Both the position numbers and the translations under genes were made by a program. A stretch of 64,000 nt of DNA from Scytalidium lignicola (lineage: Eukaryota > Ascomycota > Leotiomycetes), in the NCBI GenBank assembly GCA_002812745.2, contig NCSJ02000045.1, forward strand, positions 62,001-126,000, written 5' to 3'. The notes beneath the pieces are model-generated. The model was not told the DNA's origin, did not search any database, and saw nothing but the letters and a program-made list of their open reading frames with translations. Of this stretch, positions 1-64,000 are shown one piece after another; the first letter of the stretch is position 1; every line of letters starts with the position of its first letter.

Positions 1-1316
1 GCTTTACCCTTCTTGCCAATATCGATATACTTCATGACGGTGTTGAAGTGCTTCTCGGTGGCAATTGGCCCATAACCAGTGGTGAACTCTTTAGGATCAG
101 GCCCCAGTCCATTAGAAATGGCTTCGAAGCGTGACTTGACTGCCTCAATAAAGGCGGGGGCGATACTGTCCTGGACAAAGAGACGTGATCCAGCTAAATA
201 ATATTAGTTATTGCAAAAAGAGACGCTGAATAGGAGGCACTCACCAACACAGACTTGTCCCGAATTAAACAGAAAGCCGTCTGCGGTTCTAAAATAAAAC
301 CTAAGTATAAGGGCCAGAAAATCAAGTAACTTGAGGACTTACGACCCAACAGCATTCTCGATATCAGCATCGGCGAAGACAATAGCAGGTGACTTCCCTC
401 CAAGCTCCAACGTAACTTCCTTCATGTTACTGTCTAATGCTAATTTCTGGACAACCTTTCCCACAGCAGTTGACCCAGTGTAGCTGATCTTGGCGATAGT
501 CATGTTAGAAGCAAGCAGAGTGCCAGTCTTCTGGCCTCCGCTAACGAATTGAAGAACTCCTGGTGGGAAGCCAGCCTCGATGACAAGTTTGCCCAGTGCC
601 AGAGCACTCAAGGGTGTGACCTCAGAAGCTTTATAGATAAACTGCGCTAATCAACCAACCTTTCGCAGATCTAATTACCTTAAGGAGCCAACTCACAGTG
701 TTACCAGCAGCCAGTGCTGGGGCAATCTTCCAGGCAACATAAAGCATGGGGGCATTCCATGGAGCGATTCCGGCACAAACTCCCAGTGGCTCGTGCCGGA
801 CGATCTTATAGGTTCCATCGTCTGCTGCAAACGACTCTCCCTCAATCTTGTCAGCCCAACCTGCGTAATCTTGATGTTTATTAGCAGTCAGAGTCATCAA
901 GTAAGTTGGTTCTTGCCTATTCACATCGAAAACAAGCGGCAGCTTGAGGTATTATGAACCCTGCATTAGGGGCAACAGGTGCACCCATGCACAAGCTGTC
1001 TAACTCTGCTATCTCTTTTGCATTCTTTTCCAGCAGATCCGCGAACTTGAAGAGGTGCGCTGCGCGCTGAGCTCCGGTATATGTGCTCCACGGTCCAGTC
1101 TTGAACGCTGCTTGAGCCGCAGCTACTGCTGCGTCGATATCTGCCTCGACAGCTACCTGGACTGCAGCTGGGATTTTGGATTCATCGAATGGGTTGATGA
1201 GGGTGAGCGTCTCCCCCGATTTTGAATCGACAAACTACTAGTTTTAAGCAAACAGGAAAGGAAAGATGGTGGAAACGGCCTACCTCGTTGTTGATAAATA
1301 ATCCGGTTTCAAACAT
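1..1316 (-). CDS. Aldehyde dehydrogenase (NAD(P)+), 5' part; 3' end lies beyond the window
   Basis: Oxidises aldehydes to carboxylic acids. Start at 1316 (MFETGLFINNE). Inferred introns: 1235-1283, 870-924, 642-696, 289-342 and 194-244; all are GT-AG and keep the frame. Visible ALDH landmarks are PWNAPMLYVAWKIAPALAAG (catalytic Asn region), the cofactor-site SYTGSTAVG, the general-base motif VTLELGGKSPAIV, and the catalytic cysteine motif FNSGQVCVG reached across the intron at 289-342. The frame is still open at base 1 (ATEKHFNTVMKYIDIGKKGKA), so roughly the last 150 residues are missing from the window, not from the gene. The N-terminus is short compared with many fungal ALDHs. Substrate unknown. 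It could supply the aldehyde-to-acid step of the terpene cluster 27 kb away, but nothing here links them. Confidence 0.9.
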
Positions 1317-2267
1317 GTTGGATAAGGTAAGATTAGTCTTAGGAAGTGTTCGTATTAAATTTGAATAAGAGTAACATTATAACGAGGAAGGTGATGCTTC
1401 TTATGGAGAGAAGATTTTAAAGCTTCAAATTACGCTACCAAAGGGGGCTAAAATGCATGCAGCTTACGGCATTTGTCAGCTGATGGCCTCCCAGTCATTG
1501 AAATTGATAGGTGGTGGGAGTGTTTTACAAGGTACGAGTGGAGCTCAACGATGGACTAGACTCTTGAATTCAGCTAAACTCGAATAGGTAAGATATTAGT
1601 ACAGTGATCGGATTGTGGGGGAGGGGAATAGCCATAACGTCGGGACAGAAGTTTTCTTTTGCTTGACGACCGGATGCAGGTATTATTGTGACACATGTTT
1701 TAGTACGGAATTGATAAGATATCGGTGACACCCTTTGATTTCCAATAATTGCAGTGTCCACTATAAGTATCTATTCATGCCTCCGTACGGATTCCACAAA
1801 CATTTCTCCTTATATCCAGCCCGCTCTAAGAGATACACTGCCATCTTCCTGCCCAGTACTGCATCTACGTTACCATTTTCCAAGACAAGGTGATATATTT
1901 CATTATATTCATTTATTTATTACATTTTTTTTTCTCGTCATCCGTGTCGTAAGCGGTGGTCGTGTGGCTGATAAGTAGATTTCAGGCTCGGTGCCATCTC
2001 CTGCATCACACCCAAGTTAACCCTACGGAGGTACATTTAATAAGCTGAATCTAGATACTGTCATATTCCAAATCAGCCTGTTTTTTGGTGAAAAANGAAC
2101 CTTGTGCACTATTTTTTTTTTCGAAATATTCAAAAAATCAAACTGTTATAATAATTCAACCAATAATAATTTGCGATTTTTTATTAAATATATTACTTTT
2201 TTTNAAATAATTTTATTAAAATAGAATTATTATATATGTTGTAAAAAAAAANCAAATTAATTTAGAA
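1317..2267. other. Upstream region of the ALDH gene, no gene seen
   Basis: Presumed promoter of the ALDH gene, then unique sequence grading into an AT-rich block with Ns beside homopolymers. The short open frames here have no recognisable domain. Confidence 0.5.
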
Positions 2268-2415
2268 TATTATATGAGCTGTAGCTTGATTAGATGACTG
2301 TACTACAATTCTTGTAAATACCCAATGGTCCCCTCTTTTTACATCTTCATCATTATCTTTAAAACATTTTATCTTCTATTTAGTTATTATTTATATTATT
2401 TTTTNCTTGTCTCAC
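2268..2415 (+). repeat. RIP-mutated copy of the repeat at 12308-12460
   Basis: This stretch aligns with 12308-12460 on the same strand. Differences are mostly G-to-A and C-to-T here, for example GATTAGATGACTG against GATTGGACGACTG in the other copy. Repeat class unknown. Confidence 0.6.
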
Positions 2416-3276
2416 TTTAAGCTAAGCTAGTCTAGTATTGTTTTGCATTTTAAAATAATAGTCTTCAATGTAATGTCCTCTCAAATATTCTTATACATAT
2501 TTGTAAGCTGACAGTGTTAGTTCTTTAAAACGGTAGTAATCATTTTGCTGAAGGGAAGGGCTTCTTTGAATGGTTCTTAGAAATATCCTTTTAAATAAAG
2601 ATGATAAAAACAAACATATATGTACTAGTATTAGGGGAAACAGTGTGAGCTGTTGATGGTATGATATCCACAACATCCAGTAAATGGTCGTGAACTTCAC
2701 TGTTAAACGCTAAATAGCACGACCTGGCGCCATTTACTCCAAATCTAGTTAAGACCTTCAATTCTCACACACTACCCCTCCGCCGTTATCTAATTATATC
2801 AAAAGGTTTTCACATATTTAAGCGGGTAATTTCGGCATGGAATGGAGTTCTATAGGTCGTGCTTCGAGTCTATGATTCTTCATTCTTGAGCTTTAAGCTA
2901 GCAGGAAAGGTATTAAGACATCAACCTGGTAATATTACTCTCTCGGCATCGTCTCTTCCAATCTCTGTCAAGGAGATCTACGACTTAATCGACGGCAGCA
3001 CAACTGAAGTCTCACCTACAAGTTTCTAGGGCTAGGTTGACGTCTGCGACGTGGCGTTAGCTCATGTCCGTGCCCTTGAGTCTCATGATCTCTTGTTATT
3101 ATACTAATTTGTATATAAAGTTAAAGTAATATTATACTTGAAGTTATGTTTAACATTAATAATTTAAAGTTGATTTAAGTATTCCCTTTAATAATATTAT
3201 TTTCTCAACAAGTTAATAAAAAAAANTATTTATTTAATTTAAGATTAGAACTGCTATCTATTAGCTGGTTATATTC
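2416..3276. other. AT-rich intergenic DNA
   Basis: No supportable gene. AT-rich, with one N in an A-run near 3226. Short frames on either strand show no domain. Confidence 0.5.
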
Positions 3277-3368
3277 TGTTGCAATGTATAAATGGAGTTG
3301 ACGATAGATAAGGCCTTATATACACCCTACTACATACATGTGCTTGCGTATATTGTATATTTCTAACA
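3277..3368 (-). repeat. Short LTR-like repeat, copy A (92 bp)
   Basis: Its reverse complement begins TGTTAGAAATATACAATA and ends ATACATTGCAACA, matching the complete short LTR at 13088-13205. It retains the TATA-like stretch and the GTCAACTCCATTTATACATT segment. No clear target duplication flanks it. It abuts the lactamase-like relic that follows. Confidence 0.6.
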
Positions 3369-3369
3369 A

Positions 3370-3835
3370 TTATGAAGGATGTGGGCTTTATTCTACTACG
3401 GCCAATTTCCAGATATTCCTAGACAGTCTGTGCTCCAACGACGGTCAGCTCTTGAGAAAGGAAACCGTGGATGAAATTTTCAAGCCACAGCTGAACGAGG
3501 CATCCATGAAGGGGCTCGCCGATATCCTGACCATCAAGGAGGTGCATGATATACTATCTGGCAGGATTACCATGAGTTACAAAGTGAGTTGGGGCCTGGG
3601 AGGTCTCATGGTTCTTGAGGACCTACCAACGCGAAGAGCTGCGGGAAGCATTTGCTAGTATGGACTTCCCGGTCTAATCTGGTAGATCGACCGGCAACAA
3701 GGAGTCTCTGGAACCTGCATGAGTCAACTTATTCCCCAAGGCGATCCGAAGACCAGTGCGTATTTTTACCGTGTTTGAGGGGATCATTTACTTGATGCAG
3801 AATCGAGGATTTCGTAATAAGCTGTCATAACTTAA
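3370..3835 (+). pseudogene. C-terminal relic of a LovD/beta-lactamase-like (transesterase) protein
   Basis: The first frame reads GLYSTTANFQIFLDSLCSND, then VDEIFKPQLNEAS and VSWGLGGLMVLEDLPTRR. This is the C-terminal part of fungal class C beta-lactamase-fold esterases/acyltransferases of the LovD type. After about 3655 the homology continues in another frame with IDRQQGVSGTCMSQLIPQGD and a TAG where WWID would be expected. No N-terminal half or catalytic SxxK is visible upstream, where an LTR-like repeat abuts at 3368. A truncated, frameshifted relic. Confidence 0.6.
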
Positions 3836-4337
3836 ACCCTGTCGAAAACTTTATCAAGGAGTAGCTGATTTGCATTTAGCTTTCGATACTACACTAGGTC
3901 TGGTTAAATGAGGCGTGTTGAGGCATGTTGAGGCGTCGTTCCTTTGGATTATTAATGCTAGTGTATCCCCGCCAATTACCCTGCAACTAGTCTTCTTAGG
4001 GCGAAGTGTAACATCCAGGAAAACTGCAAAAGCAGACGATTCCCCTTTTTCGATGATAATGGATCTACCCTCCGAGCTTCTTCTCTTAAGTCTAGCTTAT
4101 GTCCTGAAATTATCACCGCACTTGCGTAATAAGAATACCATCCTTTCTACTCTTCAAGATAAGATATATTAATTTTATATGGCCTATATAGGCTATCTTC
4201 AACTCTTATAGCCCTAAGTAGGTTGGTTATGAATATTTCTCGCAAGTTCTTAAAGATGAGCCTGCGTAGAAAGCCATCATTCAGAGACCCCTATGTTCCC
4301 GGATCCTCTAGGTCTATAGACTAAAAAGCTCCTCTGA
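3836..4337. other. Intergenic, no gene supported
   Basis: A 3915-4172 reading frame on the plus strand contains MDLPSELLLLSLAYV, faintly F-box-like, but it has no further support. Otherwise unremarkable. Confidence 0.4.
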
Positions 4338-5144
4338 CTAGAAAGCCGCTTCCAACTCTGGAAAATAGGTTTCAAGGAGACGCTTGATATATTGCGCCAG
4401 ATTCGGGATACTGCGCGCAAAATCTGTAACTTCCAGATGCATCCCACGAGCCTGGAAGAAACACAGAGTCATGCCGAAGACGGCAGCATCGAATGAAGTG
4501 GGCTTGTCAGTCCCCAGCAGAAAAAGATTATCACCTAGAACCTCGGAAAGTGTAAGAAGATCTTTGCTAGCCTTCTCAACGATCTCTTTCGGCGTGTAGC
4601 GTCCGGTTCCCTGATTATAGACGCGCCTTGCAAAGTCCTCTCGAATGGTGTCCGTTACGGCAGAAAGACCTCCACGTGCAGATGTGAAGAAGAAGTCGGA
4701 GCCGTCGTTATCGAAAAACTCGTAATAGAGATTCACCCAGTAAAGATGGTCTTCCAGCATGCGTTGGACTGCATGGCCAATTGCCTTCTGGGCAGGGGTA
4801 AGATCGGAGTCGGGGTCAAAGAGCGAGCTCTTCAGAAAGTTGATAATCAGATCGGAGTCGCTGATCTTGATGCCTTTCATACTGATGAATGGCACTTTGT
4901 GACGGGGGGCATTGTCGAGGTTAAATTCAAAGACAGTTTCATATTTGATGCTGAAAAAGCGAAAATATGCTTCGAGCTTTATTGGGAATGGGGACAGATT
5001 TGGCACAAAGCGTTTTAGTTCAACGTCTTGGATGTCGAAGCAGTGGAATTTTATCACACTTTGACTATCGAGAACATTATTGTCATATGGATTGGTATAA
5101 AGTGCGTATTTTTCCATTGTGTTGGCTTTAAGGAGATGAAACAA
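4338..5144 (-). CDS. FAXC/metaxin-like glutathione S-transferase-fold protein
   Basis: An intronless frame of 268 residues. The order of features is that of the failed-axon-connections/metaxin-like GST family: a thioredoxin-fold N-terminal part (LSPFPIKLEAYFRFFSIKYE, then the cis-Pro turn APRHKVPFI and the ISDSDLIINFL helix), and an all-helical C-terminal half (LTPAQKAIGHAVQRMLEDHL; DNLFLLGTDKPTSFDAAVFG; NLAQYIKRLLETYFPELE). The start could be 5144 or the Met at 5117 (MEKYALYT), which begins closer to the conserved region. Such fungal proteins are annotated as GSTs, but substrates are mostly unknown. A broken C-terminal copy lies at 12480-12690. The gene sits between transposon relics yet is undamaged. 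Confidence 0.8.
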   Translation of the reverse strand: MFHLLKANTMEKYALYTNPYDNNVLDSQSVIKFHCFDIQDVELKRFVPNLSPFPIKLEAYFRFFSIKYETVFEFNLDNAPRHKVPFISMKGIKISDSDLIINFLKSSLFDPDSDLTPAQKAIGHAVQRMLEDHLYWVNLYYEFFDNDGSDFFFTSARGGLSAVTDTIREDFARRVYNQGTGRYTPKEIVEKASKDLLTLSEVLGDNLFLLGTDKPTSFDAAVFGMTLCFFQARGMHLEVTDFARSIPNLAQYIKRLLETYFPELEAAF

Positions 5145-5489
5145 TTCGCAAACCGAGGACCTACTTTTTGAAGCGAGCGTAGTGAGCTTCTATTAAGGTA
5201 GTTTAGAGGCCTCAAATCGTCGTTCGTTTTTACCGCCTTGCATAATTGACTGACCGCTCCGACTTTTAGCGCCGATTTCTGCCGGGTACAAATATTTACT
5301 AGCTAACTACACCAAAATATAAGTACTCGGCAGAAAACCATACTACTGTAAATAGTAAGATCTACAGTTTTCTGCCAACATAAATTTAAAATTAAGATAC
5401 CACAATTTTAATGCAAATCGCTAATAAATTTAAGTACTATGGTTGCTAGGGAATGAATTCCTGTAAACAATCCTTCGTAAATAATCAAA
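5145..5489. other. Spacer between the GST gene and the Helitron coding region
   Basis: Promoter of the minus-strand GST gene, and probably the Helitron's 5' non-coding end. The exact Helitron 5' TC terminus could not be placed. Confidence 0.4.
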
Positions 5490-8400
5490 ATGCCGCCAGT
5501 TTCAGAACCGCCACCAGCCCTTCGAAAATGTCCTAATTGTAATCAATTAGTTAATATTGTGAGTTTCATCTCTTCTAGAAATGGCAATTCAGTTACTAAA
5601 CGTTGTGCTAAATGCCGTAAAGATAAACGTACACTTGAATCGCTTCAATCTCCTACTAAACCTCCTAAACCTAAACGTCAGCAAAAAGATCAACGAGAAG
5701 CTTTAACCTTCCTTCCTCATGGCCAGAACAGTCAAGATGACCTTATTATAGCTCAAGCACGTTGTGAACAAGTAGCAATTCGAAAACGCCATCGATATGA
5801 AGATCGCCAGTGTATTGAGCACTCAATTACCCCTTCCTTGAATGCTTTGGTAACTTGAAATATACCTGAACCTCCTCCTTCTTCAGTAGCTTCTTCAGCT
5901 AACAATATTCCTGTTTTAGAATCCTGCCCAGTTATTACTCCCTAATCACAGCTAGAAACAGTAATTCTAGGCTCAACTATACCATCTTCAGCTCATATAT
6001 CTTCTGTTTCTTCGACAATGCCCATTCTGGTGGTTATACCTGAAATAATGCTACAAAACGAACAATGTGCTGTTTCAGAAGATGATTAGCAATTAGTACA
6101 AGACTTTCATGCAGAATTAGAGAAAGATATACTCGAAACATGTAATATTTGCTAGGAAAGATGATTTCACATGAATATACAGGATAATCAGTGTATAAAG
6201 TGTAAAAGAAGGGACAGTTCAAAGTGTAAAGATAAGCCTAATCTCATGAGTATAGAGAATCATTTAGACCTAGGAGAGTTTCCTATCAATTTGCCATAGT
6301 TAACACAGGTTAAGGAAATGCTAATTACTAGAGTTCATGTTCACATGGAGGTTTGCCAGGTCTATGGTCAACAATATAAATATACTAAGTATATCATCAA
6401 CTTTTTGAGGAATACAAGGAAGGTTTACAATAAGCTTCTAGTACTCCTTTCAGACTTAGATATTATCATTCTCTGGCTTAGTAATATAACTGAGAATACT
6501 AATTTAAGCTGTTAATTCATTCAAAACTTTTGTGTACGTTGAAAGCCAGTTCGAATATAACTTGAATACCTAAAACAACACTACCTTGGATATCAAGATA
6601 TTGAAGTTGACATATAAGTGTTAATTAAGCTTTTACAAGATAAGAATGTTATGGATAATGTTCTAAGCTATGAAATTATTACTGAGAACCCTGAACAATA
6701 CTCTGAATAGCATTCAAGAGCTCTAGGTGATGAACAACAGAATGAGGAAGAGGAATTTGAGCTTGTTACTTCAGCTGTTCTTGACTTGATTATAAAAGAA
6801 GATAAGCTTGAATAACTTTGAATAAACGTTCATGAACATACTATACATTTAACTATGCCTTCTTTTAGGCTTACTCTATTGTTAGAGTTCAACAAGAATT
6901 AGTTATTGTTAAGTTTAGCCTTTCCTACCTTATTTCCTATAAGAAAGGTAAAGTTTTTAACTCCTCGTATTAGGTCTGTAGATTATGCTATGTATATCGA
7001 ACACCTAATCAAATATAAAGACAGCCAGTTTGCTTGTCATCCATGTTTTCAATATGTAGTTTTTAACACCCTTATGCGTATGCAAATTAAGACTTGAAAT
7101 AATTATTATGTTCAGAAGAACTACTTTATACTAATATCTTGAAATATTGATTTAGAAGACCTTGAAGAAGTAGAACAAGCTTAAGAAGTAGAACAAGCTC
7201 AAAACCTTAGCATTTCAGACATTCAGATCGAAGATTTACTAATAGTTTTTGCAGATGTTAACTCTTTAGAAGCTCAATCACTTCTAAACTCTATCTTTCA
7301 GTTTGCTAACAACCTTCGAGGCACACAGCCATTCTGGAATAACAAGAGATTTGAGCTTAACAACTATCTTCGTCATTTAAAGAGACCTAGCCTGTTTCTT
7401 ACCTTTTCAACAGCTGATTACTACTGAAATTCTCTTCACAAGCATATGCTAAAGTACAAGAAGTAGTGTACAATTACTCTTGCTGAACGAATTAAGCTTT
7501 CTAGGGATAATTTAAAGGATAATCCTCATATTGCTGCTTTTCATTTCCATCGTCGATTTACCGTTTTTATGAATAAGGTTTTAACCCCTAAATTTAACAT
7601 ACAAGATTGGTGGAACTAATATAAATGACAAGATTGTGGCTCAACTCATAACCATGAGTTTGTATGGCTTGAAGGAAACCCTCCTGAAGAGCTATTAACT
7701 GAAGCTGTTCGAGAAACGTTTGCACAATTTTAGAGTGTATATATTGATGCTGTACACCTTAATCCAGAGCGTAGACTAGATGAGATATCTCCCATGTCTT
7801 TACCATCTATTCAACAAGCTAATACTAATAATCACCTTATAGCTTGCTTAAATCGGTTCTAAATACACACTTGCTCAAACTCTTACTATCTCCGAAAGAT
7901 TAAAGATTCAAGGGTTCAAGCCTGCAGATTCTATTTCCTAAAAGCATCATAACCAAGGCCAACTGTTGACAGGTCTCAAAACCCAAAACACTATATGTTT
8001 ACCCTAAAACGAGACCATCCTCGATTAAATACATATAACCGGCTGATTACTCTTGGTTGGTTAGCAAATACAGATATAACTCCTTGTACAACAACACAAG
8101 CTATTGTGAATTACATAGTTAAGTATACTTCGAAGGAGGAGAAGAAGTCTACTTCGTATACTGATCTCTTAAAACAATGCCTTTCACAGGTTAACAACAC
8201 TGAACTACTATTATCTTTGGTTTCTAAGCTTATGAACAAGTTAGTAAGTGAACGAGATTAGAGTACTCAAGAGGTTTGCCATCTTTTATTAAACCTTCCT
8301 TTAATCAACCAATCAAGAACAATAATAACTGTAAACTATCAACTTTTTGAAGACTAATCAATTCCTATTGTTATTGAAGATAAGGAAGTAATTAACAGTA

Positions 8401-10532
8401 AGTTATTATTAAAGAAGTATATTGATCGCCCTGAAAATGTAGAAAATCTTATGTATATTGATTACTTACGTAATTACAACCATAACACCTACAAAAGAAG
8501 GCTTAAAGCAAAAGCATAGCTTTTAAATTACTTTCTACTTTATAAAACAATTGAAGATCAACTTGAAGACTTTTGTTATGTTAAAATGGTTCTCCATTAT
8601 CCTTTTCGATTAATTAAAAGCTTAAAAGGTTAATTTAACAGTTGGAAAGAAGTCTATTAAGATTGTATTTAAAACTACCATGATCATGAGTTAGATAGCT
8701 TGAATAACATGTTTGAACAGCTTGACGAAGACAAATTCAAAACTCTAGCTAATTCAATAGCTACAAAGGAAGAATTATAAGCTACATAGCAAGTAATGAC
8801 AAGATAACTTCTAAACAACTTGGGTGACAAGTTAGTAGACCTTGAACAACTTGGATTTCGTGATATTGATTAATATAATTGGTTTACACATATTACTAAC
8901 CCATCTTTGGATGGAAACTGGTGGATTGGCTAAATACAAGCTAATCCAGCTGAAATGACAGTAAATCAAGCTTCTCAATGTCTTTTTGATATACTTTAAG
9001 ATAAACAACGTCAGATCTTTAAATTAGTTGTTGATCACTATCAGAATACCTTGAATATCACTAAACCACAGCTTTTACAATTACTTTTACAAGTAGATGG
9101 GAAAGTTGGAACTAGCAAGTCTTATGTTATTTAGCTTCTTTCAAGTAAACTCTAGGAATTAACTACTACTCATGGACAATTAAATCCAATATTCAGAGTA
9201 GTTCCTACAGGTGTTGTTACTCATGAGATATCTGGAAAAACTATATATTCCTTATTTCAATTACCAATAAAGAAAGAAAAGTTTACTTTACTGTCAAATT
9301 CAGCTCTTACAACTATACAAAGTTATCTTAGGTTTTGTAAGTATCTTATAATTGACAAGAAATCTATGGTTAGCCTACAACAGTTATCTTTTTTAGATCA
9401 ACGATGTCGCTAGATCTTTCCTCAACAATTGACAATTAACTTTGAAAGTCTGAATATCATACTTTTTGAAGACTTTTTCCAGCTTCCTCCTGTTGGTAAC
9501 AAGCCTCTTTTTGCTGAATTAGTTATTACATTTTTGGTAGAAGATATTCAAGGTCAAATTGCATATTAGGCTTTTAATCAAACTATTGAATTAAACATGA
9601 TTATATGTCAACAAGGTGATTTAATAAAGTAACAGAACTTTCGAAATGCTCTTGAAGGTCTTTAACACTCTTCAGTGTTAATATCACACTAGAAGACATT
9701 AATTTCACGTGTTCAACACCAGTTAAGAACTAGAGAAGTTGATTCCTTTAGTAATGCCCTTTGAATATATGGTAAAAAGGCTAATGTATTTCAATTTAAT
9801 AGACAAAAGTTACAAGATATTTGAGTACTTACCTTGCTGATTTATACGACTAATGAGCCTTTAACTATATCAAAACTTACTTCTGACGAAGTTGGGAACT
9901 TACATAACGAGTTATTATTGTGTATTAGAGCAAGAGTTATGCTTATGGAGAACCTGTGGACGGAGAATGGCCTGGTAAATGGTGTAATTAGCATAGTTTG
10001 AGATATTCAGTGGATTATAACTATAGTGGATTTCCGAAAGAAGCCATTGTTTGTGATATTAGTGGAGTTTGACAACTATTCAGGGCTATTCTTAAAAGGT
10101 AATTCAGTACTGATATTCAGGTCTACTAAGGAGTTTGTCCATGGTTTTATAGTCTGTCAACGTATACAGTTCCCTTTAATGGTTGTTTACGTTATAATTA
10201 TACACAAATCACAAGGAATAACGGTTGAGAAGGCTGTATTAAATCTGGTGGATAAGGATTTTGCGCCAGGTCTGTTATATGTAGCTGTTTCAAGGGTCAA
10301 AACGTTGGATAGGTTGCTGTTTGAGGAATCATTTGATTATAGCAAGTTTAAAGCAAAGGAGACTAATACTCAGAGATGGAGGCTTGCCAATATACAACGA
10401 CGTAAAGCTCAACATGTACAGATTTCAAGGATTTCAGGGAGTTCAGGGAGTTTAGGAAGCCTAGAAAGGTCGGCCCCCATGGCAATGGCCCCCGGAGGGC
10501 CAGCAGAGCGTCACGTGGAGGTGGAGGAGTAG
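5490..10532 (+). mobile_element. Decayed autonomous Helitron (Rep/PIF1-like helicase), coding region
   Basis: A long plus-strand coding relic interrupted by many TAA, TAG and TGA codons. From the N-terminus: a Cys-rich zinc-binding start (CPNCNQ...CAKCRKDKR, 5490-5860); the Helitron N-domain (HPCFQYVVFNTLMRMQ near 7040; LFLTFSTADYY near 7400; THNHEFVWLEGNPP near 7650); YIVKYTSKEEKK near 8120; then a PIF1-type helicase with a damaged Walker A (DGKVGTSKSYVI near 9100), a Walker B-like LIIDKKSMV (9350), FEDFFQLPPVGNKP (9470), and the final HKSQGITVEKAVLNLVDKDF...YVAVSRVKTLDRLLF at 10200-10320. Many stops read as CAA-to-TAA, CAG-to-TAG or TGG-to-TGA changes. The last 507 bases (10026-10532) remain open. 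The CTRR 3' end was not located. Confidence 0.85.
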
Positions 10533-11234
10533 TAATTCGAAGGAAAGATCACGGGATAAGCTATTCCTAAATAGGCAATTAGCATGCGTTTCAGAAAACT
10601 CTACGGATTTGAGCGTTTTGGCCCAAATTGCAAATTGTGATATTTGAGGAGCTAAAATTGATCACGTGGATGGCCTCGCTTCAATCCTTAAGTAAATCGA
10701 CGTATGGAGCCTAATTTACTTACTATACATTTTATAAGACTAACATGGCTCGGTTAGATAGTGGGATGATTGCCTGCCTTCTGCGTTGACTGAGAGAAAA
10801 TCGACAGTCAATATCAAAGACCTTTACGATATTTACGGATGGGCCTACCTGAGGTTGCCACATTCAGCCAACGAGAAGTCAGCACGTTGTGTGAAATAGG
10901 GGAGTCTGGATATAGTATAGTGCGCTTGGCATTTTGTTGAGGGTTTAATCGTACCCCGATATTTAATACACAGCTTTACTACTGTTACAGAGAGTCTATT
11001 TCAGTTCGCATCTTCGAATTAAAATTGCCAGGCTCCGAAAAAACGGGGTTAAAGGGCGTTGGAGCTACAGGAGTAGTCATTATCAATTAAAAGCGATGCG
11101 GTCGGCAATTAAAGTCGGGCTGACCATGAAGATGATAGTATCATAAAATAGAGGTTTCTAGATTAGGAAAGCAGTTGGAAATTAGGTGGTGGCCTTGGCG
11201 TATACTTCTTACACACGTAACTTTCATTTCTATA
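10533..11234. other. Helitron 3' flank and intergenic DNA
   Basis: No gene. The first part probably holds the Helitron 3' terminus. The segment GTGGATGGCCTCGCTTCAAT near 10668 resembles ATGTGGCCTCGCTTAGAT near 16754. Confidence 0.4.
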
Positions 11235-11242
11235 ATAAACTA

Positions 11243-11903
11243 GGCCTTCCTTAAATCGCCGCCAACCCACCGGTGTCGGAACACGCCCAGACCACCACTC
11301 CCTATAGTAATTTGTTAGTAATCTGACTATCCTGCTATGTCCTGTAATTAAATGTTAAAACGCAATAACATATTCTGTTATATCAATCTTATAGTATAAA
11401 GAACACAATAAAATGTGATAAGAATAATACTAAGGCATTAGACAAACACTGACGATTTAGGTTAAACGTTAGAAATGCCCTGAAATTACAATGACTTTTA
11501 AGTTATTAATACTCTGTAATGCCTTATAATTACAGTGACCTTCAGGCTATGAATGCCTTGTAATACCCTATAATTATAAGGCCTTTCAGGCATTACTTTC
11601 ACTAAAAGCCTTACTCTTCTAGAAGAGTTATACACTAATCTACCTGTGTTATTTGCTTCAGAAACTAAAGAGGTAATACAAAAGACCTAAGATTATATTG
11701 AAATGTTATTATAACTTTGAAAAGTTATCAGATAATAAGAGTATAATTGATTACATTGCACGATCTCTTATTGCTATACTAATTTGTATGTGAGGCTGAG
11801 GTTGTGTTATGCCTGAGGTTATGTCCGACACCGGTAGGTTGGCGGCGATTTAGGTAACTCTGGCGGCGATTTAGGTAACTCTGGCGGCGATTTAAGGAAG
11901 GCC
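11243..11903. mobile_element. Non-autonomous inverted-repeat element with 8-bp TSD (hAT-like), 661 bp
   Basis: The left end GGCCTTCCTTAAATCGCCGC is the inverse of the right end. Direct 8-bp duplications ATAAACTA flank it (11235-11242 and 11904-11911). Both ends also carry a CACCGGTGTCGG-like segment. The right end has two full copies plus a partial copy of a 21-bp unit (GGCGGCGATTTAGGTAACTCT) where the left has one. The interior carries short palindromic motifs and no coding potential. An 8-bp duplication fits the hAT superfamily; the terminal bases are not the usual CAG start, so the family is tentative. Confidence 0.85.
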
Positions 11904-11911
11904 ATAAACTA

Positions 11912-12307
11912 AGCGCGTCAACTTCGGACTTACAATAGCTTACAGTATTTGATTTCTAAGCAGTATAGTAGTAGATCAATTGCAGCAAAACTCCATCCGT
12001 ACAGGTGATCGGAGAGATTTCAGTGGATCCCACGTAAGAGCTGCTCCGTGGATTTAATCATTTCCCATGAATTGCTAGCTGGATTGTTCAGCAGAGTAGC
12101 ATTCGTCAGCAATATCATCATTCAAGCAGTTCGACGCTGACGTGATTTTCAACACTACCACTGGAATAAAAAATCAACTATTAACCAAATTAGGCTAGTA
12201 GCTATAGCTATAATCAACGTCTACTTTAAAGTTAGTTAGTCCACTTTGCTAAGCACGCTGATGTTACCAGAATATCCTAGGCGGAGGCACAGCATCTGAT
12301 AGGCTTG
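11912..12307. other. Intergenic, no gene seen
   Basis: Unique-looking sequence between the inverted-repeat element and the duplicated repeat. No open frame or structural motif could be supported. Confidence 0.4.
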
Positions 12308-12460
12308 AAAAAATAAGCTAATATAGGCTGTAGTTTGATTGGACGACTGCTTGTTCGTTGTAATTCCTGCAAATACTCGATGGACCCCCCTTTTGCATCT
12401 TCATCATTTATCTTCAGGGTGCTTCATCTAATATTCAGCTGCTATTCATATTGCCCCCTC
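12308..12460 (+). repeat. Less-mutated copy of the repeat at 2268-2415
   Basis: The GC-richer member of the pair, with G and C retained where the 2268 copy has A and T. It lies directly before the GST relic. Confidence 0.6.
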
Positions 12461-12479
12461 CCGTCTTACCTGCCAAGTT

Positions 12480-12690
12480 TGTTTTATCTCCTAGATTCTT
12501 AGTGATCGTGCTTTCTTGTTGGGTACCGAGAAGCCCACCTCATTTGATGCTGTTGTCTTTGGAATTATTTTGTCCGTATTCCGAGCTCCTGATCTACACC
12601 CACAACCGGATGTCAAATCTGGGTCGATATATCAAACGGCTACTTGCAGAATATTTCCCAGATCTGGAAGCTGCTGCCAAGGGAATATAG
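12480..12690 (+). pseudogene. C-terminal relic of a FAXC/metaxin-like GST gene
   Basis: One frame reads LLGTEKPTSFDAVVFGIILS and another LGRYIKRLLAEYFPDLEAAA. These match LLGTDKPTSFDAAVFGMTL and LAQYIKRLLETYFPELEAAF of the intact GST gene at 4338-5144, in the opposite orientation. A frameshift lies near 12610, and the N-terminal two thirds are absent. Confidence 0.8.
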
Positions 12691-13087
12691 CTAGGCACGA
12701 CACGAAGTGAGAAGATCTTCTCACCCGGGCCTGAATGGCTTGTCAAGCCATGAAGTTTTGCCTCGGGTTTGAATCCGAAATGCATGATCGGATGTTCTAT
12801 TTGTTGCTCAACATGGCTCATGAACTCAGTATAGATATAGATGATGCTGAATCCCCAGTTGAATCAATGTGTGAGTAACTTGAGGCTCGTCCCCTGTCTC
12901 GAGTTCCTCAAGGATGAGGTGTTTGATCGCAAGGCATAGATTCCGATTTTTTCTGTTGGAGGACGTATTGGGTTTTCTGATAAGAATGGAACTGTTACAG
13001 TATACATCTGACAAAGTTCACACACTCTTAAAGAGATTGATGTCTTTAGTGACTGTAAAATATATGATTGTTATCCTAGATGATAAT
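12691..13087. other. Intergenic, no gene seen
   Basis: A B-box-like GGGTTTGAATCC occurs near 12765, but no tRNA fold or A-box fits around it. Confidence 0.4.
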
Positions 13088-13205
13088 TGTTGGAAGGATA
13101 TAATATGCGCAGGCACACAGTATATGTAGTACTGGGTGTATATATAGGGCTTCATCCCACTTCTGTAGAGAATCAAGTCGTCAACTCCATTTATACATTG
13201 CAACA
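13088..13205 (+). mobile_element. Complete very short solo LTR (118 bp) with 5-bp TSD
   Basis: Begins TGTTGGAAGG and ends ATTGCAACA, giving the canonical TG...CA with 5-bp inverted ends TGTTG/CAACA. It is flanked by direct 5-bp duplications ATAAT (13083-13087 and 13206-13210). An internal TATATATAGGG about 50 bases in looks like a promoter TATA box, which sets the plus orientation. Related copies are at 3277-3368 (minus) and 50430-50528 (plus). The length is small for a fungal LTR and suggests a TRIM/SMART-like or Copia-type element. Confidence 0.75.
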
Positions 13206-13210
13206 ATAAT

Positions 13211-14120
13211 TCTGACGAGAAAGAAGAACGTACTCTTTAAATACACATAAAATATTCATCATCATTAAACTAATCCACATTCCACGATCTCGGGTGTCGA
13301 GTTACCCGTAGATACTCAACAATAATTGCTTTGACTGGTATCCGGAGACAGATTCTGAGTGCGGGGAAAAGATTGTGTTTACACGAAACTGCGGAGAAGA
13401 TATGGGGTTAAATCTGATAATACCTGCACATTATTTACCGTTGTCCTATCTGAAGATGTGGAGTCTTGGTGTGACTCACTTTGGTTGAACGCCGTATATG
13501 TGATCTATTGTGGAGATTAACGTGGAGATATCAGTAGAGGTCATGTAAGAGGTTTGTGTGTTGCTGCATTTATGAGCCGGTATACTTTTTAAGGTGCTTC
13601 GGATGAAAATTGGTAACGACAGCTGTTTGCCTGTCACTGTGATTTGCGTGATCTCATTTGCTCAAACCCTTGCATAACCCTTGTGAAGTGGGGATTCTAT
13701 TTTATGAATATTACCTACATGAGCTCATATGGTCCTTATAGTCCTTGTTCAGAATCTCGCGATCCTAGTCATAATCCCAATTTTAACCCTTGCATGTGTG
13801 AAATATTTAGGGAATAGTAATAAAAAGACCTCGGCTGTGTGAGACGGCACTTCTACACCAGGATATGATTATTGGTAAGCTACTTAAAATCTTGTTGCCG
13901 TCTATTGGTAAATCTGACAAACTTGATCTACTCTTTAAAAATTCAGTACATTCCACATAGTATGTCATACCCGAGTTCATCCATTGGAAGTGCTCTTGAG
14001 ATCTCAGTCTGAACAGTTTGCAATTGGCATATACAACAACCGTGGCTCCTATTTATAATTTTATATATTAGATTTCCTTGTTCTAGCCATTGTGGACAGC
14101 TTGCAGAAGACACCATAGCT
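13211..14120. other. Promoter region of the MDR oxidoreductase gene, otherwise no gene
   Basis: About 900 bp without a supportable gene. The proximal part presumably holds the promoter of the gene starting at 14121. A string near 13330-13350, ACTGGTATCCGGAGAC after ACTCAACA, faintly resembles an LTR end followed by a Copia primer-binding site, but no LTR pair was found. Confidence 0.4.
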
Positions 14121-15234
14121 ATGACATTCACAAATACACAACTCATCTATGCCAGAACTCCAGCTCCTACCATCATTCCTGACCTCTCCAACGGGACCTT
14201 TACTCTAAAGACGGAGCAGATCTCAGAGACAATCCCTGATGACAAAGTCATTGTTCGTGTACACCATCTTTCGCTGGATCCCGCCATGCGCCACTGGCTG
14301 ACTGCCCAGCGGTCGTACATTGAACCGGTACAGCTTGGTGAAGTAATGCGCTGCCAAGCATCTGCCCAGATTATCGCTGTGGGAAGAGGTCTCAAAGATC
14401 GTTTCAAAAAAGGAGATTGGATAATTGCCATGACGGGTTGCCAGGAGTATGCACTTCTTACCGCCGAAGAGATCCAGTTTCGTAATGCCATACTTCCTGG
14501 GAGCAGGCCGTCCGACTCCTTGTCAATTTTAGGAGATACTTTATTGACTGCGTACTTCGGGATCATCGAGGTCTCCAAGGTCAAGCGAGGAGATACGGTA
14601 GTCATCTCTGGAGCTGCTGGTGCCACAGGCATAATGGCAGGCCAGATTGCCAAACTTAAAGGCGCCAAAGTTATTGGCATCGCAGGCAGCCAAGAAAAAT
14701 GTGAATTTCTCGTGAATGAGCTAGGACTCGACGCGGCAATCAATTACAAGGACCAAGACTGGGCGGAGAAATTGAAAGCGGCAGTGTTGCCAGGTTATAT
14801 TGATGTCTATTTTGATAACGTTGGTGGTGAGGTTTTGGATAACTGCCTCAGACTGGCCGCTCGAAATTCTCGGTTTACCATCTGTGGCAATATCAGTCAG
14901 TACAACGCGGAGAAGCCACGAGGACCCAGTAATATAATCCAGGTGATTGTAGGCATGTCCTATTTATGCTCGTGTTTCGTTATTCTAACTATAATTATTA
15001 TGTTAGACACAACGAATTACCATGAAAGGTTTTATTGTCTTCGATTATATCCCGCAGTTCTCAAAAGCTCTAGAGGAGCTGCGGCAGTGGTTACAAGAAG
15101 GTAGAATCCAACGGAAGGAATATATCATTTCAGGTGGCCTAAAAGCCGTGCCTCAAGGATTGGTTGGTTTGTTTGCGGGCGTAAATACAGGAAAGATGAT
15201 GGTGGAAGTAGCCTCTCAGTCGGAAGCTATTTAG
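14121..15234 (+). CDS. NADP-dependent MDR oxidoreductase, prostaglandin/alkenal reductase (LTB4DH) type
   Basis: Two exons (14121-14942, 15007-15234) with a GT-AG intron at 14943-15006 give 349 residues in frame. The start MTFTNTQLIYARTP is preceded by an A-rich context. Landmarks of the zinc-free PTGR/leukotriene B4 dehydrogenase branch of medium-chain reductases are VHHLSLDPAMRHWL, the NADP-binding GAAGATGIMAGQIAKLKGAK, YFDNVGGEVLDNCL, RFTICGNISQYN and, after the intron, TMKGFIVFDYIPQFSKALEE. The family reduces the C=C bond of enals and enones with NADPH. The physiological substrate is unknown. The gene is undamaged and stands alone between repeats. Confidence 0.9.
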
Positions 15235-16048
15235 AGCAACAGGCCTTTTTTTTTCTTATTCTTTTTAGTAGTATTCTCAATTTCGAAGACAGGAGACTTT
15301 TATACTGCACAATTTGTTTTGCTATTCAGTCACTTCTATACCTGGTAGTGACTTTCTAAGATAGTAAGTCTATCATACAAATTTAAATGTTAAACATTTT
15401 GTTAAAGTTTTAGAAATAAAGTTACACATGTAAGAGTTAGATGTAATAAGCACAACTTACGGTTGACTCATCTGTTACTCGCTCGGAAATTGCTACCTAA
15501 TTAATAATTAATAATTAAAATATTTTGCGATTAATTTAAGCTCATGTATCTCTTATGTAAATATTATGATTTTCAAAGTTTATCTTTATCGTATGATAAG
15601 TAACAATAATATTTAAAAACAAGAATATATCACATACATATATAATTAATCGTACAATTCTGAATGGTATACGAAGGTCATAACAAAAGGTTATCAGAAT
15701 CTGCGAAAACGTTATATACGCACATACTGTATAGCGAACATAACCTGCTACAAGTTCTACAATAGGTGAAGTGCTTAAAGCTTACTATAATTACAGTATA
15801 TTATAAGCCATTAACAACTTAAAAGTTACTGTAATTACAAAGCATTTACACCATCAAATTATTTAACGTCAATTTAATACTTTAACGGATTTTAATAACC
15901 TTTAACNTTTTTATATTTTGCAAGTATATTCTTCAGTTATGATATACTAGTCTGACATTTAAAATCAAGGGGTTAAATTACAAATTGATGAGAAAGGAGG
16001 ATGTTGTATGATAATAAGTGTTAATTCATAAGAAGAATCTTATTTAGA
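15235..16048. other. AT-rich intergenic DNA
   Basis: Downstream of the oxidoreductase. AT-rich with one N (15907). Short inverted motifs around 15776-15850 (ACTATAATTACAGTATATTATAAG type) recall the interiors of the nearby inverted-repeat elements. Confidence 0.5.
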
Positions 16049-16056
16049 TACATTTA

Positions 16057-16529
16057 GGGGATACTTAAATCCACCTGCAACATACCTAAATCTACCCAAA
16101 ATCGCTGGTATGGGCTATGCGCAGACCACATACCTGCACAATACACTAAATGCCCTATATATATAGTGACCTTCAGGCTATAAGTAGCCTATAGTACAAC
16201 AGCTTTTAGGTTGTTCACAGCTCATGCAACATTATAATTTAGTGCTCATCAACATTTATTTAATTATCTTGAAACTAAGAGTTATACAACAAAACAAAAG
16301 AGAATTTAAGTATATATTATCAATTAAAATAATTAGAAACTTTTACAAAATATAAATTAATCTCTATTATTACAGATAAAACTTCGATATTATCAAATAT
16401 ATATTTGATTGAATTTTGTACTTTTTGCCTAAAAATTAAGTTGAAATACGGTATTGTTGCCTGAAAAGAAACCGATACCGGCGATTTTGGGTAGATTTAA
16501 GTATGTTGCGGGTGGATTTAAGTATCCCC
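16057..16529. mobile_element. Non-autonomous inverted-repeat element with 8-bp TSD, 473 bp
   Basis: Terminal inverted repeats of about 50 bp start GGGGATACTTAAATCCACC and are almost identical at the two ends (AAATCTACCCAAAATCGC inside both). Direct 8-bp duplications TACATTTA flank it (16049-16056 and 16530-16537). The interior shares the 17-mer AGTGACCTTCAGGCTAT with the 661-bp element at 11243 (copies at 16165 and 11534), which suggests related families. No coding sequence. Confidence 0.85.
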
Positions 16530-16537
16530 TACATTTA

Positions 16538-17197
16538 TTGTAGCATTTACAGGTGATTTCACATTTGCTTGGCAAGCTGAAAATGTATCCTCTCAAGCGC
16601 CAGGTTTACCAGCTTGTTAGGCCAAAATTACACACAAGGTTATCATCCACTTATAATCTTTTCTTAGCCCATTGCAGCCATAATTCTAAGGCAACAACGC
16701 TAAAAGTGGCCTCAAAGTGGCCTCTAGCGTCGGAGGGATAAGATAAGTAATCATGTGGCCTCGCTTAGATTTCAGGAAATTTCACGGATTTCTAATAAGC
16801 TAGCTATCCATGTCAATCTGGGGTAGCAAAGCCAAATCTGCTATTAAAGCGGCACTCTCATTTTCACNNTTTTTTTTAAAAAATTACTATTTTCTTCCAC
16901 CGGAACCATACAACATTTTATGTTTCACGAGCTCACGTCTACAGAGAAGACGTCAGGTAATGCAGTAACGATACTACCACTACTGCTGCTGCATAGTACT
17001 CACTTGGATTCTTTCCTAGGCATTTTTACAGACTGAGGTCTAAATAAGTATTGCGATTGAAATACATTGGAGATTCTATGTGTACAAAAACAAGGTAATG
17101 TCGATGCTATAATATTTGCGAAGGCATTCTTATGCTCGATTATTAGTCTAGTTATACGATTGTATATATTTTCAACGTCTATTAACTGGCCGAGACA
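16538..17197. other. Intergenic; possible Helitron 3' fragment at 16550-16830
   Basis: No gene. The stretch 16720-16800 shares short strings (TGTGGCCTCGCTTA, TTCACGGATTT) with the flank of the Helitron near 10600-10690. Two Ns lie in a T-run near 16868. Confidence 0.35.
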
Positions 17198-18636
<1,439 letters not shown>

Positions 18637-19395
18637 GATTGATAGTGAAGTATGGAGAAGTGGAGAAATGTGTGTCTGTGGGGGTGAGATTCAAACGTTG
18701 TCAAAACTCAAAACTTAAAACTTTCTTGCTATATGCTTTCATGCCAAAATTGATGCAACATTAGAAAAGTTGACCGGACCGCTTGCGGACCGCCTAGAGA
18801 TCGTCTGTTTTTTATCGGCCCGGACAATTTCTTCTTCGGTTTCCGGGACAAGCTGTCCGGAGTTCACAGTTCACGACGAACAACATGGAACCCACGACCT
18901 TCGGAGCGCTATCTTGCCGTCTGATGCATGGCCAGACCCTATTCCACTAATTCGCCGCCTTAACCTGGCCAACCGGATCAGTTTGGGGAGGAGGCTGACG
19001 GTCTACCCCTCTTCCCAGTACAGGAGACGACGGCCAGGATTTCTAGCGGCTAATTTTGTTCAGTGATTGAAAATTTTGTATTGTGGCCGCTGTAATCTAC
19101 TATTTTAGTACCTCGGACAATAAGACTATGGCCACGAGTGTCTCGCACGTGATAGAGAACAGGGAACAATTCTAGTATATAGAATCGACTCTTTAAATAA
19201 ATCATGTAATCTCTCTCAATGCTAGCTAGATAATTTTAAAAAATTATAATGATTACGATGAATAACTATGGTATTTGAGTGATATAACTACTTGTTAATT
19301 CTTATTTCCTTAGCAATTTAAAATAAGTAAAATTAACAGTTACGTGACTATTTGGGTTGTTGTATAAATAATGAGCTAACTTAGTTGTAAATAAA
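18637..19395. other. Promoter of the isopropylmalate dehydrogenase gene and intergenic DNA
   Basis: The first few hundred bases upstream of the minus-strand ATG carry GC-rich CCGG and CCGGA motifs (18774, 18852-18865). CCGG-NN-CCGG is the known target of the leucine regulator Leu3; here only single half sites are evident. The rest shows no gene. Confidence 0.35.
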
Positions 19396-19764
19396 TTAAA
19401 CTAATTTATAGAAATACAGTAAGAAGACCAACATTTTATTTTTATTCCAGTCAAGAGATGAGAACCCTTCAGAGTGAATCAAATTAAGTATAAGTTTTGA
19501 TTTAATTTTGCTGGTTCTACCTAAGAGTCCGATCTCTAGAAAAAGAGCTTCTCCTTCATTAGCTAAATTAGATAAGACTAAATTTAGCCTTTTGTTACCT
19601 GTGCTCAACATCCAACGTGACATTATTTTCTTAAGTATGCAATTTCTGATTGTTTTATAGGTACCAAAGAGAGGTCTATATGCGAATCCCATCATGAGTC
19701 CCTCCTTGAGATCAATAAGTCTCTTAGACATGGATGCGACGTGAGGTGGCGGGCCGATATTCAC
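19396..19764 (-). CDS. Hypothetical protein, 122 residues
   Basis: An uninterrupted frame starting MNIGPPPHVASMSKRLID with basic and leucine-rich segments. No domain recognised. The 3' half is AT-rich. It may be a gene fragment or chance frame. The reading frame is the only evidence. Confidence 0.2.
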   Translation of the reverse strand: MNIGPPPHVASMSKRLIDLKEGLMMGFAYRPLFGTYKTIRNCILKKIMSRWMLSTGNKRLNLVLSNLANEGEALFLEIGLLGRTSKIKSKLILNLIHSEGFSSLDWNKNKMLVFLLYFYKLV

Positions 19765-19901
19765 CGGATACCGAACTCCTTCATGCTAGTCCGAGAGTAA
19801 AACCACGGAGAGAAAATATTGATCCTGTTCTGTACATATTACGTGGAGTTTCCACCTTCATCGATTTGCTAATATCTTGACACGATTTAAAATCCTTGAA
19901 A

Positions 19902-22029
19902 ATGACAGTGAAGCAGGACACAATTCCTTTAGCGCTCTATCTATGGAGAAGAATTGCTTCTTTGGGAATTGAGCATGTCTTTGGCGTCCCGGGCGATTTC
20001 AACTGTATGTAACCTTCCAGCAATATGTACAGTACATCGTTGTTCTGGCCAAATAAAAGTTTCCACTAACTAGAAAAACGCCGAATTTTAGTGGAAATGA
20101 TTGACCATGTCTACTCTGTCCCTGGGTTGAAATGGTTGGGCACGTGCAATGAGCTCAATGGCGCATACGCTGCTGATGGCTATACTCGCATCAAAGGGAC
20201 GCCAGGTGTGGTTCTAACAACTTACGCTGTTGATGAACTTTCAGCTATGAATGGAGTCGCTGGCGCTTATGCAGAACATGCAGGAATGATACACGTGGTT
20301 GGGATGCCAGCACGACATTGTAAGAAACCGCAACTCCGATTATTGTGTACATCTTGATCTATGTCTGATCCGGGTGCTGATTCGTATACAACAGTCCAAG
20401 AAAAACGGACCTTACTGCACCATACGTTAGAGCCAAATATGGATCAAACAACTACATTTGTGGAGATGAGCAAGCCGATACGTAAAACGTTTGCTATATT
20501 GAACAATGAAGAGACGGCAACCCAGAAAGTTGATAGGGCATTTATCAAATGTGTGCGGAGCAGGTTACCTGTATTCATCTATGTCCCTACAGATGTTGTA
20601 AATATTTTGGTAGATGCTCAATCTCTGAACACTCCGTTAGATACAGTGGTTCGGAACAGCGACAGTGGAGCAGAAACTCTGGTAGTGGAAAAGATTTTGA
20701 AGGCTTTAAAGGATGCTCCGAGACCAGCCATTGTGGCAGACGTGCTTGCCACGAGACATGGCGGCCAAGACTTTACCAGAAGATTTGTTAACGTGACACA
20801 ATTCCAAACGTACGCGACTCAGATGTCGAAAGGCATCATTGACGAAGATAGTCCATATTACAACGGAATATATAGAGGAAAGTATGAAGAGTATCTTAAA
20901 CAAAACTTCATCAGAAACCAATCTGACGGTGGTCTACACAGTATCTTTCCCTGGCATTAAAGATGCAGCGGAAGCTTCCGACCTGATTATCACCATCGGT
21001 CCTCTACTCTCAGATTCAAACACGGGCAGATTCACCAGAAAGATTGTTGCCGACAAGGCAATAGTCTTAGCTCATGATTACTGCCAAGTTTTCAGAGAGA
21101 AGTTTGATGGTTTCCATTTCCTACCGATATTAAAAAGGGTTGTTGAGGAGCTCGAGAATAATTAGGCCCACTACAACCTTCCAAGACCTCACTACTGGAC
21201 GAAAATAAAGGTATGTTGGAGCCGCTTACTCTTACCACAGATTTGGCCCTAACTGGTCTGATACCCTACAATAGACCCCCCTGCTGTCTGAGTCCAAATC
21301 AGGTACGGTCACCCAGGATTATTTATGGCAGCGCATTGGACGCTTCCTCAAGCCCAATGACATTTTATTTGCAGAAGTTGGTACAACCCAATTTGGCATA
21401 ATAGACGCAACATTCCCCGCAAATACTCGATTCAACACCCAGATGTTCTGGTCCTCAATCGGATTCTCCGTCCCTGCGACGCTTGGCGCTTGCATCGCAG
21501 CAAAAGAAATGAGGCTGCCTGGCAGAGTTGTCTTGATCGTGGGCGACGGATCACTCCAAATGACCGTCCAGGAGGTAGGTTCTTTCATTCGCTTTGGCCT
21601 CAAGCCAATCATATTCGTAATCAACAATGATGGGTATTCGATCGAACGCGCGATCCACGGCCCTGGGCAACAATACAACGATATCAGCCCACAATGGGAC
21701 TATCAGAAAATGTTGGAATTCTTCGGCGCCAAAGGTTCGGGCACGGGCACGAGTAATGGTGTTATGAGCCGCAGCTCTTATTGCAGCAGCATTGAAGACG
21801 TTGAACGTATAATAGGGAGCGAGGAATTTGGACGCTGTGAGTGCATAGAGGTACGTGTTTGCTTGGCCATCGGCATCCCTGTTTCCACAGCACCAAAATA
21901 GTTGCAGACTAATCCTGGTGTGTATTGTAGCTGTGCGAGATAAGAATGGATAAATTGGATTATCCGTGGCGATTAAAGGCTTCCCGCAAACTTGCTAGAG
22001 CAGCAATGGCGGCCATGGCGTCGAAATGA
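19902..22029 (+). pseudogene. Pyruvate/indolepyruvate decarboxylase-like ThDP enzyme, disrupted
   Basis: The order is that of fungal 2-keto-acid decarboxylases. N-terminal PYR domain: MTVKQDTIPLALYLWRRI, HVFGVPGDFN, and ELNGAYAADGYTR with the catalytic Glu. Middle domain: SDLIITIGPLLSDSNTG. C-terminal PP domain: VGDGSLQMTVQEVGSFIRFG and INNDGYSIERAIHG, the Mg-ThDP motif GDG...NN. The end is MDKLDYPWRLKAS. Inferred introns: 20005-20091, 20320-20394, 20882-20941, 21211-21292 and 21851-21930. Two faults remain: no splice choice around 20882 keeps the phase (one base off), and an in-frame TAG at 21163-21165 precedes HYNLPRPHYW. The TAG is not a homopolymer problem, so the gene is probably non-functional. 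With both faults ignored it would be about 581 residues, normal for the family. Confidence 0.75.
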
Positions 22030-22190
22030 ATGGAGTTACTAGTAGAAGTTCATGAATTTACTCGCGCCATTTTACCAGTTTTGAATCGATATTGAGCTGT
22101 AGTTAGCAGACACTATATAGAATTATGAGCAGATCATTGTGATGCAGACGTATATTCACTTTCTATTACTAACTAATCAATTTCTGTATA

Positions 22191-22600
22191 ACGTAATTCC
22201 CGGTCTCACCGACCACCCGGTCCCACCGACCACTGAATTTGACAGCGAAATTGTTAAATTTAAAGTGTTAATAATTCAACCACAAAGCTATTTCATAGAA
22301 TTATCTTTCTCCGAGTATTTAGTTAATCTTTAAAATTTAAATTAATAAGCTTTAAATATAATAATAACTTATATAACATAGAATATACCTCCTTGGCCTT
22401 ATAATTTAGGCTAATATTACATTTAACAATATTATAAAGACTTTGAATTGCTGAAAACTTTAAAATAAAGTATATAATTAAATATATTAGTTAAATTTAA
22501 AATTTCATATCAAAATTCAAAAGTGGTTGTTGAGATATAAAGGTATGATTTTGTTAAATTTCGCTGTCAAATTCAGTGTCAGTGAGACCGGGAATTACGT
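22191..22600. mobile_element. MITE of the pogo/Tc1 type, 410 bp
   Basis: Ends ACGTAATTCCCGGTCTCAC and its inverse, both flanked by TA (22189-22190, 22601-22602). Inner inverted segments (TGAATTTGACAGCGAAAT) extend the repeats. The left end carries an extra CCGACCACCCGGTCC stretch missing on the right. AT-rich interior, no coding sequence. The outer 14 bases match the pogo-like element that starts 82 bp later. Confidence 0.85.
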
Positions 22601-22682
22601 TATTACCAACTTAACGAACCTGCTGACATAAGTCTGTATTTTTAACTTAAGGCTTCACACTTAACTATACAAAATTAAAATA

Positions 22683-24550
22683 ACGTAATTCCCGGTGTTA
22701 CCGACCACCCGGTGTTACCGACCACTTCCCCTCCAAATCATCAACTTTACCACTACTTCTACTTTCAAGTAATTATTTCTCAACCAAAACGCGTTCCAAT
22801 GCCTAAAAAGCTATATACATAACAAGAAGGAAGGGTCCTTCTTATTATAAACATGTTAAAAAAANGGCTAAATCAAATCTGTTCGAGTTACAGTGTATAA
22901 TTTTGATGTACCTCATAGGACATTAAATGTATGCCTCCATAGTCAAGTTCAAATGAGTATTACTTACAATAAACACTTTAAGATAACTCAACTTAAGGAG
23001 GAATCATTAGTCTAATGGATTATCTTCATGAGGAAACAAGGAATGCCTCTTAAGCCTTTAGGAGTACAATCAATGGCTAATACATTGATTTCTGGACAAG
23101 ATAAACTTACTCTTACTTTACTTGTAAGTAAAAATTAGGTTTATGAATTTTTAAAGTGTTATTCTGAACTTACTACTAAATATGTTTGCTGATATAACTA
23201 TAAACAAGCTTTATATGAAGATCTAAAGCTTATTCAGGAGTAGTTTAACTAATTCTTAAAGGTTAAGGCTTAATATAGAATTCTAGATAAAGACATTTAT
23301 AACTTTGACAAAATTAGCTTTACTATAAGAATTATTATTATTATTAAAGTAATTACATCTTCTGATTGTTTTAGCAAACCTTTACTTTTACAGCTTGAGA
23401 ATCATGAATAAGTCATTGTTATTAAATTAATCAATGCTTGTGGATAAGCTTTACTACTTATGATTATCTTTAAAGGAAAGAACCATTAACTAGCTTAGTA
23501 TTATGAATTGCCTGAAGGCTAGAGACTTGAAACAAGTGATAATCAATAGACTGATAATCAAATTGGCCTTGAATGGCTTTAAAAATATTTAATCCATTTA
23601 CTAAGAATAAAACTAAAGGTTAATATTGTATATTAGTCCTTGATGGTCATAGCAATTATATAGCTCTTGAATTCAATTTGTTTTGCTCTTAACATAAGAT
23701 TATTCCAATTTGTATACCTTCTTACTCATCTCATTTCCTTTAACCACTTAATATAACTTGTTTCTCAATTCTCAAGTGTACATATAGTACATAAATCAAA
23801 AGCAAAGTGTATAGTAGAATTTAATATATCAATAAAGAGGATTTCCTAAAAGTATATTCAATTGTACATTAACAAACTTTCAAATCAACAACTATTCAAA
23901 GTGGATTTTCAATAACTAGATTGATTTTATATAAACCAGACTATATATTAATTAAATTACATATTCAAGTTGAAAAGACTCTTATACCTCCAAGGAGTAC
24001 TTATAACAATCCTAGAACATAATAAGTTTTATAAACATCTTATAACTCTGTTCAATTACAATTATAATCTTAATCTATTCAGCAATTACTTAAGGAACAG
24101 TATAGTCTTATAACCCTTATGAAAAGGGCTTTCAATCAATTAGTTAAAGGTTTTGAAATAGTCATGCATAATATAGCATTTATGACTAAAGATATAAAAG
24201 CATTACAAGTTGAAAATGCCTTCTTCTAACAAAAACTCTATAAACCTCAAAAGTAATTAGTTCATACAAGTTCGTTAATAACACAAGAGGCTTAGGCACT
24301 TGCTTAATCTAATACAACAGTACAAAATGTAATAAAGGAGTTAAATCCTTCAACATCCACTAATCCTTTACAAGGACTACCATGACGGCTATAAAAGTGT
24401 TCAGCATGTAGAATTGTTGGATATAATAGAACTAAATGTCCTACTTTAGCTAATCATTAAATATATTTGAATATTCGTTGTTTGTTGTTAAATATTTGGT
24501 GTTAAGCATTCAGGTGGAGGGGAAGTGGTCGGTAACACCGAGAATTACGT
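22683..24550 (+). mobile_element. Pogo/Fot1-like DNA transposon, RIP-degraded, 1868 bp
   Basis: Terminal inverted repeats start ACGTAATTCCCGGTGTTACC (left) and its near inverse on the right, flanked by TA. The left repeat holds a direct repeat CCGGTGTTACCGACCAC twice. The interior is the remains of a plus-strand transposase from about 22799: a start MPKKLYT, a segment reading DKDIYNFDKISFTI near 23290 (cognate of the first catalytic Asp region IYNFDETGF), and EFNLFCS near 23660 followed by a relic of the second catalytic region. It is full of TAA and TAG at likely former CAA and CAG codons. Non-functional. Homologous throughout to the element at 57977-59864. Confidence 0.85.
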
Positions 24551-24552
24551 TA

Positions 24553-27500
24553 TCATAAATTATAAATAATCTTACTACTTCACTAATGCTAGAGCATCCT
24601 CCAGGCTATAAAATACTTACAAAACATAAAGAAGCTATTTGTTAATTGTATAAATATATTAAAATTAGTTTATAACAATTAACTGAATATTATTCTTTGA
24701 TTACAAATATAGTTAGTTAGATTTTGTATTATAATTACCTTGAATATATTAAACTTATAAGAACTGGTCAACTATATAAATCTTTGAATGAACAAGAAGT
24801 TAGAGATATTATTGAATATATTAATAAATTACATAAACATTAAGTTTTTNAATTATATACAACTTTATGATGAATTAAAACTCTTTTGCTCTTTTAAAAT
24901 ACTAGAGTATAAGCTTAAAAAANGTTGAATATTTTTATTGTACAGTATATTAAAAACCTTTTCTTATAAAAGTATAAGCTTATACATAATAAATTTAAGG
25001 TTTAATATATATATTTTAATAGTTAAAATGAAAAAGTATTTTTTAGTTAAATAAAGTAATATTTTTAATTAAAAGTAAAAAATGCAAAAAAAAAAATTTA
25101 CAAAAGAAAAGAAAATAATTTTACTTTAATTATTGTTAGTTTACTTGTAACATGAAGTATAGTATACAATTATATGTAATATACTTATTGTACTATTCTA
25201 TAGTTTTCATACAATTAAGGGTAAAAGAGCAAAACTGTAAGAGCTTTGCTTATTCTCACTACTTAATCAGAACTAGCTTATAAGAGCATATGAATATTAT
25301 GTGTATATAACTACTATTTACTAATATTAAAACTACTTTAAAAATGGTTATACATTATAACTTTTAAAATGTTTAAATCTGTAAAGTTTTCTTAACTGTA
25401 TACTAATTGCTTAATTGGAAATAGCTTTAAATTCTTCCTTTGTACAATTCTTTGTTTTACTACTTATACTATTATATTTTATCTATTTTACCACTTTTAA
25501 TTATACTTTATTCGTATTTAACAATTGTTTTAAAATATTAAATAACTTTCTTTTAATTATAAAATCAACTAGATTTGTAATTCTTTTAATTTATTGTACT
25601 TTAATAATCTAATATCATTTATACATTTGATAAAAGTATATTATGTTAATTATAAGTTGTTTTTCTTGTATAATTCCCAACTTAACAAGGTAATTATACA
25701 ATAACCTTAAATCTGTACATATAATTAGTAAATAGTTAATTTCGAAGATTCCTTTAATAATTAACTTAATTATAATTCTTATATTAAACTTATAAACTAT
25801 TTTATATAGTTTTAAGGTTAAAATACTGTATATAACCTTTTTACACTTGATTAACATTTAATATAATGTATTTGTATTTCTTTTCTAGTTTACAAATATT
25901 ATAATATAACTAATTTCTTTATTATTTGTAAATAAAACATTTGTAAAGACTAATAATTATAATGTCTTCTTTTTGAGTTTAACAAATTGTATTCTTTTAA
26001 TAATGTTTTAAATTTACTATTATAAGTGTTTATTTAGTAATTTCATGTTTCTTAGTTAAGATTAATAGTTTAAACAATTATTAATAAGTTGTATAATACT
26101 TTTAGTTAGTAAACTGAAGTTATATATACTTTCTGAGTATGTTATACAATATATTACTTTTTGGTAATAAGGTTTTAATATATAATTCCTTATAAGCTTA
26201 TTGTAATAGTTGATTTCCTGGTTATAAACTATAAATTAATATATTAGTACTTTTAAGTAAGTAAAATTCTAGTATTGTTCAATTGTATAATACTCTTATT
26301 AAACTTGATTCTCTTGTTAGTAGTCAATGTTTTATGTTCTTTTGCTAGAAAATTAGCTTTTTTTTAGTTATTCTTATTTAAGTTCGGCAAATTAAGTATT
26401 TCTGACAAATAAGATATTAGTTTAAAGCTTTATAATATTAAAAAGTCTAGTATTATATAATAAGCAAAAGTTGTATATTAACAGTTTTATAATAAGTACT
26501 TTGATATAATAAGCGTAATAAGTTTAAAACTAATAGTTTTTAACTTTAAAAACTTTGTAAAATAGCTTTACAACTTGTAGAATTAAGCTTTTATGAAGAC
26601 TAAGTTATTTTATAAGCTTTAAAAATGGTTATATGTAAAAATCCTGATTTAACAAAGTAATAAACTGTATATATACTTATAAAATGTTATGTAAGTACAA
26701 GTTTATGTCTTTATGCTCTATAACAACAATATAAAGAATAATATGCTGGTTAATATGCTGAATAATAAATAATTACTTTTCATTAATTCTATTATTTGAA
26801 GAATTTAAGAAATGTTAATTTAAAGTTATTAAAACCATTAAACTTTATGTATAACTCTTTCAAATATTTAAAATGTTAAAAGACAAATTTAACAGAGAAC
26901 TTTAATAAAATACTCTTTACTTAACTTAATAAAATAATAATATTATTCTTACTTTTATTAATATTCATATTATAAATATAATAAAAACATTTAAAGATAA
27001 AGTTCGACAAAGATTAATTAAAACATTTACTTTAATATAACAAATAAGAATTTCTTTTAAAAATCAACTTATTAAAGAATTAACTATTCTAATAATTATT
27101 AACAATTATAATCATTATATAAAAAGTGTTAATATTATTAATCAATTCAAAGCAGAATATAAGACTTATAAAATAACTTTTCACATTTAATAACCTTTAT
27201 TTTATTAAATAATTAATGTAATAATAATTAACATATATTAACTTTGTGTTTTACAGCAAAAAGTTAAAATTAAGCATTTTATTATTCATTTAAACTTTTA
27301 ATAATAATTGTATATAACTTTATTAAACAATTTAAGTAAAGTTCAAGTTTTTTAATTAATATTAACTTTAACTTTATGTTAAACTTTTATCTTAGAATTC
27401 TACAAATAAACCGAAAATAAAAAGGATTTTTATGCTTAATATATATACAAATTAAAGAAGAAGAAACTTTATACAAAGTTAACTAACAAGAATACTAATT

Positions 27501-27650
27501 AACTTAGAAAAAGAGTATAATAGTTAATATATAATTATAATTTTTATTAAGTACTTAATTAATTGTGTTTACTGTGTTTAAGAAAATAGTTTGAAAAATA
27601 CTTTAATTAAATGTAATATACCTTTGTTAGCTAAGCTTCAGTAAAGGGTA
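24553..27650. other. Extremely AT-rich gene-free block
   Basis: About 3 kb of A/T-dominated sequence with no usable reading frame except chance Phe/Ile/Leu/Lys/Asn-rich ones. It looks like transposon DNA mutated by RIP beyond recognition. Segments near 24560-24850 may be an older repeat (LLITNIVS-like frames), but no family can be named. Confidence 0.7.
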
Positions 27651-28669
27651 TAAATACAAGTACATTTTGCATAACTGCTTCCATTTCCACTAGACGAGGG
27701 GATAGAGCACTTTAAGCATCTCACTCACTAAAAGGCCTGGATTATCCTTAGACTAGCACAGCACTAAAGGCTACTAGTAGCACTTAGTGGCTTAGCGTAA
27801 ATCCGGTTACATATTACCGCGACCTCCGTATGCTTTGAACAACTAGTATTTAGCATATTATGAATTCATTCTTTACTCTAGCTAAACTTGGCGAAAAAGG
27901 TGTTTTCAAAACCCCGCTAGCGTTGTGCCGAGCTTTTCCGCCTAACTACTGGTAACCGTGAAATTAGCTGTGGGCAAATGCAGGTGAAAACGTACGGGAC
28001 GTGTCCCCCTGTTGCCGAAGATACAAAAGAAAGAAAAAATGAGGGGGCTAATGCAAGCTTGACATGACTCTGTCGAGTTCGCCTTGATCCCCCCGCAGCT
28101 CTAACGGTTCATCCTAAGAGAACTCTCAATGTGTGGGCAGTCATGACCAGAAATCTGTGTGACCGCTATGAACTGCCTGGCAAGCTACGACGTATCATTT
28201 ACTCGTGGGGAAATATGAGGTCAACTATACGCTCTCACAGAGAAGAACAAGCTGCAACTACTGCTAACTCACATTTTCTTCTTCTAATGTGTTTCGTATA
28301 TGTCAAGACTTCCTTAGCTGAGTATTTGGTCAAGACTCCCGTTTGCCCCTGGCCTTCCATCAACCTGATCCTTTCCCTAGACGTCAAAATAACGATACAG
28401 TTAAAAGGTTTGTCTGAGGCTGCACCGTCGATATGATACGCGAATCGAATTATATATTCACTTACAAATGTTTGTAGTAGTCGATCCAGGTGATTAAATT
28501 CATACAGCAATAGATCAATCTCCCACCTCCAGCACCATGGGTTACGAAAAGGAAAATTATTCCTATACGGAAACAAGCAATGTTGGAAACTTTCGTTGGT
28601 CAAGTACGGTGGCCCTCTCAGAGTTGTCGTGTTAAACTTAAATTTAACGTAGAGGTCTTAATTCCGGAT
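27651..28669. other. Boundary of the AT-rich block and promoter region of the Ldi gene
   Basis: Base composition returns to normal abruptly near 27690. Frames at 28131-28436 (plus) and 28235-28603 (minus) overlap each other and lack domains. The last few hundred bases should contain the promoter of the gene beginning at 28670. Confidence 0.4.
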
Positions 28670-30860
28670 ATGGCTGGGAAAGGGCTCACAAAATCCTTCT
28701 ATCAAACTAGAAGCATTCTCATATACGCATCTTTGTATCTTCTCGGCCTCTACCTCAACCAGACATCACAATCACCCAAGCTTAGAGCCGCTGCCCTTGG
28801 ATTTCTCTTTCCTGGTGCTGGCTTAACGACTGTAGCCACTATTCCCTCCCTTTTAACCTTTATACTATCCTCATGTCTCATCCCTTTAACCCTATTCGCT
28901 TGGTTTGCATGCGGCGGCGTCCTTTTCCCACTTTTCCTATGGACTAGCACAGCGGGTTTGTCGGCAGTCTTGGCTCAAGATACCTTGTTCGAGCCTGCAT
29001 CATACACCTGGGCTGCTTTGTGCGCGTTGGGTGTGTGTTACGTCACTTTTCGCACTTATAGAGCAAGCCAGGCTGCTGATTCCCGGAGAGAAGTGCGCAA
29101 CCAGTGGTTGATTGAAGAAGTCCACGAGAACCAGACCAACGCAGCAGAAGTTGCTGCACCTGGATCTCGCGAACTTGACCTCGAGACCTTGCGTTTTGTA
29201 CAGTGGTTCTTAGAGCTTGGACTTACGGATGAAAATGATTGGTCGTATCATGACATAATTGATCAATTTCAAACCTCTGCTATCAGATATCAGCTATATG
29301 AAACGGTCTATAGTCTTGGGATGTATCAAGCGCACTATGCTCCCGGATTTCATGGAATATTGTCTCAATCTCAACGTAATGTGATCCGCAAGAGCACAAA
29401 GAAAGAGGTCATGAAGTATGTGGCTATTCTTGGATACGTCATTGGCTCAGTCGCTAACCACCGTCGGATAGTTTTTGGAAATGGGAATCAATATTCGGAA
29501 AATTCAATGCTCACGATTGGAATCCAATCAAAAAGGACAACATTGTGAGGTTCAATACACTGCATATTATTTTGGTCTAATATTTTCTCCCAGATGGTTA
29601 CTGGCTACATTTTGCAAGCAATTGGGATATATCAAAATAACACTGGCGATAATTGTTTCGAACAAAAGGATTCTTTAGAGTTTGTCGTGACCGAAGGGTC
29701 CCGTTTCAAGACAAATTTTCAAGGTGTCAACGACGCTGTCTACAATAACATGGTAAAGAACCCTTATACGCTATACCCTTGCGAGCCAAATTGGCACTAC
29801 ACTCCCTGCAAGTAAGTTAAAACTCTCAAATTATAAAATGAAACCAAACTAACTCACTTATAGTCTAGTTGGTATTGGTGGTGTCATCGTGGGCGACAGA
29901 GCTTTGAAGAAAAACAATTGCCAAAAGCTTCTGAATGCTTTCGAAAAGAGCCTCGAAGAAGAATTCAGTTCGCGAGACGGTACTATCCTCCCTATTCGCA
30001 GTGAGCTTACTGGATTTACGGTACGAATCTGATTGCTATTTTGGAGAAGTGTCACTGATATGATCAGATCCCTGGTCTCTGTGGTGTTTTGACAAACGCC
30101 CAAAATAGCTACCTTTGCTCAGCCTCGCTTCCTCATATAGCCCAGTAGGTTGAACAGCTAATACATTGAAACTCCAAGGCGCTAACTGCCTTAGCCGTAA
30201 CTGGGCTTTGGCACGTCGCGAATGTATCCGATATGAAAAGGATGGCAAGGGGAAGCTCATTGGACTTGTTGGTGCTGACAAGATTGTAAGTGTTTTTTTG
30301 TTTAAATAGAGAAACAAGTCTAATGTGGGTTTCAGGATCCCGGCAACTATAAATCCGGTGAAGGATACTCTTATGCCGTTTTTGCTGCCTCTGCTGCCGA
30401 GTTTGGAGACAAGAAGCTTAATCGTGACTTCCTTGACCGAGTTGACAAGGAATTGTATCCTGTTTACACCACGGAAACTGGAGCTCTCCGCAACAAAGGG
30501 TTATCCACTATCGGACAAGCGACTCTCTTGCGTGCTCGTATTGGTGGCTACCAGGACTGGCACAATATGTTAAACGCAGGTCCACCGATCAGTGCTCTTA
30601 GTGGCCCCTTGCTCGTAGATTTGAAGTTCCCTGATGTCTTAGTCGCGAAAGCTTTCAGTCATGATGGAAAGAGCTTGGAGTTGGTGCTTTATAATAGTAA
30701 AACTGCTGGTTACTTCACCCTCGGTCTGGATAGACTGACGCCTGGAGCAACCTACAAAGGTCAATTTGGAAAGGAGTTCCGTGCATCTGCTAAAGGCACA
30801 GCAAGTATTCTTGCTACGGTCGATGGGCGCACGCAGATTAACATTGAGCTTGTAGCTTAG
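28670..30860 (+). CDS. Membrane protein with linalool dehydratase/isomerase (Ldi) domain
   Basis: Seven exons: 28670-29415, 29472-29544, 29594-29811, 29864-30020, 30068-30144, 30195-30285, 30336-30860. All introns are GT-AG of 47-56 bp and the sum is 628 residues. I prefer the ATG at 28670 (MAGKGLTKSFYQTRS); an in-frame Met exists at 28580. Residues 1-135 are hydrophobic, with about four membrane segments (ILIYASLYLLGLYL; LLTFILSSCLIPLTLFAWFA; VLFPLFLW; ALCALGVCYVTF). From about 190 the Ldi domain follows: DWSYHDIIDQFQTSAIRYQL, FWKWESIFGKFN, KKDNIMVTGYILQAIGIYQ, and CEPNWHYTPC with cysteines at 336 and 345. Bacterial LinD, from memory, uses Cys171 and Cys180, the same 9-residue spacing. Bacterial Ldi interconverts linalool, geraniol and myrcene. 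Substrate here is inferred, not shown. Confidence 0.85.
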
Positions 30861-31291
30861 GTGGCCAATCTTTTTGGTTCATCATATTCTGATCAGAGTC
30901 TTCAAATTGAACCCGTTAGGCAAATCGATTTTATATTATTGTCAGATTATCAAATCTGTTAGAGTAGTATGGATCGTTCCGCTAAATTTGCAGAAGGGGA
31001 CCTCTGCCCGCAGGTGTGTGATATTATATACATAAAGTCATCGTATTTTGACTCAAAGATACTTACCAAGGTATTCTTTCGAAGCTCTCAAGTACACTAT
31101 AATTCCACAATAATCACTCAATATATCTATTGTTGACATTTATTAATATTGGAAGGCAGTTACTATTGAGTTTGAATTCTATTCAGAAAAAAGTCTAGCA
31201 TGAGAAAGCACTTTCTACCGAGGGAGAACATTTATAACATTGTTGAAGACGTATATTAAAATAATAGGTCATGGAATTTAAGTCTCATATT
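30861..31291. other. Shared 3' region between the Ldi and alcohol dehydrogenase genes
   Basis: Convergent 431-bp spacer holding both 3' ends. No gene or repeat recognised. Confidence 0.5.
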
Positions 31292-32736
31292 TTACCAGAG
31301 CAATATTGGTTTGATTGTTGATCCACTTTTCATATCCTCAAACGCCATTTCGAAATTATCAGCCTATCACAAACCGCATAGTTAATTTTCATAGTACGAA
31401 GTCAATTATAGTTAAAGGTCCACCGCTCATTAGCACTCACCTTATAGAATTTTACAAGCTTTTCGATTTGAAATCGGCCATCATGATACCATTGTATCAT
31501 TTTAGGGATGTACTGAATTCGTATTAGAAGTGAGGTATTGGATTTTATAGATCAAAATTAAATATCATACTTTACTTGGTGTAACATCGCCCTCGATATT
31601 CCCCCGGAATGATTTCCCCGACTTGTATCAGTTAAAAAATAGCATTAATATAATTCCTCTGAACTAACTTACCTGCATAAAAGTAATAAGATTAACAGGT
31701 AGCTCGGCAGTGAGAGGTGCGACTCCGAGCAAGATCATTTGGCCACGTTTACCAGTGAAATCCATACCTTTGCTTATTAGACCCACGTTGCCCGTCGTGT
31801 CGACTGTAATGGAGGACCCGAAGCCATCTGTGAGAGACTTTATAGCTGCTACAAGATCAAATCCGGTGCTAGATGTATTCAAAACATGTGTCGCACCGAA
31901 CTCCTTCGCGAGACCTAGACGTGATTCAAATTGGTCAACACCAATGATGGTAAGGGCACCTTTTATCTTAGCTGCCTAATATATCTGCGTCAGCAGTGTT
32001 TGGTGTAAAGGGAAGGGGACTTCTGTGACTTGCAGCAATGGCAGCAAGCCCGACACCCCCCAGCCCAATAATCACCACAGTGTCGGCTTTTCCCGCTCCA
32101 GCAAAATGGTCAACGGTGCCCATACCTGTCTGAAAGCCACAGCCCAGTGGAGCAAAGAGTTTCAATTCATATTCATTCTTTATTACAGTATTCACATTGA
32201 CAACAGAAGTCTGCTTGACAATGGTAAAATTCGAGAAGCTTGATTGGCCAAAGAATGATCCTGAGGGCGCTGGTCCCTTTTTACTCTGGAAGATATCTAC
32301 CTCCCCAACATAATTCAGCTCGTTGAACTGTTGACAGTATGCGGGATGTTCTGTCTTGCAATTTCTGCACTTAGAACAGAACGAGAATGACAGTAGAACT
32401 GCATCGCCTACTTTCGCAACATTTACTGAGTCGCCTGCTTCTCGCACATATCCGGCTCCTGTACAAGATTAGACAAATGCAAAGAAACTTTTAAGAGTTT
32501 CTAGTAAGATACCACGAACCTTCATGTCCAAGTATTCTGGGAAATGTGGGTGAATAGGCAGGCTCTTTTGCGAATACCAAATCTGTGTGGCAAACACCAG
32601 AGGCAATGATATGGACAATCAACTCATCGGGCTGTAACTGTGGACGCAGGGTCAAATCCTGCATCTCAAATCTGTGTTGCCCATTTCGTGGTTCATGTGT
32701 CACAATTGCGCGACTGGCGAAGATCTTATTGCTCAT
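31292..32736 (-). CDS. Zinc alcohol dehydrogenase, aryl-alcohol/geraniol dehydrogenase type
   Basis: Six exons (introns 32459-32519, 31972-32029, 31622-31672, 31513-31570, 31364-31440) sum to 379 residues. Start MSNKIFASRAIVTHEP. Catalytic zinc ligands: SGVCHTDLVF and GHEGAG. Structural zinc cluster: CSKCRNCKTEHPAYC. Nucleotide site: VVIIGLGGVGLAAI, then TIIGVDQFESRLGLAKEFGA, whose Asp suggests NAD(H) preference. C-terminus: MIQWYHDGRFQIEKLVKFYK and FEDMKSGSTIKPILLW. This is the benzyl/aryl-alcohol dehydrogenase branch of the medium-chain family, which includes bacterial geraniol dehydrogenase GeoA. It ends tail to tail with the Ldi gene 432 bp away. I infer oxidation of geraniol to geranial, but aryl or other allylic alcohols are equally possible. 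Confidence 0.88.
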
Positions 32737-32974
32737 TGAGGCTTTTCAGAGATGGTTGGCTCGTGATAGTGAAAAAATTAAGGGGTACTAGCAGTATGAG
32801 CACAGCAGTCCTTCTGGCCGTTTATTATTCATCCTGCCTAACCCTGCTCTAATGAGCTGACACTGTTGACTATTAATCCACATGTAGAAGGCGTCGTATA
32901 TGACATGATAATTGGTAGTCATGCATCTACTAGCTGTGGCCCAAGAATGACATCTGAGCGGGGTATTGTACGTA

Positions 32975-33206
32975 AGGGGGTGTCAGAAAAAGCTCGACAT
33001 CCCCTTGTAGGTCAATAACCTAATCAAATGTGTTATTTAGCGTAGCCTTCCCGCTGTTTTAGTAATTTCAAGCGAGTGCACTATTTTCTACTGCTCACAC
33101 TATACAAAGATTCTACAAATTTACCAGAATAGCAAGAGAAAATCTCTTGATTCAGCTTAAAAGCTCTTGCTTGCAAAAAGATATCAAGCCTTTTCTGACA
33201 CCCCCT
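32975..33206. mobile_element. 232-bp MITE, copy 1 (TA target)
   Basis: Inverted ends AGGGGGTGTCAGAAAAAGCT and AGCCTTTTCTGACACCCCCT flanked by TA. The interior (CAAATGTGTTATT, CAGAATAGCAAGAGAAAATCT) matches copies 2 and 3 at 53022 and 53281. No coding sequence. It lies upstream of the alcohol dehydrogenase gene. Confidence 0.85.
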
Positions 33207-33212
33207 TACATA

Positions 33213-34368
33213 CGGAAGGGGGNTACGAGAAATGAATAGTCTACCCTTGTTTTTGCCACCGATTTTGCCATTCAAATAAAAAAAGTTTTACAACGCTGTT
33301 TTATTATACTAATTATAGTAATTACCAGCTTAAAGAGCTTCTTTTTCTTTATGACCTTCTAAATCTTTTTAAGCATAGTAGTTAATATAAAATATAATCA
33401 ATATTTCATTCTCTTATATATTTATTATAACTTCCTTTAAATCTTCTAAGTTTTACTTATTATATAATTTCTTATTTTATAATAATTGTTTGAGAATTCT
33501 TCATATATTCTCAATTAAATTTAAATCTAATAAGAATAATTAATTAATTAAATTGATATAGTATTTTAATTATACTAAATTGTATAACTTTTTTATTTTT
33601 TTNAAGTATTTAGCTTATTATATACTTTACTGTTATCTTTTACATAAAAGAACTTTTCTAGTATTATAAATAACTTTTCTACTAATTGTACTTTTACTTT
33701 AAATATCTTTTTTNAATAACTGTTAAAGAATTTACTTTACATACTTCTTTTAAGTAAATTTTTTTNCTTCTTCATATAAGACAAAATAAAGTTTAAATTT
33801 AAAGTTATATTTAATTGTTGTTTATATTATAATAAATTTATAATTAAAATAAAATATAAATTATATATAATCAAATTTTCTTTGTTTTTTATATTTATAT
33901 AAAAAGTATTATCTTTTAAGTATATTTGTTTGTATAATTGTTTTATTATAATATATACTTTTTTNCTAATAAGAAGTAAACTAATTAATATAATTAAAAA
34001 ANGTTTTTTACTTAAAATAACTAATAAATTACTTAATTATCTTGTTAACAGTTATATCTAAAACTTTACAAAGTCTTTTAGTTGATTTATGAACATAATC
34101 TAATTACTTTTTAATTATAAATCAAAAATCTTTAATTTGTAAGTTATATCATGTTAAGAATAACTTTGTTCAATATATGACTTAAATTATACAGGTTTTA
34201 AAGTATTCTAAGCTATTGTTAAAGAAATAAAAGAGTGAGAATGAAGGGGTAGTTTTGTACTGTAAAAGGGGGTAAACAAATAGTACTTGATTGTATGGTA
34301 AAAGTGGCATGTTGCTAGAGCTCACCGCCTAGCAAAGGTAGACCATTCATTTCTCATACCCCCTTCTG
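33213..34368. mobile_element. 1156-bp AT-rich inverted-repeat element, TA target
   Basis: Ends CGGAAGGGGGNTACGAGAAA (left) and the inverse of CAGAAGGGGGTATGAGAAAT (right), each followed inward by TGAATRGTCTACC. TA flanks both (33211-33212 and 34369-34370). The interior is very AT-rich with several Ns and no surviving open frame, so it is either a RIP-destroyed transposon or a large non-autonomous one. It starts 6 bp from the end of MITE copy 1. Confidence 0.8.
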
Positions 34369-34370
34369 TA

Positions 34371-34865
34371 CAGCGTTACATTTTCCTCTTTATGAAGTTA
34401 GCTCTTTGACTCGTAAATTTGAGATTCTTCGGTATGGCCTTGGTGTGAGATTAATTTAATCATGGCCCGAGGGGAGGAACGAGAAAACGACTACGCCACC
34501 GTACAGTACGAATAGAAACACTTTTAGGCAGCGATCTGGCAATAATTACTTAATCATTTAAGCAAAGTCTCTCTTTTAATACTAGTTTTAACTCAACATT
34601 TTTAAATTAATTATTTTTTAACTACATAACATCTTATTCTACTTAGGAAAATCTTCCTCGCCTTTTAAAATTCATTGCATTATCCCATTTCAAAGATTGT
34701 TATAGGACGGAAGAGATTTAATTTTTAGTCTTCAAGCTAATATAACTGAGTATACCTGAGTGAGATCCGCACATATCAATTTTGTCTCGGATGAAAAAAA
34801 NTGTCATGCTTTTGAGGAAGTCGCATTCGGAGTAAGGAAACCTACTTCCATTTGCAAATCTACAA
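34371..34865. other. Intergenic, 3' side of the AtuA-like gene
   Basis: AT-rich spacer with one N near 34801. No gene seen. Confidence 0.45.
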
Positions 34866-37057
34866 CTACAATAAAATACTCTCTGGTACATCCACCCATT
34901 TGTCCCTAATATAGTCCGCAAAAGCTTTCCCCAAATTATCCAACCTGGAAGAACTGCTAACTCCCCTGCCCAAGATGCCATAGATGACAAAATGCACGGC
35001 ACGAATTTTAGGAAACTCCACTCTTTCAAGGAAATACCCATCCTTCCAGTCATCACCTATAAGTTGCATCATCATTTCACGACTGAGGTAATTCTGAAGC
35101 CACGGCCACATAATATCTTTTCGGACAAAAATACCACAGTTGAGATTCGCACCCTTGTCTCCTGATCTTGCTAGTGCGATATCTCCCAGTCGTATCCGCT
35201 TCGTCGGACCGAAACTAGTGAGAGGTATGAGATTTGAAGTATTACTGTTTGCTCGCCTCTCCAACGGTGCGTAGGCAGGAGGATTGCCAACCGCAATTGA
35301 CTGGATTATACCATTTTCTTCAATCAGGTTTATCTTTTCTTCTAGTTTATCTTGCGGATATAGCGCTGGGTAGTAAGCTAAGAATTGTCTGGGGCTCGCT
35401 GTTCGTATATCAAGAGCGAAGTGGAAGCCTCGGGAGAATGTGTTAGCTAATTGGTCTATTAAATAGTTTTATGATTGAGTAATACCAGAGAAATGTTGCA
35501 AGGAAATGTTTGAGAATGCTTTTAGTAAGAACGTTAGGGTGTCAGGGTCAGCGGCTTCACTAATAATCCGACAATACGTGGTACTCCGAAGCTGGCTCGA
35601 GGGGTTGGTTTCAGGTACTCCCACACTTTGCTTGTCAGCAATATTCTCATTACAAAGTTGGCGCACTTTACATTTGAAACTCTAGGAGATCAAAGTCGTT
35701 CTCGACTCCAATTAATTGCAGCTGTCGGCGGACTTGCTTTTCGAATAAAATCCATTTCTTGTTAGTTCCATACCCTGTCGCGTTGACTATTATCTGGGAT
35801 TGGTATCCGCCATGATAAAATATTGCTGCTTTGGTCGTCGGTGGAGGAGGAGCTCCAGTCACTCCAGACACTTTAACACTATTTTGTTCCCATTAGACAC
35901 GTCTTTCAGTTCGGACTCTAGTATTACCGATTTTTAGATATTTCTAATATTGAAATATGATCGAGGCAGGCTGTAACATCACTGTTCAAATACATATTGC
36001 CTTGAATCTCATATAGCAGCTGGCATGTGACGGTATCCGTTGTAATCATTCCCCCTGTATTCTCATGTTTGGTTATAATGCAAGAGCCATCTGCATCAAT
36101 CTCTGTAATTGGGAATCCCGGATCCAAAAATGCTTCCAGGTCATGTTCCGTGAAGCCAGAGAAATTACCACCCGTCACGTAAGCTGAACATTCGATCAGG
36201 TGCCCGGCGATCAGAGCTCCGGCAAGTGAATCATAATTGATAGATGACCATGAATGCCAATACCATGCTGCTCCAATTACAGGAGAGGCATCAGCTACAC
36301 GACCACAAATGATGATATTTGTGCCTTGGCGGAGACCTTCAACAATGGCGCGGGCTCCAAGATAGGCGTTAGCTAGGACAATTGGTATGGATTTCTGCTC
36401 TAAAAAAGAGAATGTATTGGCCTGTAGATGAATATTTGGATTGGCAGAATCCAGGTGCTTGGGCATATTTTCATGCATAGAAGCTAAGTCAGGTCCAAAG
36501 TGGGTCATCAAATCGTCGCCAGAAACATAGCCAATCTTTAGCTGAAGTCCACGTTTCTTTGCCTGTCATTGTAGTCAGTGATATATCTTCAACAGTTTGA
36601 TAATCACCAGATGTTTGGGATGAGACTCACCAAGTCGTGTATCTTTTTTGCTAAACCTGCAGGGTTGAGGCTACCACCGTTAATAACAACCTTAGTACCC
36701 TTTCGAGCAAGGATTTCTAGTGACTGAGATATGCCCTCAAAAGCTGTAGCTTCAAATCCTTCGTGCTGACCAGCGCTATATGCTTCAGCGCTCTCCGCCA
36801 TATTCATTTCTGTAGTGACATTAATTTAACCGTCAATTTTTGCACCCTGTAGATATTTTGTACTTAACTAACCTGCAAGATAGTCACCTGTAATAAAATC
36901 AACATCCCCCAGGGAGGCTTGCTCATACATCCGCCAAGCTGGATCATCTTGAGAGTTGGTCAGCATCTATAACCATAACTAGAGGAGATCAGAAAGACAA
37001 ACTTTTGTAGCCTGAGCAGTTCGCAATTCTCACGGGTCTCCTAGGGCTACTTGCCAT
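34866..37057 (-). CDS. AtuA-family protein (DUF1446, acyclic terpene utilization)
   Basis: Seven exons: 37057-37003, 36947-36873, 36809-36631, 36562-35928, 35878-35672, 35625-35486, 35428-34866. They sum exactly to 617 residues. The start is MASSPRRPVRIANCSG. Family landmarks in order: VRIANCSG, VDFITGDYLAEMNMAESA, VVINGGSLNPAGLAKKI, LKIGYVSGDDL, IIICGRVADASPVIGAAWYW, AGHLIECSAYVTGGNFSGF, ITKHENTGGMITTDTVTCQL, VSGVTGAPPPPTTK. The C-terminal AtuA-like domain begins near residue 500, with IRLGDIALARSGDKGANLNC and MWPWLQNYLSREMM. Bacterial AtuA is encoded with citronellol/geraniol degradation genes, but its biochemical role is unproven. Intron 36948-37002 ends at an AAG and uses a GTTTGT donor; alternatives break the frame. 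It is divergent from the CoA-transferase gene 655 bp away. Confidence 0.9.
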
Positions 37058-37712
37058 GTTTATTTATACTGGAATGTGTATGAGGAGTTGAAATATTGGC
37101 TAAAATATCGTTCTTTTCTAGGAAGTAAGGATCACGGAAAGTACAAAGCGATACCAACTCTGTATTGTGATGCAACACCGGAAATAGAATTGAGTCAATG
37201 AAATTAGATTTTGGTAAGTAAACTGGTCTGCTGTCGGAGATCCTCCTCAGCCAACCTTTTCCCGCACCTCTGCTCCCCACTGTCCTATTTTGCCTTGTCA
37301 CTGACATCCAATCGCTGACAACGTTTATAAAGTGAAGATAATGGGGTCGGTAACGGGAGTGAGTTCCTTTGTTTTAACTAATGGATGACCGGCTCGTGGC
37401 GAGTCAGCGGAGCTGGCTAGTCGGATCTGGCGCACCACTGGGGCTTGTTTACCCCGCTCCAGCCTCAGAAAATGGCATGGGCCTCCATAGTGACTGCATC
37501 CTGTGGTTATAATAGTGGAGTGACATCGAATCCTGACATTATAAGCTTCTCGCTCGGAACAAGGGTTCTTGAACGGTAGTGATGTTTTATTTTTGCTGTA
37601 CGGCTTTTTGAGAATTGTCACCATTTCATCTTTGACACCACTGCTCGTAACTTCTTTGTGGAGAATCTCTCTAAGCTTGTTCCTTTCCACTTTACCTCAA
37701 ATTCAAGTAAAT
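37058..37712. promoter_or_regulatory. Bidirectional promoter between the AtuA-like and CoA-transferase genes
   Basis: A 655-bp divergent intergenic region. It contains three direct CGG triplets at 37390, 37408 and 37422; the last two are separated by 11 bases (AGCTGGCTAGT). CGG triplets are the half sites of fungal Zn2Cys6 regulators. Shared regulation is inferred from the arrangement only. Confidence 0.4.
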
Positions 37713-39710
37713 ATGTATTCCGTACCAGAGCAAGCAAACAACGTCTTCCAAAATGGCATTTTGTCCAATCCTCTGATTTCACGAAATCTTCCAAATGATT
37801 TCCAACGATATGGTAATAGGATCAAATTCGAGGGCACGAATGAACCTAGCATGCCGATCAATTGGCGCTTTGCCGAGAGTATATCTGCCATGAAAGCTCT
37901 GGAGGGGACTATGCTCCTAGCTTTATTGGATATGAAATATAAGGTACAACCAAATGAAATTATTATCAATACGTAAGTAGACTCTCATTGTCCTAAATTG
38001 TCATCTACTTCATCATTAACCAATCGCAAGTGATCATGCTCAGCTTTTTATCATGTCCGCTCTTTGTTGGGAGATCGATGCCGATGGCACCAAGGTTAAC
38101 GCCAGCAACAGTATTCACACCGCGGAAGGTGCAGAGTTGATGTCAAAATGGTTCCCCAGCTATGACTTGTACCGATTGCAGAGTACATTTCACCGCGCAT
38201 CTTGCACAAATATCTACAAAACAAAGGATGGGAGATATTTCCACCTACACGGTAGGAAAGCGATACTGTATATTGAAAAATATAGCCTACTCATGTCAAT
38301 TAGGCAGTATGAATCCAGACCCAAGCTTAGACAGCCTCAAGTTGCCTCATGACATGGATCAACAGAGTATTGAAGAGGCATGGAAACCGTTCATCAACAA
38401 AATGTCACAAATCGAGTCGCATGATATGCAACGACTGGCGTCAGACGAGTACAAACAAGCCGGAACTATCTGTTGGACAACGGAGGAATATAAACAAAGT
38501 GAGCATAGCAAGGCAAATGCCAATATTGGACTATTCGAAATAAGGGAACATCTTAATAGTACCCAAAAGCCCGCCTGGTGGCCCGAATCCCCACAAACAT
38601 CGTCTAAACGTCCTTTGGCTGGATTGAAAGTCGTTGATATCACCAGAGTGATTGCTGCACCTGCTATCTCGAGAGGATTGGCCGAAATGGGCGCAAGTGT
38701 CATGCGAATCACAGCTCCACATCTCCAGGATTATTCCACGCTACATTGTGATCTGAATTGGGGCAAGTGGAACTGCAAATTAGATTTTCGCAAGGATAAG
38801 GATCTGAAAAAGGCAAAAGCTCTGATCCGTGAAGCAGATGTTATTGTTACTGGATACCGTCCAGGGGTACTGGATAAATACCAGCTTGGAGAGGAAGGTA
38901 TCCTCGCTCTATGCGAAGACAGAGACCGCGGTATCATTTATGCTAGAGAAAACTGTTACGGATGGCATGGGCCATGGTCATACCGCAGTGGATGGCAACA
39001 AATCAGTGATGCGGTTAGTTTCTGCACTCGATTCGCTCACGTTAAATTATACTGCTGTGCTAATATTAAGCCATAATAGTGTTGTGGAGTCTCTATGGAG
39101 TTTGGTCGAGCAATGGGCAACGACGAACCTGTCACGCCTATTTTACCAAATTCGGATTATTGGCAAGTTTCAACCTTACATATAGTCCTTACCTTAGCTA
39201 ATGGCAAATATCAGTACTGGAGTAGCAGGGGCGTCAGGGATCCTTCGAGCACTAATGCTGCGTGCAGAAAAAGGAGGGTCTTACAGTGTTGATGTAAGAA
39301 TCCTATGTGTAAATGGTAAATACGATAAGAGTGATTGACTTGCCTCTCAGGTTGCTCTCAACTACTATTCCCAGTGGCTGGTCAATTCATGTGGCACGTA
39401 TCCTCAAGACGTCTGGGATAATGTGTGGGCGAGAAGTGGTTATCCAGTCTTCCGACATTACCACAATATGACTTACTCAATTCCTAAATTTTTCGAAGCC
39501 ATGAGTGGAGCGGGATCCAAAGTCTTATTCCAAGAAGATTTCTTGGAAGTTAGAGATTGCAAAGTCATTGGGGCAAAAATCAAGACTGTTAAGCCTGTAC
39601 TAAGGTTTCCAAACAGTGAGGTAGAATTAAAGTTTAATATTGGGACGAGGACAAATGGGATTGATAAAGCATATTGGCCTGCAGATCTTACAATAGAAAT
39701 AGTAGCATAG
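37713..39710 (+). CDS. CaiB/BaiF family III CoA-transferase
   Basis: Six exons: 37713-37972, 38031-38251, 38304-39013, 39080-39162, 39215-39293, 39351-39710. They sum to 570 residues. Start MYSVPEQANNVF. Motifs: INWRFAESISAMKALEGTML and DHAQLFIMSALCWEID in the first half, YKTKDGRYFHLHGSMN, then the second domain with LAGLKVVDITRVIAAPAISR, GLAEMGASVMRITAP, DLNWGKWNCKLDF, ADVIVTGYRPGVLDKYQLG and DACCGVSMEFGRAMG. The intron at 39163-39214 has a GC donor (GCAAGT) and AG acceptor; with it the family sequence SDYCTGVAGASG is restored. Such enzymes move CoA between carboxylic acids. Divergent from the AtuA-like gene. I infer activation of a terpenoid acid such as geranic acid. Confidence 0.9.
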
Positions 39711-40708
39711 TATAAGATAGACCAAGAGATAAAAAGCAGAGAGATGTCAAGACTTTGGTTATGTGTGTTCTGGACCACCCTCAGTCCGGTTACGCGGCGG
39801 TGGCCGCCCGATATTTGTTTTTTCAGGAACTGGCTCTTATTTTGTGTTTTCCCCTGGAAACGCCCATTTCCTGGCGCGTGATATTTTCGGTCTTTCAGGG
39901 GCTCTCTACCACCAATTCTTCTTCCTTTCACTTTCAATCCCTTTTCTCTCCCTCCCCCATTCCTTTCTTCTTCTTTTCCCCTTCCCTCATCCGTCTCCCT
40001 CCATTCCCCCCCNTATTCCCTCGCCGAATCGTCGTCGTGTTGTCGGCTACTCTTCTTCTCTTCTGCCTTGCTTCCCACGCTTATAATGTATACAAGAAGC
40101 ATAAGAGAGCGACTAACTATTAAGTCTCAAGCTGATGGAGATTCTAAAGATTTTCGTAAAGTAGAGGGTAGAGGGCTTCATTTTTGGTAAGGGAAGGGGA
40201 ACACACGGTCTGCGCCCGTTCATACACACTTTGCATTAAGAGCTCCCTCCTAGTAGGATTTGATATAAAACCTAGTTTTCCTAAATGTAAAGCTTACTGG
40301 ATATACAGTAACAATGTAATATTAATTAAAAGTATTTATAGTGTACGGCTTTTAAAACTGTTAACTGCACAATATCTCCTTGAAGATTTTTGCATTCAAG
40401 TCTTATTGGGCTGAGTTTACGGCAATAGATAATGATCGCAGGAAGCCTTTCCGTATTTACAAGTTTTAATATCCATGCTAGAAGGTCTCTCTCCCCTCTA
40501 CATAACTTCTTTGGCCGTTGTCCAGAGGATATCCGTAAACAGTGGTACGTAAGATTGCACGGTTGTTTCCAGACCTCGTATCTGCACGATAATTACGTGA
40601 CGTCATGTGAAGAATTCGTGTTTGTTGACATATAACAAAGTCTGATTCTGCATCCATCATTGCAGTCTGGCAAGACCTCAATTAGTTGTTTCCCATCGTG
40701 TAAACACA
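39711..40708. other. Intergenic with a long pyrimidine tract
   Basis: No gene. A short GC-rich segment with an inverted core (GGCGGTGGCCGCC, near 39797) precedes a pyrimidine-rich tract at about 39910-40020 with one N in a C-run. Frames on both strands here are low-complexity. Confidence 0.5.
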
Positions 40709-42958
40709 ATGTCCAACCCCAACTTAGTAAATGATAGGAATCGTGGGGCACCTGCCTCTGAGTCCCGCATTGATTCGATAAAGCGACGACTATCCACCTT
40801 CCATCGAAGAATGGGCATTGACGAGAGACAGCTTGATACAGTGGTATTAACTCCCTCATCTCACTGATTTTTATTATTTCATGAGTAGTGAGTTTTTGCT
40901 TGATAGTGGCATCTAACTAAATGCATACCGATCTAGGGGCCTCGAAATCGATCAAAAGCCAATAGCCAACAAACGAAATCAAGAGAAAGTTGGTACTCCA
41001 ATGAGGGAGCGCCGCCTGTTGATAGGTCCTTAGTCTACAATAATAGGAAAAACAGGTCGAATGTTATCGTATCTGAGTACGAAAATAACGGCTACGATCA
41101 AGAGATCACCATCCGAAGAGGAGATGAAGGAAATCAGGATGGATACAACCCAGATTTAACAGGTTGGGCCGGCAAGGTCAACGAGACAATGGCAAATATG
41201 GATGCTCTTCGCCAATCGTTTGGGGATTTGCAGGTTGAATTTGGAGTGCATTTGAGAGATCTGAGTATGGTACAGGAAAACAAGAAAAGGCTCGCGATCT
41301 TCGAGCAGCAATGCAACGAGAAAGAGGATCAGATTCAGAGACAGCTTGCCACGATCAGTACCCTAACAAAAATAAGTCAGGACCAGGAGAAGAAGATTGC
41401 TGAGGAAAGAAATAGAATTGTGGAGGAGCGAAAGGAGCTTGATCGCGAGAAATTAGAAAGGGAGATGAGTACCGAGGCCACAATTGAAAGAGAAAGGAAG
41501 AATATTCAGCAAGAATTTGAAAAGACAATGGCCTTACACAGTCAGAATCACGAGAATCATCGGAAGCAACTGGAAGTTGACGTCAAAAGGCAGAAGGAGG
41601 AAGGCAATCGCAGAATGACTGCATTGGAGGCAGAAAATAAACAACTTTCTAGGACGCTCCAGGAACAGTCTCAAAGACTTCATAGCCAAGATAGCAAGCT
41701 GAAGAGGAGTGTTCAAAGATCTGATGCTTTACAACAGTATATGAATTCATACAAGAAGGAATTAGAAGTCAAGGAGAAAGAAATAGGCATGATGAAGAGC
41801 GCATTCACCTATAGATTTCGAACCCTGGATGACTTGTGAGTAAATTAATATACTATAACTTTTAACAGACACAACCTAACGTGGTTTAGGAAAATCCAAT
41901 TTGCAAAAATCGGTACTTTTATTGAAGAAATCTCTATTAAATACTTTACGGACCCCATAGAAAAGGTGAGGGGATCCCTCCTTACATAACCTATTCATGA
42001 TTTACTCACATAATGTTAGGATCCAGGGAGTGCTCACGAAGAGCTAGTAGCAGCCGATTCTTTCTTTGCAAATGTTCCCATTGATGAATCTGAAGTTTCG
42101 TATAATCTTCGAATTGTTCATGTCCAGCGCGTCATTTCAGAGACTCTCTGTGAATACATTTGGAAACCGTTTCGCACCGAATACACGCTTGCACACGAAG
42201 AGCTCGCAAGCTTTCTTGTTCAAATGATGAGCGCTTTAGATAGCTCTAATCTAGCGGGACAACCAGCTAATATGTGGACAGCTCTCACTATCAGAGCTCT
42301 TGATCTTCTATCTGAAGGGTCACAGCAGAAATCTAGCTCTAATTCAACTTCTACCAGCCGAGCCAAGAACGTTATCTCAAAAGTATATAACGTGCTCTCC
42401 CCTTTACTAAATCCCTCAAAGAACAGGAGTTTTGCAGAGGACTTGGGTACACTTGCCGATCTTGCTATTGATGTTTGGCAAACGGCTCAAACTGGTGATT
42501 ACAGAGTCAGGATCATTCCGAGGTTGGACCCGACTAAATATCAAGAATGGCGATCTCAAGCATTCGATCCTGAAACGATACAAGGAGGCCGTAATATAGA
42601 AGCGAATGAAATATTCCTTCTGTTTCCTAAGGTAGAAGCAATAGCATTATCAGGCAAATTTGATCGTTATGCCAACTCACCTCGATCTTCTCCAAAAGAG
42701 CTCGATAGAATGGCTTGTGCTGGTGTACAGGTGGTATGTTTACACCCGGGCAAAGGATTATCTCATTCATCAGAACTTGTGCTACATGGGATTCAGATGC
42801 AGGAAGAGATAAATAGTTATATCGAAATTGCTAAAAGAGAAGCACGAATGAAGCGGTATGCAGGCATGAATAGTAACAGGAGGACTTCAACGGCAGGTTC
42901 TGCTCCAAGTTTATCGCAATCCAGCAAACAGTATGAACAAGTTACACCTGCTTCTTGA
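40709..42958 (+). CDS. Coiled-coil protein of unknown function
   Basis: Four exons (40709-40843, 40937-41835, 41890-41965, 42020-42958) join in frame to 682 residues. Start MSNPNLVNDRNRG. Residues about 60-90 are polar. From about 150 to 300 there is a strong coiled coil rich in Glu, Lys and Arg (DQEKKIAEERNRIVEERKEL; SYKKELEVKEKEIGMMKSAF). The C-terminal third is globular (NLRIVHVQRVISETLCEYIW; FLVQMMSALDSSNL; NEIFLLFPKVEAIA) and ends in a Ser/Thr-rich tail. I recognise no named domain. It looks intact, with introns of 54-93 bp. It resembles uncharacterised fungal proteins and offers no functional hint beyond likely self-association. Confidence 0.8.
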
Positions 42959-43145
42959 TCTTTTTCAGAAGAAATATTTTTATAGTTATATGTTGCATAT
43001 AATTTTACACTTATTCAAGGCCTGTTTGGTAACTTTGAAGCTGTTAGAATAGTAGAATTTGTGTTCAGAACTTCAATGCTGAGATTTATTGTGTTATTTC
43101 AATTTAAATAATGGGTCCCTAGATCCTATCTGATAGACTTAACTT

Positions 43146-45509
43146 TCATCGTTCTATCTCAACAGCACTTATAAGACTATTATACTTTTCTTTTNACTTC
43201 TCAGCATCATCATGATGAAGATTTTCAACATGTCTTATGACCTTACCAGCCTCGGCCTTAACATCTATGCCTTCAAGTCCTTGCATCCGCAGCCCAGCAT
43301 CAAGGACATCAGCCTCCTCAACAAGCACGACTTTATCACCGAATGCCGCTGCAATTTCCTCTAGGGTCTTCTGTTTTGTCTCAGGAAAATATAAATAGGC
43401 GACGATAAAGGAACAGAACGAGCACGCGACGAAAACATAGTAGTAATTCTCGCGGATGTTAGCGAAAGCACTGGGACCGGCCTCTGTGAGACCGACATTC
43501 ACGATAAAATGAGACGCTGCAGCGAGACCCATGATTTTTGATCGCAGGGCCACAGGGAGAACCTCTGCCCCGTATAGCCAGGTTGTGCTATTCAGCATAC
43601 CATCTAGTTTCCGTTAGTCATGAAGAGAGCAAGATAGACTGAAGTAAAGATAATAGTGTGCAAACGTACAATAAATCACAGCGAAGAGGTAAATTCCCAA
43701 CACTGCAAATCCCTTGCCCACTTTGTTGTCGGTGTTCTGGTATTCTCGTTGCATCACTGCGGCATAGATTTCTACGATGACAATACCGCCGAGCCCAGTA
43801 AGGATCATTCTGCCATTACAGTCAGTAATCGGCCGTTTAATAAAGACAGTAAACGTGAAATTCTCGGACTTACGGTCTTCTTCCCCACTATATGTCAATA
43901 GTATTAGTTATGTAATTAGCATTAAATATCGCAAGGGAGAGAAACTCACCCTGTCGAGAATGTATTTTGTAGTGATGCAGTTTGCGACAAAAGCGGTTGT
44001 TCCCCAAACAGACGCTAGAGCCAAGATTGTGTGAGACGTGATGCCAAGGGATTTGAAGAGGATCGCTGTATTTCATTAAGAATTAGCTATCTTCTTTTTA
44101 AGAGAAAGAGAGTAAAAGGATGGAAGTACGAAATTAAGCTTACTTTGATAATACTAACAGCATTCGATATCCCTTCAGTAAGTGAATAAATAAAGGTATT
44201 TAGGGAATCCTCACCTGAATCACATTAACTCCGGTAGCACTAGTCATTGCTTGTACAAAGATTGATCTGTTTCGGGAATTTTCAACATTAACACTAGATA
44301 AAAGGGAGGGAAGAAGAGAGTGAGCTCATATAAACTTACACCAAAGCACGATGTCTAAAAACTCTGAAAATCTCTTTATAGGAAGTAATTTCTCTAGCCT
44401 TCTCGAATTCAATTTGTGCATGCATGAGAGCGAACTCCTGATGGGCTTCATGCGTCTGGATACCACGCCGGATTTTCACGTATTCGTCGCGAGCCTGGTC
44501 AACTTTGCCCTGTCGTATCAATTGACGCGGGGAATTTGGCATGAATGTTGCTAAGCCAAGGAATAGAATAATTCCCCAAGGGATCTGAATTGCAAGAGGG
44601 CCGCGCTGTGGAGTTGGACTGTTTCAGCATATCGATACAAGTGCTCTTTTAAGTTATCATGATTTTAAGAGCAGATATTTGAGGCAAAGAAGATGCAAGA
44701 CCGGGAACAAATGTCGAAGAAAACCAAACAAAAACAAAGATGAGGGAGATCACATACCCATTGTGATGTACCGTAAGGGGCGTATGAGAAAGCAAAACCA
44801 ATCCAGTTGGACATCATGGTACCAAATGATATTCCGCAACCTGAGATACCCCCAATTAAACCTCGATGCTCCGGAGAAGATATCTCGGAGAGATAGATCG
44901 GAACTGTAGCGACAAGGCCACTGTTTGAATGGGTAAGTGATTAGTAAAAAAAAAANCTCCTTTTGTCACAGGCTCATGGAAGATGACGGACCCAACTGCG
45001 TATCCTGCAATACCGCGACCAGCGAGGAACATGCCTATGTTGACGGCTGCGGTTTGGATAGTCACACCAATGGTAACGATGATACACATCATTTGCATGA
45101 ATCGTATGCGACCCAGCCTATCACCTAGAAAAGTCTGCGTTATACCGCCGAATGCCTCTCCGGCGATATATATCGAAACAACCTAGCTATATCAGCAAGA
45201 GATGGTGCGTTCTACCGTCGTTCAAAGAGACATACTGCGCCCGTGAGGCCATTTGAGGGATGGTTCATATATTCAATCCAACTCTGATGTGCGATTGCTT
45301 ATCCAATATTCAGTGTGCTAAGCCCATATATATTTCAAGTTGGAATTAAACTTACTTGTTGTGGCGATGCCAGTATCTAAGCCCTGTTGGTATGTCGTAT
45401 TTTAGTACTGTATTTTATGGAGTATTTGTGCAGTAAGGAGGAGACATACAAAGACGAAAGTCCCGATCGCAGCAAAGAAGCTGAGGCTCAAGGTATACCA
45501 CAGAGACAT
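43146..45509 (-). CDS. MFS sugar-type transporter
   Basis: A multi-exon minus-strand gene starting MSLWYTLSLSFFAAIGTFVF at 45509 and ending at 43146. Twelve-helix sugar-porter landmarks can be followed across small introns: FGLDTGIATT, GEAFGGITQTFLGDRLGRIR (loop 2-3 motif), FLAGRGIAGYAVG, VPIYLSEISSPEHRGLIGGI, PNSPRQLIRQGKVDQARDEY (a PESPR variant), SATGVNVIQ, YILDRVGRR, STTWLYGAEVLPVALRSKIM, and YFPETKQKTLEEIAAAF (PETKG motif). Exon ends were not all fixed; one clear intron lies near 43608-43668 (GTACGT to ACTAG). An N at 43195 sits in the C-terminal tail beside a T-run. Substrate unknown; quinate, lactose or hexose-type porters share these motifs. Confidence 0.82.
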
Positions 45510-46769
45510 CCTGAACAGGCGATGGAAACCGAAAGTTTCTCGAATTATTACAATAATTAGACACTGTATTTATTGTTTATGTCATTTAGGGTATCGATAT
45601 ATTCTTGCTAGTAATTTATCAGTCTAGAATGACTTTATAGTAAGAAGCGAGGGCGAGCGACTAATAATGAAAACCTTGGAGTTTTTTGAAATCTTTCTCG
45701 TCGATAAATCACATCATCATAGGTTGAATCTAAGAGTATATGTGCTTCAAAAATGCTGTAAAATAATGTGAAATGGGAATGGGACTTCTCTGCTTATAGC
45801 GCTCGTAGAATGGGGTTGCTGACCGCATTGTCCGTGTGAGCGGGGTCTCTCCACATTGTTTGCTTCCCCGCTGTAGATGCCAGGAGGTCGTCAGTACATG
45901 GGTACGTGTACTGTTTATACTAATTGGGAAATTTCTCTTATACTGTGATATTTTTCAACAGTTCTTCACATTTACTTTTTCATCTGTTCTAACCTTCAGC
46001 CGGGAGGCAATGCAGATATGGAAATGGAAATTTCCTCTTCTAATTAAACCCTAAGGAATTAGAGCTCCAAAACTACTCCTAAAAGACCGAGAGTAACTAC
46101 TACTTTTTGTTCAAACAATAACTACAATAACCACATCTTCTATGCGGGGAAATTCCTTGGGACTTGGATATTTTCTACCTTGTCGGGTTATCCTGCAGTT
46201 GATCGTCCATGCTCATTCGGTGTCCGGGTAAATGACCAGCGACATGGAATATTGATGCCGAGCTACGAATGTTGGCTAATAGATGAGCAAGTGACCGCAG
46301 CGGGCACGTACATTTAACTGTAGCTTGTCGGTGGTTTTTACATACTAACATTCACCTCACGAGTCGCCCAAACTACTGCCCAGTAAAAGGGTGCCCAGGA
46401 GGAGAAGGCGGCAAAGGCTTCAAATTAAAAAGTTGAACTGACAGAATTTAAACAGTAATTAATTAATTAAAGATTTTATTTATAAAAATGAACCTTTAAT
46501 TTTATAATTAAATAGTATAAAGTTAAGCTTAAATTAATTATTTGATTAAAGTTAAAAGGTTTAGATTTTTTATATGTTAAATTATAATATATAAGCATTT
46601 ACTTTAAGAGTTATAAACTTAATTAATATATATTTTAAAAGTCATTACTATTTTTATTATTAAAAATGTAAACTAAGTCTTTTTAAGATTATAAACTATT
46701 AACCTTTTCTTTTATAATAACAAATACTTTTATTAATATTTTTTAGCTTTATTCTTATTAGTTTTAACT
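45510..46769. other. Intergenic, becoming AT-rich
   Basis: Promoter of the transporter gene, then unique sequence, then an AT-rich run (46430-46770). No gene supported. Confidence 0.5.
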
Positions 46770-46774
46770 TATTA

Positions 46775-46952
46775 TGTTGAATTAAGGCACGTGAAAGCAT
46801 GTACGCAATATGGGGTTACTCAGAATATATTGTGGTGTTGTACGGTAGTAACTACGTACGAGTAGAAAAGCTAACTAATGGGACTACCTAAAATGGAAGT
46901 CACGTGTAATAAACAAGATGGTGCCTAAGGCGACACACAGGATATCACAACA
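46775..46952. mobile_element. Solo LTR, 178 bp, with 5-bp TSD
   Basis: Starts TGTTGAATTAAGGCACGTG and ends GATATCACAACA (TG...CA). It is flanked by TATTA on both sides (46770-46774, 46953-46957). A second diverged copy follows after 7 bp. Confidence 0.8.
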
Positions 46953-46959
46953 TATTAAA

Positions 46960-47134
46960 TGTTGAATTAGGCACAGCAAGAGGTTGCGTAATCGGGGTTA
47001 CTCAAATATATTATGCTGTTGTAGTAACTACGTACGTACACAAGTAAAGAGAGCTAACTAATGGGACTACCTAAAATGGAAGTCACGTGTAATAAGAAAG
47101 TAGTGCCTGAGGTGGCACATGGGATATCACAACA
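46960..47134. mobile_element. Second LTR copy, 175 bp, head to tail with the first
   Basis: Starts TGTTGAATTAGGCACAGC and ends GATATCACAACA. The core AATGGGACTACCTAAAATGG is identical in both copies. Flanks TTAAA and TTATA match at four of five positions, so it may be an independent insertion. No internal retrotransposon sequence fits in the 7-bp gap. Confidence 0.75.
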
Positions 47135-47139
47135 TTATA

Positions 47140-47899
47140 TTCGTAACCTTAAGTAATTTATAATATTCTTGTTAATTTAGATTATTTCAATTAATTCAGT
47201 TTATTTTTACTAACTCTTAATACTTTCTACAAAAGACAACCGTCGCCCTTTTTCCTCTTAGAAGAAATTTCCCAGATCGGCCCCACGGCTGTTTTGTTGG
47301 CCCCTGCGGTATCGGAGCAGGCTTAACCGCTTAAACCTTAACACCATCTACGAACAAAACTCTATCTTTATCAATTTCATAGACTATATTACTAGAAACT
47401 AAGTTGAATGGAAATCGAATTTTATAAGTGCAAGAATTGGCCGAGGGTCGAATTCAACCATAGGAATAGCAACAATGCTCTACTTCAATACACTGGCTTC
47501 ATCCTCATCTTCATTCTGATCGCTAACCTTGACTTTATACTAGAGGAAACCATGACGATGGATCTGTTCGCAGGTAGGGCAATGTACGTATATGGATGAG
47601 TCATTCTACCACTCGATGTTTGCCTCCAAGAGATCATGGATACCCAGAGACTATCGCATTACTAGCTTGTAAATCGATTGAGTGGTAGGTCGATCCACTT
47701 AACAGTACACCCTTCTTGTTCTGCGGATACAGATTGAAACGATAGATAATTAAGACTTGAAGATATTGAAAATCCAGTTACTGTATAAGGCTGCAATTTG
47801 TAGTTGAGCTCCTGTAAGCTCATTACCTGAAACCGCCACTCTTCGAATCCACCGGTCAAATTTACGTTCACCCTATCCTGAAAGCTGGCTCTCTAAATT
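47140..47899. other. Intergenic, 3' side of the HET gene
   Basis: No separate gene supported. A minus-strand frame at 47662-47871 (LTGGFEEWRFQVMSLQ) could be a last exon of the HET gene, since GGFEEW-like ends occur in HET proteins, but I found no splice pair that joins it in frame. Confidence 0.35.
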
Positions 47900-50320
47900 T
47901 TAATGGAATATTAACGTTTCAACATTTTGAATAGTGTCCCAGGTAATATAAAGCTCGAAAGTAAGAAAACAAGAACCGATAACGATGAAAGATTTTTCTT
48001 TTTCTTTACCCTTTCCTACATTCTCACTCTCAATTGTAAATGGCCGAATGACAAAGTAGCCTTTGGTACCCTCAAGTACACATATGAGATCTCCAGGTTG
48101 ACTGCTCGCCGGCGTAATAGCAAGAGTACTCCCTTTGTAACTCTTGTCACTGCCGTCGCTACTATCCGTTTCCCATTCTCCATCATCTCCACTAGTCTGA
48201 AGCAGGCTCGGTTCGGGCTCAGAGTCACTGCTCAAATCAACTTGCTTGTCAACTATGTCGATAACACAAACATTGCTTCCGCGGCATGTGTCTTGGAACA
48301 TTGCTAAATTTTCAAATGACTTTTTAGAGTCCCATTCGATAGGCCCCTCTTTAAGTTTACCCCAATCGGCGGGTTTGAGGGACCTGAAAAGAAGATATGA
48401 AAGCACAGCCAATGGTGGTACTTTGTTCTTTACGAACCACTTGACAAAGTCCTGAAAGTAAGGATCAAAAAGTAGAGACAGAAATTGAGTCGCCCCCAAC
48501 TTTTGTTGGACGGCAACTCCAGACTTCTCGTTGGGCCACTCAGTAGGCCACTCAGTCGGCCAGTGATGTAGCGGTTCATGAAGACCTGCAGCGGCAGAGA
48601 AAATTTTTAAGAGGCTTCTCAAACAGGGTTCCGTGTCTTGGGGAGAATTGTAGGACAAATAAGAGGAAAGGAGTTTATTATCTAGTTGATAGCGAATTAG
48701 CTCTTCCACTTTATCCTCTTCACTGGAGGTCGATGCTCTCCGTCTAGAGCCACGAGTGTGGAACGAGGCTTTCTTTGCAGCTGGTAATCGACCTCTCAAA
48801 CCGCCTCCGATATTGAAACTGTCGGCTAATTTCTTATCAAAGGATTCAGGAAAGCGAACCTTCTGTCTGGAACCTCGATTGCTGGCTGGCTTTTTCTTTG
48901 AAAACGCAAGCTTACGGATCGCTTCTGTCTTTATATTTCTCATTTGCAACCTATAGGTTGCCCATTCCTTTTTGATACCACATCCATTCAGGTTGCGTAG
49001 TGATGCGGTACTTCTCCCTACCTCAAGTACACGTCCAATAATCATTCCCTGGCAAACCAGAATATTTTTTGATTGTCCCTGGTATCTAATGTTATGATGT
49101 GAGTAGAAGAAGCTCCGGTCGCTATCTGAATGGATGGGAGAGGGCACTGGGCCATCATCCTTAGTCCAGTCTGGGACCCAAGAGGGTATACCTCTCAAGA
49201 CTTGGTCAACTGGGTCAACAGCTCCAACATAACTAATTATCCTCAAATCATTATATCTTTGAATGAAGTAACGAGCGATATCGGTGAATACTTGAGACGT
49301 TGTCTTTGAGTAGTCCACTATTGGGTCAGGCCACTCAGGCGAGTTGAAGTCAGCAGCAACTCCGAAATGGGCGTACACAAAATCTCTTGCGTCTGAGGCA
49401 CCGAAACCCCTTCTTGCTTGCAACAAGTTGATAAGATCAAGGCTACTAGTTGTAGCCTTCCGATCCTGGAAGACATTACGAGCGGACTCCATATATTCCA
49501 GAGATGCTATGCGCCTCATTGTCAGAGCTTGGCCAGCTTTACCTGATTCCTTTATTGAGGATGGTTCTTTTGAGGTACCAAAAGCCGACAACCATTTGAA
49601 TGATGAAATAGACTTCAGTGATGTCACCAACATGGATGTGAGTATCAACAGGTTCTGCCATCGCACACGTTTCCTGTCGAACTGTATCCAGGGGTCTCGT
49701 GATCGCACGAGTTCCTGAAGAACCCAAATCCGAGTAAACCATGGACGGGACAAGACATGAATCTCGATTGCAGAGAGGCAAAGAGCCTTCTCTGAGGATG
49801 TCGTCTTCTTAATTCTATTCAACTCATAAATCCTTGGATTTCGATACAGTTGCTGCATCTCATCTAGCAAGATGCTCGTTTCAACATTCAAGCTACCTAG
49901 GTAGATGACTGTGTGATGAGCTGTAGAATATACCCTTCCCATTTGTCCAACCTGCACATTCTTCTCATCATCATCGAGCTGATTAATGCAAAGAGCATCG
50001 GCCCATACACGTATGGGACGCTTTTCGTCTCTTATATGGCGAAGTGCGGCTTCCAGATTCGCTGTAACATCAACTATGTGTCCGTCGACTATAATATTTC
50101 GTGTGTCGTTTTGATCCCCCCACACATATGAGAGCGCAATGAAATGGTCTATGATTTCATTATCATAATAATCCAGGGTCGCATGCTCTAGTATGCACTC
50201 AATTTGCCCTGTTCCGTCATTGTTTGGTTGTACAACAACTATCCGGATGGCTTTAGATTCCACGAGTGGCCGGTAAAGCTGGAGCCTGTTATCAACGAGA
50301 GGCGACGGTGGGAGTGACAT
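47900..50320 (-). CDS. HET (heterokaryon incompatibility) domain protein
   Basis: A single uninterrupted frame of 806 residues. The HET domain occupies roughly residues 60-220, with all three conserved blocks: FIALSYVWGD, IRVWADALCINQLDDDEK, and SRPWFTRIWVLQELVRSRDP. The central part has GFGASDARDFVYAHFGVA and IPSWVPDWTKDDG, typical of large fungal HET proteins. A basic stretch near 500-550 and an acidic Ser-rich stretch near 735-760 (DLSSDSEPEPSLLQTSGDD) follow. A small repeat WPTEWPTEWPNE occurs near residue 620. HET proteins trigger cell death on fusion with a different strain or act in immunity. The partner is unknown. The last residues (FELYITWDTIQNVET) may be read-through of an unspliced intron. 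Confidence 0.9.
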   Translation of the reverse strand: MSLPPSPLVDNRLQLYRPLVESKAIRIVVVQPNNDGTGQIECILEHATLDYYDNEIIDHFIALSYVWGDQNDTRNIIVDGHIVDVTANLEAALRHIRDEKRPIRVWADALCINQLDDDEKNVQVGQMGRVYSTAHHTVIYLGSLNVETSILLDEMQQLYRNPRIYELNRIKKTTSSEKALCLSAIEIHVLSRPWFTRIWVLQELVRSRDPWIQFDRKRVRWQNLLILTSMLVTSLKSISSFKWLSAFGTSKEPSSIKESGKAGQALTMRRIASLEYMESARNVFQDRKATTSSLDLINLLQARRGFGASDARDFVYAHFGVAADFNSPEWPDPIVDYSKTTSQVFTDIARYFIQRYNDLRIISYVGAVDPVDQVLRGIPSWVPDWTKDDGPVPSPIHSDSDRSFFYSHHNIRYQGQSKNILVCQGMIIGRVLEVGRSTASLRNLNGCGIKKEWATYRLQMRNIKTEAIRKLAFSKKKPASNRGSRQKVRFPESFDKKLADSFNIGGGLRGRLPAAKKASFHTRGSRRRASTSSEEDKVEELIRYQLDNKLLSSYLSYNSPQDTEPCLRSLLKIFSAAAGLHEPLHHWPTEWPTEWPNEKSGVAVQQKLGATQFLSLLFDPYFQDFVKWFVKNKVPPLAVLSYLLFRSLKPADWGKLKEGPIEWDSKKSFENLAMFQDTCRGSNVCVIDIVDKQVDLSSDSEPEPSLLQTSGDDGEWETDSSDGSDKSYKGSTLAITPASSQPGDLICVLEGTKGYFVIRPFTIESENVGKGKEKEKSFIVIGSCFLTFELYITWDTIQNVETLIFH

Positions 50321-50429
50321 GTTTCCAGTAGTACTGTTTTGAGATCCTTATGATTCACTTCGAAATTGTCCAAGGAAGAGAGGATAGTTACGAACTCTGA
50401 AAGTAGTCATGCAGAAGGAGACAGCTGGT

Positions 50430-50528
50430 GTTTGCGCATGCTGGACTGTATGTAATACTAGGTTATATACCAGCCTTACCCCACTTCGGTAGACCATCAA
50501 GCCGTCAACTCCATTTTACATTGTAACA
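50430..50528 (+). repeat. Short LTR-like repeat, copy C (about 99 bp)
   Basis: TGTTTGCGCATGC at the start and TTTTACATTGTAACA at the end; the segment GCCGTCAACTCCATTTTACA matches the complete short LTR at 13088-13205. It has a TATA-like TTATATACC. No target duplication seen. It lies about 110 bp upstream of the HET gene's start codon, in the opposite orientation. Confidence 0.6.
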
Positions 50529-50861
50529 GACTACTCGATGGGCATTCAGTCTCGTGACCTTCTATCAGCTTGGTAGGTCAAAATGTCGGCCAACCTGTAG
50601 CATTCTCCCCATTAGGCTGTAATCGTGCTTGATAGAGCAGCAGCTTGAATAGCCATCAACAGCGTTCTGATTGTACATTGATAACTTGTCCTACTTATTA
50701 TTACCAAGCAACTCACAACCTTATAATTCATTGTATTTCTAGCGCGAATCATATTTAGCTTTCATCAGAAGCCTTACAACTGTGGACAATACTGTTATAT
50801 CTAAAGGATGCCATCATGAAAACTCAGAAGCTCTGGGCACAATTCTATCACTAAACACTTA
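50529..50861. other. Intergenic, no gene seen
   Basis: Spacer between the HET promoter side and the 3' end of the amidoligase-like gene. Confidence 0.4.
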
Positions 50862-51983
50862 TTATCCAGCTTTAGTCTCGTTCATCTGCCTAAAGTCTTT
50901 TGGAATATACGAGATCATTCCCATGCGGTCTGCACTCCTTCTTATGCTCTCCCAAATCTGCTCCACCTCTAAATTGAATTTTGGAGACCCTATTGGTGAA
51001 CTGTAAACTACTTTCTTTTTCGAAAACATCGACTGTATCCAAGTATTAGACAGATGTGGTGCTTGAGAAGTACTTCGGCATGTTCATCCAACTCACCTGC
51101 TCTAGAGCAAACGATATAAATGCGACAACGAAAGTTATCCAACGACACGTCCGAACAATTCCTCGCAGACAACAGCCACCGCGAAATTCGATAGTTCCTG
51201 ACCCATTTACCGTGTTTTGAAAGTTCCACAGAGCATGCCGAGTATCTCCTTGCATCAACTTACATAACTCTTCGGCATCTCCAGTGCGCTTAATAGCGGT
51301 TCTGACGTTCTTGAGGGCCTGTGATGACTTTCCTTTCATTAGATGATTCTGAAGCACTGGGGATATTTGCGTATTTTGTTTGCAATAGCTGTGATCGCGA
51401 CGCTCGATCGGTAATATTGTATAGATATAATCCTCGTAGGTGATGATGGCAAATGCAATCTCCCTTAACTCCGCTAGCGTGAATGGGTTGTATATCGGTG
51501 ATACATGCACATGGCTACCGCATCGGATGTCTTTTGCACGTTTTTTGAAGACATCCGACAGAGTATCCCACAGTAGGCGAAGCTGTCCAACCCAATCATT
51601 ATTCATATCGAGCTTTGGGGAGACAATCTCTAGAGCGACTGAGTACCACAAATATTAGTACATGTCATAGAATAGAAGTCCAACATCAGTTTTTAAATGC
51701 AACAAATGATTATTAGTATTTGGGAAATTAACTCACGTAGCGGATAAATTGGTCGACCTAAAGATGCGTCCTTCGTAATAAACCATTTATCATAGTGTTC
51801 AGGATGTTTTCGGTGGCCATCGCACAGTGAATCTGCAATTGCATTCAGGTGTCTTTCCCTTAAACACTCAGCTAGTCTTTCATAATACTGGGAGGCTGTC
51901 CAAGCAGGCATGAAGAGCTCGCGAGGCTCGGCGACAACCTCAATCTCGACTCCGAATCTAAACCTACATGCAGGGTCTGACAT
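50862..51983 (-). CDS. Amidoligase-like protein (Amidoligase_2 type)
   Basis: Three exons (51983-51737, 51638-51097, 51032-50862; introns of 98 and 64 bp) give 319 residues in frame. Start MSDPACRFRFGVEIEVVAEP, where FGVEIE is the typical first motif of the family. Then RCGSHVHVSPIYNPFTLAEL (the conserved CGxHVHV motif) and GTIEFRGGCCLRGIVRT (IEFRGG motif), followed by a helical segment WITFVVAFISFAL and a short end ADRMGMISYIPKDFRQMN. The fold is related to glutamine synthetase/GCS ATP-dependent ligases, which join carboxyl and amino groups. Fungal members are mostly uncharacterised. All key motifs are present and the gene looks intact. No partner peptide gene is evident nearby. Confidence 0.8.
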
Positions 51984-52681
51984 GTCAGGATATAGCTATA
52001 AGGCCAGCGGTCCTCAAATAAGGATAAAATAAACAGATTGTAAATCTTGTTGAGCATAACTCAGCTTAACATTTCCTATAAGTAAATCTGTGTATTAACA
52101 AACAGTACTGATAAACTAGGCAACACTTAGATGCGTGTGTCTCATTAAGCTCTAACGTTTAACTTGATTTAGTTTAGTTTTTATTTAGATTTAACCAATT
52201 TAATCCAGAATTCCAAGAACTTATACGAGCACACCTGAGTAGAATCTTTTAGTACTTCATTAAAGTCACAAAGTAGCTTACTTCTTACTTCTCGGACATA
52301 AATTTATACTTGAATACAATTTGTATAAGTGTTGGTAGTATATTGGTTATGTACACGTGACATTCACGTGTTCGGTGTAGACTAGTCCCGATTAGGTAAT
52401 GGGAGCGAGCGAAGCTCTTACAGCTTCGCAACCTTCCTACCCCCTTTCGAACGATCGAACCATGATTAAGCACAACTAGTATATTACGTATGAATACGTA
52501 CCGTACTACATGCTACAAGTGAACCGACAATAAGAAACAAAACTAACAATTTAAAGTTCTTTTTCAACCCTTAAATTCTAATACTTAACGGCCTATCCGG
52601 TGAAAAATAGCCTTAAGCAGCCTGTGCCCCAGAGCTTAGCCTTAGCGCTTTGCCACTTTCACCCTTAGATTCTCGAGCTTT
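51984..52681. other. Intergenic, no gene seen
   Basis: Promoter side of the amidoligase-like gene and unique sequence. A GC-richer stretch at 52395-52460 contains a small inverted repeat (GCGAAGCTCTTACAGCTTCGC). No tRNA or ORF could be supported. Confidence 0.4.
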
Positions 52682-52936
52682 TGTCAGGGGTATCCGTACG
52701 TAGAGTGAAGAGAGACCAGGAGGCTGAAACATAATAGGAGATAGCAGTTGGTTAGGTGTAGATTCGCTCTAAAACTCGGTGCTCTTCTAAAATTACAAGA
52801 TTGATCTCTGACTCCTGTCAAAGAGAAGGGGAAACCCTCCTCTTTATAGACGGGAGTCAGCAGCTAAGGAGCGGCTAGGACTCAGACTACTATCCTTTTC
52901 CCCCCTTCACGTGATTAGTGCACTAAGGCCCTGACA
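52682..52936 (-). mobile_element. Solo LTR, 255 bp, with 5-bp TSD
   Basis: Inverse-complementary ends TGTCAGGGG and CCCTGACA, flanked by GCTTT on both sides (52677-52681, 52937-52941). Read on the minus strand it has a TATA-like CTATAAAGAGG and polypurine/polypyrimidine tracts, which orient it. The style resembles Ty3/Gypsy LTRs, but no internal region remains to prove the family. Confidence 0.8.
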
Positions 52937-53021
52937 GCTTTCCATCTTCGCAAACTACTAGTTTTACGACAATACAAACTGTAAAAAATATTTTTAACTA
53001 CAGAATATGACTCTGTACGTA

Positions 53022-53252
53022 AGGGGGTGCAAGAAAAGGCTCGGCTACCCCATGTATGCTTCTAAGCCAATCAAGTGCTCTGTTTTGCCAAAATTCATGC
53101 TGCTTTAATAACATCAAGCGATCACACTATTTAGAATTTCAGCCGCCATATAGTGATTCCACCAATTCGCCAGAACAGCGAGAATAAATCTCCTGATTCG
53201 GCCCCAAAACTCTCGCTTGCAGGGGGTGGATCAGCCTCTTTTGACACCCCCT
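53022..53252. mobile_element. 232-bp MITE family, copy 2 (231 bp)
   Basis: Ends AGGGGGTGCAAGAAAAGGCT and TTGACACCCCCT with TA flanks. It shares CAGCCGCCATA and TCTCCTGATTCGGCC with copy 3. The outer left end has a few substitutions. Confidence 0.85.
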
Positions 53253-53280
53253 TATACTTACGTAGTACGTAAGGTACGTA

Positions 53281-53512
53281 AGGGGGTGTCAGAAAAGGCT
53301 CCCGCACCCCTAGCAACGGAATAAACCAATTAAGTGCTCTGTTTTGCCTAAAATTCACGCTGCCTTAATGTTGCCAAATGATCACACTATTTCAAACTTC
53401 AGCCGCCATACAATGATTCCACTAATTCGCCAGAATGGCAAGAGAAAATCTCCTGATTCGGCCAAATATCTCTCGCTTACATGGGGTGCGGGAGCCTTTT
53501 CTGACACCCCCT
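53281..53512. mobile_element. 232-bp MITE family, copy 3
   Basis: Perfect 20-bp ends AGGGGGTGTCAGAAAAGGCT and the inverse, inside TACGTA on both sides. It lies 28 bp from copy 2 in the same orientation. The same family has a copy at 32975-33206. Confidence 0.88.
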
Positions 53513-54045
53513 TACGTAGAATTCGAAACTAGCTTCACACCAAAACTCTTTGCGGTTTAGTTTCTGCCTTATTTTTAGACTATACGAGGACAATTATAGT
53601 TAGCCGATATTCAGCCACCAGATAAGCGAACGTTTCCCTGTCAGGGACTTGCCACATGAAAACATGTTATTGCCTGATAAATTTGGCCNAAAAGTGGCTG
53701 ACAGCGGTTGACAAAAGTTGACAAACGGCCGACGTCGGCACTGATATAATTCACATGATTTAATTCACATTTCACTTTAACTATCTTTCACGCCAAAAAG
53801 CAACATGTACTAACATCCTTCCCTAGGTACTAACAAGCCTATACCACTGTCGAAACTCATAAACGACCCTTATTCCAGCCTTAAAATCCTATGGCGTGCG
53901 AATTCATGGAAAGTCGCCACCCGAGTCAGTACCTCCATCAAAGAGATCAACATCCTGGTGTAATCGGCCATACTCTAAGCCTGTACAAGCCTCATACAAC
54001 ACCTCAAGAATTGTATACATGTGGACTCGGAGGTCCAATCATCTG
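53513..54045. other. Intergenic, 3' side of the NLR gene
   Basis: No gene. One N at 53690. A run of related short words (GGTTGACAAAAGTTGACAAA, GGCTGACAGC) occurs near 53690-53740. Confidence 0.4.
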
Positions 54046-56932
54046 TCATATTCTCAGTCTGCGGAAAAGTCTCTGTAGACGAGATTTTGTCCCAGGCATT
54101 CCAGTCTCCGTAGGCTTATGTTGAGTCTCGGTCTCAGCAGGCGTAAGTTGCAATGCTTGAAGCCGACCTTCGATCATACTACACCGTTTCGAGGAAAGTC
54201 CTTGGGCCGTTCTATATCCAGACAATGCTCGATTGTACATTGCCTTTGCCATGTCTTTCCGGTTGGTTTGTGAGAAGAGGTCACCAAGAGCGAACACAGT
54301 ATTCAACGCCGGTAAATAATACGATGCAAGTTCGGGGGTAAGAGCATCCTCGTAGCCTTGCAGCACCCGGTCATACATCACCTCCGCCTCGGCCAGCTTG
54401 CCTTGGTCGGCATAGAGCAGGCCTAGGTTGTTGACTGTTAAGAGTGTCGATGTGTGCTTTGGCCCAAGTGCTTCCTCGAATCCCTTCAGCGCTCGTCTAA
54501 TCATTATTTCTGCTTCAGCTAGCTTACGCTGCAACCGGTACAGGTTGCCAAGATGACACACCGTGTATAGTGTAGATGTGTGATTCGGTCCAAGTGCCTC
54601 CTCATAGCCTTGCAGTGCCCGAATGTACATCTTCTCTGCCTCGGCCAGCTTGCCTTGGTCGGCGTAGANGCAAGCTTAGGTTGTTGACTGTATCANAGTG
54701 TCGATGTGTGATCTGGTCTAAGTGCTTCCTCNTNGCCTTGCAGTGCCCGAATGTACATCTTCTCCGCCTCGGCCAGCTTGCCTTGGTCGGCGTAGAGCAT
54801 GCCTAGGTTGTGTAGCGCCCATTCCATTCCCACAATGTCCACCTTGCCGTCCACGATCAAATGCTCACATCTTGCAACATGTTGGAGAATCCGCCGTTGC
54901 AGGAGCCACCACTTATCTACATCCGTGCTAGGAACCTCTGACGCCACGCAAGTCAGGGCTAGCCTTGCCAGGCTTTCGTCCCACTCCCCGTTCAGCACAA
55001 ATATCGTCCATGAGTGCACACAACTATGCACACCGTATCCTTCAGACCTAGACGGCTGTCGCAGAGAAAGTTCTGTATGAACCAGCCCGTACTCACATAG
55101 CAGTCGAACTGCCTCGTTAAAGCTCAATTCGTCTTCAGTAAGCTTCCGTATCAACTCGTCATCCGCAGAGCGTCCAGGTCGAAGAAGTTCAAACCATACA
55201 TCTTGCCTATCAAAATATGCCCACAACTTAAGCAATTGAACTGATGCTGCACTCTGTTGTCGGATCTGATTGAAGGTGACCTGCCATGTCGTGTATAGTG
55301 ACCGGTCTTCATATGAATTCAACCGTGGACTCTTTATCTGGAGTCTCAACCATGACTCCTCATATAGCCGAAGATACTCCGAGAAGCTCGTTGTCACATG
55401 CTCTAGATATGCCCCAGCGGTCGACAGAGCAAGAGGCAGGCCATCTAGCTTCGCGACAAGCGCTATTGCATCAGGGTCTATCCTGTTAGTGTCACTCGAT
55501 CCTATATAACCTCAAAGCGACATACCGTTTTCAATACCCCTCCGCCTAGACGTATTCGATAGGATCTTGAGCCCTTCTTCAACACTCAGCAACTTCTGAA
55601 TATGGAGACGTCGACCTTGTGTGACATTCGCTGATCGCGTCGTGATAATGATTGAGCCATAGTCAGCTCCTGCTATGTATGGACGTATATCCACTGCCGA
55701 GGGATCAGAATTATTAGGACTTCTGGGATTATCATAATTATCATAAATCATGAGCCAGCGTATATTTTTTTGGAGATCAAGCCAAGCTTTGATTGCATTG
55801 ACCACTTGATCAAGGTTTCCTTCCAAATCCACACTGACAAGCATACTAGTCGAAGGATGATGCTTCAGGATTTCCTGGGCAATGTTTCTAAAGCTTAGCC
55901 GAAGGGAATCTTCATCATTCGCATTTAGCCAGAATATTGCCGTGTATTTCTCCTTGTGTTGTTTGACATATTAGATCGCCAACTGAGTCTTTCCAATCCC
56001 CCCAAGCCCGTGAAGGACGACTGTCGATCGGGTCTTATACCCGTGAAGCAGCTGGTACATCTCTGTGAGTTCCGATTGTCTTGCAACAAACTGTGCAGCT
56101 TCAGGAAAGGCTAAGAGGTTGAGCCCAACGGTAAATTGTTCGAAATCAGTGCTTATGCTTGTCAGTTTCCTTATTCTATCAGCATATAAATGAAAACTGT
56201 ACCCTTGTAGGACTTATGAATTTCTTCCTGAAGCCGCCGAGATGCCCTGTCTCCCCCCTCTCCGTAGATTAACGGCATAAAGACATCGAAAATACCAAGT
56301 AAGCAGTAGGATTTATCTTCTTCAAGAGTAGTGTTTCGATATTCTGCCCATGACATCCGTTCATCGATACTGAAATTCGACAATGCATCTCCTCTGAGAG
56401 CACTCACGGCAATTCCAGTGATCTTGTGAATCATATTCTCCAGTGTCAATTTATTCTCAAACTGCTTGCCTTCCAAGCTAAAGAAGTCAACCAACGTCGG
56501 TGCAATCAGTTCTTGAAGTGTCCAGCCCTGAGTGAACCATCGACTTTCCCTGAAGGCCACTGCCCACACTGGGTTTGACTGACTGCGCTGTCCATCTGTT
56601 GAGACATCTGTGAGATAAACGTAGCACCGTGCTGCCTTCTGGTACCAAAGAAACATGGAGTTGATGGCTTTTGAAAGTTCTACTGCATTCCTCTTATTTA
56701 TGCAACAGGTATCTACCCAGATGTATTGAAGGCCATCTGCGCCAGCTTGTGTTGCGCAAAATTCTATCTTCTTCCAGCCAGCCTTGTCTTTGCCGGTCCC
56801 AGCCTCTATTTCTTGAAAGTCAACCTCCTCTTCGCTCCAGGTATGAGAAAGGATGGCGTAGGCGGGGACGTCTCTGCCGATAAACTTGCGAAGGACGAGG
56901 TCGCCGTCGGGTTTTCGCTCCAAGAGACGCAT
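54046..56932 (-). pseudogene. HET-NB-ARC-TPR NLR-type protein gene, disrupted as assembled
   Basis: N-terminal HET domain from 56932: AYAILSHTWSEEEVDFQEI, YIWVDTCCINKRNAVELS, SRWFTQGWTLQELIAPTLV, and MSWAEYRNTTLEEDKSYCLL. After an intron near 56140-56195 comes an NB-ARC-type NTPase with P-loop VLHGLGGIGKTQLAI (55985-56015), Walker B-like IRWLMIYDNYDNP, SIIITTRS and LDGLPLALSTAGAYL. A further intron near 55470-55525 joins cleanly. C-terminal 42-residue TPR units (LGMLYADQGKLAEAEKMYIR) end the protein. Faults: the HET/NB-ARC junction is one base out of phase, a TAA at 55971-55973 follows the P-loop helix, and Ns at 54669, 54696, 54732 and 54734 lie in the repeats. The TAA is a possible RIP change of CAA. 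NLRs of this type act in fungal immunity and allorecognition. Confidence 0.75.
54340..54840 (-). repeat. Nearly identical 126-bp TPR-coding repeats
   Basis: Successive units of about 126 bp share stretches such as GCCTCGGCCAGCTTGCCTTG at 54392, 54638 and 54764. Four Ns fall in the middle units, as expected where near-identical repeats were collapsed or mis-joined. Confidence 0.75.
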
Positions 56933-57920
56933 CGTGAGGCATGAGGAGCGGGCCGGACACGTTTTCGGACAGAGGCTATTCGAGTAGCTCGTTAAACGTA
57001 TCGGCGCAAAATCTCTATTTCATGCATCGACGAAGAGATGCGTTAATCACGAAAAGAGCGTTTGGTTGTAGGCGATGCATGCGAGGCTGCGTCGTGGCGC
57101 AGGCTTGCCATCGACTTGCATCGCGAAGACAGACAGAACACAAAAGGGCTCTCCACCATCGTTCCTTTCTGCCAGGGCAGCGTATGTTCTAGGCATGTTT
57201 GATGGAAGGCCATGCGTCAGTACCTGGCTGGCTCGGTCCATGTTAGGTTACCATGGTGATGGTGATAGGAGGGGACCCGTGAGAGCCAGCTCTCTGCAAC
57301 AATGAACCAGTGAAAGGCCGCGCTTGTATGGTGAAACTGGCACGTGACCACACATGCCAAAGCTGGCGCGGCGCGCCCGTCGGGTCCCTCCCTCTGTACG
57401 GAGAAACTCCCGGAATGCATGTCGCTGATGACAAAATGTCTTCAAAGCTTGAAGTCATATTCTTTGAAGATGGAGCAGACTGATCGATAGTCGTGATGGA
57501 TGGGGCAACAGCTAAGTGCTTTCCGATTCCATGAACAGAACAACCGACAATATGACCAGGATTACAATATTTTTCTCGCTGCAGAATAGTTCCCTTCTCA
57601 TAATTGTAGGGTAGTTTACTCTAGTTGATTCCTTTCCGGTCTCGTGATGATTGCTTGCGACGTTGCCGTAGTTCTATATGATATCTGATTGTTTTTACCC
57701 CATTTGTCGTGATCTGAGCCGATGCTCTTTGAACTGGTAGGCTACAAGGCATCAAACGTTGACTGACCATTGGTGTCAGCTAATTACTGAGGACAGCTAT
57801 CAGCTGATTTTTGCCTCACAAATAATTCATGTGATAGACGAGTATCTGTCAGCACCGATGTGGGCTATTTCTAGCCTTCGTCAGCCACAACCAGCCATAT
57901 CCCTCGGGCACAGGGTTGGT
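56933..57920. other. Promoter region of the NLR gene, no gene supported
   Basis: GC-richer near 57050-57420 (GGCGCGGCGCGCCCG at 57364) with several overlapping minus-strand frames, none with a domain. The overlap of three frames at the same place marks compositional chance, not coding. Confidence 0.45.
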
Positions 57921-57959
57921 AATTAGTATGTACTAATTTAGTATTAGTACATACTAATT
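57921..57959. repeat. Perfect 17-bp inverted repeat with 5-bp loop
   Basis: Arms 57921-57937 (AATTAGTATGTACTAAT) and 57943-57959 around TTAGT. It ends 17 bp before the pogo-like element. It could form a cruciform or hairpin; no role shown. Confidence 0.7.
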
Positions 57960-57976
57960 TTAGTAAGTAAGTATTA

Positions 57977-59864
57977 ACGTAAATCCTCGTCTACCGGGCC
58001 ACCCCACCGACCGGGCCACTTTCCATCGCAATCATCAATTCTATCAACACCACCAACTTCANCNACTTATTTCTCCACCAAAACACATTCTAATGGCCAG
58101 AATTTTGGATGCTAGTCAAGAAGGAAGGATTACTCTTGTTATAAACATGTTAAAAAATGGTCAAATCAAATCAATTCGATTTGCAGTGTATAATTTCGAT
58201 GTACCTCACAATACATTGAATGCATGATTCTATAAAAGGGTTCAAAAAGGAACTACATACACCAAATCCTTCAAATTAACTCAATTCGAAGAGGAATTAT
58301 TAGTACAATAGATTATATCTATAAACAAACAAGGAATACTTTCTAAACCTTTATAAGTACATTTTATAACTAATAGTTTGATTTCTAAGCATAGTAAACC
58401 TACTTCTCCTTCACTTATAAGCAAAAACTGGATTTAATAATTTTTAAACTGTTATACTAAATTAACTACTAAATATATTCATAAATGTAGTTATTAATAA
58501 GTTAAATATAAATATTTAAAGTTTATTCAACAATAGTTCAACTAATTCCTTAAAATCAAAGCTTAATATAGAATCTTAAACAAGGACATTTACAACTTTG
58601 ATAAAACAAGCTTTGTAATAAGTACAATTGCTATTATTAAAGTAATTATAACCTTTGATTACTTTAGTAAACCTTTATTGTTATAACCTAGAAATCGTGA
58701 ATAAGTTATTGTTATTAAATCAATTAATGCTTTTGAATAAGCTTTATCACTTTTAATTATCTTCAAAGGAAAACACTATTAATTAACCTTGACTAATCTA
58801 TTACTTAAAGGTTAAAGAGATAAACAAAATAATAATAGATAGACAAACAATCAAATTAGCCTTGAATAGCTTAAGAAAACCTTTGAACTTGTTATTAAGG
58901 ACAAAATTAAAAGTTAATATCATATGTTAGTCCTTAATAATTATAATAGTTTTATAATACTTGAATTCAACTTATTTTACTTTGTACACAAGATTATTCT
59001 AATTTGTATACTTCTTTATTTATCTCATCTTCTTTAATTACTTAATATAACTTGTTTTTCAATTCTTAAGTGTATGTATAATACTTAAATTGAAAATAAA
59101 ATACAAGGTAGAATTTAGTATATTAACAAGGAGGATTTCCTAAAGTTATATCTAATTGTATACCAGTAAACCTTTAAATTAACAATTATTCAAAATGGAT
59201 TTGTAATTACTAGATTAGTTCTATATAATCCAAAGTATATACTAGCCAAATTGTATGTTCAAGTTGACAAAACACTTACACTTCTAAGAAGTAGTCATAA
59301 TAGCAATTCCAGAGTACAATAAGTTTTAAAGATACCTTATAACCTTATTCAATTACAATTGTAATCTCAGACCATTCAACAATTACTCAAAGAGTAAAAT
59401 AACCCTCTTACTCTTACTAAAACAACTTTGAAGCAACTAGTCAAAAGTTATAAACTAGTTATGCATAATGCAGTATTTTTAGCAAAAGAAATCGAAGAAT
59501 TAAAAGCTGTAAATGCTTTTATACAATGAAAACTACAAAGATCTAGAAAGTAATTAGTTTATACAAGCTCCTTAACAAGGCAAGAGGCTTAGGAATTGGC
59601 TTAATCAAGTACTACAGTACAAAATCTAATACAAGTCACCAATTCTTCAATATCCACTGATCTTTTACCAACACCATTACGACAGCTACTAACATGCTCA
59701 AGATGTAATATTTCAAGTCATAAAATTACTCATTGTCCTCAATTAGCTAGTCATTGAATTTATTTGATTATTTGTTGTTATTAGTTAAATATTTGGTTTT
59801 GAAGGTTGAGGTGGAGGGGAAGTAGCCTGGTCGGTGGGGTGGCCCGGTAGACGAGGATTTACGT
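57977..59864 (+). mobile_element. Pogo/Fot1-like DNA transposon, RIP-degraded, 1888 bp
   Basis: Long terminal inverted repeats starting ACGTAAATCCTCGTCTACC, almost perfect for about 36 bp, flanked by TA (57975-57976 and 59865-59866). A transposase relic begins near 58093 (MARILDASQEGRITLVINML). It continues with NKDIYNFDKTSF near 58580 (first catalytic Asp region of IYNFDETGF type), ILEFNLFYF near 58960, and SRCNISSHKITHCPQ near 59700. Many TAA and TAG codons interrupt it, fitting CAA or CAG decay. Two Ns lie near 58062-58064. Related throughout to the element at 22683, but the terminal repeats differ beyond ACGTAA. Confidence 0.85.
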
Positions 59865-59866
59865 TA

Positions 59867-60553
59867 TGGTTAGTTCTTCTAAGGTCAGCAATCTAACGGG
59901 GTTTGAGGAGCTAACTAGAAGAGGGAAAATGCTCATGAGGGTGCCTTTGCAGCGTATAGGCAAGAGATAACCGAATGTGGAAGAGATGTGGAAATTACAC
60001 AGCGTGGGCAGCATACTAAACCTGTTTTGGGTGCCCAATGGGGTAGGAAATTACCGAAATAGGGTATAGGTGCCAGTGAGAGTGCATTGGGCACCCTTCT
60101 TGTTAATAGCGAAAGCTCCGCTTTCGTCATTCTTACACTCTGCAGCTTTTAACAACGAGCCCCAGAACTCGCCGATTATTTTAGATTCGGAAAATTCTCT
60201 ATTTCATATTAACTTAAAGTGTTCTGCCCAAAGTATTCAGCTGTTATAAAATCTGTCCGGAAATGGCTGTCATTTCGGCATGTATTTCGTTGCCTTTCGA
60301 TTAGCCACCGCTCCGCAAAGCGGAGGTAAAAGCTCAGAGCCAGAGCCTATACAGAGATAGCTAGCCGAATAGTGCGTTGAAAAGAGAATAAACTGACATG
60401 ATCCTACTTCCCCAGCGGCCAAGACCCGTGACACCGAGTCTGTTGCAGAACTCGAAGTGGACTGATCGTTTGCGGTCGTATTAGTTATATCATAACTTGC
60501 TGACTGTCCGAATTTGAACCCTTTTATCTCAAAATTTGCATCCCCCCCNAGAC
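59867..60553. other. Intergenic, no gene supported
   Basis: A minus-strand frame of 65 residues (59933-60130) has no recognisable domain. Nothing else seen. Confidence 0.4.
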
Positions 60554-60900
60554 TTACCTGTTTGTTACACCGCCAGAGTCAGACCTGGTATTCGTGAAGT
60601 TAAGCGTGAAGGTTGCTGGCTCTGCCCCTGTTGAATTGTCCCATACACCTATCTGCATCGTGTTGGCCATGGTGCCAATACTGGCAGATCCAACCGGAGC
60701 TGGGTCCCCGCTAATGTAAGTATTAAGTGCCCTTGCCAACGTCATTCAGATTGCCGCCGAAATAGTTCCAGTCATTAGCCTGGTACGATCTCTGAACGCC
60801 GGCGAAGTCGTTCGCTTTGAATGCGCAGTCTGTGTTGCCTTCTGCCCACGCATCAGGCTCACCGGCTGTAGCATTCAGCCAACCTTGCAGATCAAGCGAT
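60554..60900 (-). pseudogene. Possible relic of a secreted-protein gene, unidentified
   Basis: Adjacent minus-strand frames read WLNATAGEPDAWAEGNTDCA and FKANDFAGVQRSYQANDWNY, then ALNTYISGDPAPVGSASIGT and GVWDNSTGAEPATFTLNFTN. The composition (Gly, Asn, Thr, Trp; potential N-glycosylation sites) looks like a real extracellular protein rather than chance. I do not recognise the family. A frameshift lies near 60740, and neither end is clear. Confidence 0.3.
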
Positions 60901-61561
60901 TAGCATTCTAGATGACACCACTAGAATGAGGAATTCTTCTTAACCACTGGGCCGTCATCCTGTTTTTGCCGTCATTCAGCAGTCGTGTCAGCCAAAGGAT
61001 CTCCCGATTTGACTTTTCCTACGGGATTTCTTGCTGTTAGGTCATACGTGTCTTCCGAAAGTTTGTACGATGAAAAGCCCCCTTGGCATTTTTGGAGGAG
61101 TAAATCAGAGCCAGAAGTAGGCGATTTATTACATATCTATGACGTAATAACAGACATAGAAAAACAGTGCCATGTAACCTCAAAGTATATAGAACGGCCG
61201 GGTGGTGATGATAATGATGCAGCTCCGCGGAATGCGTATTGGAGATATCCAGAATATGCGCCATGAGATTTCCGACAGCGCCCTTCATGAAAATCCTTCC
61301 AGATCTGGCTCGGCCGGCACGCATGGACTGAAGGTGAGAAAGTTTATTTTCCATGGATACTCAGATGGAACTGTTTAAACCATTGTGCCGACAACGGGTT
61401 TGAGCCGTTCTGCAATCCCGCGTCTGATGCCCAATTACACCGAATATTATTTTACCGAGCTTTGAACTTCTGAACGGACTTTGTATCCAAGTATTCTCTG
61501 TTTTCTGCAAGGGGACTAATGAGTCCAATGAGGCAAGAGAGGGCAGCGATATACGGGTGCG
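60901..61561. other. Intergenic, no gene seen
   Basis: Frames at 60985-61266 (plus) and 61037-61354 (minus) overlap and carry no domain. Confidence 0.4.
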
Positions 61562-61569
61562 GTGGGATA

Positions 61570-62195
61570 CAGCGCTCCCAACAAGCCAAACCACGCAAGC
61601 CAAATATGTAAAATAAACAAGCTAAACAAGTCAAACTCAGCCTCCCGGCTTACAAACCAAATAAATTGGTTGTTTGTTTAGCTTGTAAACCAGAATATAG
61701 TCTGTGTACATAAGCGTTTAATCTTATTTAGTAATTTTCATAAAAATTTCAGATTATTTAAATTATATTGTAAAATCCTTTTTGACAATTATTATTTTAT
61801 TACCTTTTATAAATTATAATATAATAATTAATTAAAAATATAAATTTTCTAAAATTATTATATATAACTTTAAATTTATTATTAATACTTTTNATATTAA
61901 TAAAAAANCAAATATATTTTNAATATAATTAAACTCCTTTTAAAAANTAAAGTATAAATGAAAATATTTTAATAACATTATAAGCTTTAAAGAATTAATT
62001 TCGAAGTAGTACATTTGTATAAAGAGAATAAAGTTTTAACATTAAAAGATTATATAATATTTAACTATATTTTAACATACAAATCACTCAAATAAGACAA
62101 ATCAAAGGCTTTACAAATCAAATCAAGTTGTATATTACGTAAACAAGCCAAACCGAAGGTGTTAGTTTGTTTGATTTGACTTGTTGGAAGCGTTG
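61570..62195. mobile_element. hAT-like non-autonomous element, 626 bp, 8-bp TSD
   Basis: Starts CAGCGCTCCCAACAAGCCAA and ends with the near inverse GACTTGTTGGAAGCGTTG (CA...TG). Direct 8-bp duplications GTGGGATA flank it (61562-61569, 62196-62203). The interior is AT-rich with several Ns and additional AACAAGCC-type subterminal words, as in hAT elements. No coding sequence. Confidence 0.85.
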
Positions 62196-62203
62196 GTGGG
62201 ATA

Positions 62204-64000
62204 TTCCCACGTTATAAAACGAAATCTCTTTGCTCTTAATGTTACCGAGCCAGGCTCCTCACTAAGTCAGACCTGGATAGCGTAATAAGCAGTGTAACCA
62301 AGGTGGCTTCGCTCAGCCAAAGATTGTTCAATGTCCTTATGAATAGTCAACGTAGACCCCAGCTTGCATTTGTGGCTTTGCTCGGACCCGTCGAACTCGA
62401 ACAAAATAAAATGATATCCCGGACGCTGCCTCTACTGTACTCGTGTAATATTAGCCCACATCATGCCCTATCCTTCATAGGTCGAGAGCATAGCCTCACA
62501 ATCTAGTTACATGTTCTGCTCCGATATACCCTTCCAAATCGCGATAGAAACGGAAGATTCCGCGATATTGAACACATGCAAAGGATAGGTTATGTATTAA
62601 AGTGTCGCAATAGCACCATCTCCGTATTTCACCCCGGCAGGTTCCACAGGAGCTGAATCTGACGATTGAAATAATATTGTGCGGAGAAACTGTCTACGCT
62701 TTCACATGCAGGTTGCATGGAATGAGAGCTGCGCTTGGCACAATGACTGATCTTTCAGTATAAGTGGCTCTTGCTCTCTCCCATATCGACTCCATAATTT
62801 TCGTATCTACCAAGCTAGATAAATTGTAGAAGGCTAGCAAATATTATTCTGACAAAAGATTCAACATGACTTGGGATACTAAAATAGTTAACCGCTCTGG
62901 CACTGACGCCTTTGTATGAAACCCAATGCGAGGCTTGCTCACATCATCTTCCTTCCATTCTCCAAATTCTTATCTACTAATTCATGCAGATTTAATGTCA
63001 GAATGTCAATAAGATTTATGTTGTTCATTATATTAATGACGGTTAACCCTCAATTGTCCTAGATAAATGTTATGGAAGAAACCAACAATATAACAAATCA
63101 ACCAGCATCAGTTCAACGCCTCCATTATAAAGCACACTAAATTTAAACTGAATCTGACCATGTACAAGACTTGACACACTTATCTCCTTTAATCTCATCT
63201 GCTCCAATAACAAACCACCAACTATTCTCATCCTTTGACTAAACTTAATACACTCAATCCATTCACCTTCCTCTCCCTCTTCTTGAATCAATTTTACAAC
63301 CTCTTTATTCTACCCTCCTTACTTTTATCATCTCTTCTTCTATCTAGCCTTAACATGCCCTTACTGTCTTTTAAGAACTATGTCTTATACAGCTTGTACT
63401 GCTCATAAGTGAAAGTCGGCAATACCTCAAGTCTAGTAACGGTCTTGAACGGTGCATCGAAAAATACAAACTCGAGGATATCAGAAAAAGTACACTGTAG
63501 ACCATTGCATTGGAACCGGAAGATGGAGGTGGTACATCCTCTGTCATGGAAATAGGCAATGTGGGCTCGTGAGGCTATGGCTGTTTCGATGGAGGCGGTG
63601 ACGAAGTTGGAGGGAAAGAATGTCGTAAGAGAGAGAGAGCAATGAGATCAACTGGGAAATCAATCTATTGTCATAGAAACATAAAAACATAGAAACACGA
63701 TTGTGCAATTGTTTGAGATAAGGAAGAATGAAGGGAAGGATTTGTTCTGTGAGATTCCCCCCTGTATGTAAGATTGTGCAAGGATAGCATGTGAGATTGA
63801 AGGTCTTGGGGACTGAAGCATAAAAGGCCGACGGTTACATCTCAAATCATGCTTTTCCACCCCAAGAGATTAACGGCAATATATATATATATATTTACAG
63901 TATTATGATTTAATTTTCTGCCCTTATTGCTGTTTCTTCTCTGCTTCTTCTGTGACATTGTTCTCAGTGTTCTCAGTAGTCTTGTAAGCGTCTTGTAGGT
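62204..64000. other. Right-hand end of the window, no gene supported
   Basis: Mixed composition with a short TA microsatellite (63878-63892). Minus-strand frames at 63070-63291 and 63371-63559 lack domains. A gene continuing beyond the window cannot be excluded. Confidence 0.45.

Follow-up and report, generated by a model that had tools for sequence, protein, structure and literature searches.

In a window of 64,000 nucleotides from the Scytalidium lignicola genome, positions 28,670–39,710 hold four intact genes with introns, which encode an Ldi-domain protein, a zinc alcohol dehydrogenase (ADH), an AtuA protein and a family III CoA-transferase. The integrity of these genes, their families, their conserved catalytic residues and the conservation of AtuA and the CoA-transferase as a pair are directly established. 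By analogy with bacterial systems, we propose that this conserved pair may provide CoA transfer and C–C bond cleavage for acids in which a tertiary carbon blocks breakdown, with the adjoining Ldi and ADH genes as its suppliers, a reading to which we assign a probability of about 45%.

Gene models and intervening elements

The preliminary description had named these four genes and given each a complete spliced protein. Pfam and PDB comparisons confirmed the identities, and our splice models reproduced the lengths of 628, 379, 617 and 570 aa exactly. The features of the locus, with the basis for each, are as follows.

28670..30860, + strand: Ldi-domain (PF18566) protein, linalool-isomerase-like, 628 aa, 7 exons (splice model, Pfam)
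Ldi exons, + strand: 28670-29415, 29472-29544, 29594-29811, 29864-30020, 30068-30144, 30195-30285, 30336-30860
31292..32736, - strand: zinc ADH, benzyl-alcohol-dehydrogenase type by sequence, 379 aa, 6 exons (splice model, PDB match)
ADH exons, - strand: 32520-32736, 32030-32458, 31673-31971, 31571-31621, 31441-31512, 31292-31363
32968..33213, no strand: inverted-repeat element between ADH and AtuA, 34-nt arms, 88% complementary (repeat analysis)
33219..34363, no strand: AT-rich element, 31-nt inverted arms, RIP-like dinucleotide composition (GC and composite index)
34866..37057, - strand: AtuA (PF07287 and PF23544), 617 aa, 7 exons (splice model, Pfam)
AtuA exons, - strand: 37003-37057, 36873-36947, 36631-36809, 35928-36562, 35672-35878, 35486-35625, 34866-35428
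37058..37712, no strand: spacer of 655 bp separating AtuA from the CoA-transferase, which are transcribed divergently (gene coordinates)
37713..39710, + strand: family III (CaiB/BaiF) CoA-transferase, 570 aa, 6 exons (splice model, PF02515)
CoA-transferase exons, + strand: 37713-37972, 38031-38251, 38304-39013, 39080-39162, 39215-39293, 39351-39710

A GC donor occurs in one intron of the CoA-transferase gene. Damage to AtuA by internal stops was considered and rejected, as the stops are intronic in the spliced model, and the spliced protein matches B7463_g3417 of Scytalidium lignicola with 100% identity. A junction motif adjoining the element at 32968..33213 has 10 matches in the genome, its own site included, at up to 3 mismatches, and none with the reversed control; GC is 0.194 and the composite index +0.56 over 33216-34365. 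Subtracting both elements, arithmetic from the coordinates leaves three intergenic gaps of about 431, 738 and 655 bp.

These distances bear on an alternative that we consider quite possible, namely that the genes are chance neighbors, the pair being a general fungal acyl-CoA module, with Ldi and ADH functionally separate and the fungal Ldi family using another substrate. The two repeat elements that part ADH from AtuA favor this alternative, whereas the short gaps left once both elements are subtracted speak against it. Three Ldi loci and four clear AtuA loci, plus one weak AtuA match, occur across the genome, and under uniform placement an Ldi gene would fall this near an AtuA gene only ~0.003 times per genome, which also argues against chance, as a post hoc figure that treats gene density as even. 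The same calculation took 17 CoA-transferase loci, and a recount gave 16 contigs, shifting its 0.015 figure only slightly.

AtuA and the CoA-transferase form a conserved pair

AtuA contains PF07287 (E 1.5e-159) and PF23544 (E 1.8e-17), and 4281 of the 8000 candidates scored are relatives at E ≤ 0.001, the named relatives among the best 120 of these being fungal. In the CoA-transferase, PF02515 (E 1.5e-32) covers only profile positions 1–196 of 366, and the N-terminal 255 residues match the missing half of the profile very weakly, at an hhalign probability of 3%. Asp423, which we take to be the catalytic aspartate of family III CoA-transferases, is conserved in 56/56 aligned sequences. Several relatives are named alpha-methylacyl-CoA racemase, an enzyme class that presumably uses a His/Asp pair; a racemase function was rejected because Trp391 stands where the racemase His aligns, and all 56 sequences have Trp there.

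Co-localization in fungi was judged from the locus tags and contig data of protein searches with Ldi, AtuA and the CoA-transferase, and because the counts rest on the best 120 matches listed, further paralogues may escape them. The counts exclude species for which the two genes were listed under different strains or tag prefixes: Exophiala viscosa (for Ldi), Aureobasidium melanogenum, Boeremia exigua, Lithohypha guttulata, Parastagonospora nodorum and Cladophialophora carrionii. Among the best 120 matches listed, AtuA and the CoA-transferase are on one contig in 11/12 comparable Pezizomycotina assemblies, a shared contig not being the same as adjacency where contigs reach megabases, and the contig size on record being that of the longest member of a 90% cluster. 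Among the same matches, the locus tags of the two genes are consecutive in all five assemblies that give both tags. Rhinocladiella mackenziei has two more CoA-transferase rows, with tags not adjoining AtuA.

Within S. lignicola, a second AtuA and CoA-transferase lie ~3 kb apart on another contig (C37), where their neighbors are two AMP-binding ligases, a thioesterase, a thiolase and a P450. Loci of Rhodococcus opacus (L054), Mycobacterium (L047) and Micromonospora (L057) are among the nearest bacterial relatives that the AtuA search gave (35–38% identity). Like the S. lignicola locus, these three have a CoA-transferase match with AtuA, ~2 kb upstream; unlike it, they have no Ldi or ADH match. 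Pfam analysis of the R. opacus locus, the one of the three that was scanned, gave the order CoA-transferase, FAS1_DH/MaoC, MaoC, AtuA and acyl-CoA dehydrogenase.

The Ldi-domain protein, the alcohol dehydrogenase and their linkage

Fungal genomes are widely annotated with proteins named linalool dehydratase/isomerase, and our literature search found no test of such a fungal protein. In the S. lignicola protein, PF18566 spans residues 206–511 (E 3.7e-82), and the match to Castellaniella defragrans Ldi (PDB 5hlr, 5g1u) is weak for the single sequence (E 7e-4), reaching E 1.5e-25 with the family profile. The two proteins share the Ldi domain and both of its cysteines: Cys170 and Cys179, which the available portion of PMC12455561 includes among the active-site residues of Ldi, align with Cys336 and Cys345, and these positions are invariant in 16/16 aligned sequences (the S. 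lignicola protein included) and in a separate alignment of 34 sequences with the S. lignicola protein left out. They differ in the export signal sequence of C. defragrans Ldi (PMC6013536, in part) and at active-site H128, which is Tyr278 at the aligned position. By a count made by eye, 12 of the 16 aligned sequences carry Tyr at this position, 3 carry Trp and 1 carries Phe; none carries His, so H128 is not retained across the wider Ldi family. The PDB alignment stops short of the active-site residues D38 and Y44. To our knowledge, C. defragrans Ldi has no membrane anchor.

Thauera Lis, known to us by description (PMC4791888, PMC4847356, both in part), is likewise a two-domain protein with a hydrophobic N-terminus and an Ldi-like domain, of 644 aa compared with 628 here. 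Its hydropathy is given as 0.94 for the N-terminal part and -0.406 for the rest in the available portion of PMC4791888; the S. lignicola protein averages +0.73 over residues 1–139 and -0.36 afterwards, and a simple hydropathy window scan resolved two N-terminal segments compared with the four transmembrane helices of the Lis build. In support of a linalool-isomerase-like protein, a hydrophobic N-terminal part is joined to an Ldi domain as in the published Thauera build, and both active-site cysteines are present.

The ADH contains PF08240 and PF00107, and its best PDB match is benzyl alcohol dehydrogenase (1f8f, E 7.3e-75), followed by an unassigned zinc ADH (5tnx, 1.1e-72) and then 1hdy (4.2e-43). 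By sequence, it is of the benzyl-alcohol-dehydrogenase type, the closest among solved MDR enzymes, and we term it GeoA-like on the assumption that GeoA is a member of this type.

The preliminary description had made conserved co-localization in other fungi the test of its cluster. Conserved co-localization of Ldi with AtuA and the CoA-transferase mostly fails in fungi: among the best 120 matches listed, Ldi is on the AtuA contig in 1/8 assemblies and on the CoA-transferase contig in 0/15. Coleophoma cylindrospora, with the closest Ldi among the matches listed (78%), belongs to the assemblies without linkage. Around the other two S. lignicola Ldi loci (contigs C112 and C124), the 10 kb covered at each contain no match to AtuA, the CoA-transferase or ADH, and of the 50 places in the genome that match ADH, none shares a contig with those Ldi loci or with the other AtuA loci. 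All of this favors chance neighbors, whereas Exophiala spinifera, the single Ldi/AtuA same-contig case listed, argues the other way as a second co-localization, with PV08_11701 (Ldi) and PV08_11714 (AtuA) 13 tags apart. No Ldi or AtuA relative was found on viral contigs. The idea that Ldi travels together with AtuA in bacteria was not borne out, as AtuA was on the Ldi contig in 0/15 bacterial genomes with an Ldi match (several of them fragmented drafts) and tblastn of the DNA flanking 80 bacterial AtuA loci, up to 8 kb on either side, found no Ldi match; across 396 actinobacterial genomes, the genome-level association is weak (one-sided Fisher p 0.08). These counts of Ldi linkage and the change at H128 weigh against our preferred reading.

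Bacterial parallels and the proposed tertiary-carbon block

Thauera linaloolentis works on linalool with enzymes of these kinds, and the 24-kb atu region of strain 47Lol carries lis, geoA, geoB and atuA (PMC4847356, in the portion available). Like that region, the S. lignicola locus joins an isomerase-like gene, an ADH gene and atuA, a parallel that weighs against chance neighbors; the Thauera region further includes geoB, a CoA synthetase gene and the atuCFE carboxylase/hydratase genes, and S. lignicola instead has a family III CoA-transferase beside AtuA. The match in enzyme kinds favors a full pathway of complete degradation, in which linalool would pass by way of geraniol (Ldi), geranial (ADH), geranate and geranyl-CoA (CoA-transferase) into the Atu route, and an aldehyde dehydrogenase gene at the window's left edge and a methylcrotonyl-CoA carboxylase (MCC) in the genome also fit. 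We nevertheless regard it as distinctly improbable: Ldi linkage is little conserved, in the known bacterial route it is the synthetase AtuH, not a CoA-transferase, that activates the acid (PMC4847356, same portion), and a dedicated geranyl-CoA carboxylase was not found in the genome. The window contains no carboxylase match. Three carboxyltransferase loci occur in the genome, one MCC-type (E 9e-157 to MCC versus 5e-104 to geranyl-CoA carboxylase) and another propionyl-type (one exon searched against PDB), neither of these two PDB-compared loci being closest to geranyl-CoA carboxylase; the remaining locus, a 1551-codon frame, is read as a putative acetyl-CoA carboxylase. The MCC may nevertheless have a broad specificity.

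From the clustered pathway of the preliminary description, the gene identities and the AtuA/CoA-transferase pair therefore stand, and conserved Ldi linkage and a dedicated geranyl-CoA carboxylase do not. A linalool-type pathway is plausible but unproven, since AtuA and the CoA-transferase are usually together but Ldi is mostly apart, and we infer linalool or geraniol as candidate substrates. It is unlikely, in our estimate, that the locus is a fungal cluster for a tertiary allylic alcohol (linalool or related), combining a membrane-anchored isomerase with the CoA-transferase/AtuA pair, in which carboxylation would fall to MCC or give way to carboxylase-free branch removal. We think it very unlikely that the genes are a terpenoid-modifying or detoxifying set, in which Ldi and ADH would interconvert toxic monoterpene alcohols while AtuA and the CoA-transferase would take part in the normal turnover of branched-chain acids; in its favor, Ldi is multi-copy both in S. 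lignicola and in Aspergillus californicus (at least 3 genes among the best 120 matches listed), and fungi are, according to one review (PMC4097962, in part), usually reported to transform monoterpenes in rich medium, not to grow on them.

Our preferred reading, a CoA-transfer and C–C-lyase pair fed by Ldi and ADH, draws on the thn operon for naphthalene as the available portion of PMC12016498 describes it. There, ThnP, a CoA-transferase, moves CoA intramolecularly, and ThnQ/ThnS, which are AtuA-like, reportedly cleave tertiary beta-hydroxy acyl-CoA, an activity that this review cites as unpublished. By that description, the operon resembles the S. lignicola locus in placing a CoA-transferase together with an AtuA-like lyase, a set that acts on a tertiary hydroxyl block; unlike the locus, it is bacterial and anaerobic, with an aromatic substrate and two AtuA-like genes. 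We infer the reactions in S. lignicola from such bacterial relatives. The putatively membrane-anchored Ldi protein would convert a tertiary allylic terpenoid alcohol into a primary one, which the benzyl-alcohol-type (GeoA-like) ADH would carry towards an acid, and it is most likely that these two feed the AtuA/CoA-transferase pair. The CoA-transferase would act on a branched or dicarboxylic acid, either attaching CoA to it or relocating CoA inside the molecule, and AtuA would break the C–C bond beside a tertiary hydroxyl carbon in a 3-hydroxy-3-alkylglutaryl-CoA-type substrate, taking off the branch that blocks beta-oxidation.

Fungal proteins named DUF1446/AtuA are widespread, and the records and literature searched assign them no function. 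A specific AtuA reaction becomes testable because of the conserved CoA-transferase partner and the bacterial analogue, ThnP with ThnQ/ThnS, for which activities are reported. The S. lignicola locus provides a genetic setting for direct study of fungal linalool isomerization, and, if the tertiary allylic alcohol cluster considered unlikely above were real, the AtuA/CoA-transferase pair would be the general tool with which Pezizomycotina handle acids that a tertiary carbon obstructs.

Structure of the four-gene locus

The locus lies in a fungal assembly of 46.85 Mb. After splicing, its AtuA gene gives a protein identical in sequence to B7463_g3417 of the Leotiomycete Scytalidium lignicola. The preliminary description held the four genes at 28,670-39,710 to be intact, and our models agree: the Ldi (+), alcohol dehydrogenase (ADH, -), AtuA (-), and family III CoA-transferase (+) genes splice to complete proteins of 628, 379, 617, and 570 residues, with a GC donor at one intron of the CoA-transferase gene, and the stops met within AtuA in a six-frame search fall inside introns of the spliced model. 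By Pfam, the first two products are Ldi and zinc ADH; AtuA carries its ferredoxin-like domain as well, and the last product is a family III CoA-transferase. The convergent Ldi and ADH genes end 431 bp apart, and the AtuA and CoA-transferase genes diverge from either side of a 655-bp spacer. The gap between ADH and AtuA holds two features:

32968-33213, inverted-repeat element between ADH and AtuA
33219-34363, inverted-repeat element between ADH and AtuA, adjoining the first

The second element, measured over 33216-34365, is extremely AT-rich and RIP-like in composition (GC 0.194, composite index +0.56). The junction motif of the two elements occurs at 10 places in the genome, its own included, with up to 3 mismatches allowed, compared with 0 for the reversed control. 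We infer that both are mobile elements; with them removed, the gap would measure ~738 bp. An AT-rich, RIP-like block also occupies ~22-28.2 kb (22000-28200) to the left of the four genes (GC 0.249, composite index +0.40), and to their right are a gene without an assigned family and a sugar-transporter-type gene (43149-45569). Elsewhere in the window, an isopropylmalate-dehydrogenase-type gene (-) adjoins a gene for a TPP-dependent enzyme (+), decarboxylase-like by eye, at 17370-21900, and the stretch at 47900-57019, which carries a TPR array, an amidoligase-domain gene, and two genes with a HET domain, is suggestive of a fungal NLR/heterokaryon-incompatibility region.

The AtuA/CoA-transferase pair

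AtuA and the CoA-transferase are a conserved pair. Judged from the locus tags and contig sizes printed for the best 120 matches per protein search, the two genes carry consecutive tags in all five species with two tags of one assembly that could be paired (Thyridium curvatum, Coniosporium apollinis, Rhinocladiella mackenziei, Exophiala mesophila, and Cladophialophora chaetospira); R. mackenziei also has, among the matches listed, two other CoA-transferase entries that lie elsewhere. Of 12 assemblies that could be compared within the same best 120 matches, 11 had AtuA and CoA-transferase contigs of equal size; the sole exception was Paraphoma chrysanthemicola. S. lignicola itself has four clear AtuA loci. 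A CoA-transferase match lies no more than a few kb away from two of them, those of the window and of contig C37. Among the best candidates scored, the nearest such match to the C11 locus is ~100 kb off and none was found on the contig of the C109 locus.

G000:C37:53001-73000 (L037, L038), second AtuA/CoA-transferase locus of S. lignicola

The C37 pair is distant from that of the window (38% identity for AtuA, 52% for CoA-transferase). Genes for a thiolase, a thioesterase, a P450, and two AMP-binding ligases lie around it, which makes its setting one of acyl-CoA catabolism; the locus also includes an alpha/beta hydrolase.

In the alignment of the fungal CoA-transferase, all 56 sequences keep the aspartate (Asp423 here), and all 56 have a tryptophan (Trp391) at the position aligned with the racemase histidine; we take this aspartate and histidine to be catalytic in their respective enzymes. 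From these two residues, we read the fungal protein as a transferase rather than a racemase. Its N-terminal 255 residues (37713-38553) have no Pfam match and hint only very weakly at the second half of the CoA-transferase fold, otherwise missing, as a circular permutation would.

For comparison with bacteria, we examined the neighboring DNA of the best 80 of 363 confirmed AtuA relatives, finding matches to an MCC-beta-like carboxyltransferase at 46 loci, to CoA-transferase at 10, to ADH at 1, and to Ldi at none of the 80. ORFs were called in 6 of the 80 loci, and Pfam was run on ten ORFs drawn from two of these six, the operons L054 and L052. In Rhodococcus opacus (L054), the order is CoA-transferase, FAS1_DH/MaoC, MaoC, AtuA, and acyl-CoA dehydrogenase, and a gene for an IclR regulator is close by; in L052, it is CoA-transferase, FAS1_DH, acyl-CoA dehydrogenase, AtuA, and IclR, adjoining ABC transporter genes. 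The thn operon, as set out in a review, has a similar gene set (PMC12016498). There, ThnP was shown to shift CoA inside a dicarboxylic acid, and cleavage of a tertiary beta-hydroxy acyl-CoA by ThnQ/ThnS is given as an unpublished report with a tentative assignment (PMC12016498).

Ldi and the proposed linalool pathway

The Ldi protein resembles in build the Thauera linalool isomerase, a likeness drawn from the published description of that enzyme: 644 aa, four predicted N-terminal helices, and a cytosolic Ldi-like domain (PMC4791888). Hydropathy is +0.73 over residues 1-139 and -0.36 over the remainder, though a simple scan resolved two helices, not four. Both active-site cysteines (C336, C345) are invariant among the relatives aligned (alignments of 16 and 34), and the active-site histidine is present in none of 16 aligned sequences. 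In a tree of 37 rows, midpoint-rooted for drawing only, fungal and actinobacterial membrane-type proteins join, and a group made up of one 524-residue bacterial Ldi (on a long branch) and the C112 paralogue (row 27% filled) stands outside. Relatives in a further bacterial order (L146-L149) are 27-32% identical over >550 residues.

G000:C112:67175-68391 (L039), second kind of Ldi gene, placed in the tree with the 524-residue bacterial Ldi and not with the membrane type (row 27% filled)

The clustering of Ldi with the other genes, as earlier proposed for a linalool/geraniol route, mostly did not extend to other fungi. Among the best 120 matches per protein search, Ldi and AtuA lie on one contig in a single assembly of the 8 compared, that of Exophiala spinifera (tags 11701 and 11714, 477-kb contig), and Ldi and CoA-transferase in 0 of 15. 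Among 15 bacterial genomes with an Ldi match, 8 contain AtuA and none has it on the Ldi contig; the fragmented draft state of several leaves room for a near neighbor to be missed at a contig end. Across 396 actinobacterial genomes, Ldi occurs in 6, AtuA in 74, and both in 3 (one-sided Fisher p 0.08). These linkage counts make the Thauera region a precedent, not a rule. Under uniform placement, calculated post hoc, ~0.003 Ldi-AtuA neighbors are expected in the S. lignicola genome, which speaks against pure chance for their proximity. The nearest ADH paralogue, on C32 (59% in the best stretch), lies apart from the genome's other Ldi and AtuA loci.

None of the three carboxyltransferase loci found in the genome was identified as a dedicated geranyl-CoA carboxylase. 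The C651 piece lies within an ORF of 1551 codons, presumed to encode acetyl-CoA carboxylase; that on C510 is MCC-beta, with a stronger match to MCC (E 9e-157) than to geranyl-CoA carboxylase (5e-104); and that on C11 (G000:C11:248224-249716; L043, L046), searched with one exon, is of the propionyl-CoA-carboxylase type. The aldehyde step could be supplied from the left edge of the window, ~27 kb away:

3-1234, aldehyde dehydrogenase gene, cut by the left end of the window

Among titles listed from the open-licence literature searched, we found no description of a fungal Ldi enzyme or AtuA/CoA-transferase cluster. A nerol study in the yeast Meyerozyma guilliermondii includes a geraniol isomerase in a pathway built from genome and metabolite data, citing Lis (PMC7789178).

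Together, these results confirm the four genes as first described and support the pathway reading in part. A linalool link of this locus is plausible, though unproven, and is mostly not common to the other fungi compared. The lasting result is the conserved AtuA/CoA-transferase pair, whose proposed lyase mechanism is testable.
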